Positions 1 to 64,000 of a stretch of 64,000 bases of DNA are shown in pieces. The position numbers were made by a program, and so were the translations under genes. The notes beneath the pieces were generated by a model. It saw only the letters and a program-made list of their open reading frames with translations. It did no database searches and was not told the DNA's origin. The stretch covers positions 620,001-684,000 of the forward strand of contig NZ_LT632547.1 in the NCBI RefSeq assembly GCF_900119695.1, given 5' to 3'. Positions within the stretch are counted from its first letter, which is position 1. Each line of letters begins with the position of its first letter. This DNA comes from Actinomyces urinae. GTDB lineage: Bacteria > Actinomycetota > Actinomycetes > Actinomycetales > Actinomycetaceae.

Positions 1-530
1 TCAACGCTTTGGGCGCGATTTACCAGCGTTGTATCCGGCTCTGAAATCGAAAGAATAATAGCCGAGGACGCAATCATTCTCGGCTCCGTTTGGCTACTGA
101 GCGGCGTATCCGGCGAATCTACGGCCCACACCTCAACCGTGGAGCCGGTGGACACGGATGAAGGAATGCGCGTAGCCACGTTTATTACAACCTGTCTGCG
201 ATCGAGCGAAGCCGCGCTTGCTACCGCATCACGAGGAAGCAACTCGCCTGCACTGAGGGTACGGGTTGCCACAGCGCCCTCGGGCAGCGCTCCGGCCTCC
301 AAATACGCCGTTGACCCCGTACGAGCGGACACGATTGAAAGAGCAGAGGCTTGAATGGGCTGGCCTTGCGCAACCGGAGCGTTCAACTGGTAAACGCTCT
401 CGCCTCCGCGAGCCTTTTGCACCAGCCAAGTAGTAGCGAGGATCGACACTACAACCAGGGCAAGTCCAAGAAGAAACCTGGGATCAGTAAACACGTGCGA
501 GCGACGCACTCTGGGTAAAGCTTTAGACAC
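1..530 (-). CDS. SAF-domain (CpaB-like) membrane protein, partial
   Basis: The reading frame is open from a GTG at 530 to the left edge, giving about 176 residues; the C-terminus lies outside the window. After about 18 basic residues there is one membrane segment (around residues 18-36, GLALVVVSILATTWLV), then an extracytoplasmic region that resembles a SAF domain (about 45-105, with ALPEGAVATRTLSAGELL). SAF proteins of the CpaB/RcpC type are linked to pilus assembly. In actinobacteria a SAF protein often sits next to a small excisionase-type HTH gene, a LysM protein and secA, as here. No strong ribosome-binding site precedes the GTG, so the start could be a few codons further in. Family assignment is by pattern recognition; function is not established. 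Confidence 0.7.
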   Translation of the reverse strand, partial: MSKALPRVRRSHVFTDPRFLLGLALVVVSILATTWLVQKARGGESVYQLNAPVAQGQPIQASALSIVSARTGSTAYLEAGALPEGAVATRTLSAGELLPRDAVASAASLDRRQVVINVATRIPSSVSTGSTVEVWAVDSPDTPLSSQTEPRMIASSAIILSISEPDTTLVNRAQSV

Positions 531-559
531 GAGACAATGATGCAGGAATTTTCACCGCT

Positions 560-576
560 TGTGGAAGATATCCACA
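560..576. promoter_or_regulatory. Inverted repeat in divergent intergenic region
   Basis: TGTGGA (560-565), a 5-nt spacer, and TCCACA (571-576) form a perfect 6-bp inverted repeat between the divergent SAF and HTH genes. It could be an operator for a dimeric regulator, possibly the HTH protein encoded just downstream. Part of it resembles a DnaA box, but a single site is not an origin. Confidence 0.25.
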
Positions 577-693
577 GTTTGGTCTCACTATGGAGATTCG
601 CGCTCCAAAATAACCAGTTTTCGCGGTTAATTAGCGGGCCTTTTACACAACTGCATTCGCGGACTGTTCAGAACTGGAACGAAGTGAGACAAT

Positions 694-909
694 ATGGACA
701 TGAGCCAAAGATTCTTAACCATTGCGGATGTTGCCGAAACTCTTAACCTGTCTCAGTCCGCAACCCGCGCGCTACTCTCTTCGGGTGAGCTGCCAGCCAT
801 ACAGGTGGGCGGAAAACGAACTTGGCGAATCGAGGCCTCCGAGCTTGAGCACTACATTGAGCGCCAGTACGCAGCCACTCGCGAACGCATCGAATCGGGC
901 AAGATCTAG
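694..909 (+). CDS. Small excisionase/BldC-type helix-turn-helix protein
   Basis: This 71-residue protein is almost entirely one winged-helix domain of the MerR/excisionase kind: FLTIADVAETLNLSQSATRA is the HTH, and the following VGGKRTWRIEASELEHYIE is the wing plus final helix. That pattern is shared by AlpA/Xis-like and BldC-like DNA-binding proteins. It is divergent from the SAF gene. A second ATG two codons in (700) is an equally possible start. No integrase or phage gene is nearby, so a chromosomal regulator is more likely than an excisionase. The target is unknown. Confidence 0.75.
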   Translation: MDMSQRFLTIADVAETLNLSQSATRALLSSGELPAIQVGGKRTWRIEASELEHYIERQYAATRERIESGKI

Positions 910-943
910 GCTTCCCACAAATCTGCAGCAACCACCAATCTGC

Positions 944-1477
944 TTAGAATCCCGGCAGGAGGCGAATGCTAAACAAGTGAGATAGCGACACCGAAGAGAC
1001 CCCGCCTTCGTGCCCTATATCCACGTGATCCATGTAAACCGAAACAATAAAACCGGTTAGAGAAGTTGCTCCCACCTGCACTGCCACGCGGCGACGCTGC
1101 CGCATAATTTGGCGCAAAATAGCCGATAACCCCAGGCGCTTGTCTATAAGACTGGGCTCTGGCGCCACTCTTGCGAGCCCTTCAACAACCGCTATCGACG
1201 CTGCGGAGACCAACTCTTGCACTGCCCCATCCTCAAGCAACACCCAAGCCGGATTAGAGCGGATTATTCTTCCCTTCGCGCTAACACCAAAGGAAGAAAA
1301 CACCTTTATTTCAAGGCCTTCTGCGGCCCGCAACCTATCTGATATCCCCGCCGAAACCAGTTCGGCCTCGGCAAGCTCCGCCACCTCTTCACGGCTTTGC
1401 AGCGCCTCTTCGCCCGCGAACTCCTGCGCAAGACCGGCAATTATCTTCTCGAAATCCATCTCCTGATTGAAACACAT
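944..1477 (-). CDS. Conserved hypothetical protein
   Basis: A protein of 177 residues (171 if the second ATG, at 1459, is used). It has an acidic helical N-terminus (about 7-45) and then a beta-rich part with VFSSFGVSAKGRIIRSNPAW and GATSLTGFIVSVYMDHVDIG, which resembles a repeated small-barrel fold. It has no signal peptide or membrane segment. The AGGAG directly before the 1459 ATG is too close to be a normal ribosome-binding site, so the start is uncertain. It lies between the small HTH gene and the LysM gene, on the opposite strand to both. I do not recognise a named family; genes of this kind occur near the HTH/LysM/secA block in related actinobacteria. Function unknown. Confidence 0.6.
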   Translation of the reverse strand: MCFNQEMDFEKIIAGLAQEFAGEEALQSREEVAELAEAELVSAGISDRLRAAEGLEIKVFSSFGVSAKGRIIRSNPAWVLLEDGAVQELVSAASIAVVEGLARVAPEPSLIDKRLGLSAILRQIMRQRRRVAVQVGATSLTGFIVSVYMDHVDIGHEGGVSSVSLSHLFSIRLLPGF

Positions 1478-1592
1478 CCAGGATTCAGCATCGGGTTTTC
1501 CACCAATTTTCGAAATGCTATTGACTTACTAACCCCTGGCGTGCAAGCATCAATCATCACGAACTGATATGAACTAACACGAAAGAGGGGAA

Positions 1593-2513
1593 ATGGAGTT
1601 GAATAGGAACTTAAAATCCAGCGCAAGCATTGCGCTGGCCAGTGCCGCTGCGTTCATTGTTACCGCGGCCGTATCACTCTCGATCGCGATCGACAACGCG
1701 AATGCGTTCGACCTTCTTCAAACCGATGCGAATGCAATCTTGCACAGTTCTTTGAATCCAAACGCGTTGGCCCTACCACTGATCACCGCTCTTCTTGGCT
1801 TTGCCATAGCTGTGTTGTCTCTGTGGAGCCTCACTTCCCTGCTACTCACCGAGATCCTTCTCATTCTTGCAAGGCGAGGCACACCCGTTCAGCGCCTACT
1901 CGAACTCGCGGTTAACACCGCGAGCCCTTTAGTCCGATCCGTGTTGAAGAAGCGGGTCGCAACGCTTGCAGTGTCGGCATCTCTCGTGGTGAGCGCTACC
2001 TCAGCGTTTGCACCGGCACCCACAACGGTTCAAGACAATCTGGGATGGCAGGCAGTATCGACACAAGCGACTCGCCCATCCCAAACGAGCGTTCCATCCG
2101 ACCTCACGCTATCTGACCCATCGGCACCCACTGCACCGACCCCGCAAGCTTCATCGCCTACCCAAGGAGCGCAAGAGACCACCAGCGGCAGTGCTAACCT
2201 TCCGGCTTCACATGCACATCTGGCAAATGAATCCTCGAACTCTCAAACCACCGATGCTCTGCCGCAGGTAAATAGAAACAAGAACGCGGCCGCCGGAGAA
2301 TCTGAGCCGACCATTGCCTCGGATGAAAAATACGTTGTGCGCAATGGGGACAGTCTGTGGACCATAGCCGCCCGCCATCTCCAAAGCAGCGATCCCACCA
2401 AGATTTCTGCCGAATGGCACAGAATCTACAACCTAAACAAATCCGTTATTGGCATCAACCCCGACCTCATCTATCCGGGAACAACTCTGACCTTGCCTGA
2501 GGAGGACCTCTAA
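1593..2513 (+). CDS. LysM-domain membrane-anchored protein
   Basis: This 306-residue protein starts with an ATG behind a clear AGAGGGG ribosome-binding site. It has hydrophobic segments at about 12-33, 58-92 and 122-142, then a long Ser/Thr/Pro/Ala-rich linker (about 145-245), and a C-terminal LysM module (about 247-302) containing YVVRNGDSLWTIAARHL, NLNKSVIGINPDLIYPGTTL. LysM domains bind N-acetylglucosamine-containing glycans, so the C-terminus probably contacts peptidoglycan outside the membrane. Its stop codon overlaps the start of the next gene (TAATG), which indicates translational coupling with the Rv3235-like gene. Role in envelope biology is inferred from the domain only. Confidence 0.8.
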   Translation: MELNRNLKSSASIALASAAAFIVTAAVSLSIAIDNANAFDLLQTDANAILHSSLNPNALALPLITALLGFAIAVLSLWSLTSLLLTEILLILARRGTPVQRLLELAVNTASPLVRSVLKKRVATLAVSASLVVSATSAFAPAPTTVQDNLGWQAVSTQATRPSQTSVPSDLTLSDPSAPTAPTPQASSPTQGAQETTSGSANLPASHAHLANESSNSQTTDALPQVNRNKNAAAGESEPTIASDEKYVVRNGDSLWTIAARHLQSSDPTKISAEWHRIYNLNKSVIGINPDLIYPGTTLTLPEEDL

Positions 2514-3091
2514 TGTCTACAGCACTTGCAGCCCTCGAACCCGTTTACGAACCCGTCGAGCTACGCACCGTCGAGGGCGGCAAAAGCCCTGCAAGACGGC
2601 CCTCTGACATCAAGATCAAGCGCGCGCCCAACCCGGTACGAGCCCTCAACGGCATCTTGCCCAAGCCCACACCTGCGGGGCGTCATTGGGCAATGATTGA
2701 CGCGTCCTGGGATTACTCAAAACCTGAGGCTGAAATTGACACCATTGGGAGAGCAGACCAGCTTCCTGACGCCCGCAACTGGAGCCGCGCCCTGGCGCTC
2801 GCGATCGTTGAGACACTCAGCGGACAAAAGTATCCCAGCGCACTAGAACGCTTCGTCACCCCAGACCTTTACGACGCAATCGAACGAAAGGTCGCTCTCG
2901 CCACCAGACTGGATGGGCCGGCGGGGCGCTCCGCTAGAACAAAAGCCCTGTCTTCCAGAGTATGTGTGGTCAATGAATCCATTGCGGAGACCACACACGT
3001 TGTCGTTAAGGGCGAAACTACCCGAGCCGTTGCCATTCGCCTTGAAGCTCGCAGAAGACAATGGGTGGCCACCGCCCTCGAAATCCTGTAA
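2513..3091 (+). CDS. Rv3235-like (DUF6459-type) protein
   Basis: A soluble 192-residue protein with a disordered, basic and proline-rich N-terminal half (to about residue 75) and a compact C-terminal domain (about 88-192) with ARNWSRALALAIVETLSGQK, then PDLYDAIERKVALATRL and a final VAIRLEARRRQWVATALEIL strand pair. This layout and its position just before secA match the Rv3235 family of actinobacteria. The ATG overlaps the LysM gene's stop codon by one base. Function is unknown; the conserved linkage to secA and a LysM protein suggests an envelope-related job, which is inference. Confidence 0.7.
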   Translation: MSTALAALEPVYEPVELRTVEGGKSPARRPSDIKIKRAPNPVRALNGILPKPTPAGRHWAMIDASWDYSKPEAEIDTIGRADQLPDARNWSRALALAIVETLSGQKYPSALERFVTPDLYDAIERKVALATRLDGPAGRSARTKALSSRVCVVNESIAETTHVVVKGETTRAVAIRLEARRRQWVATALEIL

Positions 3092-3098
3092 AGATAGC

Positions 3099-3124
3099 CC
3101 GCCACCTGCAAATGCAAATGGCGG
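3099..3124. terminator. Possible hairpin between convergent genes
   Basis: CCGCCA (3099-3104) pairs with TGGCGG (3119-3124) in the 50-bp gap between two converging genes. The stem is short and no clean T-run follows on either strand, so this is a weak candidate. Confidence 0.35.
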
Positions 3125-3141
3125 ACAATCCTAATACGCTC

Positions 3142-5973
3142 TTAGCGGCGCTTGCGCTTTTGCGCCCTGCGCTGCGCGCGATTCATCGCAGGAGCCGCTC
3201 CACCCTCTGACGGAGCGGAAGCCTGCCTGCGGCCGCTCGGACGGAAAGCGGAACCCTCATCTGGGATTCCATCCGAATCCCCTGACCCAGCAGGGCCAGA
3301 CATTTGCATCTTTCCAAAGTGAGAACGGCCCACATCGCCCATCACATTGTCACTCTTAGGCTGATTCAAAGCCTTTGCCTGACGAGCAACCGCAGACGCC
3401 TTCGCCGCGTCAAGCTTCTCCTCCTGCTGCTGCAGTGCAAGCTCAAACTGGCCAGCAAACGAGAACGCGAGTTTCACAGCCTCCTCACGAATGCGCTCCA
3501 TCATCGCCTGGAACATCTGCGCGCCCTCAGACCCGTACTCAACCAGAGGATCACGCTGTCCCATCGCGCGAAGGCCGATACCCTCCTTCAAGTAATCCAT
3601 CTCGTACAGGTGCTCACGCCACAACTTATCAACCGAAGCCAGCACAACGCGGCGCTCCAACGCCCGCATCGGCTCCTCTCCAAGCTGCGACTTAGCTAAC
3701 GGATTTGCGCCTACCTTCTCAGAAATCTTGTCGTACTCATTGTGGATATCCGACACGTACTCAAACGCAAAATCTTCAGCCGAAGCGCCCGAGCCCTCAC
3801 CTACTGCATCCACGATCTCTTGCGGACGAATCGACACGGGATAATACTCGCGCAACGTCGAGAACAAACCATCGAGATCCCAATCATGCTCATCGTCTGA
3901 CGGAATGTACTGGGACACCACCTGGCGCACAAGTTCTTCCATGAAGAACTTCATCTGCGGGTTCATGTCTTCACCCTCAAGGACACGGCGACGCTCACCG
4001 TACACAGACTCGCGCTGGCCGGTCATCACATCGTCATACTTGAGGACGTTCTTTCGAATCTCGAAGTTACGAGCCTCAACCTGCGCCTGCGCCGAAGCAA
4101 TGGACTTTGAGACCATCTTCGACTCGATCGGCAGATCCTCAGGATAGTTACCGGAAGCCATGATGCGCTGGGCAAGCCCCGCATTAAACAAGCGCATCAA
4201 GTCATCTTCCATCGACAGGTAGAAGCGGGACTCACCCGGATCGCCCTGACGGCCAGAACGACCCCGCAACTGGTTATCAATACGGCGCGACTCGTGCCTT
4301 TCCGTACCCAGCACATACAGGCCACCAAGCTCCACAACCTCATCGTGCTCCGCAGCGACGGCCTCCTTCGCGGATTCCATCACCTTCGGCCACATCTCGT
4401 TGTACTTGTCCGCATCCTCCTGCGGATCCAAGCCCTCCGACGCCATGTGAGCAAGTGCAATATGCTCAGCGTTACCACCAAGCATGATGTCCGTACCACG
4501 GCCAGCCATGTTCGTAGCCACCGTAACAGCACCCTTACGACCCGCCATGGCCACAACTGCGGCCTCACGCGCGTGCTGCTTGGCGTTCAAAACCTCGTGC
4601 GGAATGCGACGCTCCTTGAGCATGCGCGAAACCAGCTCTGACTTCTCCACCGAAGTCGTACCAACCAGGACGGGCTGGCCCTTCTTGTGGCGCTCCTCGA
4701 TATCCTCCACCACAGCCTTCATCTTGCCCGCAAAAGTGGGGTAAATCAGGTCCGACTGATCCTTACGAATCATCGGCCGGTTGGTTGGGATAGGCACAAC
4801 ACCAATACCGTAGGTAGAAACAAACTCCGCAGCCTCAGTCTCTGCCGTACCGGTCATGCCAGCACGCGAACCCTCCGGGTACAGGCGGAAGTAGTTCTGT
4901 AGCGTGATCGTAGCGAGGGTCTGGTTCTCCGCCTTTATCTCCACGCCCTCTTTAGCTTCAATCGCCTGATGCATACCCTCGTTATAACGACGACCTGGCA
5001 ACACGCGACCGGTGTGCTCATCAACGATCAGCACTTCACCGTCCTGCACGATGTAATCCTTATCGCGCTTAAACAGTTCCTTGGCCTTAATCGCATTATT
5101 CAAGTAGCCGATCAGAGGGGTGTGCGCGGCGTCGTACAGGTTGTCAATACCTAGCTGATCCTCAACCTTGTCGATGCCCGGCTCAAGAATGCCGATAGTG
5201 CGCTTCTTCTCATCAACCTCGTAATCAACCTCAGGTTCGAGCTGGCGCACCAAACGCGCAAACGTCATATACCAATCATCCGCATTGCCCTGCGCCGGCC
5301 CCGAGATAATTAGCGGCGTACGCGCCTCGTCAATCAAAATCGAGTCAACCTCATCGACGATCACGTAGTTATGACCGCGCTGCACCATGTCTTCAGGCAC
5401 CTGCGCCATGTTGTCACGCAAGTAGTCAAAACCGAACTCATTGTTGGTGCCATAAGTGATGTCGCAGTTGTACTGCTTGCGGCGTTCATCGGGCGTCTGC
5501 CCCACCAAAATACACCCGCAGGAAAGACCCAAGAAGCGGTAAACGCGGCCCATCAGCTCCGACTGGTAGGAAGCCAAGTAGTCGTTCACCGTAACCACGT
5601 GCACGCCCTTGCCATCCAGCGCGCGCAGATAAGCCGGTAGCGTTGCAACCAGCGTCTTGCCTTCACCGGTCTTCATCTCCGCGATGTTGCCCCTATGCAA
5701 CGCCGCGCCGCCGATCAGTTGCACATGGAAGGGGCGCAACCCCAGCACGCGATCTGCGGCTTCGCGAACCGTTGCGAAAGCCTCAACCAACAAGTCATCA
5801 AGCGTCTCGCCCTCTTCTAGGCGTTGCTTGAACTCATCCGTCTTCGCCTTGAGCTCCTCATCAGTGAGGTCCCGAAAATCGTCCTCCAGGGCATCAACCT
5901 GATCCGCAATCGCTTCAAGTTTGCGAAGGGCGCGGCCCTCACCCATCCTCAAGATCTTGTCAATAATAGACAC
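3142..5973 (-). CDS. secA: Preprotein translocase ATPase SecA (SecA1)
   Basis: SecA is the motor of the Sec pathway and drives unfolded preproteins through SecYEG. I start it at GTG 5973, giving 943 residues, because GGAG lies 4 bases upstream and the product begins with the family-typical [18 protein letters not shown]; the frame is open 33 codons further but without a good start. The Walker A motif MKTGEGKT is at about 100-107, [16 protein letters not shown] is the DEAD-box region, and [10 protein letters not shown] and [15 protein letters not shown] are the second nucleotide-binding-domain motifs. The C-terminus ends in a basic tail ([11 protein letters not shown]) and lacks the zinc-binding Cys motif. 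A TACAAT -10-like hexamer at 6010-6015 could serve its own promoter. The gene follows hpf after a terminator. Confidence 0.97.
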
Positions 5974-6126
5974 GGCGCTCCAAAAGTTGTCCTTACACAG
6001 TTGGTTCCCATTGTAGACCGACAGCCGCGCGGCCGCCGCACCCGACCGGCTCGAAAATGATCGCAACGCCAACAGTCCTGCGTCTAAAACCCCGAGCTCA
6101 CCCTAACTCATCGCGAACCCGCGCAA

Positions 6127-6157
6127 TAAAGGGGCGAGGACTGCTCGCCCTCGCCCC
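6127..6157 (-). terminator. Rho-independent terminator of hpf
   Basis: On the minus strand GGGGCGAGG and CCTCGCCCC (6149-6157 and 6131-6139) form a perfect 9-bp GC stem with a 9-nt loop, followed by TTTATT. It lies between the hpf stop and secA, so secA is probably transcribed mainly from its own promoter. Confidence 0.8.
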
Positions 6158-6171
6158 TGGCCGGTAGAAAC

Positions 6172-6828
6172 CTATTCGGCTTCAACCTTTGTATTCAAAC
6201 GGATCACACCGTACGTCCAACCCTCGCGATGGTAAACAACGCACGGCTGCATCGTCTCTTCATCGATGAACAAGAACCACGGGTGGCCCACCAACTCCAT
6301 CTGGTACAGAGCCTGATCAACCGTCATTGGTTCAGCCTCATGCAACTTCTGGCGAACAATTACCGGCGAGTCCCCAAGCTGTTCCTCCCTTGGCTCACCG
6401 ATCTTCAGATCCTCAGCCGAGCGCAACGTATCGCGATGCGCCTCCTCCTTCAGATCCGGTTCGGCCTCCGGCTCTTCATAAATTCCGCCTAGCTCCGGTG
6501 CAATCGGAGCGTTGTAACGCCTGCGATGATCCTTCGCGCGATCACGTGCGCGACGCAGACGCTCAAACAGTTTTGCGGTTGCAATGTCGACCGCCGCATA
6601 TCGATCCGAGCTGGATGCCTCCGCACGGATGATTGGGCCCTTGCCAAAGACTGTAAGTTCAATCCGCTCCGCGGTCTCAGCTCGACGCGGGTTTGGCTCG
6701 TGAGTGAGCTCAACGTCAATACGCTGTGCGCGCGGGTAGAACAGTGTCACCTTTGACACTTTCTCTTCTACGTACTCGCGGAAATTCGGGTGGATTTCGG
6801 CATTGCGTCCAACAACTGTGATGTCCAT
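6172..6828 (-). CDS. hpf: Ribosome hibernation promoting factor, long form
   Basis: This 218-residue protein has the S30AE/YfiA domain at the N-terminus (about 1-100, beginning MDITVVGRNAEIHPNFREYV) and the long-form C-terminal dimerisation domain (about 160-215, with MTVDQALYQMELVGHPWFLF and TYGVIRL). The N-domain binds the decoding region of the 30S subunit and the C-domain joins two ribosomes into inactive 100S dimers in stationary phase or stress. I start it at ATG 6828, behind GGAGG with 4-nt spacing, because the residues before it do not belong to the family. Monocistronic, judged from the terminator downstream. Confidence 0.95.
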   Translation of the reverse strand: MDITVVGRNAEIHPNFREYVEEKVSKVTLFYPRAQRIDVELTHEPNPRRAETAERIELTVFGKGPIIRAEASSSDRYAAVDIATAKLFERLRRARDRAKDHRRRYNAPIAPELGGIYEEPEAEPDLKEEAHRDTLRSAEDLKIGEPREEQLGDSPVIVRQKLHEAEPMTVDQALYQMELVGHPWFLFIDEETMQPCVVYHREGWTYGVIRLNTKVEAE

Positions 6829-6990
6829 GGTTCCTCCAGGAATACGAGGGAAAAATCCCAACTGATTCGCCAGACACACATCGCGCCTGGCCGTGCGTTT
6901 AGTTACCACCCCCTACCAGACGTTTTGCGGCGAAAACCTTGCAAAGGCTTTGCCTGATTATTTAAGTTTACCCGAATTGGGTGACGGGCG

Positions 6991-7677
6991 TCACTTTAGC
7001 GGACGGCAATTGTGAACATCCGCGAGTGCGGCTCCCACAAAGCATTGCCCTCCCGCGTATTCCACAGCCTTTCGGCAAGCTATCATCGTAGCTCCCGTTG
7101 TAACCACGTCATCCACGAGGATGCACTGCGCCCCGCGCAACTCCACCAACGCGCTAACCGAGTTACTATGGGCGCGGCGCTGGGCGCCCGACTTCCCGGC
7201 CTGAGTCGAACCCCAAGCCTTGGCCAGCACCGGAGCAACCATTACGTCAACCCCTTCGCGATCAAGCTGAGCTGCAAACCCGCGAGCGATGTGCGGCGTA
7301 ACCATAAGACCGCGCCACGCCCTCGTCCACTGAGATGGAACGGGAACAATGAGTAAGGGACTACCCGCAAGAGGAACATCCACCACCGCGCGATGCGTCA
7401 TCCACCCCTGCGCTAGCGAAACACCTGCCTGCGCCAACCACTCTTGCAACCTGTTTGCCCGGTCATGTTTTGCCGCGAGGATGATTCTGCGTAGCTTTCC
7501 TTCATACTCACCAAGGCTGATGAGGCGCATCGGCATTTCACCCTCCACCAGGCCGGCTCTAGCGGGGCGTTTCGCTATCGCAGCGCACCCAGAACACAGC
7601 GCCGTATCCCACGCGCCGCATCCAACGCAAGAAGCCGGAGCGATGATATTCACTAACTCGCTAAACAAAGCCACCAC
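6991..7677 (-). CDS. ComF-family phosphoribosyltransferase-like protein
   Basis: A 228-residue protein with an N-terminal zinc-ribbon-like Cys set (C17, C20, C28, C31) and a type I phosphoribosyltransferase fold in the C-terminal half, shown by the PRPP loop CILVDDVVTTGATM near residue 190. ComF proteins contribute to DNA uptake in naturally competent bacteria; in actinobacteria the gene is widespread after lpqB and its biochemical role is not settled. The start is a GTG (7677) with no obvious ribosome-binding site, with a second GTG following at once. It lies 121 bp downstream of lpqB on the same strand. Confidence 0.88.
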   Translation of the reverse strand: MVALFSELVNIIAPASCVGCGAWDTALCSGCAAIAKRPARAGLVEGEMPMRLISLGEYEGKLRRIILAAKHDRANRLQEWLAQAGVSLAQGWMTHRAVVDVPLAGSPLLIVPVPSQWTRAWRGLMVTPHIARGFAAQLDREGVDVMVAPVLAKAWGSTQAGKSGAQRRAHSNSVSALVELRGAQCILVDDVVTTGATMIACRKAVEYAGGQCFVGAALADVHNCRPLK

Positions 7678-7798
7678 GAGGCAACCATACGTAGGTACGG
7701 AAGTAGCGATAGCCCACGCCGGCGAAGGTGTGCAAACACCGGTCCCTAGCTCCCCTGGGGAACCCTGTCACCTTACACCCTAATGAATGGGCAACGAA

Positions 7799-9439
7799 CT
7801 AGTGTGGGTAAGACTCCTCTAGGAGATCCGTTGTAGAGCTACGCCAAGACACGCCAAAACGCGAGTAAATCACCTCATCTTTGGTATCCAAAAGCACTGC
7901 CTGTGGAGTGGCTCCTCCTGAAATACTAATCGCGTCCGCCGGCGCTTCGAGCGTTTCAGGCACCGAACCAAGGCTCGAAATAGTGACCTTGCCAGCCCTG
8001 TCGTAGCGCTGCAAAATCAGTGCTGACGTGTTTCCAGCCCACGATACGTCCAGCACCTCACCCGCATCGAGTTCCACACGCCGCGGCACGTCAATACCCG
8101 CAGGTTTGCCCTGCGTATTGCGTTTAACCGCCGCCATCCACACGCTGGAAGCCCCATCCCCATTGCGGTGCAACAATGCACGCGCACCATCTGGAGAAAT
8201 AGCAATGCTCTGCAGCGAGCGATCATCCTGCCATGGAGATGCGATCCTAACTGAATCATCCCCCGTAGGGTTCGTAGCAACGACCTCGTTGCCCAGCACC
8301 GTCCAAATCCAATCCAGTCGATCAATCGACGGGCGAGAAATCCCCTCACCCTCTAAAATCTGCACCGGTTTAGCACCCACGCGGACGGAGAAGAGCTTAT
8401 CGTCATTGATGAAAGCCAGCGGACTGGAATCAACGGGACCAACCGAAGCGGCATGGGCTCCCGGCTGTTCGCTAGCAGGAACCACCACAGAGGTGAGCGA
8501 CCTGTCGCGCAGAACCAAACCTGACTTGTTAAAACCAACGCGCTTATCCATTGCCCACGTGGGGCCGGCCGGAATAGCAACATCCTCCAAGCTCATACCG
8601 TTGTTCTGCACGAGTATCTCAGTCACGCCCGGCACCTGCGCCAGCGTTGAAGTTACCTGCCACTTCAAAGCCTCCTGCTGCTCTGGGCTAACCAGGTACT
8701 CTCCCTCCAGTTGCACGTCCGCAACGCCAGCCGTGACCACAACCTGTTGAAGCGGGAGGCGCGCCCCCGCGGGGATCGCCGAAACTACAGCCGAAGCAAT
8801 GTCACTAGAAGGCCCCTCAATGAGGGCCTGCATCAGGTGAGACTCTAGACGACGCACCGGATACCAACGCCTATCCGGTACCAATGCGCTGTAGTCGGGC
8901 GCAAGAAAATACACCGAAGCCTGCGTGTACACCGCATGAAAAGAGGACTGAGATAGAACCACTCCGTCTGGAAGCTCGTCAATTCGCCACTCGCCCTGCG
9001 AATTAGCTGTGAGCTTATACTTCAACGACGTCTTGGATGAGCCCGCCTGTTCCTCATAACTGCCGTCAGGAGTCACCACGGCGTCAACTCCTACCGACAC
9101 CGAGACCGTATTTGCATCCCCACTCACGAACGGTGTTTGGTCATCCGAATAGATCTGCACCTGCGATTCCGGACGCCATGCGGCCTTCGCGCGATCAGTC
9201 AAATACGAGCGCGCCACCTGAAAATCGTCCGACAAACCCGCCGCAGAAGCGCGCAAAAAATCACGTACCAAAACATCGGGAGTAGAGCCAGCCACTGGGC
9301 CGTAACCCTTCAAAACCAGCGATTCCGCATCAGGAATATCCCGCTCAAAACTTGTAACCGGCCCCGAGGAAGGTAGCGACGAACAACCTGCAAGCACCAG
9401 CGTGCAAGCCATGACCATAGTCAAAATCTTGCGTCTCAT
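7799..9439 (-). CDS. lpqB: Lipoprotein LpqB, partner of MtrAB
   Basis: The product (546 residues) begins with a lipoprotein signal peptide ending in the lipobox LAGC (Cys at about residue 19), so it is anchored on the outer face of the membrane. The N-terminal part (about 45-280) matches the GerMN-like region of LpqB and the rest the beta-propeller-like LpqB domain (about 300-540). LpqB is known in mycobacteria to bind the extracellular part of MtrB and modulate MtrA phosphorylation. I start at ATG 9439: it has the ribosome-binding site GGAGGAGC and its ATG overlaps the mtrB stop (ATGA), which indicates translational coupling. Confidence 0.95.
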   Translation of the reverse strand: MRRKILTMVMACTLVLAGCSSLPSSGPVTSFERDIPDAESLVLKGYGPVAGSTPDVLVRDFLRASAAGLSDDFQVARSYLTDRAKAAWRPESQVQIYSDDQTPFVSGDANTVSVSVGVDAVVTPDGSYEEQAGSSKTSLKYKLTANSQGEWRIDELPDGVVLSQSSFHAVYTQASVYFLAPDYSALVPDRRWYPVRRLESHLMQALIEGPSSDIASAVVSAIPAGARLPLQQVVVTAGVADVQLEGEYLVSPEQQEALKWQVTSTLAQVPGVTEILVQNNGMSLEDVAIPAGPTWAMDKRVGFNKSGLVLRDRSLTSVVVPASEQPGAHAASVGPVDSSPLAFINDDKLFSVRVGAKPVQILEGEGISRPSIDRLDWIWTVLGNEVVATNPTGDDSVRIASPWQDDRSLQSIAISPDGARALLHRNGDGASSVWMAAVKRNTQGKPAGIDVPRRVELDAGEVLDVSWAGNTSALILQRYDRAGKVTISSLGSVPETLEAPADAISISGGATPQAVLLDTKDEVIYSRFGVSWRSSTTDLLEESYPH

Positions 9440-11016
9440 AGCTCCTCCCACAGCTTCAGAGGAGTTTGCGCTATCTCAACACCCTGCCGGCGCGGAACTG
9501 TCACCATGAACGCAGCGCCCCGGCCCGGCTCTCCATAGACCTCTATCCTACCGCCGTGCAAAGCTACGTCCTCACGCGCAATAGACAAACCTAATCCCGT
9601 ACCACCGGTTGTTCGGGTGCGCGCCGGATCCGCACGATAAAAGCGCTCAAACACGTGTGCGCGCGTCTCCTCGTCCAAACCAACACCGAAGTCACGCACC
9701 CGCACCGAGGTGGCATCAGGGTCCGATCCAACCTCAACCTGCACCGGGCCGCCCTCGGCATGCTCAATCGCATTCACCAAGAAGTTTCGCAACACCCGCT
9801 CCATGCGGCGACTATCTGCCTCGGCCACATTCCTGCCCTCACCAGATTTGACCTCTACCTGCACTCCAAGTTTGTCCGCAAGCGCGCGATTTGCGTCCAC
9901 AACCTTTAACGCCAGCTCCGTGAAATTCACATCATCTAGTTCCAGTGACGCAGACTTTGAGTCGTAACGCGAAATCTCCAACAAGTCCGCTAGCATTTTT
10001 TCGAAACGATCCACCTGCTGGTGAAGCAACTCTGCCGATCTTGCTGAGATCGGGTCAAACTCTTCGCGACTGTCGTAGAGCATCTCTTCTGCCATGCGAA
10101 TGGTAGTCAGAGGGGTGCGTAGCTCATGAGAAACGTCCGACACGAAACGTTGCTCCAGCTTCGACAGCTCATCATACTCCGCAATCTTGTCAGCCAATGA
10201 GGACGCCATGTTGTTAAATGCGCGCCCCAGCTGCGACATCTCATCCACGCCATCAGCACTCACGCGCACGCTCAAATCACCATCTGCCAGCTGCGCGGCC
10301 GCCTCCGCGGTTCTACGAACTGGTCTAAGCAGACGATAAATCATGTATATGAGGCCCGCTCCAAATAGTAAAATCACCGGTACCGACCCGATTACCAGCG
10401 TGCGCATGAGCATCGAAATGGTTGCCTGATCGTCACTGAGTGAATAAACGGTATACAGCTCATACTCACCCGCGAGCGGTAGCGTCACGATATCGCCCAC
10501 AATGATGCCCGGGCTCGGCTTGCCAATACCAGTATCAATCTCGATCGACTGGTAGTACGGGCCTCCTCCATCGGCCGTCATCTTGCGCATCTGCGGCGTA
10601 AGCGCATCAATCACATTGCTATCGATGAGGTCATTAATCGCAAACGTTGCCGAAGCGCTGGGCGCCCGCAGCAACATCGTGCCAACTGCACCCGCACCCG
10701 TAGCCGAGGATCGCAGTGACGAAACCAACTTGTGCGCGAGATCTTGAACCTGATCCGGAGTGGTAGCAGTGGACTGGTCAAACGTGGACTGCGCCTGCGC
10801 TAAACGAACCGTGGCGTCATCAAGAACCTGCTCACGCCGCTGCTCAAAAACCTCCGTGCGCACCTGAAACGTTACCGCCACAAACAGTAGCGACAAAAGG
10901 GTCAACATGAGCATTGTCATGCTAACCGCAACCTTTAGCGACAAGGACCTGCGAATAAACAGAATAGGACGGGCATCTTGGAACGCCCGCACCAACTTGG
11001 AGTCGCTCGCCGTCAT
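9436..11016 (-). CDS. mtrB: Sensor histidine kinase MtrB
   Basis: A 526-residue membrane kinase with transmembrane segments at about 28-50 and 206-228 around an extracytoplasmic domain. A HAMP domain follows (about 228-282), then the dimerisation/phosphoacceptor helix with SDVSHELRTPL (His297), and the ATPase domain with NFLVNAIEHAEGG (N box), VRDFGVGLDE (G1), FERFYRAD (F) and GGTGLGLSIA (G2). All catalytic boxes are intact. MtrB phosphorylates MtrA and in mycobacteria and corynebacteria links cell division and cell-wall turnover. It starts 3 bp after mtrA ends and overlaps lpqB by 4 bp, so the three genes form one operon. Confidence 0.97.
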   Translation of the reverse strand: MTASDSKLVRAFQDARPILFIRRSLSLKVAVSMTMLMLTLLSLLFVAVTFQVRTEVFEQRREQVLDDATVRLAQAQSTFDQSTATTPDQVQDLAHKLVSSLRSSATGAGAVGTMLLRAPSASATFAINDLIDSNVIDALTPQMRKMTADGGGPYYQSIEIDTGIGKPSPGIIVGDIVTLPLAGEYELYTVYSLSDDQATISMLMRTLVIGSVPVILLFGAGLIYMIYRLLRPVRRTAEAAAQLADGDLSVRVSADGVDEMSQLGRAFNNMASSLADKIAEYDELSKLEQRFVSDVSHELRTPLTTIRMAEEMLYDSREEFDPISARSAELLHQQVDRFEKMLADLLEISRYDSKSASLELDDVNFTELALKVVDANRALADKLGVQVEVKSGEGRNVAEADSRRMERVLRNFLVNAIEHAEGGPVQVEVGSDPDATSVRVRDFGVGLDEETRAHVFERFYRADPARTRTTGGTGLGLSIAREDVALHGGRIEVYGEPGRGAAFMVTVPRRQGVEIAQTPLKLWEEL

Positions 11017-11019
11017 CAG

Positions 11020-11703
11020 CTACGCCGGTGTTCCACCCGCACGGTAGCCCACGCCGCGAACGGTCACGATGAGCTCCGGATGCTCCGGATCATGTTCGAT
11101 CTTCGCGCGCAAACGCTGCACGTGTACATTAACTAGACGCGTATCCGCGGCATGCCGGTAACCCCACACGTCCTCGAGTAGCTCTTCGCGAGAAAACACC
11201 TTCCACGGTGCCTTCGCTAAGGCCACAAGCAAATCAAACTCAAGCGGAGTCAAAGCAATGGAACCGCCGCCGCGCGTCACCTGGTGACCGGGCACATCGA
11301 CCTCGAGGTCGCCGACCTTCAACACTTCGTCGACATGCTCATCACGGCCTCGCAAACGCGCCTTCACCCGCGCCACGAGCTCCTTTGGCTTGAACGGCTT
11401 AGGTACGTAGTCATCCGCGCCCGCCTCGAGGCCAACAACTACGTCAGTCGTATCCGAACGCGCCGTCAGCATCACTATAGGCACGTCAGACTCAGCTCGG
11501 ATCTCCTTACAAATCTGGATGCCATTCTTGCCCGGCAACATCACATCCAACAAGATCAAGTCCGGCTTTACCTGGTGGAAAACGTCAACCGCTGTCTGGC
11601 CATCATGACAAAAAGCGGTCTCGTACCCTTCCGAAGATAGTACGAGGCCAATCATCTCTGCCAAGGCAACATCGTCGTCCACAACTAACACGATCGCACT
11701 CAT
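11020..11703 (-). CDS. mtrA: Response regulator MtrA
   Basis: An OmpR-family regulator of 227 residues. The receiver domain (1-115) has the acidic pocket VVDDD at 8-12, phosphoacceptor Asp53 in DLILLDVMLPGKNG, and the conserved Lys in YVPKPFKPKEL. The winged-helix DNA-binding domain (about 128-225) carries LTPLEFDLLVALAKAPWKVF and VNVHVQRLRAKI. It is phosphorylated by MtrB and controls genes for cell-wall metabolism and division in related species. No clear ribosome-binding site is visible before the ATG; the 55-bp gap to the DUF3499 gene may hold a promoter. Confidence 0.97.
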   Translation of the reverse strand: MSAIVLVVDDDVALAEMIGLVLSSEGYETAFCHDGQTAVDVFHQVKPDLILLDVMLPGKNGIQICKEIRAESDVPIVMLTARSDTTDVVVGLEAGADDYVPKPFKPKELVARVKARLRGRDEHVDEVLKVGDLEVDVPGHQVTRGGGSIALTPLEFDLLVALAKAPWKVFSREELLEDVWGYRHAADTRLVNVHVQRLRAKIEHDPEHPELIVTVRGVGYRAGGTPA

Positions 11704-11758
11704 ATTACGATATTGTCACGACGGCTCGAATTTTTCACGCTTTAGAAGCGCTAGCGCG

Positions 11759-12151
11759 TCAGTATGACGAGTCTTCGTCTTCCACTCCGCCTTCAACCAC
11801 CCGGAAATTCGCGCGCCGATTCTTAACACGCATAAATTCCGGCTTAACAGAGGGAGGTTGCGACGCAAGATTCTTACGGGGTGCGGGACGGTTCCCCACC
11901 TTGCGAACAAGATCCGCCAGTGCCATCAAATCGTCTGGTGAGGGCGGCGCGGGCTCAAAATTCGTAGCCAGGCGAATCACCTGCCAGCCGCGCGGGGCTG
12001 TGAAATTGTTAGCGTGCATTTCACAAAGCTCCATGGTTCCCGGCTCTCGCGAAGGCGAAAGCGGCCCCAAAACAGCGGTGGCCTCTGAATAGTCATAAGT
12101 CAAAGTAGCCACCGCAGGCTCGTTACAAGTGGTCTTACTACACGCACGCAT
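11759..12151 (-). CDS. DUF3499 (Rv3258c-like) protein
   Basis: A 130-residue protein starting MRACSKTTCNEPAVATLTYD, with a zinc-ribbon-like Cys set (two Cys near the N-terminus and CEMH about 40 residues later), then a disordered basic tail ending in acidic residues. This is the DUF3499 family, of unknown function, conserved in actinobacteria beside the Rv3259 and whiB2 genes, as here. I prefer ATG 12151 with GGAGG about 10 bases upstream; a GTG three codons earlier (12160) overlaps that site. Confidence 0.85.
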   Translation of the reverse strand: MRACSKTTCNEPAVATLTYDYSEATAVLGPLSPSREPGTMELCEMHANNFTAPRGWQVIRLATNFEPAPPSPDDLMALADLVRKVGNRPAPRKNLASQPPSVKPEFMRVKNRRANFRVVEGGVEDEDSSY

Positions 12152-12230
12152 CGCATTCACACCTCCAAGAATAGGAGAACTACAGCACTTGTACTACCTG
12201 TCCACGCGGCAGGTGGGTAAAGTATGCCTC

Positions 12231-12674
12231 ATGCGCCCAACTAGAAGACGCCGTGACCGGCATGGAAGAGGAAGCCGCGGCCCCCTTTTTGTTCCTGGCG
12301 TTCCCGCACGGGCTAACTGGCGCGAATCTTTTGACCAAATAGTGGCGCTGCAAGCAGGCGAAATCACTGCTCGCCACCCCGAGCTTGCACGCATCGAGAT
12401 TGGCATTGATGAAGTTCCAACCTCGAACCCGGCCTCGTGGGAGCACCACTCTGTGGTCCTGTGCCGCACGTTCCCCGAAAACCGACTCGCGCGTCTTGCT
12501 CCCCGTCTGGTGCTGTATCGGCTTCCCATTCAGGCTCGAGCCGGGCGCATATCCGTTCGCCAAATGGGATCCCCCTTGCATGCCCTCGTGAGAGGACTGC
12601 TGGTAGAAAACCTGTCCGCGCTCAGCGGCCTTTCCATGGAGGAAATCCACGGCGGCCCCATTGAAGACATCTAA
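12231..12674 (+). CDS. Metallopeptidase-fold (Rv3259-like) protein, active site degenerate
   Basis: A 147-residue protein with a basic N-terminus (RPTRRRRDRHGRGSRGPL), FDQIVALQAGEITARHPELA, the VLYRLPIQARA segment and a C-terminal helix. This is the actinobacterial family annotated as minimal metallopeptidase (zincin_1, Rv3259-like). Where active members have HExxH this protein reads VENLSALSG, so the zinc ligands and catalytic Glu are missing. It is divergent from DUF3499, and its neighbours (DUF3499, DUF5719, whiB) are those of Rv3259. I use ATG 12231 because the arginine-rich run after it is the family's usual N-terminus; a GTG at 12213 is an alternative. It is unlikely to be a protease; role unknown. 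Confidence 0.8.
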   Translation: MRPTRRRRDRHGRGSRGPLFVPGVPARANWRESFDQIVALQAGEITARHPELARIEIGIDEVPTSNPASWEHHSVVLCRTFPENRLARLAPRLVLYRLPIQARAGRISVRQMGSPLHALVRGLLVENLSALSGLSMEEIHGGPIEDI

Positions 12675-12720
12675 AGTCGGCGGGTATCTGGCTCGGTTGC
12701 TAGCTGAACCGATTGACTGT

Positions 12721-14127
12721 CTAACGCGGGGCGATGAAGCGGAACGTAGGCGTTCCCGAGGTAGCATCTTGCAGTGCAAGAGCAGAGATCAGATTGCCTG
12801 AGGCGACCTCGGAAATCGCATTGACCGACGCGTGGATGGGGGCATCAGCATCAATCATTAGATCCGATCCGGATACGGCCTGGCTGATCGCATGCCCACC
12901 TGCAAGGCTGATTTCCTTGCCATTCACCCGCACCGCGACGTCCTCATCACTGGAATTGGATAGGAAGAGAGTGTAAGAAACCCCGGAAGCCGCAGGAAGA
13001 GGCTCGTGGAAGGTAGTTGCCGCATCCGTGGGCGTCCACACCACGCGATCAGCTAGCGCTTTACCGTCCTGATCCTTCTTACCGGTCATGTATCCCGATG
13101 CGGAGGCAAGCAGGGGCTCGCTGGACTCGATTAGCACACTAGCGTATTCATCCTCGAGACCGTCGAGATTTAGCTGGAACACCGCGCCGGGGTCAATCAC
13201 TACGTCATTGCCGCCAGGAAGCGACGCCCTGCCCTTCTGCGAGAGCACACTGAGAGTAACCTGTGCTTCCTCTTCTCCCACGTTTTGGAGGCGAAGCTTC
13301 GGTTCCTCCAACCCCTTCACAACTCCGGATATGAGAGAAGTTCTTGTTGCAATCCCCGATCCGGAGACGTGGTCGAGGCCGCGCGGAGTGAGGCCTGCGG
13401 TGCTGATAGTGCGGATCGTTGCGGCCACACCTGGGCCGGACGCCTGCACCTGGACGCTCAGGCGTTCCTCATCGGGGAAGAAGGCAGCCAGGTTTACCGT
13501 CTCAACTGAGCCTGCGCGTACGGTGAATGTCGGTTCACCCTCAACCGGACCGATGCTCGACCACCCGCGCAACGTCACTTCGGAGGCCTGTTTGGACGGG
13601 TTCATGACTGTGAGCAACGTGGCTTCGCCAACCGTGGTTGCACCCACGTTAAACCAGGAATCATTGCGATCCGTCTGGCACTGATCGAACACCAAGCCGC
13701 GCACATCCTCGGTATTAATTTGGCCCAAAATAGCCGAAGGTGCTTTGTTCTCTACCGTGGAATGCACGGACAGGCCGATCGGGTTTTCTGACTCAAATTC
13801 GAGACCGCCTTCGCCTTTTGCGCCCGTGATCTCTTTGCCGGTTACGAGGTCTACGGCTCGAGTCAGTTCCACGCCTGAGACATCGGCAATGAACACCTTG
13901 GTGGAGGTCTTGTCGCCGAACTCAGTTTCGATACCCGCGGCGCATGCCAGTTCATAGGTCTGGTTGGGCAAGGTCACGACCTCAGAAATCTGGCGGCCAA
14001 CGTCCTCACCAAAATCGATACTGGACTGCGCGGTTGCCACCAGGCCGAGCGCGACTACGGCAAGCGCGCCGGTTAGTGCGGCACCACCGGCCCGGGCGGC
14101 TGAGCGTGCTGACCATTTACGCTTCAT
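12721..14127 (-). CDS. DUF5719 exported protein
   Basis: A 468-residue protein with a basic N-terminus and a membrane/signal segment (about 15-36, ALTGALAVVALGLVATAQ); the rest is beta-rich and extracytoplasmic, with repeated immunoglobulin-like strands. It matches the DUF5719 family, which in actinobacteria always follows the large GT2 membrane protein. I start at ATG 14127, behind GGAGG with 6-nt spacing; this overlaps the end of the upstream gene by 11 bp, so the two are translationally coupled. The molecular role is unknown; coupling to a membrane glycosyltransferase suggests a partner in envelope glycan assembly (inference). Confidence 0.82.
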   Translation of the reverse strand: MKRKWSARSAARAGGAALTGALAVVALGLVATAQSSIDFGEDVGRQISEVVTLPNQTYELACAAGIETEFGDKTSTKVFIADVSGVELTRAVDLVTGKEITGAKGEGGLEFESENPIGLSVHSTVENKAPSAILGQINTEDVRGLVFDQCQTDRNDSWFNVGATTVGEATLLTVMNPSKQASEVTLRGWSSIGPVEGEPTFTVRAGSVETVNLAAFFPDEERLSVQVQASGPGVAATIRTISTAGLTPRGLDHVSGSGIATRTSLISGVVKGLEEPKLRLQNVGEEEAQVTLSVLSQKGRASLPGGNDVVIDPGAVFQLNLDGLEDEYASVLIESSEPLLASASGYMTGKKDQDGKALADRVVWTPTDAATTFHEPLPAASGVSYTLFLSNSSDEDVAVRVNGKEISLAGGHAISQAVSGSDLMIDADAPIHASVNAISEVASGNLISALALQDATSGTPTFRFIAPR

Positions 14128-17100
14128 TGTGGCGCCTCCTTCTACGGATCGGCGCGCCCGCAATAAGCAGGCTCACAACCGAAAGGGCACTAAGGGCCCA
14201 CCATAGCGGCATCCATTCAGCATGGTACGCAACCTTGACCACGCCGTTCGCTCCGTCCAGTTTGAACGCCTGCTGCCAACCGTGGTCTGCGACGTCCAGC
14301 AACTGGGCTCCAACCGTGGCTCGCCAGTTAGCATCGGCACGTTCTGACAGCACCAGCGTAGCTCCCGGGCCATATTTGTACTTTGAAAGATCTATGGACG
14401 CACCAACTAGACCGGAAGGGACGGGCGTGATTTTTCCTGAATCGTCAATATACATGCGAGCCGGCTCTAGGCCCGAGGGGCGCGTTCGCCACAGAAGTCC
14501 AGCCTCAGATTCACCCGCTCGCTCTAGGTACTCATTCGAGTCGAGAGCCGTCTGAGCCGCCGTGTAAGAGGTTCCCTCCCCTGACAATGCGATCTGATCC
14601 ACTGCGAAGCCAAGCAGGCCCGTTGGCTCAGCATTGTTCAGGACTTCGGCTACCGCGCGAGAGAAGTCAGCGTCCGCTTCATCGGGATTGGCCAGCGCCT
14701 GGGCTACCTCACCTTGCGGGAGATACTGCATGTTGATCGCGTCTTCGAGGCGGAATCGCGGCGACGAGTCCCCCAGTTCAACGCCGTCACCACGGCGGAG
14801 TTGTGCCTGCACTCCCTCGTCATTTACATGCATCACGAGGAAGCGAGCGTGGCGCGGGTAATCCTGAGCGTACTGCGCGGCGGCAGGCGTCTCATACTCT
14901 GGGGCAGCTGTGATAGCGCGCGGACGCGCTCCATCAACCGTTATTCCTGCAGCCCACACCGCAACCGGGGCTAGCGCAACCACTAATGTCAAAACCAGGC
15001 CCGCCGCTGCAAGCGGCCAAACAACCCGTTCAAGGGCGCTTACACGCGAATTGAGAACAGGCACGGGCGTCACAGCTTGTTCCTCAAGATGTTCGGTTTC
15101 GGACTCGTCCGGTTCGACTTCGTCCACGGATTGCACTGCGTCCACCTCAGATTGCTCGACATCAGCCTGGGCAGCCTGAGCATCAGCCTCGTCTAAGACG
15201 TCTTTCTTGGGTGCGTTCTGCTGCGAACGCTCCTTGGCTTTCAAGCGACGCTTTGCGGCTGCGTCAAGGCGGCGACGCGAACGGTACGAATAGAGGCGCT
15301 CTTGTAGAACCAGAGGACGCAGCAGGCCCGACCACGCAGCAATCATGCATATGCCCGCAATGGACAGAGCCGGTCCTGGCCAAGCAGCAACCAGAGTCCC
15401 GTCAAAGGCGATGACTGTGCGGGCTGCCACAATCGCAATGATGAAAGCGATAGTGCCCGTCAAGTAGAAGAAGCGGGTACGTATCCAAGCGTGCGAAAAG
15501 TTCACAAGAGCAAGCGTTGCACCCAGAACGCACAGAACACCGGGAGCCAAAGCCAACCAAAAGCCCACGCTACGCGGATCCAACACTAAGTTTTCCGGTA
15601 TGCCGAGCACGCTCAGCCAAGTTGGTGGGGCATCAAAAGCGAGTGGACGACCCGAATCGGCAAGCAGGAATCGGAGCGCTCTTGATCCTCCGATCTGAAC
15701 GGCCGCAATCCAGGTGGGTAGCATGATCGCCAGGGGCGGAGTAGCTGCGAGTAGCGTTAATTTCCATTTGCGAGGCCGCACGAGCAACTGGACGATCGTA
15801 AACAGTACGAGCGCCAAACCTGCCCATGGTGCGGCGGCAACCACCACCACGAGAGCAGCTGACGCGAGCGCGGCGTAACTGGTAGCCAAAGTACGATCTT
15901 GCACCTCTAGTTCGCCGTCTTGCGCGCCGCGGATCCGCAAAGTGGCGCCCAGGCTCAGCATCCTCATCCACCCCAGAAATACCAGTGGAACAGCCACATG
16001 CGCCATCACTGCGGCCATACGCCCATCAGACCAGGACAACAAGAACGTGGGAAGCGAAATCCAGATGGTTGCAAACGCAAACCGCCAAACTGGCCGGTGC
16101 GTGAGCGTGCTCGTAGCCCAGAACATAGCGAGCCACGCCGCCAGCGGGGCTAGTAGCCAAAAGCCCACCAGCACGTTTTTGGGGCCGATACCGATTAGAG
16201 CAAATGGGGCAGATAGAAGCGCCCAGACCATGAGTAGAGGGTCGCTAGGTCCCGCAGCTCCCGCGCCACCAACAACCCAGCCGGCCCACGCCTCGTGCCA
16301 CAGTTTTGTAAAGGAAGTCGGCAGATTTGCCCAAGCTCCACCCGTTATACCGTTCGTGAGCCCGCTACTAGTAAAGAAAATTGCCACAAGTAATAGCAAC
16401 GTTCCAACCCCAGCGGCGACGTTTGATGCAATCTTATGTTCGCGAAGTAATTTAGCTGCTACCGGTTCAAGGACTTCAACGGGCTTAGGTTCGCGCTCGC
16501 GTTTAGCCAGTGTGCGCTTGGCCTTGGTGATGATGAGGTTCGATTCCTCGAGACTAGCAAGAGCTTTCGCAGGAACCTTACGGGTGCGGGCCAGGCGCAG
16601 ACGCGCTGAGATGGCCTGAGGAATCCTACTAAACGCGCGCGCAAACCCAACCAGTTCAAGCCAGGCCAGGTCAGGTTGTTTGGTAAACAGGCGCATAAGT
16701 GCGCGCAGAAGCGTCCAAAATGGAAGCGAAACCAGCATTAGGACGAACAAGATAGGTGGGTTTGCAACCATCGCGTTGTACAGTTGCGCGCCGCGTCGCA
16801 AGCCAAACGAACGGTTAACGTCCGCTTCCTCACCCGCGCGAACATCCCGGTAACTGCCACGCGCGTGCGCGATCTTTGCCCCAGGAGCAACCACCGTGCG
16901 GTATCCGAGTTGGCGGGTGCGCCTACACAATTCGAGGCCGTCACCAAACGGTCCCAGCACAGGATCTGGCCCGCCGGTCAGTTCCCACACCGCTGCTCGA
17001 ATCAGCATGCCAGCCGTGCCAACCGCAAGCACGTCCGAGTCCGAGTCGTGCTGGCCCTGGTCAATCTCACCCGGCATCAAATAATCGAGGCGGCGGCCCG

Positions 17101-17506
17101 AACGAGATGCCCGCACCCCCACCTCAAGCAGGCGAGCCGAGTCAGACCAGGCGACCTGTTTTGGCCCAATAATTCCTACGGTTAAGCCGCGAGCGCCCTC
17201 GGCAATAAGATTCGCAAGAGCATCCTCAAAAGGCGCGCTATCGTCATGCAAGGTCCAAAGCCACTGGGACTGCACTATTGAAGGATCCGCCGATACCGCC
17301 TCGCGAATCGCATCACCAAAGTTATTCGCGCCCGGCGCGTCGATTACCTCAACACCGTCAACCGCTGGGAATGCTTCTTTACCAACGCGCACCAGCACAA
17401 TGCGCTCAGGCAGGTGGGACTGCCCCAAAACCGCGTCAAGAGTGCGCCGCAAGAACGGCGAATTCGCGGGGGAAACAATTAGTGCTGTAACGCTTTGGTC
17501 AGCCAC
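14117..17506 (-). CDS. GT2 glycosyltransferase fused to large membrane domain
   Basis: A 1129-residue protein. Residues 1-245 form a GT-A glycosyltransferase family 2 domain (TALIVSPANSPFLRRTLDAV, WTLHDDSAPFEDAL). Many membrane helices follow, in two blocks (about 245-280 and 365-745), then a charged, acidic, likely disordered insert (about 745-830, rich in Asp, Glu, Gln and Ala), another helix (about 840-865), an extracytoplasmic domain (about 870-1095) and a last helix followed by RRRRRH. The whole layout is conserved in actinobacteria next to whiB2 and DUF5719. It probably uses a lipid-linked or nucleotide sugar at the membrane; donor and acceptor are unknown. It starts with GTG 17506, 10 bp after whiB. 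Confidence 0.85.
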   Translation of the reverse strand: MADQSVTALIVSPANSPFLRRTLDAVLGQSHLPERIVLVRVGKEAFPAVDGVEVIDAPGANNFGDAIREAVSADPSIVQSQWLWTLHDDSAPFEDALANLIAEGARGLTVGIIGPKQVAWSDSARLLEVGVRASRSGRRLDYLMPGEIDQGQHDSDSDVLAVGTAGMLIRAAVWELTGGPDPVLGPFGDGLELCRRTRQLGYRTVVAPGAKIAHARGSYRDVRAGEEADVNRSFGLRRGAQLYNAMVANPPILFVLMLVSLPFWTLLRALMRLFTKQPDLAWLELVGFARAFSRIPQAISARLRLARTRKVPAKALASLEESNLIITKAKRTLAKREREPKPVEVLEPVAAKLLREHKIASNVAAGVGTLLLLVAIFFTSSGLTNGITGGAWANLPTSFTKLWHEAWAGWVVGGAGAAGPSDPLLMVWALLSAPFALIGIGPKNVLVGFWLLAPLAAWLAMFWATSTLTHRPVWRFAFATIWISLPTFLLSWSDGRMAAVMAHVAVPLVFLGWMRMLSLGATLRIRGAQDGELEVQDRTLATSYAALASAALVVVVAAAPWAGLALVLFTIVQLLVRPRKWKLTLLAATPPLAIMLPTWIAAVQIGGSRALRFLLADSGRPLAFDAPPTWLSVLGIPENLVLDPRSVGFWLALAPGVLCVLGATLALVNFSHAWIRTRFFYLTGTIAFIIAIVAARTVIAFDGTLVAAWPGPALSIAGICMIAAWSGLLRPLVLQERLYSYRSRRRLDAAAKRRLKAKERSQQNAPKKDVLDEADAQAAQADVEQSEVDAVQSVDEVEPDESETEHLEEQAVTPVPVLNSRVSALERVVWPLAAAGLVLTLVVALAPVAVWAAGITVDGARPRAITAAPEYETPAAAQYAQDYPRHARFLVMHVNDEGVQAQLRRGDGVELGDSSPRFRLEDAINMQYLPQGEVAQALANPDEADADFSRAVAEVLNNAEPTGLLGFAVDQIALSGEGTSYTAAQTALDSNEYLERAGESEAGLLWRTRPSGLEPARMYIDDSGKITPVPSGLVGASIDLSKYKYGPGATLVLSERADANWRATVGAQLLDVADHGWQQAFKLDGANGVVKVAYHAEWMPLWWALSALSVVSLLIAGAPIRRRRRHNEA

Positions 17507-17516
17507 TTAGAGAGCC

Positions 17517-17798
17517 TTATACTGCGCGGCGCTTAAGCCGGCGGCGTTCGCGCTCCGACATTCCACCCCAAATTCCAAAGCGCTCATCATTTTGCAGGGC
17601 ATATTCAAGGCACTGAGCGCGCACTTCACAAGAAGCGCACACCGCTTTGGCCTCCCTAGTAGAGCCGCCCTTTTCCGGGAAGAAAGCTTCCGGATCCGTC
17701 TGCGCGCAAAGAGCCTGCTCCTGCCAAGCGAGAGGACCATCATCAAGGTACGCGCTTTCATCAAATGAAAGCGGTCCTTCACCGAGAATATTCCACAC
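17517..17798 (-). CDS. whiB2: WhiB-family iron-sulfur transcription factor
   Basis: A 93-residue WhiB protein with the four cluster-binding cysteines C31, C54, C57 and C63, the GIWGG turn at 75-79 and the basic C-terminal tail (RERRRLKRR). WhiB proteins hold a [4Fe-4S] cluster and act with sigma factors at promoters. Neighbourhood (DUF3499, Rv3259-like gene, large GT2) matches mycobacterial whiB2/WhmD and Streptomyces whiB, which control septation. The start is GTG 17798 behind GAGGGG, and a good promoter lies just upstream. Confidence 0.93.
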   Translation of the reverse strand: MWNILGEGPLSFDESAYLDDGPLAWQEQALCAQTDPEAFFPEKGGSTREAKAVCASCEVRAQCLEYALQNDERFGIWGGMSERERRRLKRRAV

Positions 17799-17831
17799 GG
17801 TTTTCCCCTCACTTAGATATCGTCTTAATGA

Positions 17832-17860
17832 ATTACACGCGTGTTATACACAATAGTCAA
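17832..17860 (-). promoter_or_regulatory. Likely whiB promoter
   Basis: On the minus strand TTGACT (860-855 of 17.8 kb) and TGTAAT (837-832) are separated by 17 bp, an almost ideal housekeeping-sigma spacing. Transcription would begin near 17825, about 27 bases before the GTG start. Confidence 0.6.
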
Positions 17861-18039
17861 ACCGTATGGTGTATGGAAAGTCTTTGAGAACTTTTCCACT
17901 CGCCTGAGCGCTCATTTTCGTTTGATATTGCCCACACCTGCGTCAAAATTTGCATTTCATGCAGATGAGGTCTGTGCCTCTCCTATGCTCGGCTTCCCTA
18001 TCGTATGACTTCGAGCTATGCCTGTGAGAATCTAGGATC

Positions 18040-18684
18040 ATGCTTGACCCTAACGTTTTGACCTGGATGGAATCCACGCCTTCGGCAGTACTTACTTGGT
18101 ACTCACAATCTGGACGCCTTGAATTTACCGGCCCCGTCATGGCACGTTGGCTTGCAAAAACTGCGAACTACGTTGACGAAGTGCTCGGCGGAGAACAGCC
18201 GGGCGTGGCCCTAGCGCTTCCCGCATCTTGGCGAACCCTGGTCTGGGTCACGGGGACAGGACTTGCTGGAGGGAGTGTATACATCATCTCAGAGGCTGAC
18301 CTTTCCAGGTTCGACATTTTCGTAACCAGCAACGAGGACGAGGCCCGCGCAGCCGCCACCGACGATCCGGGCCTCATCGTATTACTGCAGGACTTGGGCA
18401 TGATGGCCCTGGAATGGAGCGGTGATCTGCCAGATGGTGTATCCGACGCGATCGCAGAGGTGGGTAGCCAACCCGACGGACTTGCTTTCGCTGGAGCTGT
18501 TCCCGCGCGGCTACCCGAGGGCGAGCCTAGCCCCTCCCTCGAGGCCGGTAACCAGCCTGTAGTGGTGTGCGGTGAGCCTTACATCGGCTCCATCTGGGAG
18601 GCATGGCGCCTGCAGCGGCCAGCAATCTGGATCGAACCAGGCCTCGACACCGACACAATAATGGCGCAGGAAAACCTCGCTTAG
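18040..18684 (+). CDS. TIGR03089 family protein
   Basis: A 214-residue soluble protein containing MARWLAKTANYVDEVLGGEQ, a PGVALALPASWRTLVWVTGT segment and a C-terminal GEPYIGSIWEAWRLQ. This matches the actinobacterial TIGR03089 family, which resembles the N-terminal part of acyl-CoA synthetase/AMP-binding enzymes but lacks the adenylation core, so catalysis is doubtful. It is divergent from whiB and usually found near the LCP or rhamnan-linkage genes of actinobacteria. The stop codon is inside the loop/stem of a strong hairpin. Function unknown. Confidence 0.82.
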   Translation: MLDPNVLTWMESTPSAVLTWYSQSGRLEFTGPVMARWLAKTANYVDEVLGGEQPGVALALPASWRTLVWVTGTGLAGGSVYIISEADLSRFDIFVTSNEDEARAAATDDPGLIVLLQDLGMMALEWSGDLPDGVSDAIAEVGSQPDGLAFAGAVPARLPEGEPSPSLEAGNQPVVVCGEPYIGSIWEAWRLQRPAIWIEPGLDTDTIMAQENLA

Positions 18685-18696
18685 TTTTCCTGCGCC
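18663..18696. terminator. Strong hairpin overlapping a stop codon
   Basis: GGCGCAGGAAAAC (18663-18675) and GTTTTCCTGCGCC (18684-18696) form a perfect 13-bp stem with an 8-nt loop. The TAG stop of the upstream gene (18682-18684) lies at the loop/stem junction. No T-run follows. It sits between convergent genes and could act on both strands. Confidence 0.6.
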
Positions 18697-18761
18697 TACG
18701 CGCCATGCTACCGATGCTGCTACCTCATCGGGAACTGGCTACGGCTGTGCCTATGCTCTGG

Positions 18762-19655
18762 CTAGATGTCGGCTACGGTCCTCTTACGCGGGTGGAACAC
18801 CAGCCCTTTCAGGCCGGCCTTGACGAGGCGAAGCTTGAGGGGCAGCGGAATCTGGCGGCCGCGCATTTGTTTCAGCATGCTCTCCCCAATCTGGGCGACC
18901 ATGGCGGGGTTTCGTAGCGACCATGCGGCCGATACTTGGTTGCGCACCCCGTACTCGAACTTCCAAATGTTCGATTCGTTAATTTGCCCATAGTTCACGC
19001 CCAAGTTCTCCGCCAACAGGTGATCGACCTTCGAACTGGGCACGTAAATGCCGGGGCGGAATTTAGATAGACGCGTGGTGTACTCGGCGTCGTCGTACCA
19101 GATGAAGTACTCGCGGTATGGCAGGCCAGCTTCCTCGACACCCTCACGCGTCACGAGGCAGGACACGAAGGAACACGACTTCACATCCACGTGATTGTCC
19201 CCATCGATGAGGGGGCGCACCCAGTCCCATACAGTTTCAGGCGAGTTCATCTCGCACATACTTCCGTCCGTCCAAAGCACGCTGGAGCAGGCAAACGACG
19301 GCATCGCCCCGCGGCGCTTTGTGGCGGCATCGAGACCTGCGAGCAGTTCTTCTAAGGCTTCGGGTTGTGGAACCGTGTCGTCGTCCATCAACCAGAACCC
19401 GTCAAAGCCGCGCTTGTATGCTTCTTCGATACCAAGCGTGAAACCGCCCGCACCTCCCGTATTATTCACGGACGTGATGACAGCGTGAGGGCGCTTCCAA
19501 TCGCGACCGAGCAAGTATTCGCGCGTGTCATCAGTTGAAGCGTTGTTAATAACGAGGATCTTGTCAACTGGACGGGTTTGAGCCTCTAGGCCCGCGATTG
19601 TCTTCTCCAACAGTTCACGGCGATTGAACGTGACAACTACAGCTGCGACTTTCAC
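18762..19655 (-). CDS. GT2 glycosyltransferase, GlfT1-like
   Basis: A 297-residue family 2 glycosyltransferase. The N-terminus has VAAVVVTFNRRELLEKTI and INNASTDDTREYL (nucleotide-sugar binding), GFWLMDDDTVPQPEAL carries the DxD metal motif, and FIWYDDAEYTTRL is the likely catalytic-base region. This motif set is typical of GlfT1-like galactofuranosyl and rhamnosyl transferases. It is the last gene of the minus-strand glycan operon and overlaps the preceding GT4 gene by 4 bp. It ends in a basic amphipathic region (LKLRLVKAGLKGLVFHPRKR) that may touch the membrane. Exact sugar not determined. Confidence 0.85.
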   Translation of the reverse strand: MKVAAVVVTFNRRELLEKTIAGLEAQTRPVDKILVINNASTDDTREYLLGRDWKRPHAVITSVNNTGGAGGFTLGIEEAYKRGFDGFWLMDDDTVPQPEALEELLAGLDAATKRRGAMPSFACSSVLWTDGSMCEMNSPETVWDWVRPLIDGDNHVDVKSCSFVSCLVTREGVEEAGLPYREYFIWYDDAEYTTRLSKFRPGIYVPSSKVDHLLAENLGVNYGQINESNIWKFEYGVRNQVSAAWSLRNPAMVAQIGESMLKQMRGRQIPLPLKLRLVKAGLKGLVFHPRKRTVADI

Positions 19656-21307
19656 TTCGCTTCCCTACTTTCTTGCGCGTCGAGTTCCCTCATAATCTGT
19701 GCGTAGTGGTTTTCAAAGAATGTTGTTGCTGACTCTAGGCCACGAAGACTGTCGAGTTGGCTGCGCTGCTCTGCAGCCAGTCTACGCACGAACTCAGCGT
19801 CAGATGCCAGGCGTGGGAACAAGTGCTTGGCCGCTTTGAAAAATGCGATAGGTTCGCGTGGAAGTAGCGCGCCTGGAGCAATTACAGTCCGCTGCGATCC
19901 AACGTCCGTGGATACCACCAAAACACCAGCCGCGTCTGCCTCGATTGTAGTTAGAGTCAGGCCCTCATTTTCAGACGTGATTACGAGGACATCGATATCG
20001 TCAAAAAATTCTGCAACCGGCCCCCAAGGACGACGATCAATGGCCACATCAAGACGCATGCGTCGGATTTGTTTCGACACGATTTCTTCGAGTTCGCCAT
20101 CGCCCTGCATCACGAACTCGAACTTGCCGGGATAACGCTTGTTCAGGTATGCGGCCAGTGCCACGAACAGGACGGGCCGCTTTTGTGGAGATAGACGGCC
20201 CAAGAATCCGAGGCGAAGCGGACGGTTTGCTGGCAACTCAACTGGCCGCGGCTGAGCCTGATCAGAGGTGAATGACGTGAGCGGGCGGTATACGACCTTC
20301 GCCGAGTCGACACCTCCCTCACGATATAAGCGCTGCAACTGCGGAGAGATCACGTGGTGCAGGTCCACGTATGCTCGCGCGCCGATAGAGGCCGACACGA
20401 AGCCGCCTCCGCGGTGCTCAGAAATATGCGTACTGTCTTCAATGCGCACGCCCGGGTAAAGGGACTTCACCAGTGGGATCATGCTGTATGCAAAAATCGA
20501 GTGGTGAATGTGGATGCGGCCGGGCCTGTGCGTGGCCATGATTTCGGTTACGAGAGCCGGCCAGTTGCGCCGCGGCACAGCTTGGTCAAACAGGTAGACA
20601 AACCGCGACATTGACGAGGCGAGATTGAGCTGCCGCTGGGGCGCGCACCGGTCGAACGTGAAGATCAGGTTGAAGCCGGCTGCTTTGGCGATGCGAGCCT
20701 GCTCCCACGCCCAGGCTTCCGCTCCCCCGGACTCCGCCCAGTGCATGGCGATCCACATGGTTTTCGAGTTGAGGTCCCCTCCGGCCTCACCCGAGCGGGT
20801 CATTGCCGGCAAAACCTGCGGCTTGCGGCCGCGCCCATGCGTGTTGCGATACTGGCGATACACATCAAGTGTGAGGGGCGCCGCGTGGTAGACCTTCGTG
20901 TAGGTCTTCGCGACGAGCGCGGCCAGCTTAGAAGTGTTGAGCTCCATCTTGAAGTTAGCCGGCTTGCCTACTAGCTCCGCGGTAGGCACTGCCATCATGA
21001 TGCGTTCAAGCGGCACGTCAGTTCTGCTTTGTGCGGTTATGACGCCCACCTCGGCGCCATCTTCGTAAACATGTTCGAAGGGTTTTTGAAGCTCAGCCGG
21101 GTTGGACATGGGCTCCACATTTCGACAACTGAGGACAACCTCAATCCGTTCGTGAAGTAAAAGCAAGGGGCGAAGCCCGCTCTCAATCCATGCGTCATCG
21201 AGCCTGCCGAGGATGTTCTCACCCTCTTCGCTGAGCATGACAGTGAACTTGTAGTTGGGGAAAACGTCGGCTAGCCGCGCTGCTAGATCCTCGCTATTAT
21301 TGCTCAC
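19652..21307 (-). CDS. GT4 family glycosyltransferase
   Basis: A 551-residue retaining glycosyltransferase with a GT-B fold. The C-terminal Rossmann domain (about 350-520) has LRLGFLGRLSPQKRPVLFVA, FVMQGDGELEEIV and the donor-binding ITSENEGLTLTTIEADAAGV (E-x7-E type). About 180 N-terminal residues precede the usual GT4 N-domain and are of unclear fold. I choose GTG 21307, which overlaps the wzt stop by 11 bp and has AAAGGA upstream; the frame is open further back but only inside wzt. It is coupled to the ABC exporter, so it probably builds or caps the exported glycan. Confidence 0.82.
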   Translation of the reverse strand: MSNNSEDLAARLADVFPNYKFTVMLSEEGENILGRLDDAWIESGLRPLLLLHERIEVVLSCRNVEPMSNPAELQKPFEHVYEDGAEVGVITAQSRTDVPLERIMMAVPTAELVGKPANFKMELNTSKLAALVAKTYTKVYHAAPLTLDVYRQYRNTHGRGRKPQVLPAMTRSGEAGGDLNSKTMWIAMHWAESGGAEAWAWEQARIAKAAGFNLIFTFDRCAPQRQLNLASSMSRFVYLFDQAVPRRNWPALVTEIMATHRPGRIHIHHSIFAYSMIPLVKSLYPGVRIEDSTHISEHRGGGFVSASIGARAYVDLHHVISPQLQRLYREGGVDSAKVVYRPLTSFTSDQAQPRPVELPANRPLRLGFLGRLSPQKRPVLFVALAAYLNKRYPGKFEFVMQGDGELEEIVSKQIRRMRLDVAIDRRPWGPVAEFFDDIDVLVITSENEGLTLTTIEADAAGVLVVSTDVGSQRTVIAPGALLPREPIAFFKAAKHLFPRLASDAEFVRRLAAEQRSQLDSLRGLESATTFFENHYAQIMRELDAQESREAK

Positions 21308-22055
21308 TACGCATCCTTTCAATCGCTTCATCCACGGTGCCGTCGACAACGATCTTGCCTTTTTCAAGCAGGATGCCGCGGTCACAAATATCTGCGATCA
21401 TGTCGAGGTCGTGGCTAACAATCACGAGGGTGGTGCCAGCGTCCTTCATTTCTTGCACGCGGGCGAGACACTTACGTTGGAACGGTTCGTCGCCAACCGC
21501 GAGGATCTCATCCACAAGGAAAATGTCCGGGTGGGTGTGCACCGCAACGGAGAAGGCCAGGCGCAGGAACATACCGGAGGAATAGAACTTAACCTCGGTG
21601 TCAATGAACTTCTCGATTTCCGAAAACGCCACGATCTCGTCGAACGCGTCCTCAACTTCCTTCTTAGACATGCCGAGGATAGCGCCGTTCAAGTACACGT
21701 TTTCGCGCCCGGTAAGGTCGGGGTGGAAGCCCGCACCTACCTCGATCAGGCCCGCTACCTTGCCGCGCACACCCACGTACCCCGAGTCCTCGCGTAGTAC
21801 GCCAGAGATCAACTTCAAACAGGTGGACTTACCCGAACCGTTGTAGCCAAGTAGCGCAACCGTGTCCCCCTCGTTCACCGTAAAAGACACGTCATCGAGT
21901 GCGCGGAAACGTTCTGAAATCTCAGAGCGTCGCCCAGTCATGGACCAGACAAGGGTCTCTTTCAACGTGTGAGTGCGTCGAATGATGAACTCTTTGCGAA
22001 CGTTCTCGACCATCACCACAGGGCGCGGCTTGTGATTCTTGTTCTCCGTAGCCAT
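21297..22055 (-). CDS. wzt: Polysaccharide ABC exporter, ATPase (Wzt/Rv3781-like)
   Basis: A 252-residue ABC ATPase with Walker A GYNGSGKST (70-78), signature YSSGMFLRLAFS and Walker B DIFLVDEILAVGDEPF. It is of the TagH/Wzt type, with the long region before Walker A containing LKETLVWSMTGRRSEISERF. It lacks the C-terminal carbohydrate-binding domain of O-antigen Wzt proteins, like mycobacterial Rv3781, which exports lipid-linked galactan. It pairs with the permease encoded just upstream (1-bp overlap). Confidence 0.95.
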   Translation of the reverse strand: MATENKNHKPRPVVMVENVRKEFIIRRTHTLKETLVWSMTGRRSEISERFRALDDVSFTVNEGDTVALLGYNGSGKSTCLKLISGVLREDSGYVGVRGKVAGLIEVGAGFHPDLTGRENVYLNGAILGMSKKEVEDAFDEIVAFSEIEKFIDTEVKFYSSGMFLRLAFSVAVHTHPDIFLVDEILAVGDEPFQRKCLARVQEMKDAGTTLVIVSHDLDMIADICDRGILLEKGKIVVDGTVDEAIERMRSEQ

Positions 22056-22918
22056 CAGAGCTCCTGCGCAAAACGGGGGTCAAGTTTTCTAAACACAGTC
22101 TCGCCAACCAGTAGCGTTACAACCGCGGACACACCCGCAATGACGCCCCACATGAACATGTCGGGAGGCCTCGTAGCTGCCTCTTCCATCATCGTTGGCT
22201 CCCAAAACACGATGTGAAACATTTCCACGATCGGCGTCAACGGGTTCAGCTGATACAACTTCCACAACCAACCATCACCGAGGAAGTCGTAAACCATCTC
22301 CCATTTGTACAGCACCGGTGACGCCCACGTAGTGACCATGAGGATGAGTTCAACGAAGTTCTCAGCATCCCTATAAAACACGTTCAAGGCCCCCATCAAA
22401 AGCCCGACACCAAGGCCGAACACGGTGAGAACCAAGAACACGTAGATAAACAGCCCCAGTTGCATTAGGCCGGGTCTCCACCCAAAAACGAGAGCGCCGC
22501 TGGCAAGGATCACCAGCTGCGGCACAAAATGCACGAACGCTACCCACGTGGAGGCTACCGGGAAAAGTTCACGCGGCAAGTAGATTTTCTTAACTAGTGG
22601 AGTGTTCCAAACTACCGAACGAGTATCGTTGTTGAATATCTCAGCAAAGTAGTTCATCGCAACAACGCCAGCAAACATGTAGATCACGTAGTTTTCAATG
22701 GCACGATCCATACCCATGAACTTGCCGATGGCCAGGTAGAACACGAGGAACTGGACTGCTGGTTTCGCGTAGCTCCACAGCATACCCAGAACGGAACCGC
22801 GGTAGCGTACCCGCAGCTCCTTGTGCACAAGAAGAGAAGCGAGGAAACGCTTATCGAATACTTCCAGTAGTCCTCGTGAGCGTCCAGGCCTTACGAACTC
22901 GTCAGTGGATGTGGTCAA
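22055..22918 (-). CDS. wzm: Polysaccharide ABC exporter, permease (Wzm/Rv3783-like)
   Basis: A 287-residue ABC-2 type permease with six predicted membrane helices and the family-typical amphipathic start (FLASLLVHKELRVRYRGSVL). NTPLVKKIYLPRELFPVAS and YRDAENFVELILMVTTW are conserved ABC-2 motifs. It forms the channel half of the exporter with the ATPase that follows. With glf directly upstream, the likely cargo is a lipid-linked galactofuranose-containing polymer (inference from context and from the mycobacterial Rv3781/Rv3783 system). Confidence 0.95.
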   Translation of the reverse strand: MTTSTDEFVRPGRSRGLLEVFDKRFLASLLVHKELRVRYRGSVLGMLWSYAKPAVQFLVFYLAIGKFMGMDRAIENYVIYMFAGVVAMNYFAEIFNNDTRSVVWNTPLVKKIYLPRELFPVASTWVAFVHFVPQLVILASGALVFGWRPGLMQLGLFIYVFLVLTVFGLGVGLLMGALNVFYRDAENFVELILMVTTWASPVLYKWEMVYDFLGDGWLWKLYQLNPLTPIVEMFHIVFWEPTMMEEAATRPPDMFMWGVIAGVSAVVTLLVGETVFRKLDPRFAQEL

Positions 22919-22926
22919 ACCGGCTC

Positions 22927-24102
<1,176 letters not shown>

Positions 24103-24133
24103 CTATATCTTGGCGTAGGTACGCTCTTTTAGT

Positions 24134-25951
24134 TTAGCCGCGTCGGAACCATGAGAGGGTTCCAACCCCCTGGTACAGGAATTTTCTTACGGCAGTAGGA
24201 ATGAGTCGATAGCCGGCGCGAATCACCACGTTGCGCACGTATTGGGCGGGAGTGACGAAACCTATACGCAGGAGGTTGCGTTGTAGTTCGAGTTCAGAGT
24301 CGAACAGATCGCTCCCTCCCCTACGCGCATATGCACCGGCCCCTACGCGGTATGCAACAAGGGGTTCTTCGATGTTGGCGGTTCGCGCTCCGGATGCAAT
24401 CATGCGGGCAAACAGCCAGTAGTCTTCCATTCGATCCAGATGCTGATAACCACCGGCACGCTCTAGTGCGCTTTTGCGCATAACCACGGTTGGGTGGTTA
24501 AACGGATCGCGAAATCTTGCTGTTTTGGCGATGTCTTGATGCTTGACGGGTAGGACGCGAATCATGCCCCATTGGGTTTCGTCATGCTCGAACTCGGCGA
24601 TGGCAGATCCAATGAGGTCGCGCCCACGCATAAGCGGGAGTTGCTTGGCGAAGCGCTGTGGCAGGGACACGTCATCAGCATCTGCACGCGCAATGATTTC
24701 GTGTTTGGCGGCTTTCAGTCCAGCTTCGAGGGCAAGGGCGAGCCCTTGGTTTTCAACCAATCGCACGACGTCAATGTGCTGGCCGGCGATGTCGCTGGCC
24801 CTATCGATGGTTTCTTGTAACTCGTCTGGTACGGGCCCATCTTGTACGAGCACTACCTGGTCGGGTTTCAGTTCTTGTTCACGAGTAATTGATACGAGCG
24901 CGCGTTCAAACTGCTGCGGATTATCCCCCGCATACACGGATGTGAGCACAGTGAAAGGTTCATTCTCGCCTGCAAAAACTTGGTGCCCGGCGCCTTCAAG
25001 CGCTTCAACGTCCCTTGCTACGGGGGTGTGGGAAAGGACCTCGGCGGTGGTGCGAGGCGGCTTCGTTCCCTGCTTTATACCTTCTCGAGCGAAGCCAAGT
25101 AGCGCCTTCGGATCGGCCGAGTTCTTCACGGTCATTCCCCAACGTAGCACAGATTTGCCGCCATATAGAGCCTTCTCAACCGGGTTGAGCGCATTCGAGC
25201 GCGTGTACATCCAGAGTTTGTTACGTACCTCGTTTACAAAGCGTGGACCAGGGTCGGCGGATGAGTCCCCAAACTTTTTAGTTTTGTGCACCACCACGGA
25301 ATAGGGCACGTACAGGCCGACGCGGTGACGGAGCAGGCGCGCAGTGTATTCGAAGTCGTCATTCCACAGGAAGTAGTCGGCTTTCGGCAGCCCGTCTTCT
25401 TCGATGGCTCGCCTGTCGATCATGATTGAGACGAAGGAGGCCGTGCGGATCGGAATCGCGTCTATTTCTTCAGCTCGACGAGCCAGCTCCGGATCGAGCA
25501 GGGGGCGAGGTCGCGGACGGTTCATCGGGTGTTCCCGCCCGTCTGTCCAGATAGCTTTGGATGCGAGGAGGGCCGGTTGGCCCGGGTACCTCCGGCGCGC
25601 TTCTAGGAGTCCGGCGAGGGCTGTCTGCGTGGGGACCGTATCGTCGTCCATAATCCACACGAGGTCTGCGTTCCAATGGTTAACGGCTCTAGCTATGCCG
25701 GCAGCAAAACCACCTGCGCCTCCAAGATTTTCAGGCATGGTAAGAACTTCATCCACTGCCTCATGCTCTTTAGCGATGGTACGCGAGTTATCCGTGGAGG
25801 CATTATCGATAACCACTACGGCCTCGGGAGCCCGAGTTTGGCAGGCGAGGCCATCTAGTGTTTGGATCATTAGATCCTGGCGATTCCACGCCACTACTAC
25901 CGCTACAACGCGAGGCTTAGTGGTTTTCACCTTTCTCCTTTGCTGACCCAA
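24134..25951 (-). CDS. Two-domain GT2 fusion glycosyltransferase
   Basis: A 605-residue protein with two different GT-A domains. The first (about 10-300) is GlfT1-like: VVAVVVAWNRQDLMIQTLDG, DLVWIMDDDTVPTQTALAG, and FLWNDDFEYTARLLRHRVGL. The second (about 328-600) is of the AmsE/WbbL kind: FTVLTSVYAGDNPQQFERAL, EIIARADADDVSLPQRFAKQ, and a C-terminal basic helix. A linker of about 25 residues joins them. Next to glf and wzm/wzt, it could add two successive sugars such as galactofuranose units, playing the part GlfT1/GlfT2 play in mycobacteria; this is inference. No separate GlfT2 homologue is seen in the window. Confidence 0.85.
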   Translation of the reverse strand: MGQQRRKVKTTKPRVVAVVVAWNRQDLMIQTLDGLACQTRAPEAVVVIDNASTDNSRTIAKEHEAVDEVLTMPENLGGAGGFAAGIARAVNHWNADLVWIMDDDTVPTQTALAGLLEARRRYPGQPALLASKAIWTDGREHPMNRPRPRPLLDPELARRAEEIDAIPIRTASFVSIMIDRRAIEEDGLPKADYFLWNDDFEYTARLLRHRVGLYVPYSVVVHKTKKFGDSSADPGPRFVNEVRNKLWMYTRSNALNPVEKALYGGKSVLRWGMTVKNSADPKALLGFAREGIKQGTKPPRTTAEVLSHTPVARDVEALEGAGHQVFAGENEPFTVLTSVYAGDNPQQFERALVSITREQELKPDQVVLVQDGPVPDELQETIDRASDIAGQHIDVVRLVENQGLALALEAGLKAAKHEIIARADADDVSLPQRFAKQLPLMRGRDLIGSAIAEFEHDETQWGMIRVLPVKHQDIAKTARFRDPFNHPTVVMRKSALERAGGYQHLDRMEDYWLFARMIASGARTANIEEPLVAYRVGAGAYARRGGSDLFDSELELQRNLLRIGFVTPAQYVRNVVIRAGYRLIPTAVRKFLYQGVGTLSWFRRG

Positions 25952-25963
25952 ATCCGATTAGTC

Positions 25964-27985
25964 CTACTGGGCATTATCGCACGTGGTGATTTCGTATAGT
26001 GCGGCTCCCCCACCTTCAGCTACAAGTTTGAACGCGTCGGTATGGTCATGGGCGGCTTCCAGACCGTCATATTTTGCACCAACTGGGTTTTCAGGCCAGT
26101 AAACGATGTTGTCGGTATAGAAGTAACGGGCATGGTGGCGATTAAGCAACTCACAAACTGTCGGATCAGATTGTGTGGCCAGTTGAAAATTCTTCCCGAT
26201 TTCGAGGTATTCGGTGCCCCATTGGCCTTCGACATGTCGGTAGAAGACATCGCGGCCAGTGAGTGCGTATACGAGTGGAAGGCCCGTGCGCGGATCACCA
26301 ACAATCACTTCCCCCTCGCGAACGTATTTCGGAAGTGTTTGGATGAAACGAAGTTCTTCGGGACTAACCAGACCGTTGAGGCCAGATTCGTTCTTGAACT
26401 CGTAGTTCAGATGTAGCTGGGAGGATCCAGAATAGTAGCCCAGATAGTTGGTGCCTACGATCAAACCGACGGCCATAACGGAGACGAGGCCGGCGCGAGC
26501 CGGTACTTTTCGTCCGATCTGACCAACCATGCTCATAACGGTGTTGAAGATGAACCACGCGCCAATGCCAGCGATCGGGGCGCCGAACAGCGGGACGATG
26601 GCGCCTAGGCGCACAGGGTCGGAGTACCAGGGGCTCACAAGGGCGTAGCCGGGAATGTTGACCACTGCGGATGCAACGAACAGGTAGCTGCCAATGCCGT
26701 AGGTAAATACCAGCCACCGCATGCGCGGCACGGTAAGGGCGACGATACCGCCGATGATAGTGAGGACACCGAGCGCCCAGTCTATGTACGCGTCGCCGTA
26801 TCCCATCCACGAGAGTTGTGATTCGAAGATGACACCAAATGATTCGCGTTTGAAGCTACCGATGGGTTCGCGCGCCCAGTTGGTCACGGTTTGCCACGCG
26901 GGGTGGCTCGTCGCAAGGTATAAGCCACCGACGAGCCCAGCCACGCCCGCGGTGAATATGGTTAACTGTCCCCTGCTGAGTTTCACCGTGCGCGCCATCA
27001 ACCGGGCCAAAAGATCAATCGAGAGAGTGATGATGGCGATGAGCGCTACGAAGATTCCAGTTGGATGAATGATCGCGATACCGATAGCACCGAGCAGACC
27101 GATAAAGGAGGTGCGCAGCGCCATGGGTTTTTGATTGGTGCGTCCAAACCAGTCTGCGAGTGCAATGACGACAAGGGGAATAAGCGCGTAAGCATAGACG
27201 GTTGGCCAGAGCACCCCGTAAGACGCGGGACGTTCCGGAAACGATGAAAAAGTGGCCGCTAGCAGAGCAGTGAAGATGGGCAGTGCAGGAGATTTGGGCA
27301 GAAAGATGGAGCTGAGCTGGGCAACCGCGAGCGGCCAGAGGACGCATGAGATAACGATTACTGCCGCGTTGGTGGCTACGATTATATTCGTGTTCCCCAC
27401 CATGGTGAGCGCAACGAGATCATGGAATCCTGCTGGGTAGAAGCCGCCGCTACTGGCGCGTGACTGGTCCAGCGAGGTGGCAACAGCGGAGAGGTTGAGG
27501 GCCGAGCCGTTGCCTGTTTGGAGGATCCAACGGATCGCTGACAAGTGGAACACGCCGTCCCAGGTTTGGGTTGGGTATTCGGGCCTGCCAATACCGCTAA
27601 TGAAGGCCCCCACAGTGAAGGGTAACGTGATGAGCATGCCAGCAATGGCTGGCCAGATTGCAGGATTGGCGGGGATTTTACGCGTGGTTTGTGGTGACTG
27701 CGGCGAACGCGAACCGGTGCGCTGCCGGGTTAAGTATCCGATTAGATATGCGAGGGCAACAATGACCGCTGTTGCCCCTAGGTACAGGGGCCAGCCCCAA
27801 CGTACGCCGATGAATGGGCCAGATATAGCGGCTATCCCCATGACACCCGCAGAGGCTAGTGGTGCGAATGTGAGGGCGCGCCATTTGCCTGGACGTAGGG
27901 CCGAAGTTACCACTAATCCCGGCCCCCACAGTGCCACGACTGTGAGTAGGGCCGGGATTAGAGCTGGGATCCAGGCGCTGATCAA
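25964..27985 (-). CDS. DUF6541 multi-pass membrane protein
   Basis: A 673-residue integral membrane protein with about 14-16 hydrophobic helices and a C-terminal soluble part (about 560-670). The first large outer loop has TWDGVFHLSAIRWILQTGNG, with an Asp and His placed as in GT-C-type enzymes. This is the DUF6541 family found in actinobacterial wall-glycan clusters. A role as a membrane glycosyltransferase using polyprenyl-phosphate sugars is plausible but unproven. It lies 3 bp from the dehydrogenase gene and 12 bp from the GT2 fusion. A paralogue is at 34.3-36.4 kb. Confidence 0.85.
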   Translation of the reverse strand: MISAWIPALIPALLTVVALWGPGLVVTSALRPGKWRALTFAPLASAGVMGIAAISGPFIGVRWGWPLYLGATAVIVALAYLIGYLTRQRTGSRSPQSPQTTRKIPANPAIWPAIAGMLITLPFTVGAFISGIGRPEYPTQTWDGVFHLSAIRWILQTGNGSALNLSAVATSLDQSRASSGGFYPAGFHDLVALTMVGNTNIIVATNAAVIVISCVLWPLAVAQLSSIFLPKSPALPIFTALLAATFSSFPERPASYGVLWPTVYAYALIPLVVIALADWFGRTNQKPMALRTSFIGLLGAIGIAIIHPTGIFVALIAIITLSIDLLARLMARTVKLSRGQLTIFTAGVAGLVGGLYLATSHPAWQTVTNWAREPIGSFKRESFGVIFESQLSWMGYGDAYIDWALGVLTIIGGIVALTVPRMRWLVFTYGIGSYLFVASAVVNIPGYALVSPWYSDPVRLGAIVPLFGAPIAGIGAWFIFNTVMSMVGQIGRKVPARAGLVSVMAVGLIVGTNYLGYYSGSSQLHLNYEFKNESGLNGLVSPEELRFIQTLPKYVREGEVIVGDPRTGLPLVYALTGRDVFYRHVEGQWGTEYLEIGKNFQLATQSDPTVCELLNRHHARYFYTDNIVYWPENPVGAKYDGLEAAHDHTDAFKLVAEGGGAALYEITTCDNAQ

Positions 27986-27988
27986 GGT

Positions 27989-29287
27989 TTAGCCTTGGGC
28001 GTCACCGATTACGAGGCGCGGCGTGCCCTTCCACAGCTGCGGGTCGGTTACGCGACGGCCGTCAAACAGCACCTTGATGCCCGGTAGATCAGCCGGGGTG
28101 ATGGTCTTGTATTCGGGGTGGTCTGCCTGCACAATGGCGGCGTCAACCGGCTCGCCCATGTTGTAAGCGTCCCAGCCGAAGCCAGCGAGTTCCTCATCGG
28201 TAAACATCGGGTCATGCACAAGCACTTTTGCACCGCGCTTACGCAGTTCATCGACAGTTGCAAAAACGCCAGAGAACGCGGTTTCTTTCACCTTGCCACG
28301 GTAGGAGGCACCAAGCACAACAACTGTCATTTTTTCAAGGCCACCAAGCACGCTCTCGAGGCGCTTAACGGAGTATTCCGGCATGGATGCGTTGAAGGTG
28401 CGAGCGGTGCGAACGATCGAGGCGTCCGGGTCGGTGGATAGGTAGAGGCGCGGGTAGACCGGAATACAGTGGCCACCAACGGCAATACCGGGGCGGTGAA
28501 TGTGTGAGTAGGGCTGGGAGTTGGAGGCGTCGATGACTGCTTGCACGTCGATGCCCTGCTGGTCTGCAAATACTGCAAACTGGTTTGCAAGGCCGATGTT
28601 GACGTCCCTGTACGTGGTTTCAGCGAGCTTTGCCATTTCTGCAGCTTCAGCGGAGCCGAGATCCCACACGCCATTGGGGCGATTTAGGTCGGGGCGCTCA
28701 TCGAATTGAAGAACTGATTCGTAGAACTCAATGGCCTTCTTAGTGCCTTCTGCGCTTAGGCCACCAACAAGCTTAGGGTAGCGGCGAAGGTCGGCGAATA
28801 CGCGGCCGGTGAGTACTCGTTCTGGGGAGAACACGAGGTGGAAGTCTTTGCCTTCTTTAAGGCCGGAGATTTCTTCAATCATGGGCTTCCAACGTCCGCG
28901 CGTGGTGCCGACCGGTAGCGTGGTTTCGTAAGAGATGAGCGTGCCTGGCGTAAGGTTTTCTGCCAAAGACTTGGTGGCGGCGTCCATCCAGCCGAAGTCC
29001 GGCTCCCAAGTTTCGTCATTGACGAAGAGCGGAACTACCAGCACAACGGCGTCCGCGCCCGGGATTGCATCGGAGTAGTCGGTGGTGGCGCGCAGCTTTC
29101 CTGCGGGAACCAGCTGCGAGAGCTTTTCCTGTAAGTGTGCTTCGCCAGGGAACGGCTCTTTAGCATCGTTGATCATCTGAACGGTCTTTTCGTTCACGTC
29201 AACGCCGACTACTTCATGGCCAGAATCTGCGAACTGAACGGCAAGGGGCAAACCGATTTTCCCCATGGCGACTACGGCGATACGCAT
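27989..29287 (-). CDS. UDP-HexNAc 6-dehydrogenase (WecC/WbpA type)
   Basis: A 432-residue NAD-dependent dehydrogenase that oxidises C6 of a UDP-N-acetylhexosamine to the uronic acid. It has the Rossmann motif AVVAMGKIGLPLAVQFADSG, the central KLAETTYRDVNIGLANQFA and the catalytic-Cys motif GGHCIPVYPRLY. I use ATG 29287 with GGAGAAG upstream; the residues before it are not family-like. It heads the minus-strand glycan operon and is divergent from the 2-epimerase gene. As WecC it would act on UDP-ManNAc; as WbpA, on UDP-GlcNAc. The presence of wbpB/E/D homologues favours the second. Confidence 0.93.
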   Translation of the reverse strand: MRIAVVAMGKIGLPLAVQFADSGHEVVGVDVNEKTVQMINDAKEPFPGEAHLQEKLSQLVPAGKLRATTDYSDAIPGADAVVLVVPLFVNDETWEPDFGWMDAATKSLAENLTPGTLISYETTLPVGTTRGRWKPMIEEISGLKEGKDFHLVFSPERVLTGRVFADLRRYPKLVGGLSAEGTKKAIEFYESVLQFDERPDLNRPNGVWDLGSAEAAEMAKLAETTYRDVNIGLANQFAVFADQQGIDVQAVIDASNSQPYSHIHRPGIAVGGHCIPVYPRLYLSTDPDASIVRTARTFNASMPEYSVKRLESVLGGLEKMTVVVLGASYRGKVKETAFSGVFATVDELRKRGAKVLVHDPMFTDEELAGFGWDAYNMGEPVDAAIVQADHPEYKTITPADLPGIKVLFDGRRVTDPQLWKGTPRLVIGDAQG

Positions 29288-29415
29288 GCGCTTCTCCATT
29301 TCAAAGAATTTCAAGAATCAATTCATCGCCAGTTTAACACCGCGCTTCGTTCGGCTTGCTGCCGCAATGCGTGCTTCTCCGCTTTCACAAGCTCGTGAAC
29401 CTGTTTGGCACACCT

Positions 29416-29446
29416 TTGTGAGGCGCGCCCGCCAAATCCGTATAAA
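29416..29446 (+). promoter_or_regulatory. Candidate promoter of the 2-epimerase gene
   Basis: TTGTGA (29416-29421) and TATAAA (29441-29446) are 19 bp apart, a little longer than ideal, in the divergent intergenic region; the start codon is 26 bp downstream. A second TATAAG follows at about 29456. Confidence 0.3.
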
Positions 29447-29471
29447 GACGCGGCTTGTATAAGATAGAGGC

Positions 29472-30542
29472 ATGAAAATCATGTCTGTGGTGGGCGCGCG
29501 CCCTCAGTTTGTAAAACTTGCTCCGATTGCGCATGCCTGTGAGCGTGCTGGTGTGGAGCACGTCATTGTTCACACCGGTCAGCACTACGATCCAATGCTC
29601 TCGGATGTGTTCTTCGAGGAGTTGAACATTCCGACCCCCGATGAACACCTTGGGGTTGGTTCTGGCTCGCACGGCGTTCAGACTGGCGCGATGCTCGCCG
29701 CAATGGATGAAGTGATATTGAAGCATGAGCCGGATTGGGTGCTGGTCTATGGCGATACCAACTCCACTCTTGCGGCTGCACTATCTGCGGTTAAGCTCCA
29801 CTTCCCTATCGCTCATCTTGAGGCTGGTTTGCGCTCTTTTAATCGGGAGATGCCAGAAGAAATCAACCGCGTGCTTACTGACCATGCTGCTGATCTACTG
29901 CTTGCCCCCACCGAGGTTGGGGCGAAGCATCTTGCCGATGAGGGCCTGGCTGACCGCACCGTGGTTGTGGGCGATGTGATGACGGATGTGCTGATGGAAA
30001 CCCGCGCTGAGGTTGCGGACAAGCCGAGCCCGATTATGCAAGAGTTTGGTTTTGCTGAGGGCGAGTATTCGTTGGCTACGATTCACCGCCCCGCTAACAC
30101 TGACACGAAGGAGCAGCTGGACGCGGTGCTTGATTCACTAGGCAAGGTAGACCACCCCGTGGTGATATTGGCGCATCCTCGCCTGGTGGCCAAAGCCAAG
30201 GAGCACGGTCTGACAATTGAGCGGGGGAATTTAAAAGTTCACGCTCCGCTCGCCTACCCTGATCTGGTTGCGTCCACTATGCATGCTCGCGGCGTGATTA
30301 CCGATTCGGGCGGTTTGCAGAAAGAAGCGTTCCTACTACGCACGCCGTGCACCACGGTTCGCCCACAAACGGAGTGGGTAGAAACTGTTGAAGTTGGCTG
30401 GAACGTCCTCGTAGATGCCGGCTCGAAGCTAGTTGAAGCCGCGTCGCGTCCACGTCCGGCCGATACAGATAGCGTCCCATACGGTGATGGCCACGCAGCC
30501 GAGCGCGTGGTTGAGGTACTGCAAGAAGCACTTTTATCGTAA
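29472..30542 (+). CDS. wecB: Non-hydrolysing UDP-GlcNAc 2-epimerase (WecB/WbpI type)
   Basis: A 356-residue enzyme that inverts C2 of UDP-GlcNAc or of a related UDP-diacetamido uronic acid. MSVVGARPQFVKLAPI opens the protein, HTGQHYDPMLSDVFFEEL and HLEAGLRSFNREMPEEINR carry the substrate-binding and catalytic residues, and ITDSGGLQKEAFLLRTPC is the nucleotide-binding motif. All are intact. The ribosome-binding site is AGAGG. It is divergent from the dehydrogenase and 10 bp upstream of the C5-epimerase. WecB and WbpI cannot be told apart by motif; the context of wbpB/E/D homologues makes WbpI-type substrate use possible. Confidence 0.93.
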   Translation: MKIMSVVGARPQFVKLAPIAHACERAGVEHVIVHTGQHYDPMLSDVFFEELNIPTPDEHLGVGSGSHGVQTGAMLAAMDEVILKHEPDWVLVYGDTNSTLAAALSAVKLHFPIAHLEAGLRSFNREMPEEINRVLTDHAADLLLAPTEVGAKHLADEGLADRTVVVGDVMTDVLMETRAEVADKPSPIMQEFGFAEGEYSLATIHRPANTDTKEQLDAVLDSLGKVDHPVVILAHPRLVAKAKEHGLTIERGNLKVHAPLAYPDLVASTMHARGVITDSGGLQKEAFLLRTPCTTVRPQTEWVETVEVGWNVLVDAGSKLVEAASRPRPADTDSVPYGDGHAAERVVEVLQEALLS

Positions 30543-31379
30543 GGCCGCAGGTATGAACATTAAGCTGAAACGGCGACATGCCGTAGGAATGACGCTCGCA
30601 ATCCTTTTGGCGACCGTATTCACTTTTATTCTTTCAGTTGATTACATAAGTGAAGTGGCGACGCGCGCCCGAACAAGCGATCCAGTGATGACACAGATTG
30701 CGAAGCTAAGCGAATATGGAAAATCTGCATACGACGGCGGGAAGATACGGGACGACCTACTCGAATCTGAACCAATGGATGATCGCGGAGTGGTGATCAC
30801 AACGGTTCATGGCGAAGAGGTCTACCACCCTGTAAACACCGCTTGGTTCATCCTTTCGATGCAAGACTCTTTTGAGGCATCTAATAACCCTGAGTACCTA
30901 GAGCACGCTCGAATCAATACGCAATACCTACTAGACGGGGCGGAGCGCGCTGACACCGGAACCTGGTTTGCATACCACTTCGAGCATGCTCCCGGCGGGT
31001 TAGACAATGGAAATCCCTGGGTTTCAGGAATGGCACAGGGGATGCTTTTATCTGTGCTCTCTAGAATGTATGAGATCACAGGCGAGCAACAATACAAGGA
31101 CGAGGCTACGGGAGTTTTCCAAACATATTTCGCCCCGAAGTCTGACTCGGATTACTGGTTTGTGAACCAAGATGACTGTAATTGGGTTGGCCCCTGCCTC
31201 TACTTCGAGGAATATCCGTCTCGTCAAGAGCAACAAAACTCTCACGTGGTGAATGGCTTTATTTATTCCATTTGGGGCGTTTATGACTATATGCGAGTAT
31301 TTCAAGATCCCGACGCTCTGTCCCTCTTCAATGCCAGCGTGACCACGTTAGAAAAATCATTTGACCGTTATAGGTATCC

Positions 31380-31388
31380 GGGGGGGGG
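31380..31388 (+). repeat. Homopolymer of nine G inside a coding region
   Basis: Nine G in a row within the C5-epimerase gene. It is the longest G/C run I noticed in the window. Tracts of this length are prone to slipped-strand mispairing and also to base-calling errors. Confidence 0.9.
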
Positions 31389-31536
31389 CAAGCTGGTACG
31401 CAATGAACCAATTTGGACGTGATGCTTGGGGGCGCCCCGAGGGCTACCATATTGGGGTTACGAAGCAGCTCGAAATAACATCGGCGATAACAGGAAGCAA
31501 GATTTTAGCTGATCAAGCGCGAACACTCTCTCAGGA

Positions 31537-31564
31537 CTGCTCGTCACAACCTTGTGACGAGCAG
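31537..31564. terminator. 28-bp palindrome at the end of the C5-epimerase gene
   Basis: CTGCTCGTCACAA (31537-31549) and TTGTGACGAGCAG (31552-31564) form a perfect 13-bp inverted repeat with a 2-nt centre, ending 6 bp before the end of the gene. No T-run follows, so it may be a factor-dependent terminator, a binding site or a scar. Confidence 0.45.
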
Positions 31565-31689
31565 CAATAGCGGGAGCATTACGGATAGAATCTGCGACGT
31601 CGGTTTGAGGGCGCACTGGTGATGGGCTAGTGGTAGCCACGCGGCCAACAGGCCTTCACAGTACTGAATATAGCTTTAGCTAAGGCGGA

Positions 31690-34249
31690 ATGATGCGGGT
31701 GAAAGAAACTCCAGGGACTCACAAGATTTCCTTATTTTTTGCAAGCGCTCTTGGAGCGGTGCTAGTACACCTCGCTGCGCGTCTAAAAGGCTAGAGTCTA
31801 TCCTTTCGGAACGTACAGTGCCAGGATCCATGATTTTGGGGCCCAATACCTGCCTTTCTATTCGAGGCTTAGAGATCAGATTCTCCAAGGAAGTGGACTT
31901 TCAGGGATGACTTTCTCATGGACTTGGGATTAGGCGTCTCATCGATTCCGGACCACGCCACCTAGCTTGGCGATCCAATAACGCCTCTTGCTCTTCTGCT
32001 GGTTCCAAGCCATCAGATCCTTGCGGCCTTGCTCATCAGTATTTTGTTGAAAGTTGCCTTAGCAGCTGGCTTCATGCGGCTCTTGATAAACTATTTGAGG
32101 CGAGATTTTACCGGCATCATTCCGCTGATCATTTCCGTTGGATACGCCTGCTCTAGTTGGGTGTTTGAACTGGGTCAGTTCGTCCCCCAATGGCTCGATG
32201 TTCTGTACGGGATTCCGCTACTCTTTTTTGCCGCGTTAGAAATGCGCAAACCAAGACCCAGGTGGATCCTGGCCGGCGGCGCCGTGGCTCTAGTGTGGTG
32301 GACAAATTATTACGTTGCCTTTATGGCTAGTATCGTGGCGGGCTTATTTTCCATCACCGTGACATTAGGGCTGGGTGGTTTTAAACAAGGTATAAAAAAT
32401 GTGGCGCGTTTCGGTGCAGTTGGCGTCCTGGGTGTAACCATCACTGCTCCTATCCTAGTACCGACTATTAATGTCCTGTTCCAAGGTGTAGGGTACGAGT
32501 CCGTAGAGAAACTCATTACTTTCGGAAAGTCAGTTGCTGGAATCCGAACGCTGCCGTTCACGGCCACGGTTACCTACGCACCGCCGCTGTACACAGGCTT
32601 TGTCGTGTGAGCTTTTTTTCGCCTTCTTCTTTACTCGGGATTTGACTTGGCGTTTCAAAATAGTCTGGCTGATCACAAGTGCGGTGCTGCTTTTGTCTCT
32701 GACTAATATGAAGGCACAAATCGTTTGAAGCCTGTTCCAAACTCCGCATTGTACGCCGTATCGCTGGGTTTTTGTCATCACCGCATGGATGGTAGTGACG
32801 GCCGCTTTAGCATGGGAATCGAAATCCGGTAACAACAGGTTTAATGACGGAGAACAACTGGACGGCCCGAACTGGCTTCAGATTGGCGCGGTTTCACTAT
32901 TGGGTATCGGCGCTTCATTGCTTCTATACCTGCGCGCGCGTGCCGTTAGCTTTACGTTGCCCAGTCTATGGACTCTCACCACATATATGTTTATTCTCTG
33001 CGCCTTGTTATTCGCCCTATTGATTGTCAGATGGTATCCAGTACGCAAGACAGCAGTAATTCTTGGACGCACATCTGCAGCATTGCTATTGATAGCAGTT
33101 AGTTTTGAATATGTTGATACGGGCGCTCTTGTAGATGAGAAAATCATGCCTCGAATCGAAATAGTTAATACTGACGTTGAAGCCAAACGTATCGAATTGA
33201 GTGAACGTCTCACCGCCGATGAGTGGCCTATCCACCGGCTAGGTTGGATACACGACGACTTCACAGATCCTAAGGCTTCTGACAACCTATCTGCCCGCTA
33301 CATTTACCCTGGAACTGATTACTACTCGACGACGGTCACGTCCCAATACCCCGATACTCTCACTACTTTGGGCATGGTGACGAGCAGCGGGGCGCGTTTC
33401 TCGTGGTTACCAGAAGATTCCATTCTCAAGGGCGTACTTTCAGTCGCATCCAAAGATGACCTACCCGCACTTCCGATGGCTCGGGTCTATCCTGACCAGT
33501 TCACCCCGAACGACATCACAATGCCCAAGGAATATGAAAGCCGTTCATCCCTTAGTAACGCACCCAATCTGTACCATTTTGAGCCTATTAGCGTTAAAAA
33601 CGCCGCAACGCGTGCAGAGGAAACAGAACTGCGCGACGGTGAAACCTACTTGTTTTCCACGTCATGTAAGCCGGGAACAACAGTATTTGCCGGAGTGCAT
33701 CGCTATGACAGGATTTCCGACGCCCCCACGGGATAACACATCGAGGGAGTAAACGGTGTTGCCGCTTCGTCAGACGGCCTGCTGGGCGAGATAGGCCGAG
33801 CCACCGAAGCTACCCAAAGTTTCAAGCTACATATGGCAGCGGACCGGACGCTAAATGCAAACCTTTTCGTTGGTTGTGCTGATATTGACGCATACCTGCG
33901 CGGCACAGAGAAAATTGTGGACCCATCTGGCCTTGTGATTAAGGCAGAAGAGGTAACGGCTACTTTTACGCAGCCAGTTTCTGGGGAATTCGTCTTGGCT
34001 ACCCCGGCGGTTGATGGGTGGTCTTGCTCCGCTGATAGCAAGCCGATTTCGGTGTCGAGTCGAGCCGGCTTGCTATCCGCAACCGTTTCGGGTTCAACGA
34101 CGGCACACTGCAGTTTCACTCCCCCACTGTTTAGAGCTGGAATAGGGATATCCGCGCTGGCTCTCCTCCTGCTATGTATGCCGAGTGTGGTAGGTAGGCT
34201 GCGCAGGCATCAAACACATTCGGCTGAGGGAGATCAGCCCACTGCGTAA
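31690..34249 (+). pseudogene. YfhO-family membrane protein, decayed
   Basis: Reading across frames reconstructs an approximately 850-residue YfhO/GT-C-like membrane protein: an N-terminal helix from ATG 31690 (ISLFFASALGAVLVHLAARL), the loop RVYPFGTYSARIHDFGAQYL with SGMTFSWTWD, repeated helices, an outer domain and a last helix before TAA 34249. I count at least six lesions: frameshifts near 31790, 31932 and 32608, and in-frame stops TAG 31963-31965, TGA 32726-32728 (at a likely Trp) and TAA 33734-33736. Intact YfhO proteins are thought to glycosylate teichoic acids or other wall glycans. It follows the C5-epimerase by 119 bp, so both may have belonged to one transferred unit. Confidence 0.85.
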
Positions 34250-34267
34250 ATTAAATAGGTCGGGAGC

Positions 34268-34311
34268 AAAATGCGGTTGCACAGTCATTCTGACTTGTGC
34301 AACCGCATTTT
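34268..34311. terminator. Bidirectional terminator
   Basis: AAAATGCGGTTGCACA (34268-34283) and TGTGCAACCGCATTTT (34296-34311) form a perfect 16-bp stem with a 12-nt loop; the A-run and T-run at its ends supply a U-tract on either strand. It separates the YfhO pseudogene from the convergent DUF6541 gene. Confidence 0.88.
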
Positions 34312-34334
34312 CAGTACAAATCGAGGATGGATAC

Positions 34335-36407
34335 CTACTCAATGCACGCCTCTTGCCTGCCTGCCAAAATGCAGGTGGTAGCAGTGCGTTCGAATGGGTA
34401 GTAGTCGGGTCGATCAGGCGAAGAGCAGAAGTTGATCTTGTAGATCGCTGCACTACCACCCTGGTCGACTTTTTCGAAGCCTTTTCGGAGCGGCACGTTA
34501 TAAAGCCCCGGGCGCATCATGTCTGTATCCTGCCCGTTATAGTAAGAATGCTTGTCCGCGTAGAAGTATTCAATCCCATGAGTTTCAAGAATCTCGCAGA
34601 TACGAGCATTTGTCTCAATGTCTTTGAAACTTTGCAACAGGAGAACATCGTCTCGATTACCCGGACTGTTAGGGTATGGCCAAACCGTTTTCACGTTAGA
34701 CAAAGGTTGTAGTAACGCGGCTCCAGCTGCTGGATCGCCCATCACAACAGCATTCGACGGAAGCGTTTCCTTTGCTCGTTTAATCATCGCGATTTCGTCT
34801 TTATCCGCCAAGAATCGGACGTTATCGCGATCAGGATAGAACGCCTGATGAACGCTTTGCGCGATTGCCGGAGCTATCCACGAATACGCTAGGAGAGTAG
34901 ATAGCATTACTACCCCCCACCTGTAACGGTCTACTCTTGCCCCCCTCGCAACGACTAGCTTATTCCAGATCGTGTCTGCCAAAAGAGCGAACAGCGGAAC
35001 TACGAAAATAGCAAGCGCCGCCTTGGGCCTGTCCGGATAGTTGTAGTAAAGGCTTGTAATACGGCTCAACCCTGGAATTGGGAAGAATGTGCCAATCACG
35101 AGAAGCCACTGCGATAGCCAACCGGCAAGCATAATCCAACGGCGCCGCCTATATGCAACAAACAGAGCCGCTAGGAGCAACAGAAGCACAAAACCGTAGA
35201 AAGAAAGGGCTCTTATGCCCCCGTAGGGCATGTAGAGCGTGGCGCTGGCAAATAGTTTTTCTAGGGCGGAATCCCATCCCACTTTAGGGAATCGATGAAA
35301 CAGGATATTTCGAGCAGGAGTTGGCCCATCAACAACGAATACCATCAGGTAGAAGAGGAACAGGGCACCGGCAATGTTACGAGCAGCCCGTTGCTTGTTA
35401 CCACGCTTATAGAAGATGACACCAGCCCGCACGAGCTCAAACAGCAGGTACACAAAGAAAGCAAAAGACGGTGGAAGCATGGTAGACGGATGTATACCGA
35501 TTAATCCAAGAATAGGAACCGCAGTCACAAACAGCACTGCAAAAATTGACAGCGCAATGTTCCGGATCGAAGTCAGTCTTCTGATGGTCTTTGTTGCGTA
35601 ATACCAAAGCGCCATCATTCCAGGCATCATGACCATTCCGAGAACAAATGGCCACAGCGTAGTCTCTAACTCCAACCTGATCATCGCGATAGGTGCGAGC
35701 ACAGACCCAAGCAAGCTCCATTCATACAAGCTCTGTTTACCACCAATGGCAACCGACCAAGCACCAACCCCAACGAGCCATATCAAAGGCGTTATTATCA
35801 TCAACGTATTCGCGGCGATGAGGGCTTGGCTAGGTCCGTTAGTCACGAGGCTTAGCATTGCGTGCCATGTATTTGGGTAGTACCATCCGGCGTCGCTCAA
35901 ACCCGCCATGGTTGCGTTCGAGGTAAGGGGCGAGGCATTACCTGACTTTTCCATGAGCCACAGCTGGTTATAGTGGTAGCTCGAATCGCCACCTTGCACG
36001 ATGTCAACGGGACTGATCGTCAAGATGATTGGAAGAATTACTGCGATCCAAACAATTACCGTCATGACCAGGCGAGTTGCTACGCGCCTACCCGACAGGC
36101 AGTTTTGAGGAATCATGGCGGCAACACTCTTGCCCAGGCTAGTCCGCGCCAAAATCCAAGCGCCCACCACAGCGATCAAGGTGAAGCCAAGAAACGGTAT
36201 CAAACCCCATCTAAACGGCAACAGACAATTGAAAAGCGACCATAAAAATATGAGGCCAACACTCCAGGACGGCGCGGTGGCTAACCGTAATATTGGTGAG
36301 GCTTTTGGGAATAGAACCGTTGAAACAACCATTCCAGGTATCACTATTATCGCCAAGACCGAAAGGAGCATTGGCAAAATGGGAACCCACTGACTTAAAG
36401 TTTCCAA
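34335..36407 (-). CDS. DUF6541 multi-pass membrane protein, second copy
   Basis: A 690-residue membrane protein with about 14-16 helices. It is a paralogue of the 673-residue protein at 25.9-28.0 kb: the outer loop VDIVQGGDSSYHYNQLWLME and the following AGWYYPNTWHAMLSLVTNG line up with the Asp/His loop of that protein, and both end in a soluble domain with EILETHGIEYFYADKH or its equivalent. The start is TTG 36407, with AAAGGA upstream and 19 bp after the GT4 gene. It is the last gene of a five-gene minus-strand operon. Probable membrane glycosyltransferase or polymerase-like role (inference). Confidence 0.83.
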   Translation of the reverse strand: METLSQWVPILPMLLSVLAIIVIPGMVVSTVLFPKASPILRLATAPSWSVGLIFLWSLFNCLLPFRWGLIPFLGFTLIAVVGAWILARTSLGKSVAAMIPQNCLSGRRVATRLVMTVIVWIAVILPIILTISPVDIVQGGDSSYHYNQLWLMEKSGNASPLTSNATMAGLSDAGWYYPNTWHAMLSLVTNGPSQALIAANTLMIITPLIWLVGVGAWSVAIGGKQSLYEWSLLGSVLAPIAMIRLELETTLWPFVLGMVMMPGMMALWYYATKTIRRLTSIRNIALSIFAVLFVTAVPILGLIGIHPSTMLPPSFAFFVYLLFELVRAGVIFYKRGNKQRAARNIAGALFLFYLMVFVVDGPTPARNILFHRFPKVGWDSALEKLFASATLYMPYGGIRALSFYGFVLLLLLAALFVAYRRRRWIMLAGWLSQWLLVIGTFFPIPGLSRITSLYYNYPDRPKAALAIFVVPLFALLADTIWNKLVVARGARVDRYRWGVVMLSTLLAYSWIAPAIAQSVHQAFYPDRDNVRFLADKDEIAMIKRAKETLPSNAVVMGDPAAGAALLQPLSNVKTVWPYPNSPGNRDDVLLLQSFKDIETNARICEILETHGIEYFYADKHSYYNGQDTDMMRPGLYNVPLRKGFEKVDQGGSAAIYKINFCSSPDRPDYYPFERTATTCILAGRQEACIE

Positions 36408-36426
36408 AAGAGTCCTTTATCGTAAG

Positions 36427-37623
36427 TCATTTCGCAGATCTATCGGCAATGTAATTAGCCACAGCCTTCCCCACTGCCTTCATCGATCGGTTCTCTTCCA
36501 CCCATTTGTGCAGGCGCTGCGGCTCTCGCGTCTCACGTGTTTCGTTAAGCAGAGTCTCCATAGCCTCAAGCACCGACTCCTCACAATAGGGCACACAAAT
36601 GCCGAGATCATTATCTTCAATATCGTCTATTGCCGGCCCAACGCCAGCATAGAGAACAGACGTTCCACACGATAGAGCGGTTAGTGCTTTAGTGGGGTAT
36701 GCGAGGTCATAACCGATTCCCGGCTGAATAGAGACACAGCTGGCAATAGCCTCGCTCTGCCAACTAGCTGCTTCCTGGGGTGGAACGGTCTTTTGGATCA
36801 CTAGGGGCTCATAGTCCGCACCCGCCACTTGCGCCCTCTTCGCAAGCCTGTCCGCGATTTTCTCAAGCTCAGGGACGCTGTCTCCCCTCGTCAGATAAAG
36901 GAACTGAACGTCGCGGTCTGGATTCCAGAACTTCTCAAATGCGTTCGCAAACAATTCAGCGCCCTGCCACCCAGAGGCTGTACCCGCATAGATGAAGTAT
37001 GGACGCGAGACCCGCATGAGATTCTTCTCTTCTGGAGTAAGCCTTGGAGCCTCGGGATTGAAAAGCTCAGTATCTGCACCATTTGGCACAACTGCCACCG
37101 ACTTAGCACCCATTTCCTGCACTCTTTGCGCCACGCCGTCGGATACGGCGATGCAACCGCGTGCCCCCCTGACGGCAAACGTCTCGAGGTTTCGTACCGT
37201 CTTCTTCACGAAGCCGGGAACATCCATGCTGTCTGTAGCATCAGACCACACATCCGCCGCATACCAAAAATATGGGATACGGCGAATCGTGCATGCCACG
37301 CGCGCAACCGTTCCAGTAGTTGGAGGCGGCTCAACCAGGATGAAGTCGACTTTCGGCATTGTGAGTAGCTTCAAGAAAGCTTGGATATCAAACGAGGCAT
37401 ATGACAGGTAACCCTTGACGTAGCCTTCTTTGTCACGCAAAACAGGGACCCGACAGATCGTGCTATCTGGTTCAGCCTCAATACCTACGGGTGGTTCAGT
37501 AGTAAACACGCGGACCTTCGATCCTGCTTCTTCCAACCCGCGTTTTACCGCTTTTAAGCGTAGCGATGCTGCGGACGGTTCTGGTGCGAAAATCCGGCTA
37601 ACAATGAGCCCCGTAAGAATCAT
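36427..37623 (-). CDS. GT4 family glycosyltransferase
   Basis: A 398-residue GT-B transferase of the WbuB/WcaI-like kind. The N-domain has ILTGLIVSRIFAPEPSAASL (membrane-proximal donor side) and the C-domain has YFIYAGTASGWQGAELFANA and the donor-binding SIQPGIGYDLAYPTKALTAL. The more usual E-x7-E motif is replaced by a Lys-containing version, as in other WbuB-like proteins. It overlaps the upstream GT4 by 4 bp (ATGA). Such enzymes often transfer an amino sugar onto a lipid-linked precursor; the actual sugar is not known. Confidence 0.83.
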   Translation of the reverse strand: MILTGLIVSRIFAPEPSAASLRLKAVKRGLEEAGSKVRVFTTEPPVGIEAEPDSTICRVPVLRDKEGYVKGYLSYASFDIQAFLKLLTMPKVDFILVEPPPTTGTVARVACTIRRIPYFWYAADVWSDATDSMDVPGFVKKTVRNLETFAVRGARGCIAVSDGVAQRVQEMGAKSVAVVPNGADTELFNPEAPRLTPEEKNLMRVSRPYFIYAGTASGWQGAELFANAFEKFWNPDRDVQFLYLTRGDSVPELEKIADRLAKRAQVAGADYEPLVIQKTVPPQEAASWQSEAIASCVSIQPGIGYDLAYPTKALTALSCGTSVLYAGVGPAIDDIEDNDLGICVPYCEESVLEAMETLLNETRETREPQRLHKWVEENRSMKAVGKAVANYIADRSAK

Positions 37624-38774
37624 GATCCCATTTCCTCAAATGCGCAAAGAGCTTGTTCATAAACATCGGTGTGGAGTTTTGCGTACGCATCTCCTGAGAA
37701 CCTCTCGTAGGCCACCCGCCTTACCTCTTCTGGTTCTTTAATGACACTGCCCGAGGCAAAATCACGCATCGCATCTACCAGCGCATCGTGATCGTCGATC
37801 GGTACCAGAATCCCGGTTTCCTCTTGGACCATGTGTGCACCACCAAAACTTGCTGATGCAATTACGGGAATACCCAACGCTTGTGCTTCTGCAAAAACCA
37901 TGCCAGCTGTTTCACTTGAAGATACCAAAACCAGTACATCCTTAGTGGAAAGAACTCTCGGTAGTTCATCGCGACTGATTTGGCCAAGCACATTCACCGC
38001 ACCAGCGACCCCAAGTTTTCGGGTGAAAGCGCGCACCTCATCGCACCGAGCTTCAGACCCGCCGATAATGTCTAAAGAAGCGTCATACCCTTCATTGAGA
38101 AGGTCTTTAAATCCGACGATAGTTTCTTCAACACGCTTCCAACGGTCCAAGCTAGAAATGTGAACGAACTGAGTTTTGCCAAGCACGCTTTTATGCAAGG
38201 GGTAGTCATAAAACATTTGCGGAACAGGTAGCGTTCCAACACCGAATTCTGCTCCGTATTTTCCCCCAAGTTCCTTCGCGAAGTTTGAAGACACCGCAAG
38301 CCTAAAGTCGGCATCTTGAACCGCACGTTTAATGGCTCGAAAACGCGGATTGCTCTCGTTGGCCTCTAGTGTTGATCCTCTGTGCTCCGTAACGCCAAAC
38401 GGGATATTCCAATATGTAGCCATCACTTTGGCTGTGAGGATACCGGGGAACACTGATTGCGCATGAATAATTTCCGGCTTGCCCCAACGCTTTGCATAGG
38501 CTCGAGCAGCCTCAGTCGCATGGCGTTTAATAAGAGTGTAGTCTCCAGGCAGAATTCCGCGCGGTACGGTTTTAACCGTCTGGCGTATTACACGCTTGTC
38601 TCGATCTATCTGAAGCTGGCGGTTCCCCTGCTGCCAAAAGCTCTTCGGGTTTAGGTAGTAGACGCCTACCTTATGCCCATGCTCTTGAAGAACCTCTATG
38701 GCCTCTTCAAAAAAATGCCCATTAAGCGGGAACTCGGGGCTTGGGTACCATGACGGCGTCCATAAAACGTGCAT
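37620..38774 (-). CDS. GT4 family glycosyltransferase
   Basis: A 384-residue retaining GT-B glycosyltransferase. It opens with VLWTPSWYPSPEFPLNGHFF, followed by EIIHAQSVFPGILTAKVMAT and GVTEHRGST in the acceptor domain. TQFVHISSLDRWKRVEETIV and LVSSSETAGMVFAEAQALGI (E-x7-E) form the donor site. It overlaps its neighbours by 1 and 4 bp, so it is translated as part of the operon. It would add one sugar of the repeat unit; specificity cannot be read from sequence. Confidence 0.87.
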   Translation of the reverse strand: MHVLWTPSWYPSPEFPLNGHFFEEAIEVLQEHGHKVGVYYLNPKSFWQQGNRQLQIDRDKRVIRQTVKTVPRGILPGDYTLIKRHATEAARAYAKRWGKPEIIHAQSVFPGILTAKVMATYWNIPFGVTEHRGSTLEANESNPRFRAIKRAVQDADFRLAVSSNFAKELGGKYGAEFGVGTLPVPQMFYDYPLHKSVLGKTQFVHISSLDRWKRVEETIVGFKDLLNEGYDASLDIIGGSEARCDEVRAFTRKLGVAGAVNVLGQISRDELPRVLSTKDVLVLVSSSETAGMVFAEAQALGIPVIASASFGGAHMVQEETGILVPIDDHDALVDAMRDFASGSVIKEPEEVRRVAYERFSGDAYAKLHTDVYEQALCAFEEMGS

Positions 38775-39856
38775 TATTGAACCTTCATCAACAAATTAGC
38801 AACAGCTTGTGCACGTGCACGCCAAGTATTATTCGGCCTGTCGGCAAGCACTTTATTTGTGTGCGTGACTATTTCTTGTCCATCTTGGTTCAAGCGTTCA
38901 AACAATTTCACCAGTGTTTGCTCTTCATTGGGAACGGTCCATCCCCAGTTGTTACGCGAAATAACCTTAGCTGCCAAAGTCCCGTCCGTAGCGATTATCG
39001 GTTTGCCGCGGCCCACATACTCATAGAGTTTGAAAGGCACAGCGAACGACCAGTAGTGAGTGGGATCAACGGCAATCACCGCTACATTCGCACTCGCGTA
39101 GTAGTCATCAAGATCGCTACCTTTGGCGTGCACTACCCGCACGTTGGATTCATGAATGTCGTATTCATGCTCAACGGCCTTCCAGCGATCCTTATCTGTA
39201 CAAATCGTGAGTGTAACCGTGGGAACGCGCTGAGCGGCTCGCACCAACTGGTGCAAGTTGTAATGAGCACCGATACCGCCAACATAGAACATGTTTAGAG
39301 GTGAGGGGGACGCTGGCACGTCTACCGGTTCACCGCCCGGAGGTAACTCTTTTACCTTTGCAACGCGCAGTTGAGGGATCTCTTGTGCCATTTCAAAAGA
39401 GGGCACAAAAATTATGTCGGTGTAACGCTTATAGAGTGCTAACTCATACCTGTACAGTGCACGCATTCCTGTTGCGAGTGGTTTACCCACTCGCTCCTCG
39501 TATTCGTCATACACCCAGTACAAGTCGCGATAAAAAACCGACGTAGGCACACCATACTTTTTCAGCGTACGAAAAATTTGCGCATCTAATAGCAAATGCG
39601 GAAAGTGATTGGAATCCCCAATCATCGCAGGGATAGTCGCGGATTCTGAATACATGAACGCGAACTGTTCCCCGTTGGCTAGCTTCGCCTTCAGCTTGCG
39701 GAACTTCGCTCTTCTAACCGAGCTCTGTCCCGTCAAGTCAAAAACTTCAAAGCCCGCATCTTTGAATGCTTGAAGCATCCTTCGCGGTCTGATCGCAGAA
39801 GCGGAGACAGACTCATAGTTGAGCTCATACGCGGCATGGTAAATCATCCTTACCAA
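38774..39856 (-). CDS. Glycosyltransferase, GT-B fold
   Basis: A 360-residue GT-B protein. MIYHAAYELNYESVSASAIR opens an N-domain of the kind seen in capsular-polysaccharide transferases; the C-domain has NMFYVGGIGAHYNLHQLVRA, NVAVIAVDPTHYWSFAVPFK and LYEYVGRGKPIIATDGTLAA, the last being the nucleotide-sugar site. It is more divergent from classical GT4 than its neighbours. It starts 2 bp after the upstream GT4 ends and overlaps the downstream gene by 1 bp. Confidence 0.8.
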   Translation of the reverse strand: MVRMIYHAAYELNYESVSASAIRPRRMLQAFKDAGFEVFDLTGQSSVRRAKFRKLKAKLANGEQFAFMYSESATIPAMIGDSNHFPHLLLDAQIFRTLKKYGVPTSVFYRDLYWVYDEYEERVGKPLATGMRALYRYELALYKRYTDIIFVPSFEMAQEIPQLRVAKVKELPPGGEPVDVPASPSPLNMFYVGGIGAHYNLHQLVRAAQRVPTVTLTICTDKDRWKAVEHEYDIHESNVRVVHAKGSDLDDYYASANVAVIAVDPTHYWSFAVPFKLYEYVGRGKPIIATDGTLAAKVISRNNWGWTVPNEEQTLVKLFERLNQDGQEIVTHTNKVLADRPNNTWRARAQAVANLLMKVQ

Positions 39857-39858
39857 TG

Positions 39859-40959
39859 TCAGAAGCCTCGCTTCTCAATGCCGCGTTTGTACAGATCAAA
39901 ATATGAGGTAGCAATCGTGTGTGGCTCAAAACTATCGCCAACCGTTGCAGCAATGCGCTGCGCATCCCAATCAGCGGTATTTTCGAACAGGTCAACAACC
40001 GCCTCGGCATATCCGCCGGCATCCTGCACGCTCATGAGCCTGCCAATCGCAGGATCAATGTACTCCCCATGGCCGCCGTTAGCTCCTACAACTAGCGGAC
40101 GCCCGTTAACAATCGCTTCGGCAGCGGCTACGAAGAAGTTCTCACCTTGAGTCGGGCCAATAAAAATATCAGCCTCTGCCAGCTCCTTTTGCACCCCGGT
40201 TTTGTCTACCGTTCCCGGGAACTTCGCATTCACACCTAGTTCAGTAGCAAGCGAGATGGCTTCGTCACGCAACGGTCCATCCCCTAGCCAAGTTAATGTG
40301 GCCTCGAAACCGCGCTTTCTGAGCTCATCCAACACTCGCACCGCGAGCAGAGGATCCTTACGCTCAACTAGCGCTCCAGTAGAGATCAAACGGATAACTC
40401 CATCACGCTCACGCCGCGCTATCACCTTTTCGGGCGATGGAACCTGACATGGGATAACCTCAACCGGTTTTGAACCGCGGATGCGACGTAGCGGCTCGGC
40501 TAGATAATCGCAGACGGCAACAGCAACATCTGGAAGTAATTCCATCTTCAAGAGAGCGGGGCGAAGTTTTTGCCATGACGCGGGCAGAGTTTGCGGGTTG
40601 GTTATCCCAGACCAGTGCTCGGTGTGCACCCAAAACTGCTTGGGGCGACCGAACACAAACGGCTCGACAGCGGAGATTGCCTGGGTATGTACCACATCAA
40701 AATCTCTAATTAATGGCGCTATTTCAAGACGTGCGCGCACGATGTCTAGCGGATTAGAGGTGCTCATCGGAACCCGAATGGTTCTAATCCCCGAAACAAC
40801 CGTCTTGCGGCTTCCGTCATCTTCGTGGGGAGGTACTAAATGCACAACGCTTAAGTCCACGCCCGCTTCACACAACGCTTGACTATCTTTCAGAACAAAC
40901 GCGCCTGAACTCGGGTTCACCTGCGTGGGAAACCACGGCGTAACAATGCCAACCCGCAT
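39859..40959 (-). CDS. GT4 family glycosyltransferase
   Basis: A 366-residue retaining GT-B transferase. MRVGIVTPWFPTQVNPSSGA and FDVVHTQAISAVEPFVF mark the N-domain; VIRLISTGALVERKDPLLAV and FIGPTQGENFFVAAAEAIVN (E-x7-E) mark the donor site. It is the first gene of the five-gene minus-strand operon (40959 to 34335), divergent from the asparagine-synthase-like gene, with 130 bp between them that must hold both promoters. Sugar specificity unknown. Confidence 0.88.
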   Translation of the reverse strand: MRVGIVTPWFPTQVNPSSGAFVLKDSQALCEAGVDLSVVHLVPPHEDDGSRKTVVSGIRTIRVPMSTSNPLDIVRARLEIAPLIRDFDVVHTQAISAVEPFVFGRPKQFWVHTEHWSGITNPQTLPASWQKLRPALLKMELLPDVAVAVCDYLAEPLRRIRGSKPVEVIPCQVPSPEKVIARRERDGVIRLISTGALVERKDPLLAVRVLDELRKRGFEATLTWLGDGPLRDEAISLATELGVNAKFPGTVDKTGVQKELAEADIFIGPTQGENFFVAAAEAIVNGRPLVVGANGGHGEYIDPAIGRLMSVQDAGGYAEAVVDLFENTADWDAQRIAATVGDSFEPHTIATSYFDLYKRGIEKRGF

Positions 40960-41089
40960 TCCGCTCTCCCAAAATAGATATCGAAGATTATTTATTCATC
41001 CTAACCCACGCCGTGAGTCAAGACGAGTATTCAGCATCCATACGCCTAGCCTGTAAGCTTAGAAAGGCCAGTCGCGAAAGGGATATTCA

Positions 41090-42682
41090 GTGAAGATTGC
41101 GGATGCTCCAAAGTGGGAACAGTTTGATGTGCCAAACGGGCACCTGTGGTGGCGTTCAACCCTAAATGTAGCCCCCGAGCTTTTAACTGGTAGTTCAATC
41201 ACCGATTTTGTCGCGGCTCAACGTGGGAACTGGGCGGCGATCATTAAACGCGACGATCAGGTTTGGGCAATCACGGATGGTTTGCGTTCGTTCCCGATTC
41301 TTTACACCTACATCGACGGTGAATTGGTCCTGTCTTCGTCCCCCTGTGAGCTAACCCGGATGATGAAGAAACCCGTGCGCAATGAAGAGGCGGCGCAAGA
41401 GTTTCTTCACACTGCATTCGTGCTTGGAACCGATACGCTCATCGAAGATGTGCAGACAGTACCAGCGGGAACAGTCGCCGAGTTCAGCTCGTCGAAAGAC
41501 GTTCACTTCACTGCTCACGCTAGCGCGTTTAACCATGAGCAGACTCAGAATGATCCTGGTGCACTCATGGAAGAGTTCTACCAGACCATTCTTGAACTCA
41601 CTTCCAGTTTTGTAGTTGACACGCGCGGCCACCAAATCTTAATTCCACTCTCTGGCGGCGCAGACTCTCGCCTTTTCATGACTGCGCTAAGAGAAGTTGG
41701 CGCCGACAATGTACTCGCGTTTACCTACGGCGTAAAAGACTCATCTGAAGCAGAAATCTCGCGCTTGGTTGCAACCGGCCTAGGGTATGAGTGGAAGTTC
41801 GTAGAACTGGATCCTGCAAGGGTTCGGCAACGCTGGTACAGCCCCGAAACCGCCTCGTTTTTGAAGGATACCTGGAGCGGGAACGCCCTACCTCACATCC
41901 AAGACTGGTATGCATTGGGCGAACTGAAGAATGATCCAGACGTAGATCCGCTCGGCATCATTAGCCCCGGACACACGGTGGTGGGAAATGAACACGACGC
42001 GTGGGCTTACGATCCGAATCTAACGCTTGGATACGCCGACATGGCGCGCGTACTTGCCCAACATCACTTCACCTTGCAAGGCGACCCGGAATTTGCGGCA
42101 ACCCACAGCTATTCGCGCAATAAGATTTCCGCATTCTTGCAGCAGTACTGGCCAGATGCAGATCAACTAGACAAGATACTGGTATTCATCCAGTTCAACC
42201 TGTTAGAGCGTCAGGCAAAATACATCAACAATTCCGTTCGAGCATACGAGCACTTCGGTTTCCAATGGGCAATGCCCATGCTTGAAGCCAAGGCATGGGA
42301 CAGTTGGTTCACTGGCACACCAAAGGCATGGGGAGACGACCGTGAACCGTACATCCGGTTCACCAACGAACGTTACGAGCATGTCTCCGGCACTTCCCTA
42401 CCCAACTTCGGCGGCCCCGCTGCACAGTTGGATCCCACGTTCAAGAAGACGCTCAAGAAATCCCTTGATCTTGTTGGGCTGTCAAGCATTATTGAAAAAG
42501 CTTACGCGGCGCATGTCACTCGCCACCATCCGATGGCATTTGAAGCCCTCACCGGAAACCTAACGTCCAGACAACTGGATTGGAAGTTACTAAAGGGCAG
42601 GACGATCCTGGGAATATACAGCGAGCTTTTCTTGGAAGGGACGTGGACGCCAGAAGGCGCTGTGCTACCTCCAAGCAAATGA
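41090..42682 (+). CDS. Asparagine-synthase-like amidotransferase
   Basis: A 530-residue protein with the asparagine-synthase fold. The C-terminal synthetase domain has the PP-loop SGGADS at 188-193 (IPLSGGADSRLFMTAL) for AMP activation of a carboxylate. The N-terminal region resembles the class II glutaminase domain but has no Cys at position 2, so it cannot release ammonia from glutamine in the usual way. Similar proteins in O-antigen and capsule loci (WbpS-type) turn uronic acids into uronamides. Since this locus is predicted to make a uronic acid, that is the likely job (inference). The start is GTG 41090 behind AAAGGG. Confidence 0.8.
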   Translation: MKIADAPKWEQFDVPNGHLWWRSTLNVAPELLTGSSITDFVAAQRGNWAAIIKRDDQVWAITDGLRSFPILYTYIDGELVLSSSPCELTRMMKKPVRNEEAAQEFLHTAFVLGTDTLIEDVQTVPAGTVAEFSSSKDVHFTAHASAFNHEQTQNDPGALMEEFYQTILELTSSFVVDTRGHQILIPLSGGADSRLFMTALREVGADNVLAFTYGVKDSSEAEISRLVATGLGYEWKFVELDPARVRQRWYSPETASFLKDTWSGNALPHIQDWYALGELKNDPDVDPLGIISPGHTVVGNEHDAWAYDPNLTLGYADMARVLAQHHFTLQGDPEFAATHSYSRNKISAFLQQYWPDADQLDKILVFIQFNLLERQAKYINNSVRAYEHFGFQWAMPMLEAKAWDSWFTGTPKAWGDDREPYIRFTNERYEHVSGTSLPNFGGPAAQLDPTFKKTLKKSLDLVGLSSIIEKAYAAHVTRHHPMAFEALTGNLTSRQLDWKLLKGRTILGIYSELFLEGTWTPEGAVLPPSK

Positions 42683-42714
42683 TCCATGCCTTTGGCCAGG
42701 TCTAGGGCAAAGTG

Positions 42715-44013
42715 CTAGACGGAATCCTCAGTGGCGAGTTCGCGTCGATCAAATCGGCGGGCTGCGAAAACAGACATTACGGTCATTGCAACCAAGAATG
42801 CAGCCATAATTGCTCCCATCACGTAGACGGTTCCAAGCAGATCAAGTGGAGACAGAAGCAACCAGGTCAATGGACCGATCGTGTAAAGGATCGAGTAGAT
42901 CAACAACCAGTGTTGCGTGCCGGTGACAACAAACATCGTCGAAATTGGCGACGTAATGAGTAGCATCGCCATCCATGGGATAAGAGCACGTGCAAAATAA
43001 CCCGACTGGCTAAAATCTGCTCCGAACAAAATCGGTAGCAGCCACGGCGCTACCAGCCACAGAAGAGCGAACGGAACAACTCCAATCAAAATTGCACGTT
43101 TGATTACGTTCTTAACTTCCGGCAACATTTGGCCTGGCTCGACCGTAGAGAGCTTTTGGAAAAATACCTGTGAAACAGCTGAATTGATCAGCATCACGGG
43201 GACATTTACTACCTGGTTCGCGATGTTGTACTCGCCAAAATCGCCAATGGAGACTCGCCCAATAAGCAGATTAATGCCGTTGATTCTTACCGCATCAATC
43301 AGCACATTCGGGCCATTCAATACAGGCATCTTCCAATGCTTACGAGCAAGTTTGCGCATTGGGCGAGCCCCGGACACATCTAGCGTGCGCAAATCCTTAG
43401 CCCTAATCCCAAGATTAAAGAAAGCGTACGCCTGTCCAACAATCTGGCCGCCCACCAGGCCGGGAAGGGTATGGATACCTGCCCAACCAAAAACCACCTG
43501 ACCGCTACTGGTTCCAACCTGTTGCACCACACGGTTTTTAGCAATGGTCTTGTAATCAGTTTTCCGGTTGTACCAATACTGAAACAAAGTTGCGCCCGCC
43601 ATAAAAAATGTGGTCAGGCCAGCTAGAGGCATCCAACTTGCAACCGTTTCAGAATAAAGATTGGCTACCACATCACGTAGAGGGAACGCCAACACAGTTA
43701 TTACTAGCGAATTGATCGCGATCAGGCGCAGCGCCAACATGGCTACTACTTTTGCGTCACGATCATCTTTTTCAAGCATCAACGCCATGTCATAGCGTCC
43801 CGCAGCAATCGCCACTGCAATGGCAACTATTGAGTTGAAGGTCCCCAACTCTCCTAACGCTTCACGCCCATAAAGCCGGGTAATGATCATCATCATGAAG
43901 AAGACAACCAACTGTGCAAGTGCCGTACCAGTCACAAGAGTCAAGACGTGACGAAGGAACGGAGAAGAAGCCGCGACACTCTTCACATACGAACTAATCC
44001 TGTCGAACAACAA
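42715..44013 (-). CDS. Wzx-type oligosaccharide flippase
   Basis: A 432-residue membrane protein with about 12 helices, starting with a family-typical amphipathic part and helix (LTLVTGTALAQLVVFFMMMI) and RLYGREALGELGTFNSIVAI. It belongs to the MOP/polysaccharide-export flippases that move undecaprenyl-linked repeat units across the membrane. So the window has a flippase as well as an ABC exporter. TTG 44013 is the first possible start; a second TTG (44010) is better spaced from the GGGGGAG site. It converges on the amidotransferase gene. Confidence 0.87.
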   Translation of the reverse strand: MLFDRISSYVKSVAASSPFLRHVLTLVTGTALAQLVVFFMMMIITRLYGREALGELGTFNSIVAIAVAIAAGRYDMALMLEKDDRDAKVVAMLALRLIAINSLVITVLAFPLRDVVANLYSETVASWMPLAGLTTFFMAGATLFQYWYNRKTDYKTIAKNRVVQQVGTSSGQVVFGWAGIHTLPGLVGGQIVGQAYAFFNLGIRAKDLRTLDVSGARPMRKLARKHWKMPVLNGPNVLIDAVRINGINLLIGRVSIGDFGEYNIANQVVNVPVMLINSAVSQVFFQKLSTVEPGQMLPEVKNVIKRAILIGVVPFALLWLVAPWLLPILFGADFSQSGYFARALIPWMAMLLITSPISTMFVVTGTQHWLLIYSILYTIGPLTWLLLSPLDLLGTVYVMGAIMAAFLVAMTVMSVFAARRFDRRELATEDSV

Positions 44014-44042
44014 CTCCCCCTAACCACACTCAAAGAAACGGA

Positions 44043-44083
44043 CAGGGGCAGCCCCGCTCCAAATCTAAGCAGAACCGCCCCTG
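44043..44083 (-). terminator. Possible terminator after wbpB
   Basis: CAGGGGC and GCCCCTG (44043-44049, 44077-44083) form a 7-bp stem with a 27-nt loop that could fold further; on the minus strand TCCGTTTCTTT follows. It would partly separate the wbpDEB genes from the flippase gene. Confidence 0.45.
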
Positions 44084-44098
44084 CGCCAAAGCACTAAG

Positions 44099-45085
44099 CT
44101 ACAGCTTCACAGCCTCACCAGACGCGGCCGAATCCAGCATCGCCTGAATCACCTTCATAGTCTGTAGGCCCTCACGCATCGTCACATGTTCCGTACCCGT
44201 GCCAAGGATGGCATCACGGAAATGCTCATGCTCAACACGTAGCGGCTCACGCTTAACCAGAGCAAAACGCGTAACCTCGCCCTCAGACACGCCGCGGAAT
44301 GCCGCGATCTGATCCCACTCAACCGGGAAACGACCATTCTCGTAGAACGTCAAATCAGACATCGCCGTATCAGCCACAAGAGCGCCACGCTCGCCCGTAA
44401 CGATCGTAATGCGATCTTTAAACGGAGTTAGCCAGTTCACCAGGTGGCTCACCAACACGCCGTTCTTAAAACGGCCAGTAGCCGAGACCATGTCTTCAAA
44501 CTCGCGGCCCGAACGGTAAGCCGTCTGAGCATAAATTGACTCGTACTCAGAGCCCGCAACCCACGCCGCCAAATCCACGTCATGCGTTGCCAGATCCTTC
44601 ACCACGCCCACATCCGAAATGCGAGCCGGGAACGGGGACTGACGGCGAGTCACAACCTGGTATACGTCGCCGAGGTAACCCTCCGAAACCAAGCGGCGCA
44701 TCTCCAGCAACGCTGGGTTACAACGCTCCACGTAGCCAACCGCGCCAACTACGCCAGCCTCGTCAAATGCCTTGACCATGGCCTCGCCCTCTTCAAGGGT
44801 GGAGGCCAGCGGCTTTTCAACCAGCGTGTGCACACCGGCCTCAGCCAGCTTCATCACGGCCTCGAAATGGTAAGCGGTAGGTACAGCCACAACGGCGGCA
44901 TCAATACCGACCTCGAGCATCTGCTCAACGCCCGGCAGAACCTCCATGCCGCGAGCTACATCAAAGCGATCGCCACCCGGATCCGCGAGCGCAACTAGTT
45001 CAAAGCCCTCCGTCTCACGCGCATTTCGCACGTGGTGGCGGCCCATGGAGCCAATGCCGAGAACACCAACTCGAATATCAGACAT
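44099..45085 (-). CDS. wbpB: UDP-GlcNAcA 3-dehydrogenase, Gfo/Idh/MocA family
   Basis: A 328-residue NAD(P)-dependent oxidoreductase. The N-terminal Rossmann motif is RVGVLGIGSMGRHHVRNARE, the Gfo/Idh motif is HTLVEKPLAS (catalytic Lys region), and YVERCNPALLEMRRL and LATHDVDLAAWVAGSEYES are the substrate-side motifs. In the WbpB reaction the C3 hydroxyl of a UDP-N-acetyl uronic acid is oxidised to a ketone for the aminotransferase. It overlaps the aminotransferase gene by one base, as expected for enzymes of one pathway. The family is broad, but this gene trio is characteristic. Confidence 0.88.
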   Translation of the reverse strand: MSDIRVGVLGIGSMGRHHVRNARETEGFELVALADPGGDRFDVARGMEVLPGVEQMLEVGIDAAVVAVPTAYHFEAVMKLAEAGVHTLVEKPLASTLEEGEAMVKAFDEAGVVGAVGYVERCNPALLEMRRLVSEGYLGDVYQVVTRRQSPFPARISDVGVVKDLATHDVDLAAWVAGSEYESIYAQTAYRSGREFEDMVSATGRFKNGVLVSHLVNWLTPFKDRITIVTGERGALVADTAMSDLTFYENGRFPVEWDQIAAFRGVSEGEVTRFALVKREPLRVEHEHFRDAILGTGTEHVTMREGLQTMKVIQAMLDSAASGEAVKL

Positions 45086-46188
45086 TAAGCACCAGCCTTA
45101 GCAAGAGCATTCACGGCCTCAACAATGCGATCCAAATCAGCCTGAGAGAGCGACGGGTGAACCGGAAGCGAAACCACGGTCTTCGCTGCTTCCTCAGTTA
45201 CCGGAAGATCGAGGCCCGGAGCGTAGGGAGCGAGGGAGGGCAAACGGTGGTTTGGAATCGGGTAGTAAACGCCCGAACCAACCTGGTACTCATCACGCAG
45301 AGCTTCCATGAAACGATCGCGGTCAGTATCAACCACGCGGATCGTGTACTGGTGGTAAACGTGAACAGCGCCCTCGGCAACAGCCGGAACAACAACGCCC
45401 TCAAGGTTTTCTGAAAGGAACTTCGCGTTCTCCTGACGCTTCTGCGTCCACGCTTCAACCTTCTTCAGCTGCTCGCGACCAATCGCGGCGTGAATATCAG
45501 TCATGCGGTTGTTCAAACCAACCAGCTCATTTGCGTAGCGCTTCTCCATACCCTGGTTGCGTAGCAAACGGCTATTGCGTGCCACCTCGGGATCCGTGGT
45601 GGTGATCATACCGCCCTCACCGGCCGTCATATTCTTGGTCGGGTAGAACGAGAATGCTGCGAACGTACCGAACGTTCCGACCTTCTTACCATCCAGTGAA
45701 GCACCGTGAGCCTGCGCAGCGTCCTCAAACAGCATGAGGCCGTGCTTGTCCGCAATCGTCTTCAGATCATTCATAGGAGCCGGATGGCCATAGAGGTGGA
45801 CCGGCATAATCGCCTTAGTGCGCTCCGTGATCGAAGCCTCCACGGACTTCGGATCCAAGCAGAAATGCTCAAGATCGATGTCAGCAAACACCGGCTTGGC
45901 ACCTGCAATAGCAACAGAGTTGCCCGTAGCAGCGAACGTAAACGACGGTACGATGACCTCATCGCCCGCACCAATACCAGAAGCCAACAGGCCAATGTGA
46001 AGAGCGGAAGTACCGGAATTCACGGCAATCGACTCGGCCCCCGGCGTCATCTGCTGCGTGAATTCCTCTTCAAAAGCAGCTACCTGCGGGCCCTGCGCAA
46101 CCATGCCAGAGCGAAGGACTGCAGTAACAGCTGCAATCTCTTCCTCACCAATCAATGGTTTCGCTGCGGGAATCATCTCTCGGGTCAT
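45085..46188 (-). CDS. wbpE: DegT/DnrJ/EryC1 sugar aminotransferase
   Basis: A 367-residue PLP-dependent enzyme. ESIAVNSGTSALHIGLLASG binds the cofactor phosphate, MLFEDAAQAHGASLDGKKVG has the conserved Asp and His, and FSFYPTKNMTAGEGGMITT carries the PLP-binding Lys. WbpE-type enzymes aminate the 3-keto sugar made by WbpB, giving a 3-amino uronic acid. It overlaps both neighbours by one base. Confidence 0.92.
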   Translation of the reverse strand: MTREMIPAAKPLIGEEEIAAVTAVLRSGMVAQGPQVAAFEEEFTQQMTPGAESIAVNSGTSALHIGLLASGIGAGDEVIVPSFTFAATGNSVAIAGAKPVFADIDLEHFCLDPKSVEASITERTKAIMPVHLYGHPAPMNDLKTIADKHGLMLFEDAAQAHGASLDGKKVGTFGTFAAFSFYPTKNMTAGEGGMITTTDPEVARNSRLLRNQGMEKRYANELVGLNNRMTDIHAAIGREQLKKVEAWTQKRQENAKFLSENLEGVVVPAVAEGAVHVYHQYTIRVVDTDRDRFMEALRDEYQVGSGVYYPIPNHRLPSLAPYAPGLDLPVTEEAAKTVVSLPVHPSLSQADLDRIVEAVNALAKAGA

Positions 46189-46790
46189 TACTCGCTAACC
46201 TCTCTTAGCTCACTATCGCTAATCTGTTCAAAAACCTGCCCAGTCTTTGGGCACTTGAAACGATTTTCACTACCTTCAACCGGTTGTAGCCTCACGCCAC
46301 TTTGCCCAACCCAACCAATCCGGCGGGCTGGAACACCAGCAACCAACGCAAAATCTGGCACATCCCTCGTGACAACCGAGCCTGCCGCAACAGTGGCCCA
46401 CTCGCCAACCGTCACAGGAGCCACACACACCGCGCGAGCACCAACAGAAGCTCCACGCTTTAGCGTCACGCCCACGTGATCCCAATCAGATGCACTCTTT
46501 AGCGATCCATCCGCATTAATCGCACGCGGGAACAAATCATTAGTCAAGACAGCAGCCGGGCCAACAAAAACGCCGTCGGCAAGCTCAGCGGGCTCATAAA
46601 CCAGGGCATAATTCTGCACCTTGCAGTTATCCCCCATCTTCACGCCCTCGCCAATATAAGCGCCGCGGCCAACAATGCAGTTCTTTCCGATCTCAGCATT
46701 TTCGCGAACCTGCGCGAGGTGCCAGATTGAGGTTCCCTCGCCAACCTTCGCCTCAGCTGAAACGTCTGCACTATCGACAATTCTCGGCAT
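46188..46790 (-). CDS. wbpD: N-acetyltransferase, left-handed beta-helix (WbpD-like)
   Basis: A 200-residue hexapeptide-repeat acyltransferase. SIWHLAQVRENAEIGKNCIV, GAYIGEGVKMGDNCKVQNYA and GVFVGPAAVLTNDLFPRA are close to the WbpD pattern, and VPDFALVAGVPARRIGWVG is the family C-terminal signature; a short Cys-containing tail follows (RFKCPKTGQVF). It would acetylate the 3-amino group made by WbpE to give the 2,3-diacetamido sugar. It is the first gene of the wbpDEB operon and divergent from the DPM1-like gene. Confidence 0.92.
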   Translation of the reverse strand: MPRIVDSADVSAEAKVGEGTSIWHLAQVRENAEIGKNCIVGRGAYIGEGVKMGDNCKVQNYALVYEPAELADGVFVGPAAVLTNDLFPRAINADGSLKSASDWDHVGVTLKRGASVGARAVCVAPVTVGEWATVAAGSVVTRDVPDFALVAGVPARRIGWVGQSGVRLQPVEGSENRFKCPKTGQVFEQISDSELREVSE

Positions 46791-46932
46791 AAGTCCTCCG
46801 TTCAGTTGTAGTCAAACCTATTCTACGCTCATTATCACAACGAATAGCGGCGGCTAATCAGCGTTTTTTCACATAAAGATTGTAAAGTGGTTAACGATTA
46901 GAGACGTAAATTTGAAGAATCATAGGGCACAC

Positions 46933-47607
46933 ATGCAACTGACAGACAAAACTTGGCTCGTTGTCCCCCTATACAACGAGGGCAAAGTCGTGCGTGGAGT
47001 ACTCACAGAAGTACGCAAAACCTTCCCGAACATCATCTGCGTTGACGACGGTTCCAGTGACAACTCCATCGCAGAGGCCCTCGCAGCCGGCGTCAAAGTT
47101 GCCGTACATCCCATTAACCTTGGACAAGGCGCTGCCCTTCAAACCGGGTTCAGCTACGTACTCGAAAACACCGACGCAAAATACGTCGTTACCTACGACG
47201 CCGACGGCCAGCACCGCGTTGAAGACGCGCTTGCCATGCTGGATGCAGCAGAGAGCGAAGACCTCGGCTTCGTATTCGGATCACGCTTTCTTGAAGGCAA
47301 AGCCGAAACTGGAGCATTCAAGAGACTCGTCCTTAAAACCGCGGCATTCGTCACTCGCATGCGCACCGGTGAGCAACTTACCGACGCACATAATGGTCTT
47401 CGAGTAATCCGCCGTGACGCCCTGGAGCAAATCGAAATCACCCAGAACAGGATGGCTCACGCCTCCGAAATCGTGTACCAGCTATTCGACACTAAACTCA
47501 AGTGGCGTGAAATGCCCGTACACATCATCTACACGGATTACTCGCGTTCCAAGGGGCAATCACTACTGAACTCGATCAACATTTTGGTCGAACTAATAAT
47601 GAAGTAG
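46933..47607 (+). CDS. GT2 glycosyltransferase, DPM1/DpgS-like
   Basis: A 224-residue soluble GT-A enzyme with TWLVVPLYNEGKVVRGVLTE, CVDDGSSDNSIAEAL, YVVTYDADGQHRVEDALAML (DxD) and LGFVFGSRFLEG. It resembles enzymes that transfer a sugar to polyprenyl phosphate. The following DUF2304 gene, 8 bp on, is a common partner. I prefer ATG 46933 with AGGG upstream; a TTG at 46912 is a weaker alternative. It probably supplies a lipid-phosphate sugar for GT-C-type enzymes in the cluster (inference). Confidence 0.87.
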   Translation: MQLTDKTWLVVPLYNEGKVVRGVLTEVRKTFPNIICVDDGSSDNSIAEALAAGVKVAVHPINLGQGAALQTGFSYVLENTDAKYVVTYDADGQHRVEDALAMLDAAESEDLGFVFGSRFLEGKAETGAFKRLVLKTAAFVTRMRTGEQLTDAHNGLRVIRRDALEQIEITQNRMAHASEIVYQLFDTKLKWREMPVHIIYTDYSRSKGQSLLNSINILVELIMK

Positions 47608-47615
47608 GAGCGGAA

Positions 47616-48005
47616 ATGTCAGCAATATTTGGATCACAATGGTTCATTAAACTCCTGATCGTCGCCATCCTACTGATAGCGACATACTTCATCATGAAGC
47701 CCGTTAAATCCGCACAGCACCTCGCAATGCGCCGGCTTTCAATGATGATCTTCATTGCATTCGCAGTAATAGCCGCGCTATTCCCCGCGCTCCTATCCCG
47801 CGTCGCAGTTTTTCTTGGTATCGGACGCGGCACTGACCTGTTGCTTTACGGGTTAACGCTTGCGTTCTTCAGCACCCTCGTCACCGCATACCGGCGTGAT
47901 GCTGCAGTCGAACGTAAGCTCACCCAACTAGCGCGCACCATCGCTCTAACCACCGTTCGCGACGGCGAGCCAAAACCCAAGAAGTCCACAGAAGCCGAGG
48001 ACTAA
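47616..48005 (+). CDS. DUF2304 membrane protein
   Basis: A 129-residue protein with three hydrophobic helices (about 10-30, 44-64, 70-90) and a basic C-terminal helix that may be coiled coil (RRDAAVERKLTQLARTIA). DUF2304 proteins are regularly encoded beside DPM1-like GT2 genes and are thought to help anchor or regulate them; the detail is not known. It lies 8 bp after the GT2 gene and 1 bp before the first LCP gene. Confidence 0.85.
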   Translation: MSAIFGSQWFIKLLIVAILLIATYFIMKPVKSAQHLAMRRLSMMIFIAFAVIAALFPALLSRVAVFLGIGRGTDLLLYGLTLAFFSTLVTAYRRDAAVERKLTQLARTIALTTVRDGEPKPKKSTEAED

Positions 48006-48006
48006 C

Positions 48007-49326
48007 GTGAACGATCGCGAAACCAATCATCTCCAGGAAGAGGCCGTTCGCAACCTGGTACGAGACCAGGGCAAGCGGACCCTCACCAGTGGCCCCAAAC
48101 CAAACAGGCGCCGCCCGCGTTCAGCACAGAAGCCTCGGCACACCGTGTTCCGATTCAAACGGCACACTCTGCGAACCATCGGCGCAGCCCTTTTTGCCAT
48201 ATTACTTTTTGTTGGCACCTCGGCCGGGCTCTTGTACTACGACCTATCAAACCGGGTTGCAAAGTCTGAACTACAAGTCGAACAATTTGCGCCCCGTAAC
48301 GAAGCACGTCCGCCCATGGACAGCTTCGATGGGCGCCCTGTGAACATCCTTCTACTTGGAACAGACTCTCGCGTTGGTGAAGGAAACTCCCGATACGGAG
48401 ACGATGAAGACACCTCAATGCGAGCAGACGTGACAATCATCGCGCACATCTCGCAGGACCGCTCACGCGTACAGCTGGTATCCATCCCTCGCGACACTGT
48501 TGTGGACATCCCCTCCTGCGTCCTCAAAGATGGAACCGAAACATACCCCCAAACTGGACAAATCAACTGGGCCATGTCCATCGGCTCCGAATACAACCAA
48601 GAAAACCTGGACGCCGGCGTGGGATGTAGCTGGAGGACCGTAGAAGAGCTAACCGGCATCCCCATCGACGGATTCATACTATTTGACTTCGCCGGGTTCG
48701 AAAGAATTATCAACGCCCTGGGCGGCGTGGATATGTGCTTCGAAGAAGACCTATACGACGAGGCTGCAGAACTCGATATATCCGCAGGATGCCACGTACT
48801 CAACGGTCACGACGCCCTCGCCTACGCCAGAGCGCGGAAGGAAGTTGGAAACGGGTCCGATATTTCTCGCATTGGCCGTCAACAAGAACTAATGGGGCGT
48901 ATCTTCCACACTGCGCAATCACAAAACTTGCTGACAGATTTCCCGAAACTCTACGCTTTCCTGTCCGAATCCCTGGACATCATCAAGACGTCTTCAAACT
49001 TCTCGCGGATAAACACGTCCATGGGGCTCGCGTACTCACTATCCGGGCTTTCAGGCGATGGATTGCAATTCGTAACCATGCCACTTACCGAAGCTCCTTG
49101 GGACCCCAACCGAGTGATCCCCACGTGGCAAGCAGACGAGCTTTGGCAATCGATCCAAGAGGATGCGCCGCTGCCATCCAACATTTGGATCACCGACTCT
49201 GAAGGCAACGTGGTATTCCTCGAAGAATCTTCCGAAACCAGTTCCAGCGAGGACGGACTTGAAGACTCCGATGGCTCTAACGATGAGTATTTGAGGGACA
49301 GCGATGGTGAGGGAGAAGGCCTGTGA
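48007..49326 (+). CDS. LCP family glycopolymer ligase
   Basis: A 439-residue LytR-CpsA-Psr protein. It has a basic cytoplasmic N-terminus (about 1-52), one membrane helix (about 55-75) and an outer LCP domain (about 110-370) with NILLLGTDSRVGEG, ADVTIIAHISQDRSRVQLVS, IPRDTVVDIP and GHDALAYARARKE, where the Asp and Arg residues bind the polyprenyl pyrophosphate and Mg. The tail is Ser/Asp/Glu-rich. LCP enzymes transfer lipid-linked wall glycans onto peptidoglycan. It starts with GTG 48007. Confidence 0.93.
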   Translation: MNDRETNHLQEEAVRNLVRDQGKRTLTSGPKPNRRRPRSAQKPRHTVFRFKRHTLRTIGAALFAILLFVGTSAGLLYYDLSNRVAKSELQVEQFAPRNEARPPMDSFDGRPVNILLLGTDSRVGEGNSRYGDDEDTSMRADVTIIAHISQDRSRVQLVSIPRDTVVDIPSCVLKDGTETYPQTGQINWAMSIGSEYNQENLDAGVGCSWRTVEELTGIPIDGFILFDFAGFERIINALGGVDMCFEEDLYDEAAELDISAGCHVLNGHDALAYARARKEVGNGSDISRIGRQQELMGRIFHTAQSQNLLTDFPKLYAFLSESLDIIKTSSNFSRINTSMGLAYSLSGLSGDGLQFVTMPLTEAPWDPNRVIPTWQADELWQSIQEDAPLPSNIWITDSEGNVVFLEESSETSSSEDGLEDSDGSNDEYLRDSDGEGEGL

Positions 49327-50816
49327 ACGACGGTGAGCCTCCCAAGAGCATTCCACCTACCATTCCACCGCGAGAAGGGCGCAACCGCCCCTCCGTGGAG
49401 GGCGCGAAACACGTCGGAAAGAAAACCGGTGGACGGTTGAGTGACAATGCCAGCACGCGCAAAGCCAGCTCAAGCTCAGCGCAAAACGTGCACGGACGCT
49501 CCGCGTCCTCCCCCGCAAACCGTAACTATCGAGGTTCCCAAGCTGCCCGTGACGGCGCTCCCAGCCAGCACGCGCGCTCGACCAACTCTTCTACCAAACA
49601 AGAACCAAAGCAACCGCGCGAACGCAGACCTAGTGTAGATCGTGGTTCATCTCAGCCGGGAAGACGACAGCCTCCGCCCTCCTACGCACCGGCATCAAAC
49701 CGATCGCGCGAGCAGACTCCACCCTCGTATGCGCCAAACCGGCGCTCATCTACCTCGCGAACACCTGTGGAACCAGCGCGCCTCAACCGCTCGGTAGCGG
49801 CCTCGCCCACCTTGAAGCCACAGCCTCGTCCAACCGCTTCCAATGCGCCAGGCGCGCCTGAAGGAAGTGCTGCCCGACGTAAACCAAACAGACGTCGCCG
49901 TGCCCTAGTAAGTGTTTTGGTGATACTTGCAGTACTGCTTGGATGGCCCCTGTTGCTGCTCGGCTGGGCAGGCGGAAAAGTAGAACATGTAGATGCGCTC
50001 AGCGGGGCCGCCGACACCCCGGGAACAACCTATCTGATTGCTGGATCGGACTCGCGCGACGGTACACAATTTACTGACGAAACTGAAGGGCACAGGTCGG
50101 ACACGATCATGTTGCTTCACCGTGCGCCCAACGGCAACGCCTACCTGGTGTCGATTCCGCGCGACACGTGGGTGGATATCCCTGAATACGGGGAAGGTAA
50201 AATCAACGCCTCGTTCTCATATGGAGGCCCTGAACTGCTGGTGGATACTGTTGAAGAACTCAGTGGCATCACAGTTGACCACTATGTAGAAGTTGGGATG
50301 CAGGGTGTTGTCTACATCGTGGATGCTATGAACGGAGTTGAGCTCTGCCTCGACTACGACGTTGATGATCCTCGCTCCGAACTCGTGTGGCAGGCCGGTT
50401 GTCACAACGCGGATGGTCGCACTGCTCTCGCCTTTGCGCGCATGCGCTACTCCGATCCAAATGGCGACATTGGGCGTGCGGAAAGACAACGTCAGGTCAT
50501 TGGAGCGATCGTGAAGACGGCGGCCCGTCCAACGAATTCCCTAAACCCCGTGCGGCAAATGAAGATATCCTCGGCTGCAGCTCAGTCTGTTACCACCGAC
50601 CCGGATACATCGAGTCTTGAACTCGCGCGAATGGCATTGGACTTCAGAGCCGCAACATCGAGTGGCAATACGGGCACTCCCCCAATTGCCACGATTGCTC
50701 TTGAGACCAGTCAAGGCACTGCCGTGTTGCTTGACGACGATGCTGATGAATTCTTCCGCAAACTCGCCAACGGCACCCTTACCTCTGCGGAGCTAAATGC
50801 CAACGGGCTTCCCTAG
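49323..50816 (+). CDS. LCP family ligase with long disordered N-terminus
   Basis: A 497-residue LCP protein with about 195 disordered, basic, Pro/Ser/Arg-rich cytoplasmic residues before the membrane helix (about 198-218, VLVILAVLLGWPLLLLGWAG). The outer domain has YLIAGSDSRDGTQF, SDTIMLLHRAPNGNAYLVS, IPRDTWVDIPEYGEGKINAS and GRTALAFARMRYSDPNGDIG, so the active-site set is intact. It overlaps the first LCP gene by 4 bp (GTGA). The long tail could bind cytoplasmic partners or be a kinase substrate; that is inference. Confidence 0.93.
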   Translation: MNDGEPPKSIPPTIPPREGRNRPSVEGAKHVGKKTGGRLSDNASTRKASSSSAQNVHGRSASSPANRNYRGSQAARDGAPSQHARSTNSSTKQEPKQPRERRPSVDRGSSQPGRRQPPPSYAPASNRSREQTPPSYAPNRRSSTSRTPVEPARLNRSVAASPTLKPQPRPTASNAPGAPEGSAARRKPNRRRRALVSVLVILAVLLGWPLLLLGWAGGKVEHVDALSGAADTPGTTYLIAGSDSRDGTQFTDETEGHRSDTIMLLHRAPNGNAYLVSIPRDTWVDIPEYGEGKINASFSYGGPELLVDTVEELSGITVDHYVEVGMQGVVYIVDAMNGVELCLDYDVDDPRSELVWQAGCHNADGRTALAFARMRYSDPNGDIGRAERQRQVIGAIVKTAARPTNSLNPVRQMKISSAAAQSVTTDPDTSSLELARMALDFRAATSSGNTGTPPIATIALETSQGTAVLLDDDADEFFRKLANGTLTSAELNANGLP

Positions 50817-50829
50817 CGCAGCGTCCTAA

Positions 50830-50875
50830 TAGTTGTGGGGTGAGCGATCCAGACGGACCGCTCACCCCACAACTA
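50830..50875. terminator. Bidirectional terminator
   Basis: TAGTTGTGGGGTGAGCG (50830-50846) and CGCTCACCCCACAACTA (50859-50875) form a perfect 17-bp stem with a 12-nt loop between the second LCP gene and convergent galE. Confidence 0.85.
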
Positions 50876-50890
50876 CTGAACTACTAAAAC

Positions 50891-51907
50891 CTAGTTCTTC
50901 CCAAACAGCTCGTTAGTTTCTGCAACGTCAATCTTGCGAGGGCCCGCCTGCCAAGCGCTCCATGCCGACTCCACGATCTGCGTAACGTCATACTCAGCAT
51001 TCCAGCCCAGGTCCTGAGTGATACGGCTGGCATTGCCAATCAGCTGGGGTGGGTCGCCGGCGCGGCGGCCTTGCTCCTCCGCCTCGAAATTAATACCACT
51101 TACCTCGCGGCACGCATCCACAATCTCGCGCACCGACGTACCCTTGCCCGTACCCACGTTGTAAACGTTGTGCTTTAGATCCGATTCGGATGCCAGAGCA
51201 TCCAACGCGTCAATGTGAGCGCGCGCCAAATCCTTCACATGGATGTAATCACGGATGCACGTGCCGTCCTCCGTAGGATAATCCGTACCGAAAATAGCGG
51301 GAGCCTTACCGCGTGCCAAGCGCTCAAAAATCATTGGGATCAAGTTCAGCGTTGCAGGATCACCCAAATCGTCCCAGCCTGAGCCCGCCACATTAAAGTA
51401 ACGTAGGCCGATCCAACGCAAGCCCCAAGCACGCTCACAATCAGCCATCATCCACTCGCCAATGAACTTCGTTTCACCATAGGGATTAATCGGATGCTTC
51501 TCGATGTCCTCGTCCACTACTTCAACCGGTGGCATGCCGTAAACCGCGGCAGAAGAGGAAAAGATCATCTGGTTCACGCCAGCCTTCTCCATCGCCAACA
51601 TCACGTTAGCCATGCCGCCCACATTCTGCTGGTAGTACCAGGCAGGGCGCGACACCGACTCGCCCACCTGCTTGCGCGCCGCAAAATGAATCACGGCCGT
51701 GACGTCCTCGTCCACCATCGTGTTCAACAAAGCCTCGCTCGACGCCGTATCCGCGATGTCAAGCTGTACTAGTTTTGCGGAACCAATGCGATCTTTCGTT
51801 CCATACGATAGGTCGTCAACCACCACAACCTCATCGCCGCGTTCTTGCAAAAGCCTAACTACATGGGCGCCAATGTAACCGGCGCCGCCAATCACCATAA
51901 TGCTCAT
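50891..51907 (-). CDS. galE: UDP-glucose 4-epimerase
   Basis: A 338-residue short-chain dehydrogenase-type enzyme that interconverts UDP-glucose and UDP-galactose. It has the NAD motif MVIGGAGYIGAHVVRLL, the catalytic YGETKF (Tyr-x3-Lys) and IFSSSAAVYGMP with the catalytic Ser. VREIVDACREVSGINFEAEE and RRAGDPPQLIGNASRI are standard C-terminal motifs. It can supply UDP-galactose to Glf. It lies 21 bp after purE on the same strand. Confidence 0.94.
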   Translation of the reverse strand: MSIMVIGGAGYIGAHVVRLLQERGDEVVVVDDLSYGTKDRIGSAKLVQLDIADTASSEALLNTMVDEDVTAVIHFAARKQVGESVSRPAWYYQQNVGGMANVMLAMEKAGVNQMIFSSSAAVYGMPPVEVVDEDIEKHPINPYGETKFIGEWMMADCERAWGLRWIGLRYFNVAGSGWDDLGDPATLNLIPMIFERLARGKAPAIFGTDYPTEDGTCIRDYIHVKDLARAHIDALDALASESDLKHNVYNVGTGKGTSVREIVDACREVSGINFEAEEQGRRAGDPPQLIGNASRITQDLGWNAEYDVTQIVESAWSAWQAGPRKIDVAETNELFGKN

Positions 51908-51928
51908 AACTACAGTCTAAAACTCTCA

Positions 51929-52435
51929 CTAATTGGTTTGTAAAGATCGTTGCAAAGTCTGGTTTTTCTGACCGGACTGCTGGGCCAAATCCTGCTGGAA
52001 ACGCTCCATCTTCTGTTGCAAAGCCGAATTCGACATAGCAAGCATTCGAACCGCGAGGAGGCCCGCGTTACGCGCCCCACCAATCGAAACGGTAGCGACG
52101 GGAACCCCTGCGGGCATCTGCACAATCGACAACAATGAATCCATACCATCCAGGTATTTGAGTGGCACCGGTACACCAATCACCGGCAGTGGCGTTGCTG
52201 AAGCGAGCATACCCGGCAGGTGTGCCGCTCCCCCAGCACCGGCAATAATCACCTTTAGTCCGCGCCGGGCGGCCTCCTTGCCGTACTCCAGCATCGCCTC
52301 CGGCGTGCGGTGGGCAGAAACCACGCGCGCCTCAAACTCAACGTCAAACTCACGCATAACCTCAGCAGCCTGGCCCATGACCTTCCAGTCCGAATCAGAC
52401 CCCATTACAATGCCAACTTGAACCATGTCGCTCAC
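51929..52435 (-). CDS. purE: N5-CAIR mutase PurE
   Basis: A 168-residue class I PurE of purine synthesis. [20 protein letters not shown] is the signature, followed by [18 protein letters not shown] with the catalytic His and [17 protein letters not shown]. It rearranges N5-carboxyaminoimidazole ribonucleotide to CAIR. It overlaps purK by 4 bp, which fits their joint use of the unstable intermediate. GTG 52435 is the start; an ATG three codons later is possible. Confidence 0.96.
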
Positions 52436-53553
52436 TTCCCAAACAGAATATCGATGGCCTTGCCCGCCTTGTCACGAGCCGTCTTCACATCATGGGCACG
52501 CACCGTTACGTGTCCGAGCTTACGCCCGGGGCGCACGCTCTTTCCGTACAGATGGACGTGAACTCCGGGCAGCTGCTTCAGCACCTCCGGGAGGGCGTTA
52601 GAGGCCTCCTCGTACTTACATCCAAGCAAGTTCTTCATCACCCATACACCCGGAATTGGTGTGGTCTCACCAAGGGGTAAATCTAAGACCGCACGCAAAT
52701 GCTGCTCAAACTGGCTGGTCAGCGCACCATCAATCGTCCAGTGGCCCGTGTTGTGCGGACGCATTGCAAGTTCATTGACCAAAAGAACCGGCTCTGGTCC
52801 ATCCACAACAAACATTTCGACCGCCAGGACGCCAGTCACCCCAAGTTCGCGCGCAATCAGGTCACCAACAGCTTGCGCTCGTGCCGCGACCTCTTCAGAC
52901 AACGCGGGGGCCGGTGCAATCACCTCAGAGCAAATGCCGCCTTCTTGGATCGACTCCGCGACCGGCCACTGCTTCACCTCACCGGAGGGAGTGCGCGCCA
53001 AGAGCACCGCAACTTCGCGAGTAAACGGCACCTTTTCCTCCAGCAGAACCGGCCCGGCCGCTATCCAATCATCAACGTCGTGAGCATCCGAAACCACGCG
53101 CACGCCCTTGCCGTCGTAACCGCCCGTCGGGGTTTTTGCGATAACGGGCCAGCCTACCTCCTCGCCAAACTCTGCCACGTCCTCGCGACTGGTGGCCTGC
53201 ATCCACCGGGGCACTGGCGCCCCAATTTCCTCGAGTTTCTTGCGCATGGCGAGCTTGTCTTGCGCGTACAAGAGGGCGCTTGCCGGGGGCTGAATGGAAA
53301 TACCATCGCACTCGGCGAGGATCTGGGGTGGGATGTGCTCATGTTCGAACGTCAGCACGTCGGCGCCCTTAATCAACGACTTCATATCATCGAGGTTATT
53401 CGGATCACCCACGGGCGCATTCACGGTGACCTGCGCGGCCGAACCGTTACTGGCCTCGACCATGGTTCTTAGAGTAATTGCCAGCTCAGTTGCTGGAGGG
53501 ACCATCATTCTGGCAAGCTGTCCGCCGCCAACCACAGCTATTGTTCGACTCAC
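52432..53553 (-). CDS. purK: N5-CAIR synthetase PurK
   Basis: A 373-residue ATP-grasp enzyme of purine synthesis that carboxylates aminoimidazole ribonucleotide with ATP and bicarbonate. It has [19 protein letters not shown] at the N-terminus, [20 protein letters not shown] in the ATP-grasp domain, and [20 protein letters not shown] at the metal site. Start GTG 53553. It heads the purK-purE-galE run. Confidence 0.96.
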
Positions 53554-53615
53554 CCATTCAGCCTATCGCGCACGGCGCAATAGCGGCGGCCCGTCTCACC
53601 TGTAGGCCGACCACC

Positions 53616-54941
53616 TTAGAATCTGCGTTTGCGCCTGCCCACCGACACCAGCATCCCCTCTGGCATGACAACGTCCGGGTCCAAGCTGGTTGGCATTGCC
53701 GGTAGAGAGACCGTGAAGATTGCGGGTTTTGCCTGCGTGAGCTCTAGCCGGCCACCCGTTCCTTTAATGAGGTCACGAGCCAGAGGCAACCCAATTCCCG
53801 TGGACCCATGCGCAGAGACGCCCTTTTCAAAAACTATCTCCGTCATGTCTTCGGCTACGCCTTCACCTTCGTCAGAAACGTCAATCAGAACTCCACGCGA
53901 CGATGTACCCTTGCGGCACACCACTCGGGTTGTGCCCGCTCCGTAACGAAGCGAGTTCTCAATCAGCGTTGCCAAAACCTGCGATAGCACCGATGCTGAT
54001 GCGAGCACGGGTTGCGCAGCCTCGTCGGTGAAAACCAGCTCTCGCCCCTGTGCCTCGAATGCTTCCTCCCACTCTTCGCGCTGCTGGTTGAAGATTTCGA
54101 GAACGTGGATCGCCTCCGCGTTGCCTCCCGCGCTCTTGGTTGTGGTCAGGAGGTCACTGATCACCTGCGTGAGGCGCTCAACCTGTTCAAGACACACACG
54201 CACTTCGCTCTGAATCTCCGGATCATCCGTGATGAGTTCTATCTCCTCCAAACGCATAGACAAAGCTGTGAGCGGAGTGCGCAACTGGTGTGAGGCGTTG
54301 GCAGCGAACTGGCGTTCCGCAGCAAGACGGCCCGCCATGCGCTCCCCTGTGCGCACAAGCTCTTCTTGGACGAGATCGATCTCTTCAATACCGGAAGGGT
54401 TCACGCGGGCGCGCACCTGTCCGGAACCGATTTGCTCTGCCTGCGCAGCCAGATAAATAAGGGGCGCGGAAATGCGCCGCGATCCGCGCAAAGCTAACCA
54501 ATAACCAACTGCGAGGGAAGCCATAATCCCGGCGAGGAATACCGCAACAAGCCGAATGATTGTGAGAATTGTAGGCCACGCTGAGATCTCGCTTCGTACC
54601 GTGGTGCCCGACGGCAAGACAACTGACGCCGTCATGCGAGGGGCATCAATATGCTCTCCTCTTTCAACAAGGCCGGCTTCACTTGGATTATTTATGCGCA
54701 CGTACGCGCTGCTGAGCATATCGTTTCCCAACACCCAGTTGTCTAGGTTGCGTTGCGTGAGTTCATCACCCGATTGGATTCTGCGCTCAACCATGTTGCC
54801 GAGTAGTTGCGTGCGCGACTCAAGATCATGCTGTGCGGACTGCCAAACCAGCGCGCCGCCAATGAAAAGCGAGGGAATGCCCAGAATTAAGACCGCCACG
54901 GTCACAGCCGTGGCGATCATTTTAATAACGCGTGCGCGCAT
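53616..54941 (-). CDS. Sensor histidine kinase
   Basis: A 441-residue membrane kinase with helices at about 8-33 and 125-150 around a sensor domain of about 90 residues. A HAMP-like region follows (about 150-205), then the phosphoacceptor motif FAANASHQLRTPLTALS (His218), and the ATPase domain with IENSLRYGAG (N box), DVSDEGEGV (G1) and STGIGLPLAR (G2). It lacks a PAS domain. It starts 3 bp after its response regulator ends. The signal it senses cannot be read from sequence. Confidence 0.92.
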   Translation of the reverse strand: MRARVIKMIATAVTVAVLILGIPSLFIGGALVWQSAQHDLESRTQLLGNMVERRIQSGDELTQRNLDNWVLGNDMLSSAYVRINNPSEAGLVERGEHIDAPRMTASVVLPSGTTVRSEISAWPTILTIIRLVAVFLAGIMASLAVGYWLALRGSRRISAPLIYLAAQAEQIGSGQVRARVNPSGIEEIDLVQEELVRTGERMAGRLAAERQFAANASHQLRTPLTALSMRLEEIELITDDPEIQSEVRVCLEQVERLTQVISDLLTTTKSAGGNAEAIHVLEIFNQQREEWEEAFEAQGRELVFTDEAAQPVLASASVLSQVLATLIENSLRYGAGTTRVVCRKGTSSRGVLIDVSDEGEGVAEDMTEIVFEKGVSAHGSTGIGLPLARDLIKGTGGRLELTQAKPAIFTVSLPAMPTSLDPDVVMPEGMLVSVGRRKRRF

Positions 54942-54944
54942 GTG

Positions 54945-55658
54945 TTAGGCCCGCTCTTTTTCGAACCTGAATCCCATGCCACGAACGGTGGTGATGTAAT
55001 GCGGATCCGCAGCGTCGTCCCCAAGCTTGCGACGTAGCCAAGAAACATGCATGTCTAGCGTCTTGGTGGATCCGGTTGGATCCGAACCCCAAACCTCGCG
55101 CATAAGCACGTCGCGCTCAACCACGTTGCCTGCCTCACGAACGAGGACGCGGAGCAAATCGAATTCCTTAGCGGTTAGCTGCAACTCGCGGTCCTTGACG
55201 AATGCGCGATGCGCACCCACATCGACGCGAACGTCCTGCACGGTAAGCTCGCCGTCAGCCTCTTCGGTTCCCGTGCGGCGCAACAGCGCGCGAACACGGG
55301 CGAGAAGCTCTGCGAGCCGGAATGGCTTAGTCACATAGTCATCCGCGCCAGCGTCTAGGCCGACGACCATGTCAACCTCATCCGCGCGAGCGGTCAAAAT
55401 CAGAATCGGGGTGGACAGCCCAAGTTTGCGCACCTGGCGAGCTACATCCAGCCCGTCCATATCGGGAAGTCCAAGATCAAGAACGATGAGGTCGGCGCTA
55501 TCAACCTCGTTTAGAGCTCCACGACCGGTGCCGTGTGCCCTAACTTCGTAACCCTCGCGGCCAAGCGCACGGGCTAGGGGCTCTGCAATAGCAGGATCAT
55601 CTTCAACCAAAAGAACTGTAGTCACGCCTTTATAGTAGGCCATATTTGAGCATTGCAC
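54945..55658 (-). CDS. OmpR-family response regulator
   Basis: A regulator of up to 237 residues, with a receiver domain (acidic pocket LVEDDPAIAE, phosphoacceptor in DLIVLDLGLPDMDG, Lys in YVTKPFRLAEL) and a winged-helix domain (LTAKEFDLLRVLVREAGNVV, DMHVSWLRRKLGD). The start is uncertain: ATG 55658, ATG 55643 or GTG 55625 are all in frame, and the last directly precedes the receiver's first strand, but none has a good ribosome-binding site. The target genes are unknown; the 130 bp upstream hold no visible feature beyond AT-rich sequence. Confidence 0.9.
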   Translation of the reverse strand: MQCSNMAYYKGVTTVLLVEDDPAIAEPLARALGREGYEVRAHGTGRGALNEVDSADLIVLDLGLPDMDGLDVARQVRKLGLSTPILILTARADEVDMVVGLDAGADDYVTKPFRLAELLARVRALLRRTGTEEADGELTVQDVRVDVGAHRAFVKDRELQLTAKEFDLLRVLVREAGNVVERDVLMREVWGSDPTGSTKTLDMHVSWLRRKLGDDAADPHYITTVRGMGFRFEKERA

Positions 55659-55788
55659 ATGTCTTGAGGAAGTAAAATGTAATGCGACATCAAGATACTT
55701 TTTACTATTTGAGGGTGCGAGTAATCATTTTTTCGCTACATATCGACGTTTCCTATACGAATTGTTCGCGAAACTGAATGATTACAGT

Positions 55789-56853
55789 TTAGAGAGATTC
55801 AATTGGTAAGTGTTCAACAGGTGGACGGTCCTCAACGGTCACCTGGAACGGGACCACCCGGCCCACTCCTCGCAGATCGGCTTCTTTCGCTGCAGACACG
55901 CGATACCACGGCCCAGCCTCACCGCGCGCGATCTTGCCAGCGGTCTCACCGTCGGTAATGATTTGCCCAACCGGCGCGACATCAACTAACCTCGAAGCGA
56001 GATTGACGGGCGGCCCAAAGACGTCCCCCGACCTCGAAAACACTGACCCTTGCACGATCGATGCGCGTACGGGCAACATCTTGTGCATGCTGTTTAGGCG
56101 TTGCATCAATTCGGTAACTACGCGCAGTCCGGTTGGTAGATCATCAGCGATGTAGAACACGGCATCGCCAATCATTTTCACTACGCGACCTCCCGCAGAC
56201 GGGATCACAACGCGGCATACGGTTTCGAACTGGTCTATGAGGTCAACGAGGTCCTCTTCGGGAAGCGAAACAGACGAAGACGTGTAGGAGACCATGTCTA
56301 CGAAACCGAGGGTGCGAATCAGTGGGAAACCGTTTGTCTCCCGTTCGCGACCACGGTGTGAAACTTCCTGGTCTACGCGCGTAATGATTGACTCAAGTTG
56401 GCGTTTCCACGAGTAAATGAGCTCCTCTTCGAGGAAGGGCAGGAAGTCGCGGAACTTGTCTAGCGTCACGAGCCTGGCGGACGTGTCATCTAGCGTGTAT
56501 CGGCGCGCTACGTCATCGACGAGGGCTTCCATCTGCCACAGCACGAGCCGGTCCGTAATGTGTGCTTGCGCGCGAACGAGCGATAGCCCGGTTTGTAGGT
56601 CAATGCGACCCGAGTCGATTAGATCGGACCAACGCTGATATGCCTTGAGGTCCTGAGTGGTGAATACAACCTCGCCTTCGACAGCCGGAGCAAACCCCAT
56701 GGCAACCCAATAGGAATTAACGCGGGTTACTGGGGTTTCAGTGCGCGCCGCTACATCTGCTGCGCTTAGCGTTGGTTCGCCGCCCAGCAGGATCTTCCTG
56801 TAAGACCCTGTAGTTGAAGGCGACTGACCGGCGTCGGGGGTGTTATGCATCAC
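55789..56853 (-). CDS. Class III adenylyl cyclase with regulatory domain
   Basis: A 354-residue cytoplasmic cyclase. The N-terminal part (about 20-165, with LLGGEPTLSAADVAARTETP and YWVAMGFAPAVEGEVVFTT) resembles the adenylyl-cyclase regulatory domain of mycobacterial Rv1264, which senses pH. The catalytic domain (about 182-335) has metal-binding D186 (GFVDMVSY) and D230 (KMIGDAVFYI), adenine-specifying K226 and D277, and transition-state N284 and R288 in PPVNLASRL. All catalytic residues are present, so it should make cAMP. It has no membrane segment and stands alone upstream of ssrA on the opposite strand. Confidence 0.9.
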   Translation of the reverse strand: MMHNTPDAGQSPSTTGSYRKILLGGEPTLSAADVAARTETPVTRVNSYWVAMGFAPAVEGEVVFTTQDLKAYQRWSDLIDSGRIDLQTGLSLVRAQAHITDRLVLWQMEALVDDVARRYTLDDTSARLVTLDKFRDFLPFLEEELIYSWKRQLESIITRVDQEVSHRGRERETNGFPLIRTLGFVDMVSYTSSSVSLPEEDLVDLIDQFETVCRVVIPSAGGRVVKMIGDAVFYIADDLPTGLRVVTELMQRLNSMHKMLPVRASIVQGSVFSRSGDVFGPPVNLASRLVDVAPVGQIITDGETAGKIARGEAGPWYRVSAAKEADLRGVGRVVPFQVTVEDRPPVEHLPIESL

Positions 56854-56946
56854 CTCAACTCTAGTCTTTTGCCGAGCTGGTTAGCGACTGTTTAGAAACC
56901 TGGCAGCAGGCCACGGGCCGTTTTGCGGTTTATTTCGTGCTAACCA

Positions 56947-56976
56947 TTGATTTATTGTTCGTTTTCGCCATATACT
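56947..56976 (+). promoter_or_regulatory. Candidate ssrA promoter
   Basis: TTGATT (56947-56952) and TATACT (56971-56976) are 18 bp apart, about 100 bp before the mature tmRNA end, in an otherwise empty AT-rich gap (56854-57074). A precursor leader would be removed by processing. Confidence 0.5.
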
Positions 56977-57074
56977 TACTTGTTCTTAACAATCGCATTT
57001 TGGTTGCGCTGGTTTCCTAAAAATATTTTGGAGGCCACCACCGCGTGCGGGGTTGGGAATGGAAAACTACATAG

Positions 57075-57439
57075 GGGGATGATCGGTTTCGACAGCGATC
57101 TTCAATCGATGTGAAGCGGGCCGAGGATGTCTACTGACCTCGTTAACCATGTATTCAAAACAATAGGTGCTGAACAGAACCGCACCGACTTCGCCCTCGC
57201 TGCCTAATCTAGCGAGCAAGTCCGTCAGCCCAAGCAATGCTCTGAGTTTGGTTCCTGGCGTCGTTTTATGAGCCACTGGGTTGCCACCGTGTTGGGAGGC
57301 GGTGACCGACACTTTCTCAACTGAGCCACCTAGTTGCAGGTTTGCATGTTGCTAGTGGCTGAGAAACTTATTGCAAACTGCGCCCGGAGAAGAAATTGGG
57401 GTGGATCGTTGGACCCGGGTTCAATTCCCGGCATCTCCA
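57075..57439 (+). ncRNA. ssrA: Transfer-messenger RNA (tmRNA)
   Basis: One-piece tmRNA. The 5' GGGGATG (57075-57081) pairs with 3' CATCTCC (57432-57438) as the acceptor stem, the T arm is GGACCCGGGTTCAATTCCCGG near 57412-57432, and the 3' CCA is not encoded. The tag reading frame runs from GCT 57169 to TAA 57205-57207 and encodes AEQNRTDFALAA, a typical actinobacterial degradation tag. With SmpB it rescues ribosomes stalled on broken messages and marks the peptide for proteolysis. The gene is followed at once by a terminator. Ends are set by the acceptor stem and could be off by a base. Confidence 0.95.
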
Positions 57440-57443
57440 CTAC

Positions 57444-57477
57444 AGGCCTCCCAGCACCCGCTGGGAGGCCTTATTTT
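57444..57477 (+). terminator. Rho-independent terminator of ssrA
   Basis: AGGCCTCCCAGC, a 4-nt loop and GCTGGGAGGCCT form a 12-bp stem followed by TATTTTA, directly after the tmRNA. Confidence 0.92.
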
Positions 57478-57542
57478 ATGCGGCAAACGCTCTGACAATA
57501 GCTTCGGGTTGTGATTGTAATGTTCATCCCTTGCCTCCTGGC

Positions 57543-58020
57543 ATGGAAGGCAGCCAGGTTATCGATCAAGATCTGCTAGAGAGCGCTCACGCGGCCGTAG
57601 AAAACCGTTACGGTTCGCATGCTCCCGACGCGCGCGAGATCGACTACAAAAAACTCATCCTCGTGACCGACCGCGCTGGGTTGCAACGCATCCTGCAGGA
57701 ACAAAAATCCCAACACGCGAAGCACGTTCCACCGATTTCACTGGCCAATTCATCAAGAGGACGTGCTATGGGATTGGAGGAAAAGGCGGACACCTCCATG
57801 GTCTTAGCCCAACAGAGCAGTTCGAAAAACAGAAAACACCAAGTTTCCAAAACCTTGGACTGCGGAGACGGTCGTTGAAGCTCTAAGGAAAACTATCAAT
57901 GTCCTTGATATCGAGTTTCCAAAAAAGTCTCAAAGGGTTTTGACCGTCATGTTGATTCGAGCAGTAAACTGGATTTATGAGGGGTTCGTTCATTCCCATC
58001 GACCGCACGTTACCACCTGA
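57543..58020 (+). pseudogene. Degraded reading frame behind ssrA
   Basis: Coding-like sequence in two frames. The first (from an ATG at 57543 with no ribosome-binding site, to TGA 57876-57878) includes DQDLLESAHAAVENRYGSHA and DYKKLILVTDRAGLQRILQE. The second, in another frame (about 57807-58020), includes PKPWTAETVVEALRKTINVL and TVMLIRAVNWIYEGFVHSHR. Both look like real protein rather than chance translation, so one gene split by a frameshift near 57810 is likely, lacking its own start. The end of the second frame overlaps the next gene's start. I do not recognise the family; a remnant of a toxin or other accessory gene is one guess. Confidence 0.4.
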
Positions 58021-58288
58021 CGAAAGCGTTAAAGGCGTTGCGGCGGATATTCTGCGCGACGTTGTAGCTAGGATTGATAACAGCAAAGATAAAGAATACG
58101 TGCTAGAAGCATACTACTGCGGAGAATCCTCAGCCGACGATGCTGTATGGGATGCGCTCGCCTATGTCCGCGAAAAAGGCTGGAAACTAGATTCTTCCTA
58201 TAAGCAGCGAATCATTGAATTAGCTGCCTCCCTTGAATATGGTGAAGATGCTCTCGAATACGTAGACTTCAGCATCTTCGATGATTAG
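57977..58288 (+). CDS. Small acidic hypothetical protein
   Basis: A 103-residue soluble, acidic, mostly helical protein (GVAADILRDVVARIDNSKDK, then ESSADDAVWDALAYVREKGW) ending YVDFSIFDD. No signal peptide or membrane segment. The ribosome-binding site is weak (CTGG before ATG). It begins inside the end of the degraded frame upstream, as immunity genes often do behind toxin genes, and its size and charge fit an immunity protein; that is a guess from context. Not recognised. Confidence 0.55.
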   Translation: MRGSFIPIDRTLPPDESVKGVAADILRDVVARIDNSKDKEYVLEAYYCGESSADDAVWDALAYVREKGWKLDSSYKQRIIELAASLEYGEDALEYVDFSIFDD

Positions 58289-58359
58289 CGATTACTAAAC
58301 AGCTGATTCCATTCCAGAAATTCCTCCATTTCCAAGACTTTTCTAGATAGATTGAGCTC

Positions 58360-58557
58360 ATGGCAGACAAGAATCTGATGGATCGCACGGTGGACGAACT
58401 AGCCGGCTACGTTCTGACGCCCGAGGAGAACAAGCAATATTTAGATGAAGACTTGAAGAATGTGCTAGCTGGTTTGGGCTTCCCCACTGAGTGGCCCTTT
58501 TTCATTCCTCGCCTTCGGGGTGAGATCAGCTGGGATTACATCGACTACTACGAGTAG
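58360..58557 (+). CDS. Small hypothetical protein
   Basis: A 65-residue acidic protein (MADKNLMDRTVDELAGYVLT, then WPFFIPRLRGEISWDYIDYYE-like aromatic C-terminus). A weak ribosome-binding site (TTGAG) lies 3 bases before the ATG. It follows the 103-residue gene by 71 bp on the same strand. No membrane segment or known motif. Could be a small regulatory or immunity-like protein; not recognised. Confidence 0.45.
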   Translation: MADKNLMDRTVDELAGYVLTPEENKQYLDEDLKNVLAGLGFPTEWPFFIPRLRGEISWDYIDYYE

Positions 58558-58564
58558 AAATACG

Positions 58565-58585
58565 GATGGGCTCCTCTAGCCCATC
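58565..58585. other. Hairpin
   Basis: GATGGGCT (58565-58572) and AGCCCATC (58578-58585) form a perfect 8-bp stem with a 5-nt loop just after the 65-residue gene. It is followed by A rather than T residues on the plus strand. Confidence 0.5.
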
Positions 58586-58603
58586 AAAAAATTCACAGTT
58601 TCA

Positions 58604-58636
58604 CCCCAGCCCGTTCGGGCCGGGGCGTTGTTATAA
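58604..58636 (+). terminator. Probable terminator
   Basis: CCCC-a-GCCCG (58604-58613) and CGGGC-c-GGGG (58616-58625) form a GC-rich stem with one mismatch, followed by CGTTGTTAT. It would end the transcript of the small genes upstream. Confidence 0.55.
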
Positions 58637-58692
58637 CCGAGACAGCTCGGCCGCCGAATAGTGCAATAGCTGCAAGAGATTGGTGGAACGCA

Positions 58693-58740
58693 CACCGGGT
58701 ACGGACCGCTTGCGCGGTCTCGCACCCGGTGGCATTTTTA
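58693..58740 (+). terminator. Strong terminator without an obvious gene
   Basis: CACCGGGT (58693-58700) pairs with ACCCGGTG (58724-58731) and inner GACCGC (58704-58709) with GCGGTC (58714-58719), followed by GCATTTTT. On the plus strand no reading frame longer than a few codons precedes it after the terminator at 58604, so it may end a small RNA or read-through from the small genes. Confidence 0.65.
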
Positions 58741-58753
58741 GGCAACGAGTGCC

Positions 58754-59224
58754 TTACTCTCCTCTAACTTCGTCTTTCGACGCAGATTTGCGAGCGTTCT
58801 CCACCACTTGTTTGAACAGTTCCTTCACCGCAGGATCATTAACTGCCGAACCTGGAATCATGAACCCGTCCGGATGCATGGGATTGGTAGAACACTCACC
58901 ATTCGGCTTGGACGTCAAACTGTAGAGTCTCACGGCTTTACTATCGCCTACACAAAGTGCTGTCCCCTTCTCGCGGAACTCGATCCGGGCGTCGGTATGC
59001 TTCCTCACATAGGCCAACATGTTCTGGAGTTCTTCTGCAGAGTGATTCCAAAATGTCCATATCTTCTCGTCATTACCAAAAGTAACGTAGTTACCTTCAA
59101 CGCCGATGATCTCAACCGGATAGATCGGGCCTCTGGTAGAAATCTTTGATTGGATCCAATGCGGCCTATGTCCCGCAATCATCAATTGGCAGGGGCTGAC
59201 AGGGAAAAGTGGGTCCTTGCTCAT
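58754..59224 (-). CDS. Hypothetical protein
   Basis: A 156-residue soluble protein with mixed strands in the first half (GPIYPVEIIGVEGNYVTFGN, IWTFWNHSAEELQNMLAYVR) and a helical lysine/glutamate-rich C-terminus (DPAVKELFKQVVENARKSAS). No signal peptide. The start ATG 59224 has GGAG 8 bases upstream. It is convergent with the small genes and lies in the accessory pocket behind ssrA. No family recognised. Confidence 0.6.
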   Translation of the reverse strand: MSKDPLFPVSPCQLMIAGHRPHWIQSKISTRGPIYPVEIIGVEGNYVTFGNDEKIWTFWNHSAEELQNMLAYVRKHTDARIEFREKGTALCVGDSKAVRLYSLTSKPNGECSTNPMHPDGFMIPGSAVNDPAVKELFKQVVENARKSASKDEVRGE

Positions 59225-59436
59225 AGTGAGCTCCTTAAAAATCGCGCGTCCACCAAACTTTTGTTTAGTGGCGGATCTTCCCTCAGGGGCACCGTGTGCG
59301 ACACGCGGTTGCCAGCCAACTAGCCGAGGGGCTTAACGTTGGACTTCTTGATCCATCCACAGAATACCCCAAACGGAGCACCTGTCAAGGCATAGCTGTT
59401 AGGCTTGAGCGAAGCTCTTACACTAGTGAGGTCGAC

Positions 59437-60375
59437 ATGGATCAGCAACAATTTGATGGCCTAGTAAAGCTCTTCGAAGAAGCCAAAGACGGCTCCGGAA
59501 ACCCGCTCCAAATGGAGTATCTGCTTATCAAACAGGGCAGCAACGAATACCTCCACACCTTCCGCGGACACACCGGACCGTCAGATATTCGATCGATTTC
59601 CAAGACCGTCCTCGCCCTCGTTCTTGGTACCGTCATCGAATCGCGCGATGATCTAACCGAAGACACGCCGGTGTGGCCTGTGCTCAAAAACCTATGCGAA
59701 GTGAAAGACCCGGAAAACCTTGAAAAGTGGCAACACATCAAAATCAAACACTTGATGAACCACACCATCGGGTTTGACCGCATACTGATGATGCGCGGCG
59801 ACATTCAAGACATGGACCCCGCTGACTACATCAACTACATCGTCAACGAACCAATCGTGCATGAGGCGGGAACTTACTACCTGTATTCCAACGCGGGCTT
59901 CTACCTTATGTCTATCTACCTACAAGAATTCCTTGGCGAGGACCTAGAGGACTACATCAGGCGCACGCTATTTAACCCGCTTGGCATCACCGATTACAGG
60001 TGGGAGCGCTACGGCAAGTACCTGGCCGGAGCAACCAGACTATGGCTCCTACCCCGCGACATGCTGAAGATCGGCGAGTTGCTGCTTGAAGGCGGCAAGG
60101 GCATTGTGAGCCCACAGTGGATTGAACGCATGAAACAATTCACCGCTTTTACCCCCCACGTGGACACGCCTACAAACCCGTACTTCCGCCGCCACGCCTA
60201 CGGCTCCAGCCTGTGGCTCTCCAACCGCGGCAACATCTTCTTTGGCCACGGAACCGATGGGCAAACGCTTGCGATCATTCCGGAACGCGGCGCCGTGGTG
60301 ATCACTACCGCCACCCAAAAGGACGTGAAGCGGCTAGAGGAACTCGTGGACAAGGCCGTGGAACTGCTCTACTAG
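59437..60375 (+). CDS. Serine hydrolase, beta-lactamase/class C fold
   Basis: A 312-residue protein of the beta-lactamase/penicillin-binding superfamily. The nucleophile motif is SISK (RSISKTVLALVLGTVI), the YxN motif is YSN (YYLYSNAGFYLMSIYL) and the third motif reads GHGTDGQ. No signal peptide is visible, so it is probably cytoplasmic and more likely an esterase or peptidase than an antibiotic-resistance enzyme. I start at ATG 59437, with GTGAGG upstream; an ATG at 59296 would add 47 residues that do not resemble the family. The 212 bp before it hold a small hairpin (59251-59272) and no gene. It converges on the sugar kinase across a terminator. Confidence 0.82.
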   Translation: MDQQQFDGLVKLFEEAKDGSGNPLQMEYLLIKQGSNEYLHTFRGHTGPSDIRSISKTVLALVLGTVIESRDDLTEDTPVWPVLKNLCEVKDPENLEKWQHIKIKHLMNHTIGFDRILMMRGDIQDMDPADYINYIVNEPIVHEAGTYYLYSNAGFYLMSIYLQEFLGEDLEDYIRRTLFNPLGITDYRWERYGKYLAGATRLWLLPRDMLKIGELLLEGGKGIVSPQWIERMKQFTAFTPHVDTPTNPYFRRHAYGSSLWLSNRGNIFFGHGTDGQTLAIIPERGAVVITTATQKDVKRLEELVDKAVELLY

Positions 60376-60405
60376 CGGCCGCTAATCCTCGTCCGAACCA
60401 ATTTA

Positions 60406-60454
60406 AGTCGTGGGGTGTTGTTCTAACACAAGAGCAACACCCCACGACTATTTT
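60406..60454. terminator. Bidirectional terminator
   Basis: AGTCGTGGGGTGTTG (60406-60420) and CAACACCCCACGACT (60435-60449) form a perfect 15-bp stem with a 14-nt loop, then ATTTT. It serves the convergent hydrolase and kinase genes. Confidence 0.88.
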
Positions 60455-60503
60455 CTAGCCATCAGCCTGTTTTCATGTACGGCATCCAGGCCCGAATAGC
60501 GCC

Positions 60504-62084
60504 CTAGTTAGCGGCTGGATTGTCAGCCATTCGCGCGTTCACATCTGCGAGGTCGTTGTAAACATCTGCATTCGCCCAAGCGAGGAATGCCTTCTTGAAC
60601 ACCTCGTAGTACTCGTTGTATACCGCATGGTTGCCTTCGTTCGGGTAGATGAACCCGCGCGTGTGCACCATGTTGTCTACCGCCACGTCAACGGAGGGCA
60701 GCGCTCCCGCGCCAACACCGCCAAGAATCGCAGCGCCGAGCGCAGCACATTCGGACACGATCAGGCGCTCAACTGGGCGGCCATAAATGTCAGCTTGCAC
60801 CTGGCTCCAAAACACAGAGTTCGCGCCGCCACCCGACAAGCGGATGGTCTCAAATGGCTCACCCATCGCGTTTTCCATCGCCTCTACGCTCATGCGCAGC
60901 TCGTAAGCCACACCCTCGAGCACGGCGCGCGCGGCGTGAGCACGAGTATGAATCTGCGTAATGCCCAGCATCCCGCCTCGCGCATTGTCATGGAAGTACG
61001 GATTCGCCTGCGAGTTGAAGAACGGGAAGAAGATCAAGCCGTGCGAGCCCACCGGTGCCTTCGCCGCCTCAAGCGTGATGAGGTCGTACGGGCTCAAATC
61101 AAGTTCAGCGGCCGCTCTTACCTCTGGCTGGCCGTAGGTGTCACGCCACCAACGCAAGACCGCGCCCGCGGCGTGTGCAGTGCCCTCCATGTCCCAACGG
61201 CCCGGGATCGAATGAGCTCCAAACGACACGCCACTTTGCAGGTTCGCAGCCATGTCGGGTGCCTGGTCAAGCTGGGCAACCATTACTGCAGCCGTGCCGA
61301 GCGACAACTCCGCCAGCCCCTGCCTGTTCACGCCTGACCCTACAGCAGCACACTGCTGGTCACCGCCGCCCGGCGAGAGCACCGTGCCCTTCGCAAAACC
61401 GGTCTGCTCACTGGCCTGCGCGCTAACCTCGCCGATCGGGCGAAGCTCATGCAACAGAGGCGGCATCATGACTAGGTCGAGTCCCGCACGATCAAACAAC
61501 TCTGGTGAGTATTCCAAGGTTTTGATGTCGAACATGCCGTTGTAGTTAAGCGCAGACGCATTTGCAAACAGCTCGGTTGAGCCAAGCTTGTGCAAAATCC
61601 ACTCTTGTCCGTTAACTATCTTCCAAGTCTTCGCGTAAACCTGCGGCCAATTTTCTTTCAGCCACATCAGTTTGGGATATACCCACAGGCTGGAAATGTT
61701 CAAGCCTGAAATTTCGTAGTAACCCTCCTCGCCAAACTCCTCCTTCATCCAGCGAGTCTGCTTGCCCGAGCGCCCGTCGGACCACACGATCGCGTCACTG
61801 AGCGGATTCCAATCCGCATCAATCGGAATGAACGAGCCGCGCTGCGACGAAACTCCGATCGACACAATGTCTTTCACATCGCCAGGGAATGAGGCTGTTG
61901 CCTTCCTCGCGGCATAACAAATGCCTTCCCAAAGCTCATGCATATCCTGATCCACCCAACCAGGATGAGGATGCTTAGTGCGATATTCCTTGTAACCGCT
62001 GCTAATGATCTTGCCGGCACCATCGAAAATAATGACGCTTGCGCCTGTTGTTCCTGCGTCAATACCGGCGAAATACTTGCTCAT
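60504..62084 (-). CDS. FGGY-family sugar kinase (xylulokinase-like)
   Basis: A 526-residue kinase of the FGGY family. The N-terminal phosphate motif is FAGIDAGTTGASVIIFDGAG, IVWSDGRS and GGGDQQCAAVGSG hold the substrate-binding and catalytic Asp residues, and IRLSGGGANSVFWSQVQADI is the adenine-binding signature. FGGY kinases phosphorylate pentuloses, glycerol or related sugars; substrate cannot be fixed, but the overall pattern is xylulokinase-like. It lies 142 bp after the flavodoxin-like gene on the same strand. Confidence 0.88.
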   Translation of the reverse strand: MSKYFAGIDAGTTGASVIIFDGAGKIISSGYKEYRTKHPHPGWVDQDMHELWEGICYAARKATASFPGDVKDIVSIGVSSQRGSFIPIDADWNPLSDAIVWSDGRSGKQTRWMKEEFGEEGYYEISGLNISSLWVYPKLMWLKENWPQVYAKTWKIVNGQEWILHKLGSTELFANASALNYNGMFDIKTLEYSPELFDRAGLDLVMMPPLLHELRPIGEVSAQASEQTGFAKGTVLSPGGGDQQCAAVGSGVNRQGLAELSLGTAAVMVAQLDQAPDMAANLQSGVSFGAHSIPGRWDMEGTAHAAGAVLRWWRDTYGQPEVRAAAELDLSPYDLITLEAAKAPVGSHGLIFFPFFNSQANPYFHDNARGGMLGITQIHTRAHAARAVLEGVAYELRMSVEAMENAMGEPFETIRLSGGGANSVFWSQVQADIYGRPVERLIVSECAALGAAILGGVGAGALPSVDVAVDNMVHTRGFIYPNEGNHAVYNEYYEVFKKAFLAWANADVYNDLADVNARMADNPAAN

Positions 62085-62226
62085 GCCTTCACACGCCTTT
62101 CGTCGTTAACCACACCTTTGTGGCCTCCCATCACCCTACGGGAACGCAGAGACGATTTGGCGCTTTCTCAACTAAATGAGAATCGGGCGTCCCCGTTGTA
62201 GGCAGGCGCATGCGCGGAGACCTGTT

Positions 62227-62820
62227 TTAGCGGTGGTTCAAAGCCTCCCGGGCGCATTCAACCAGAGGGGCAATCGAGTCACGGTTCGTGTGATCGTAGC
62301 CCTGCGCAATATTATCGGCCACGGCTACAGCCCACTCTCCGCGGTCGCGGTACTTCTGTACTCGCTTAGCAAAGATCTTGAGTAGCGTCTTTTCGGCAGC
62401 GGGTAGGCCTTCATAGCGAACCCCGCCCTCGAAGTAGAAGAACGGGAACTCGCCTTTTGCCAGCTCGTTCTTGGTGAACGTGCGGGCTGCGCACTTCCAA
62501 TCTCGGTCCGGGTGCTGCGGCGTACCTCCGTTTGCCCACACGATTACGCGACCCTGATTCAAAATGCCAGCATCTTTTGCCATCTTGCGGAACTTTCCGA
62601 AGCCTCGGATGATCGACATTCGCACGCCCGCACCGTAGACCATCAGGTCATATGACGCGAGGTTAATGCGACCGCTCTTCACACCCTCGATCACCTCAGT
62701 CAATGGGCGAAGATCAGCTTCTAAGTCTTCTGCGATCCAAGTCCCATAGGTCTTCGAGAATCCGGTCAGCGTGTTATAGATAACCAAAACTCGAGGTGCG
62801 CTTTCAGCTTCGTCCGCCAT
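62227..62820 (-). CDS. Flavodoxin-domain protein, HemG-like
   Basis: A 197-residue protein with a flavodoxin fold (VLVIYNTLTGFSKTYGTWIA phosphate-binding loop, YDLMVYGAGVRMSIIRGFGK, GRVIVWANGGTPQHPDRDWK). It resembles the flavodoxin/HemG group that carries FMN and, in HemG, oxidises protoporphyrinogen; a heme role is not supported by neighbours. I use ATG 62820 behind GGATGG; an ATG at 62829 lies inside that site. It may form a unit with the kinase downstream. Confidence 0.78.
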   Translation of the reverse strand: MADEAESAPRVLVIYNTLTGFSKTYGTWIAEDLEADLRPLTEVIEGVKSGRINLASYDLMVYGAGVRMSIIRGFGKFRKMAKDAGILNQGRVIVWANGGTPQHPDRDWKCAARTFTKNELAKGEFPFFYFEGGVRYEGLPAAEKTLLKIFAKRVQKYRDRGEWAVAVADNIAQGYDHTNRDSIAPLVECAREALNHR

Positions 62821-63051
62821 TATTTCCATCCTTCACTTATGAACCGCATATGAATATACACGGCAACGACCCTAACTTTTCGTTGAAATACAGCGTTTTT
62901 TACGACAACCGTGTCAGAAAACTAACGGTGAAGGAGCAACTTCCAATAAGGCAGATTTCATATATTTTGTGGGTTTTCGCAGAATTCCTGTTGATTTTTG
63001 TTAATCGTGTAGATAATCTGACGGTGCATTCAACGAAGAATGGAGATTCTA

Positions 63052-64000
63052 ATGACACCTGAGAACAAGCACCACCTTGGTGCTGGCCCCCTTGTTATTG
63101 CTATCGACTCGTCCACCACGTCCACCAAAGCGATCATTGTTGACGCCACCGGGCACGTGCTGCACACCGCGAAGCGCAACATTCAGTTGCACACGCCAGC
63201 GATGGACTGCTACGAGCACAATCCGATTCGCTGGTGGGAGACCACGCGCGAAGCGATTGGTGAGGCAGTAGAGGCGCTCTCCCCCACAGACCGCGAACGC
63301 ATTGAAGCAATCGGCATTACGCACCAGCGCGAGAGCTTCGCACCTTTCAAGGCAGATGGCACGCCGCTTCGTAACGGCATTTTGTGGCTTGATGGCCGCG
63401 CAACCGAGCAGATCCGCAAGTACGGTTCTGCGCACATCCACCAGCTGTCCGGTAAACCTGCAGGTGTAACCCCTGCGATCTACAAGATGGCTTGGGTTGC
63501 CCAGCATGAGCCGGAGGTGTTCGAGAAGGCCGACAAGGTCGTTGACGTCCTCGGCTACATCACTTTCAACCTGACCGGCCGCTGGGCATCTTCACAGGCG
63601 GCCGCGGACTCGCTCGGCCTTTTCGATATTGAAAAGCGCGACTACGCGGATGAGCTACTTGAGATTGCAGGCGTGCGCCGCGATCAAATGTCTGAGCTTG
63701 TTGAACCAGCTAGCCCAATCGCGATGCTGAAGGATGAACTGGTATCCGAATGGGGCCTGTCGAAGTCAATTCCAGTAATCGCCGGACTTGGCGATGGACA
63801 GGCCGCCGGCATTGGCGCTGCGGCAGTTACGCCAGAGATTGGTTATCTTAACCTCGGTACCGCTGTGAATGCAGGCGTTGAATCCCCGGTCTACAAGTAC
63901 GATCCCGTATTCCGCACGCACGTCTCAGGCATTCCCGGCAACTACGTGTTTGAGGTCCTACAGTCTTCTGGCTCCTACCTGGCCGGCTGGTTCCGCAAGT
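63052..64000 (+). CDS. FGGY-family carbohydrate kinase, partial
   Basis: The reading frame runs from ATG 63052 (GGAG 7 bases upstream) to the right edge, 316 residues, and is cut before the C-terminal domain. VIAIDSSTTSTKAIIVDATG is the N-terminal phosphate motif, ITHQRESFAPFKADGTPLRN and ILWLDGRATEQIRKYG the substrate motifs, and GLGDGQAAGIGAAAV has the catalytic Asp. It is divergent from the flavodoxin gene; the 231-bp gap between them is AT-rich with no gene. It belongs to a different FGGY branch from the kinase at 60.5 kb. Confidence 0.9.
   Translation, partial: MTPENKHHLGAGPLVIAIDSSTTSTKAIIVDATGHVLHTAKRNIQLHTPAMDCYEHNPIRWWETTREAIGEAVEALSPTDRERIEAIGITHQRESFAPFKADGTPLRNGILWLDGRATEQIRKYGSAHIHQLSGKPAGVTPAIYKMAWVAQHEPEVFEKADKVVDVLGYITFNLTGRWASSQAAADSLGLFDIEKRDYADELLEIAGVRRDQMSELVEPASPIAMLKDELVSEWGLSKSIPVIAGLGDGQAAGIGAAAVTPEIGYLNLGTAVNAGVESPVYKYDPVFRTHVSGIPGNYVFEVLQSSGSYLAGWFRK

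What the first reader, a model, noticed from the sequence alone, without database searches (positions are those of the whole stretch)
30553..31570. Uronyl C5-epimerase switched out of frame by a G9 tract
The gene is complete on both sides of the break and needs the loss of just one G from a run of nine (31380-31388) to read through to a stop at 31570. Homopolymer G tracts in surface-glycan genes are classic phase-variation switches. The enzyme would change the shape of uronic acids in an exposed glycan, so on/off switching could vary the surface. A fresh mutation or sequencing error is also possible, and the neighbouring YfhO gene is clearly decayed.
Basis: partly seen in the sequence, partly recalled or inferred. 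Interest (0 to 1): 0.75.

Follow-up and report, generated by a model that had tools for sequence, protein, structure and literature searches.

The report
G-tract switch in sugar-flipping enzyme gene
A bacterium of the Actinomyces family carries a cell-surface sugar-modifying enzyme whose gene is put out of reading frame by a run of nine Gs, most likely as a reversible on/off switch, and some relatives show separate runs of this kind in the same gene.

Summary
A G9 run (31380-31388) separates two conserved frames of one C5-epimerase gene: ATG 30553 to a stop at 31422 (289 aa), and a second frame open to 31570. Mapped on human GLCE, catalytic E499, Y500 and N510 lie before the tract and Y560 and Y578 after it, so the product as assembled should be inactive. 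The tract is the window's only G/C run of 7 or more. The genome has 11 G tracts of 8 or more where about 0.4 are expected by extrapolation; others lie in hsdS, a sortase-pilin gene and upstream of surface-protein genes. MutS is absent, NucS present. The same gene carries a C8 (open) in Actinomyces ruminis and a C9 (shifted) in A. glycerinitolerans with dN/dS 0.19, and a C7 frame break in Bowdeniella nasicola. The gene directly follows a UDP-GlcNAc3NAcA 2-epimerase homologue, so ManNAc3NAcA in a teichuronic-type wall polymer is the likely substrate (inferred). Best reading: a slipped-strand contingency switch, OFF in this assembly (0.7). Length variation within the strain could not be tested, and the neighbouring YfhO gene is decayed, so fixed loss (0.2) stays open. 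Known kind of switch; a target enzyme I did not find reported as phase variable.

The parts
30553..31422 (+). 5' frame of the C5-epimerase gene: 289 codons, N-terminal membrane anchor, PF06662 match
   Evidence: ribosome-site-like AAGG overlaps the wecB stop (by eye)
31380..31388 (+). G9 tract, the proposed switch
31389..31570 (+). 3' frame of the same gene, with SWY and YH motifs, to the stop at 31568-31570
31207..31215 (+). EEY, residues 219-221; E220 and Y221 align with human GLCE E499 and Y500
31252..31254 (+). N234, aligns with GLCE N510
31397..31399 (+). Tyr codon (SWY) aligned with GLCE Y560, in the 3' frame
31445..31447 (+). Tyr codon (GYH) aligned with GLCE Y578, in the 3' frame
29472..30542 (+). 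WecB-family enzyme, best PDB match UDP-GlcNAc3NAcA 2-epimerase; ends 10 nt before the epimerase ATG
27989..29314 (-). nucleotide-sugar 6-dehydrogenase, nearest to UDP-ManNAc dehydrogenases
44099..45085 (-). Gfo/Idh/MocA oxidoreductase (proposed WbpB-like step)
45085..46188 (-). DegT-family aminotransferase (proposed WbpE-like step)
46188..46790 (-). hexapeptide acetyltransferase (proposed WbpD/WlbB-like step)
36427..40959 (-). four glycosyltransferase genes of the surface-glycan cluster
42715..44013 (-). polysaccharide flippase-like protein
48007..49326 (+). LytR-CpsA-Psr protein (attaches glycopolymers to the wall; role recalled)
31690..34249 (+). decayed YfhO-type membrane protein gene, pieces in several frames
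   Evidence: start approximate, by eye

Best explanation
This is a contingency (phase-variable) gene. Slipped-strand mispairing in the G tract changes its length during replication, which moves the last fifth of the C5-epimerase gene in or out of frame. As assembled it is OFF: translation from ATG 30553 stops at 31422 and lacks two catalytic tyrosines. When ON, a membrane-anchored enzyme outside the cell would flip C5 of uronic acid residues in the wall glycopolymer made by the surrounding cluster, most likely D-ManNAc3NAcA towards L-GulNAc3NAcA. Cells of one population would thus show two versions of the polymer. Shown: tract, frames, conservation, catalytic residues on both sides, tract excess, gene neighbours. 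Inferred: reversibility, substrate, surface effect.
For: Both frames conserved. Catalytic residues E, Y, N before and Y, Y after the tract. Only break in the gene, at the only G/C run of 7 or more in 64 kb. Genome-wide excess of long G tracts. Other tracts in hsdS between HsdM and HsdR, just after the ATG of a sortase-pilin gene whose body lies in another frame, 58 nt and 281 nt upstream of two surface-type protein genes. MutS not found (control rings in 11 of 14) and NucS found; NucS does not correct short indels (PMC8228993, passages). Same gene: C8 open in A. ruminis, C9 shifted in A. glycerinitolerans, dN/dS 0.19 over 299 codons; C7 break in B. nasicola in the same wecB-epimerase order. 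Runs of 7 or more G/C are enriched in the epimerase gene among 80 named loci: 6 of 17 runs in 10.8% of the DNA, P 0.007. Actinobacterial precedent: Bifidobacterium pili (PMC9187656, passages).
Against: No length polymorphism within the species could be tested. The adjacent YfhO gene is decayed. The tract is not at this place in relatives; a run of 8 or more is in the gene in 2 of 80 named loci and these two share ancestry, so the enrichment counts them twice. In the same genome one tract sits in a gene that looks decayed (S9 peptidase) and others are intergenic, so not every tract marks a switch. In Propionibacterium acnes tract variation followed clades, read as slow change (PMC4746626, passages).
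Confidence: 0.7

Rival explanations
1. Fixed loss: the G tract took a frameshift once and the gene is now dying with its YfhO neighbour.
For: YfhO next door is broken in several places. Only one species-level genome is held. One other G9 of this genome lies in a decayed-looking S9 peptidase gene.
Against: No stop and no catalytic loss elsewhere in the gene; the 3' frame still matches relatives; break sits exactly in a slippery tract, unlike the YfhO breaks, where no G/C run of 7 or more exists.
Confidence: 0.2
2. Assembly or base-calling error: the true tract has another length and the gene is simply intact.
For: G tracts are hard to sequence (PMC9187656, passages).
Against: Long tracts of varied length occur in this assembly, including an in-frame G8 in hsdS, so no uniform error is seen; many long genes of the window are open. 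Even then a long G tract would remain a switch candidate.
Confidence: 0.06
3. Transcriptional or ribosomal slippage on the G run makes some full-length enzyme from the shifted gene, so the tract is a dosage device and not a genetic switch.
For: Poly-G runs are known slippage sites (recalled; RNA slippage is discussed in passages of PMC9187656).
Against: Not tested; no conserved tract at this place in relatives as a programmed site would predict.
Confidence: 0.04

Closest known systems
G-tract pilus switches of Bifidobacterium breve UCC2003 (PMC9187656)
   Same: Actinobacterium, intragenic G tract, frame joins or separates two ORF halves, replication slippage; seen in passages
   Different: Target is a pilin; length variation was measured there, not here. 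The window genome has its own sortase-pilin gene with a G8
Homopolymer tracts of Gardnerella (PMC11287997) and Propionibacterium acnes (PMC4746626)
   Same: Actinobacteria with many long G/C tracts in and before genes (passages)
   Different: No C5-epimerase target was seen in the passages; P. acnes tracts were read as slowly changing
D-glucuronyl C5-epimerase GLCE (PDB 6hzz, 4pw2) and the bacterial RED65_08024 enzyme
   Same: C-terminal catalytic domain, all five catalytic residues aligned
   Different: PDB match covers chain residues 345-510 of 6hzz only; the window protein lacks room for the N-terminal domains; substrate likely differs
Teichuronic acid-like polymer of Streptomyces griseus with ManNAc3NAcA (PMC13274773)
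   Same: Same set of enzyme classes: dehydrogenase, oxidase, aminotransferase, acetyltransferase, 2-epimerase (section 9 read)
   Different: No C5-epimerase or phase variation is mentioned in the main text by the terms searched
Phase-variable hsdS with poly-G (Neisseria)
   Same: The window genome's hsdS tract resembles it (Neisseria papers seen as listing only)
   Different: Different locus, shown here only as context

Membership tests
phase-variable contingency locus (homopolymer type) | long homopolymer inside the coding frame, beyond chance | tested here: met
phase-variable contingency locus (homopolymer type) | both sides of the tract conserved so that length alone decides the frame | tested here: met
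phase-variable contingency locus (homopolymer type) | tract length differs between related genomes with matching frame state | tested here: inconclusive
   Met for another tract in the same gene of two Actinomyces species; this tract has no counterpart in the 80 named relatives
phase-variable contingency locus (homopolymer type) | reversible length change within a population, with a phenotype | not testable with these tools
   no reads, no second strain held
D-glucuronyl C5-epimerase family (PF06662 / GLCE) | PF06662 match above the curated cut-off | tested here: met
   79.8 bits against 23.3
D-glucuronyl C5-epimerase family (PF06662 / GLCE) | catalytic E499, Y500, N510, Y560, Y578 equivalents | tested here: met
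   present but split over two frames
D-glucuronyl C5-epimerase family (PF06662 / GLCE) | activity on GlcA (as opposed to another uronic acid) | not testable with these tools
   neighbours point to ManNAc3NAcA
UDP-ManNAc3NAcA pathway | 2-epimerase of the GlcNAc3NAcA type | tested here: met
   8sxv 362 bits against 284 for the UDP-GlcNAc 2-epimerase 4neq
UDP-ManNAc3NAcA pathway | 6-dehydrogenase, 3-oxidase, aminotransferase, N-acetyltransferase | tested here: inconclusive
   Dehydrogenase nearest UDP-ManNAcA type; acetyltransferase nearest 3mqg; oxidase and aminotransferase are of the right families but below NCBIfam cut-offs, and WbpE ranks seventh by E-value for the aminotransferase

The most novel reading that the evidence does not exclude
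C5-epimerases of wall glycopolymers are recurrent, independently evolved phase-variation targets in the Actinomyces family, and here the enzyme flips ManNAc3NAcA to L-GulNAc3NAcA within a teichuronic-type polymer, so that a population shows two stereochemical versions of a polymer class that in Streptomyces is the receptor of lectin-guided umbrella toxins.
Probability: 0.3. Interest if true: 0.75.

Novelty: new member of a known kind. Interest (0 to 1): 0.55.

Why it matters
Phase variation usually adds or removes a sugar, an O-acetyl or a whole surface protein. Switching a polymer C5-epimerase would change sugar shape and charge geometry along a chain without changing its composition, which bulk sugar analysis would tend to miss. 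ManNAc3NAcA polymers are receptors for lectin-type umbrella toxins in Streptomyces (PMC13274773), so such a switch could be a defence against toxins or phages. It also points to a G-tract repertoire (hsdS, pilin, surface proteins, glycan enzyme) in a group for which my searches found no phase-variation report (listings, some passages).

Tried and rejected
Close relatives by single protein: the first genome-contig scan gave 20 pattern stretches but no relative; a profile scan gave 156, best 80 kept. Congeners as comparators: 4 of 11 genus genomes (own included) have a match, but the three others are 27-35% identical proteins with open frames of 623-799 aa, a different type, so no species-near tract comparison was possible. 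NGF in place of NGH in the window protein looked like decay; human and zebrafish enzymes have NGF too, so it was dropped. A regex check of runs at the PGG motif recognised only 3 of 80 loci and is not used. The sugar names searched together gave no paper. Arthrobacter MAG L062 also has a C7 that shifts its ATG frame, but a TTG start downstream could serve, so I count it as weak. L120 and L076 have 7-base runs within open genes, against a view that every run breaks the frame. The Actinomyces gene lies beside redox and tRNA-editing genes, no glycan cluster, which weakens the idea of one shared role. No structure was predicted.

Full report
Observation. The window holds a G9 run at 31380-31388. 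The gene's ATG is at 30553; its frame ends at 31422 after 289 codons. A second frame, read apart, continues to the stop at 31570.

Is it one gene? The 5' frame matches PF06662, D-glucuronyl C5-epimerase C-terminus, 79.8 bits against a cut-off of 23.3, but only up to profile position 135 of 188. The 3' frame supplies the rest: against 17 relatives' frames it gives E 2.6e-12 with L023 and E 2.9e-10 with L024; of the two other frames one gave nothing and the other at best E 0.26. A profile of 12 relatives (chosen from the 17 loci; near-duplicates and poor fragments were left out) matches human and zebrafish GLCE in the PDB at E about 3e-21 and 2e-21. The catalytic residues of GLCE are E499, Y500, N510, Y560, Y578 (PMC13308652, passages). 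Counting along the alignment, all five fit one offset of 90. In the window, E220, Y221 and N234 lie before the tract; the Tyr codons at 31397-31399 and 31445-31447 lie after it, in the other frame. PDB entry 6i01 carries F in place of the last tyrosine. So the 289-aa product should be dead, and the unread part is what the enzyme needs.

Is the tract special? It is the only G/C run of 7 or more in the window. Exact G runs in the genome, both strands: 98 of length 6, 6 of length 7, then 4 of 8, 6 of 9 and 1 of 13. The tail stops falling, which is the mark of kept tracts: 11 of 8 or more against 0.39 expected by extrapolation. A gentler assumed fall-off weakens this (P 0.012 at ratio 0.2 for 8 or more), but 9 or more stays at 7e-5.

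What else do the tracts touch? G8 in hsdS, in frame, with HsdM and HsdR around it; a second species of the genus, G002, has the same tract at the same place. G8 24 nt after the ATG of an LPXTG pilin gene with a sortase gene beside it; the ATG frame and the pilin frame differ, so it reads as OFF (start by eye). G9 58 nt before a 240-aa gene with a sortase-like tail (by eye; no Pfam match) and G9 281 nt before a 1759-aa Rib-domain protein. G13 between TTGTTC- and TATAAT-like boxes (by eye). The others are near toxin-antitoxin-like genes, in a decayed-looking S9 peptidase gene, or between genes. All 11 genomes of the genus have G tracts of 8 or more, 1 to 17 matches each; I looked at 27 of the 68 matches outside G000, and many are intergenic.

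Repair background. MutS was not found in G000 (control found it in 11 of 14 genomes) and NucS was. NucS does not correct short indels (PMC8228993, passages), so tracts should be free to slip.

Relatives. Of 80 named C5-epimerase loci (best 80 of 156), a G/C run of 8 or more lies in or within 400 nt of the gene in two: Actinomyces ruminis L070 (C8, frame open from its ATG) and A. glycerinitolerans L078 (C9, ATG frame stops after 64 codons). They equal L029 and L030 of genomes G041 and G022. ATG to tract is 138 nt in both; 16 synonymous and 10 nonsynonymous changes over 299 codons give dN/dS 0.19, so the gene is kept although one copy reads OFF. In Bowdeniella nasicola (L055), where the epimerase directly follows wecB as in the window, the ATG frame and the body frame part at a C7. 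Runs of 7 or more are enriched in the gene: 6 of 17 in 10.8% of 906 kb, P 0.007; counting the Actinomyces pair once weakens this. The G9 of the window itself has no counterpart at its place among them. So tracts arose separately.

Cluster and substrate. The gene begins 10 nt after wecB. That WecB is nearest to UDP-2,3-diacetamido-2,3-dideoxy-glucuronic acid 2-epimerase (362 bits against 284 for the UDP-GlcNAc 2-epimerase 4neq). The dehydrogenase is nearest the UDP-ManNAcA type; the hexapeptide protein is nearest acetyltransferase 3mqg (identity as WlbB recalled). Oxidase and aminotransferase families fit but are not diagnostic. Together they fit UDP-ManNAc3NAcA synthesis as described for Streptomyces teichuronic acid (PMC13274773, section 9). 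Of the 80 named loci, WecB homologues lie in 13, the dehydrogenase in 7, DegT in 7, hexapeptide in 7, Gfo in 5, and all five in three Arthrobacter loci, L049, L051, L062. I infer that the enzyme acts on ManNAc3NAcA in the polymer, giving L-GulNAc3NAcA; GlcA is not excluded.

Mechanism. Slipped-strand mispairing alters the tract, the last fifth of the protein moves in or out of frame, and the wall polymer is flipped at C5 or not. Against this: no population data, the decayed YfhO gene next door, and P. acnes, where such tracts change slowly (PMC4746626, passages).

Novelty. G-tract switches are known in Actinobacteria. 'phase variation' with 'C5-epimerase' gave 3 papers; in the one opened, in passages, the switch is icaC and not an epimerase; the other two were not opened. 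'phase variation' with 'Actinomycetaceae' gave 4 papers, seen as listing. I found no report of a phase-variable C5-epimerase; the library lacks most subscription papers.

Noticed in passing
L043:8497-8504 (C3:485496): G8 inside hsdS between its specificity domains, in frame; same tract at the same place in congener G002 (L129): candidate phase-variable restriction specificity.
   Followed up: partly
L044:8012-8019 (C3:991011): G8 right after the ATG of an LPXTG pilin gene next to a sortase gene; start frame and pilin frame differ as assembled.
   Followed up: partly
L042:9764-9776 (C3:453763): G13 between TTGTTC-like and TATAAT-like boxes, by eye; a promoter-spacer tract with no clear gene on that strand.
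   Followed up: no
L041:9815-9823 and L047:4909-4917: G9 tracts 58 nt and 281 nt before genes for a 240-aa sortase-type protein and a 1759-aa Rib-domain protein.
   Followed up: partly
L055:5866-6810: Bowdeniella nasicola C5-epimerase: ATG frame and body frame part at a C7, same wecB-epimerase order as in the window.
   Followed up: yes
L070, L078: Actinomyces ruminis C8 and A. glycerinitolerans C9 in the same epimerase gene, frame open and shifted respectively.
   Followed up: yes
L157:1500-1508: G9 in a DNA-methyltransferase-like gene of congener G002, frame ending just after the tract (by eye).
   Followed up: no
L045:8956-8963 and L150:1500-1508: G8 and G9 directly at the stop of the same small antitoxin-like gene in G000 and G002: the same tract at two lengths.
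   Followed up: no
window 31690-34249: YfhO-type gene broken in several frames, no long homopolymer at the breaks.
   Followed up: partly
window 25964-27985 and 34335-36407: Two DUF6541 membrane proteins flank the wecB-epimerase-YfhO block on the other strand.
   Followed up: no
G000:C3 ends: The same spacing of G6 runs at both ends of contig C3 suggests a repeat of about 5 kb there.
   Followed up: no
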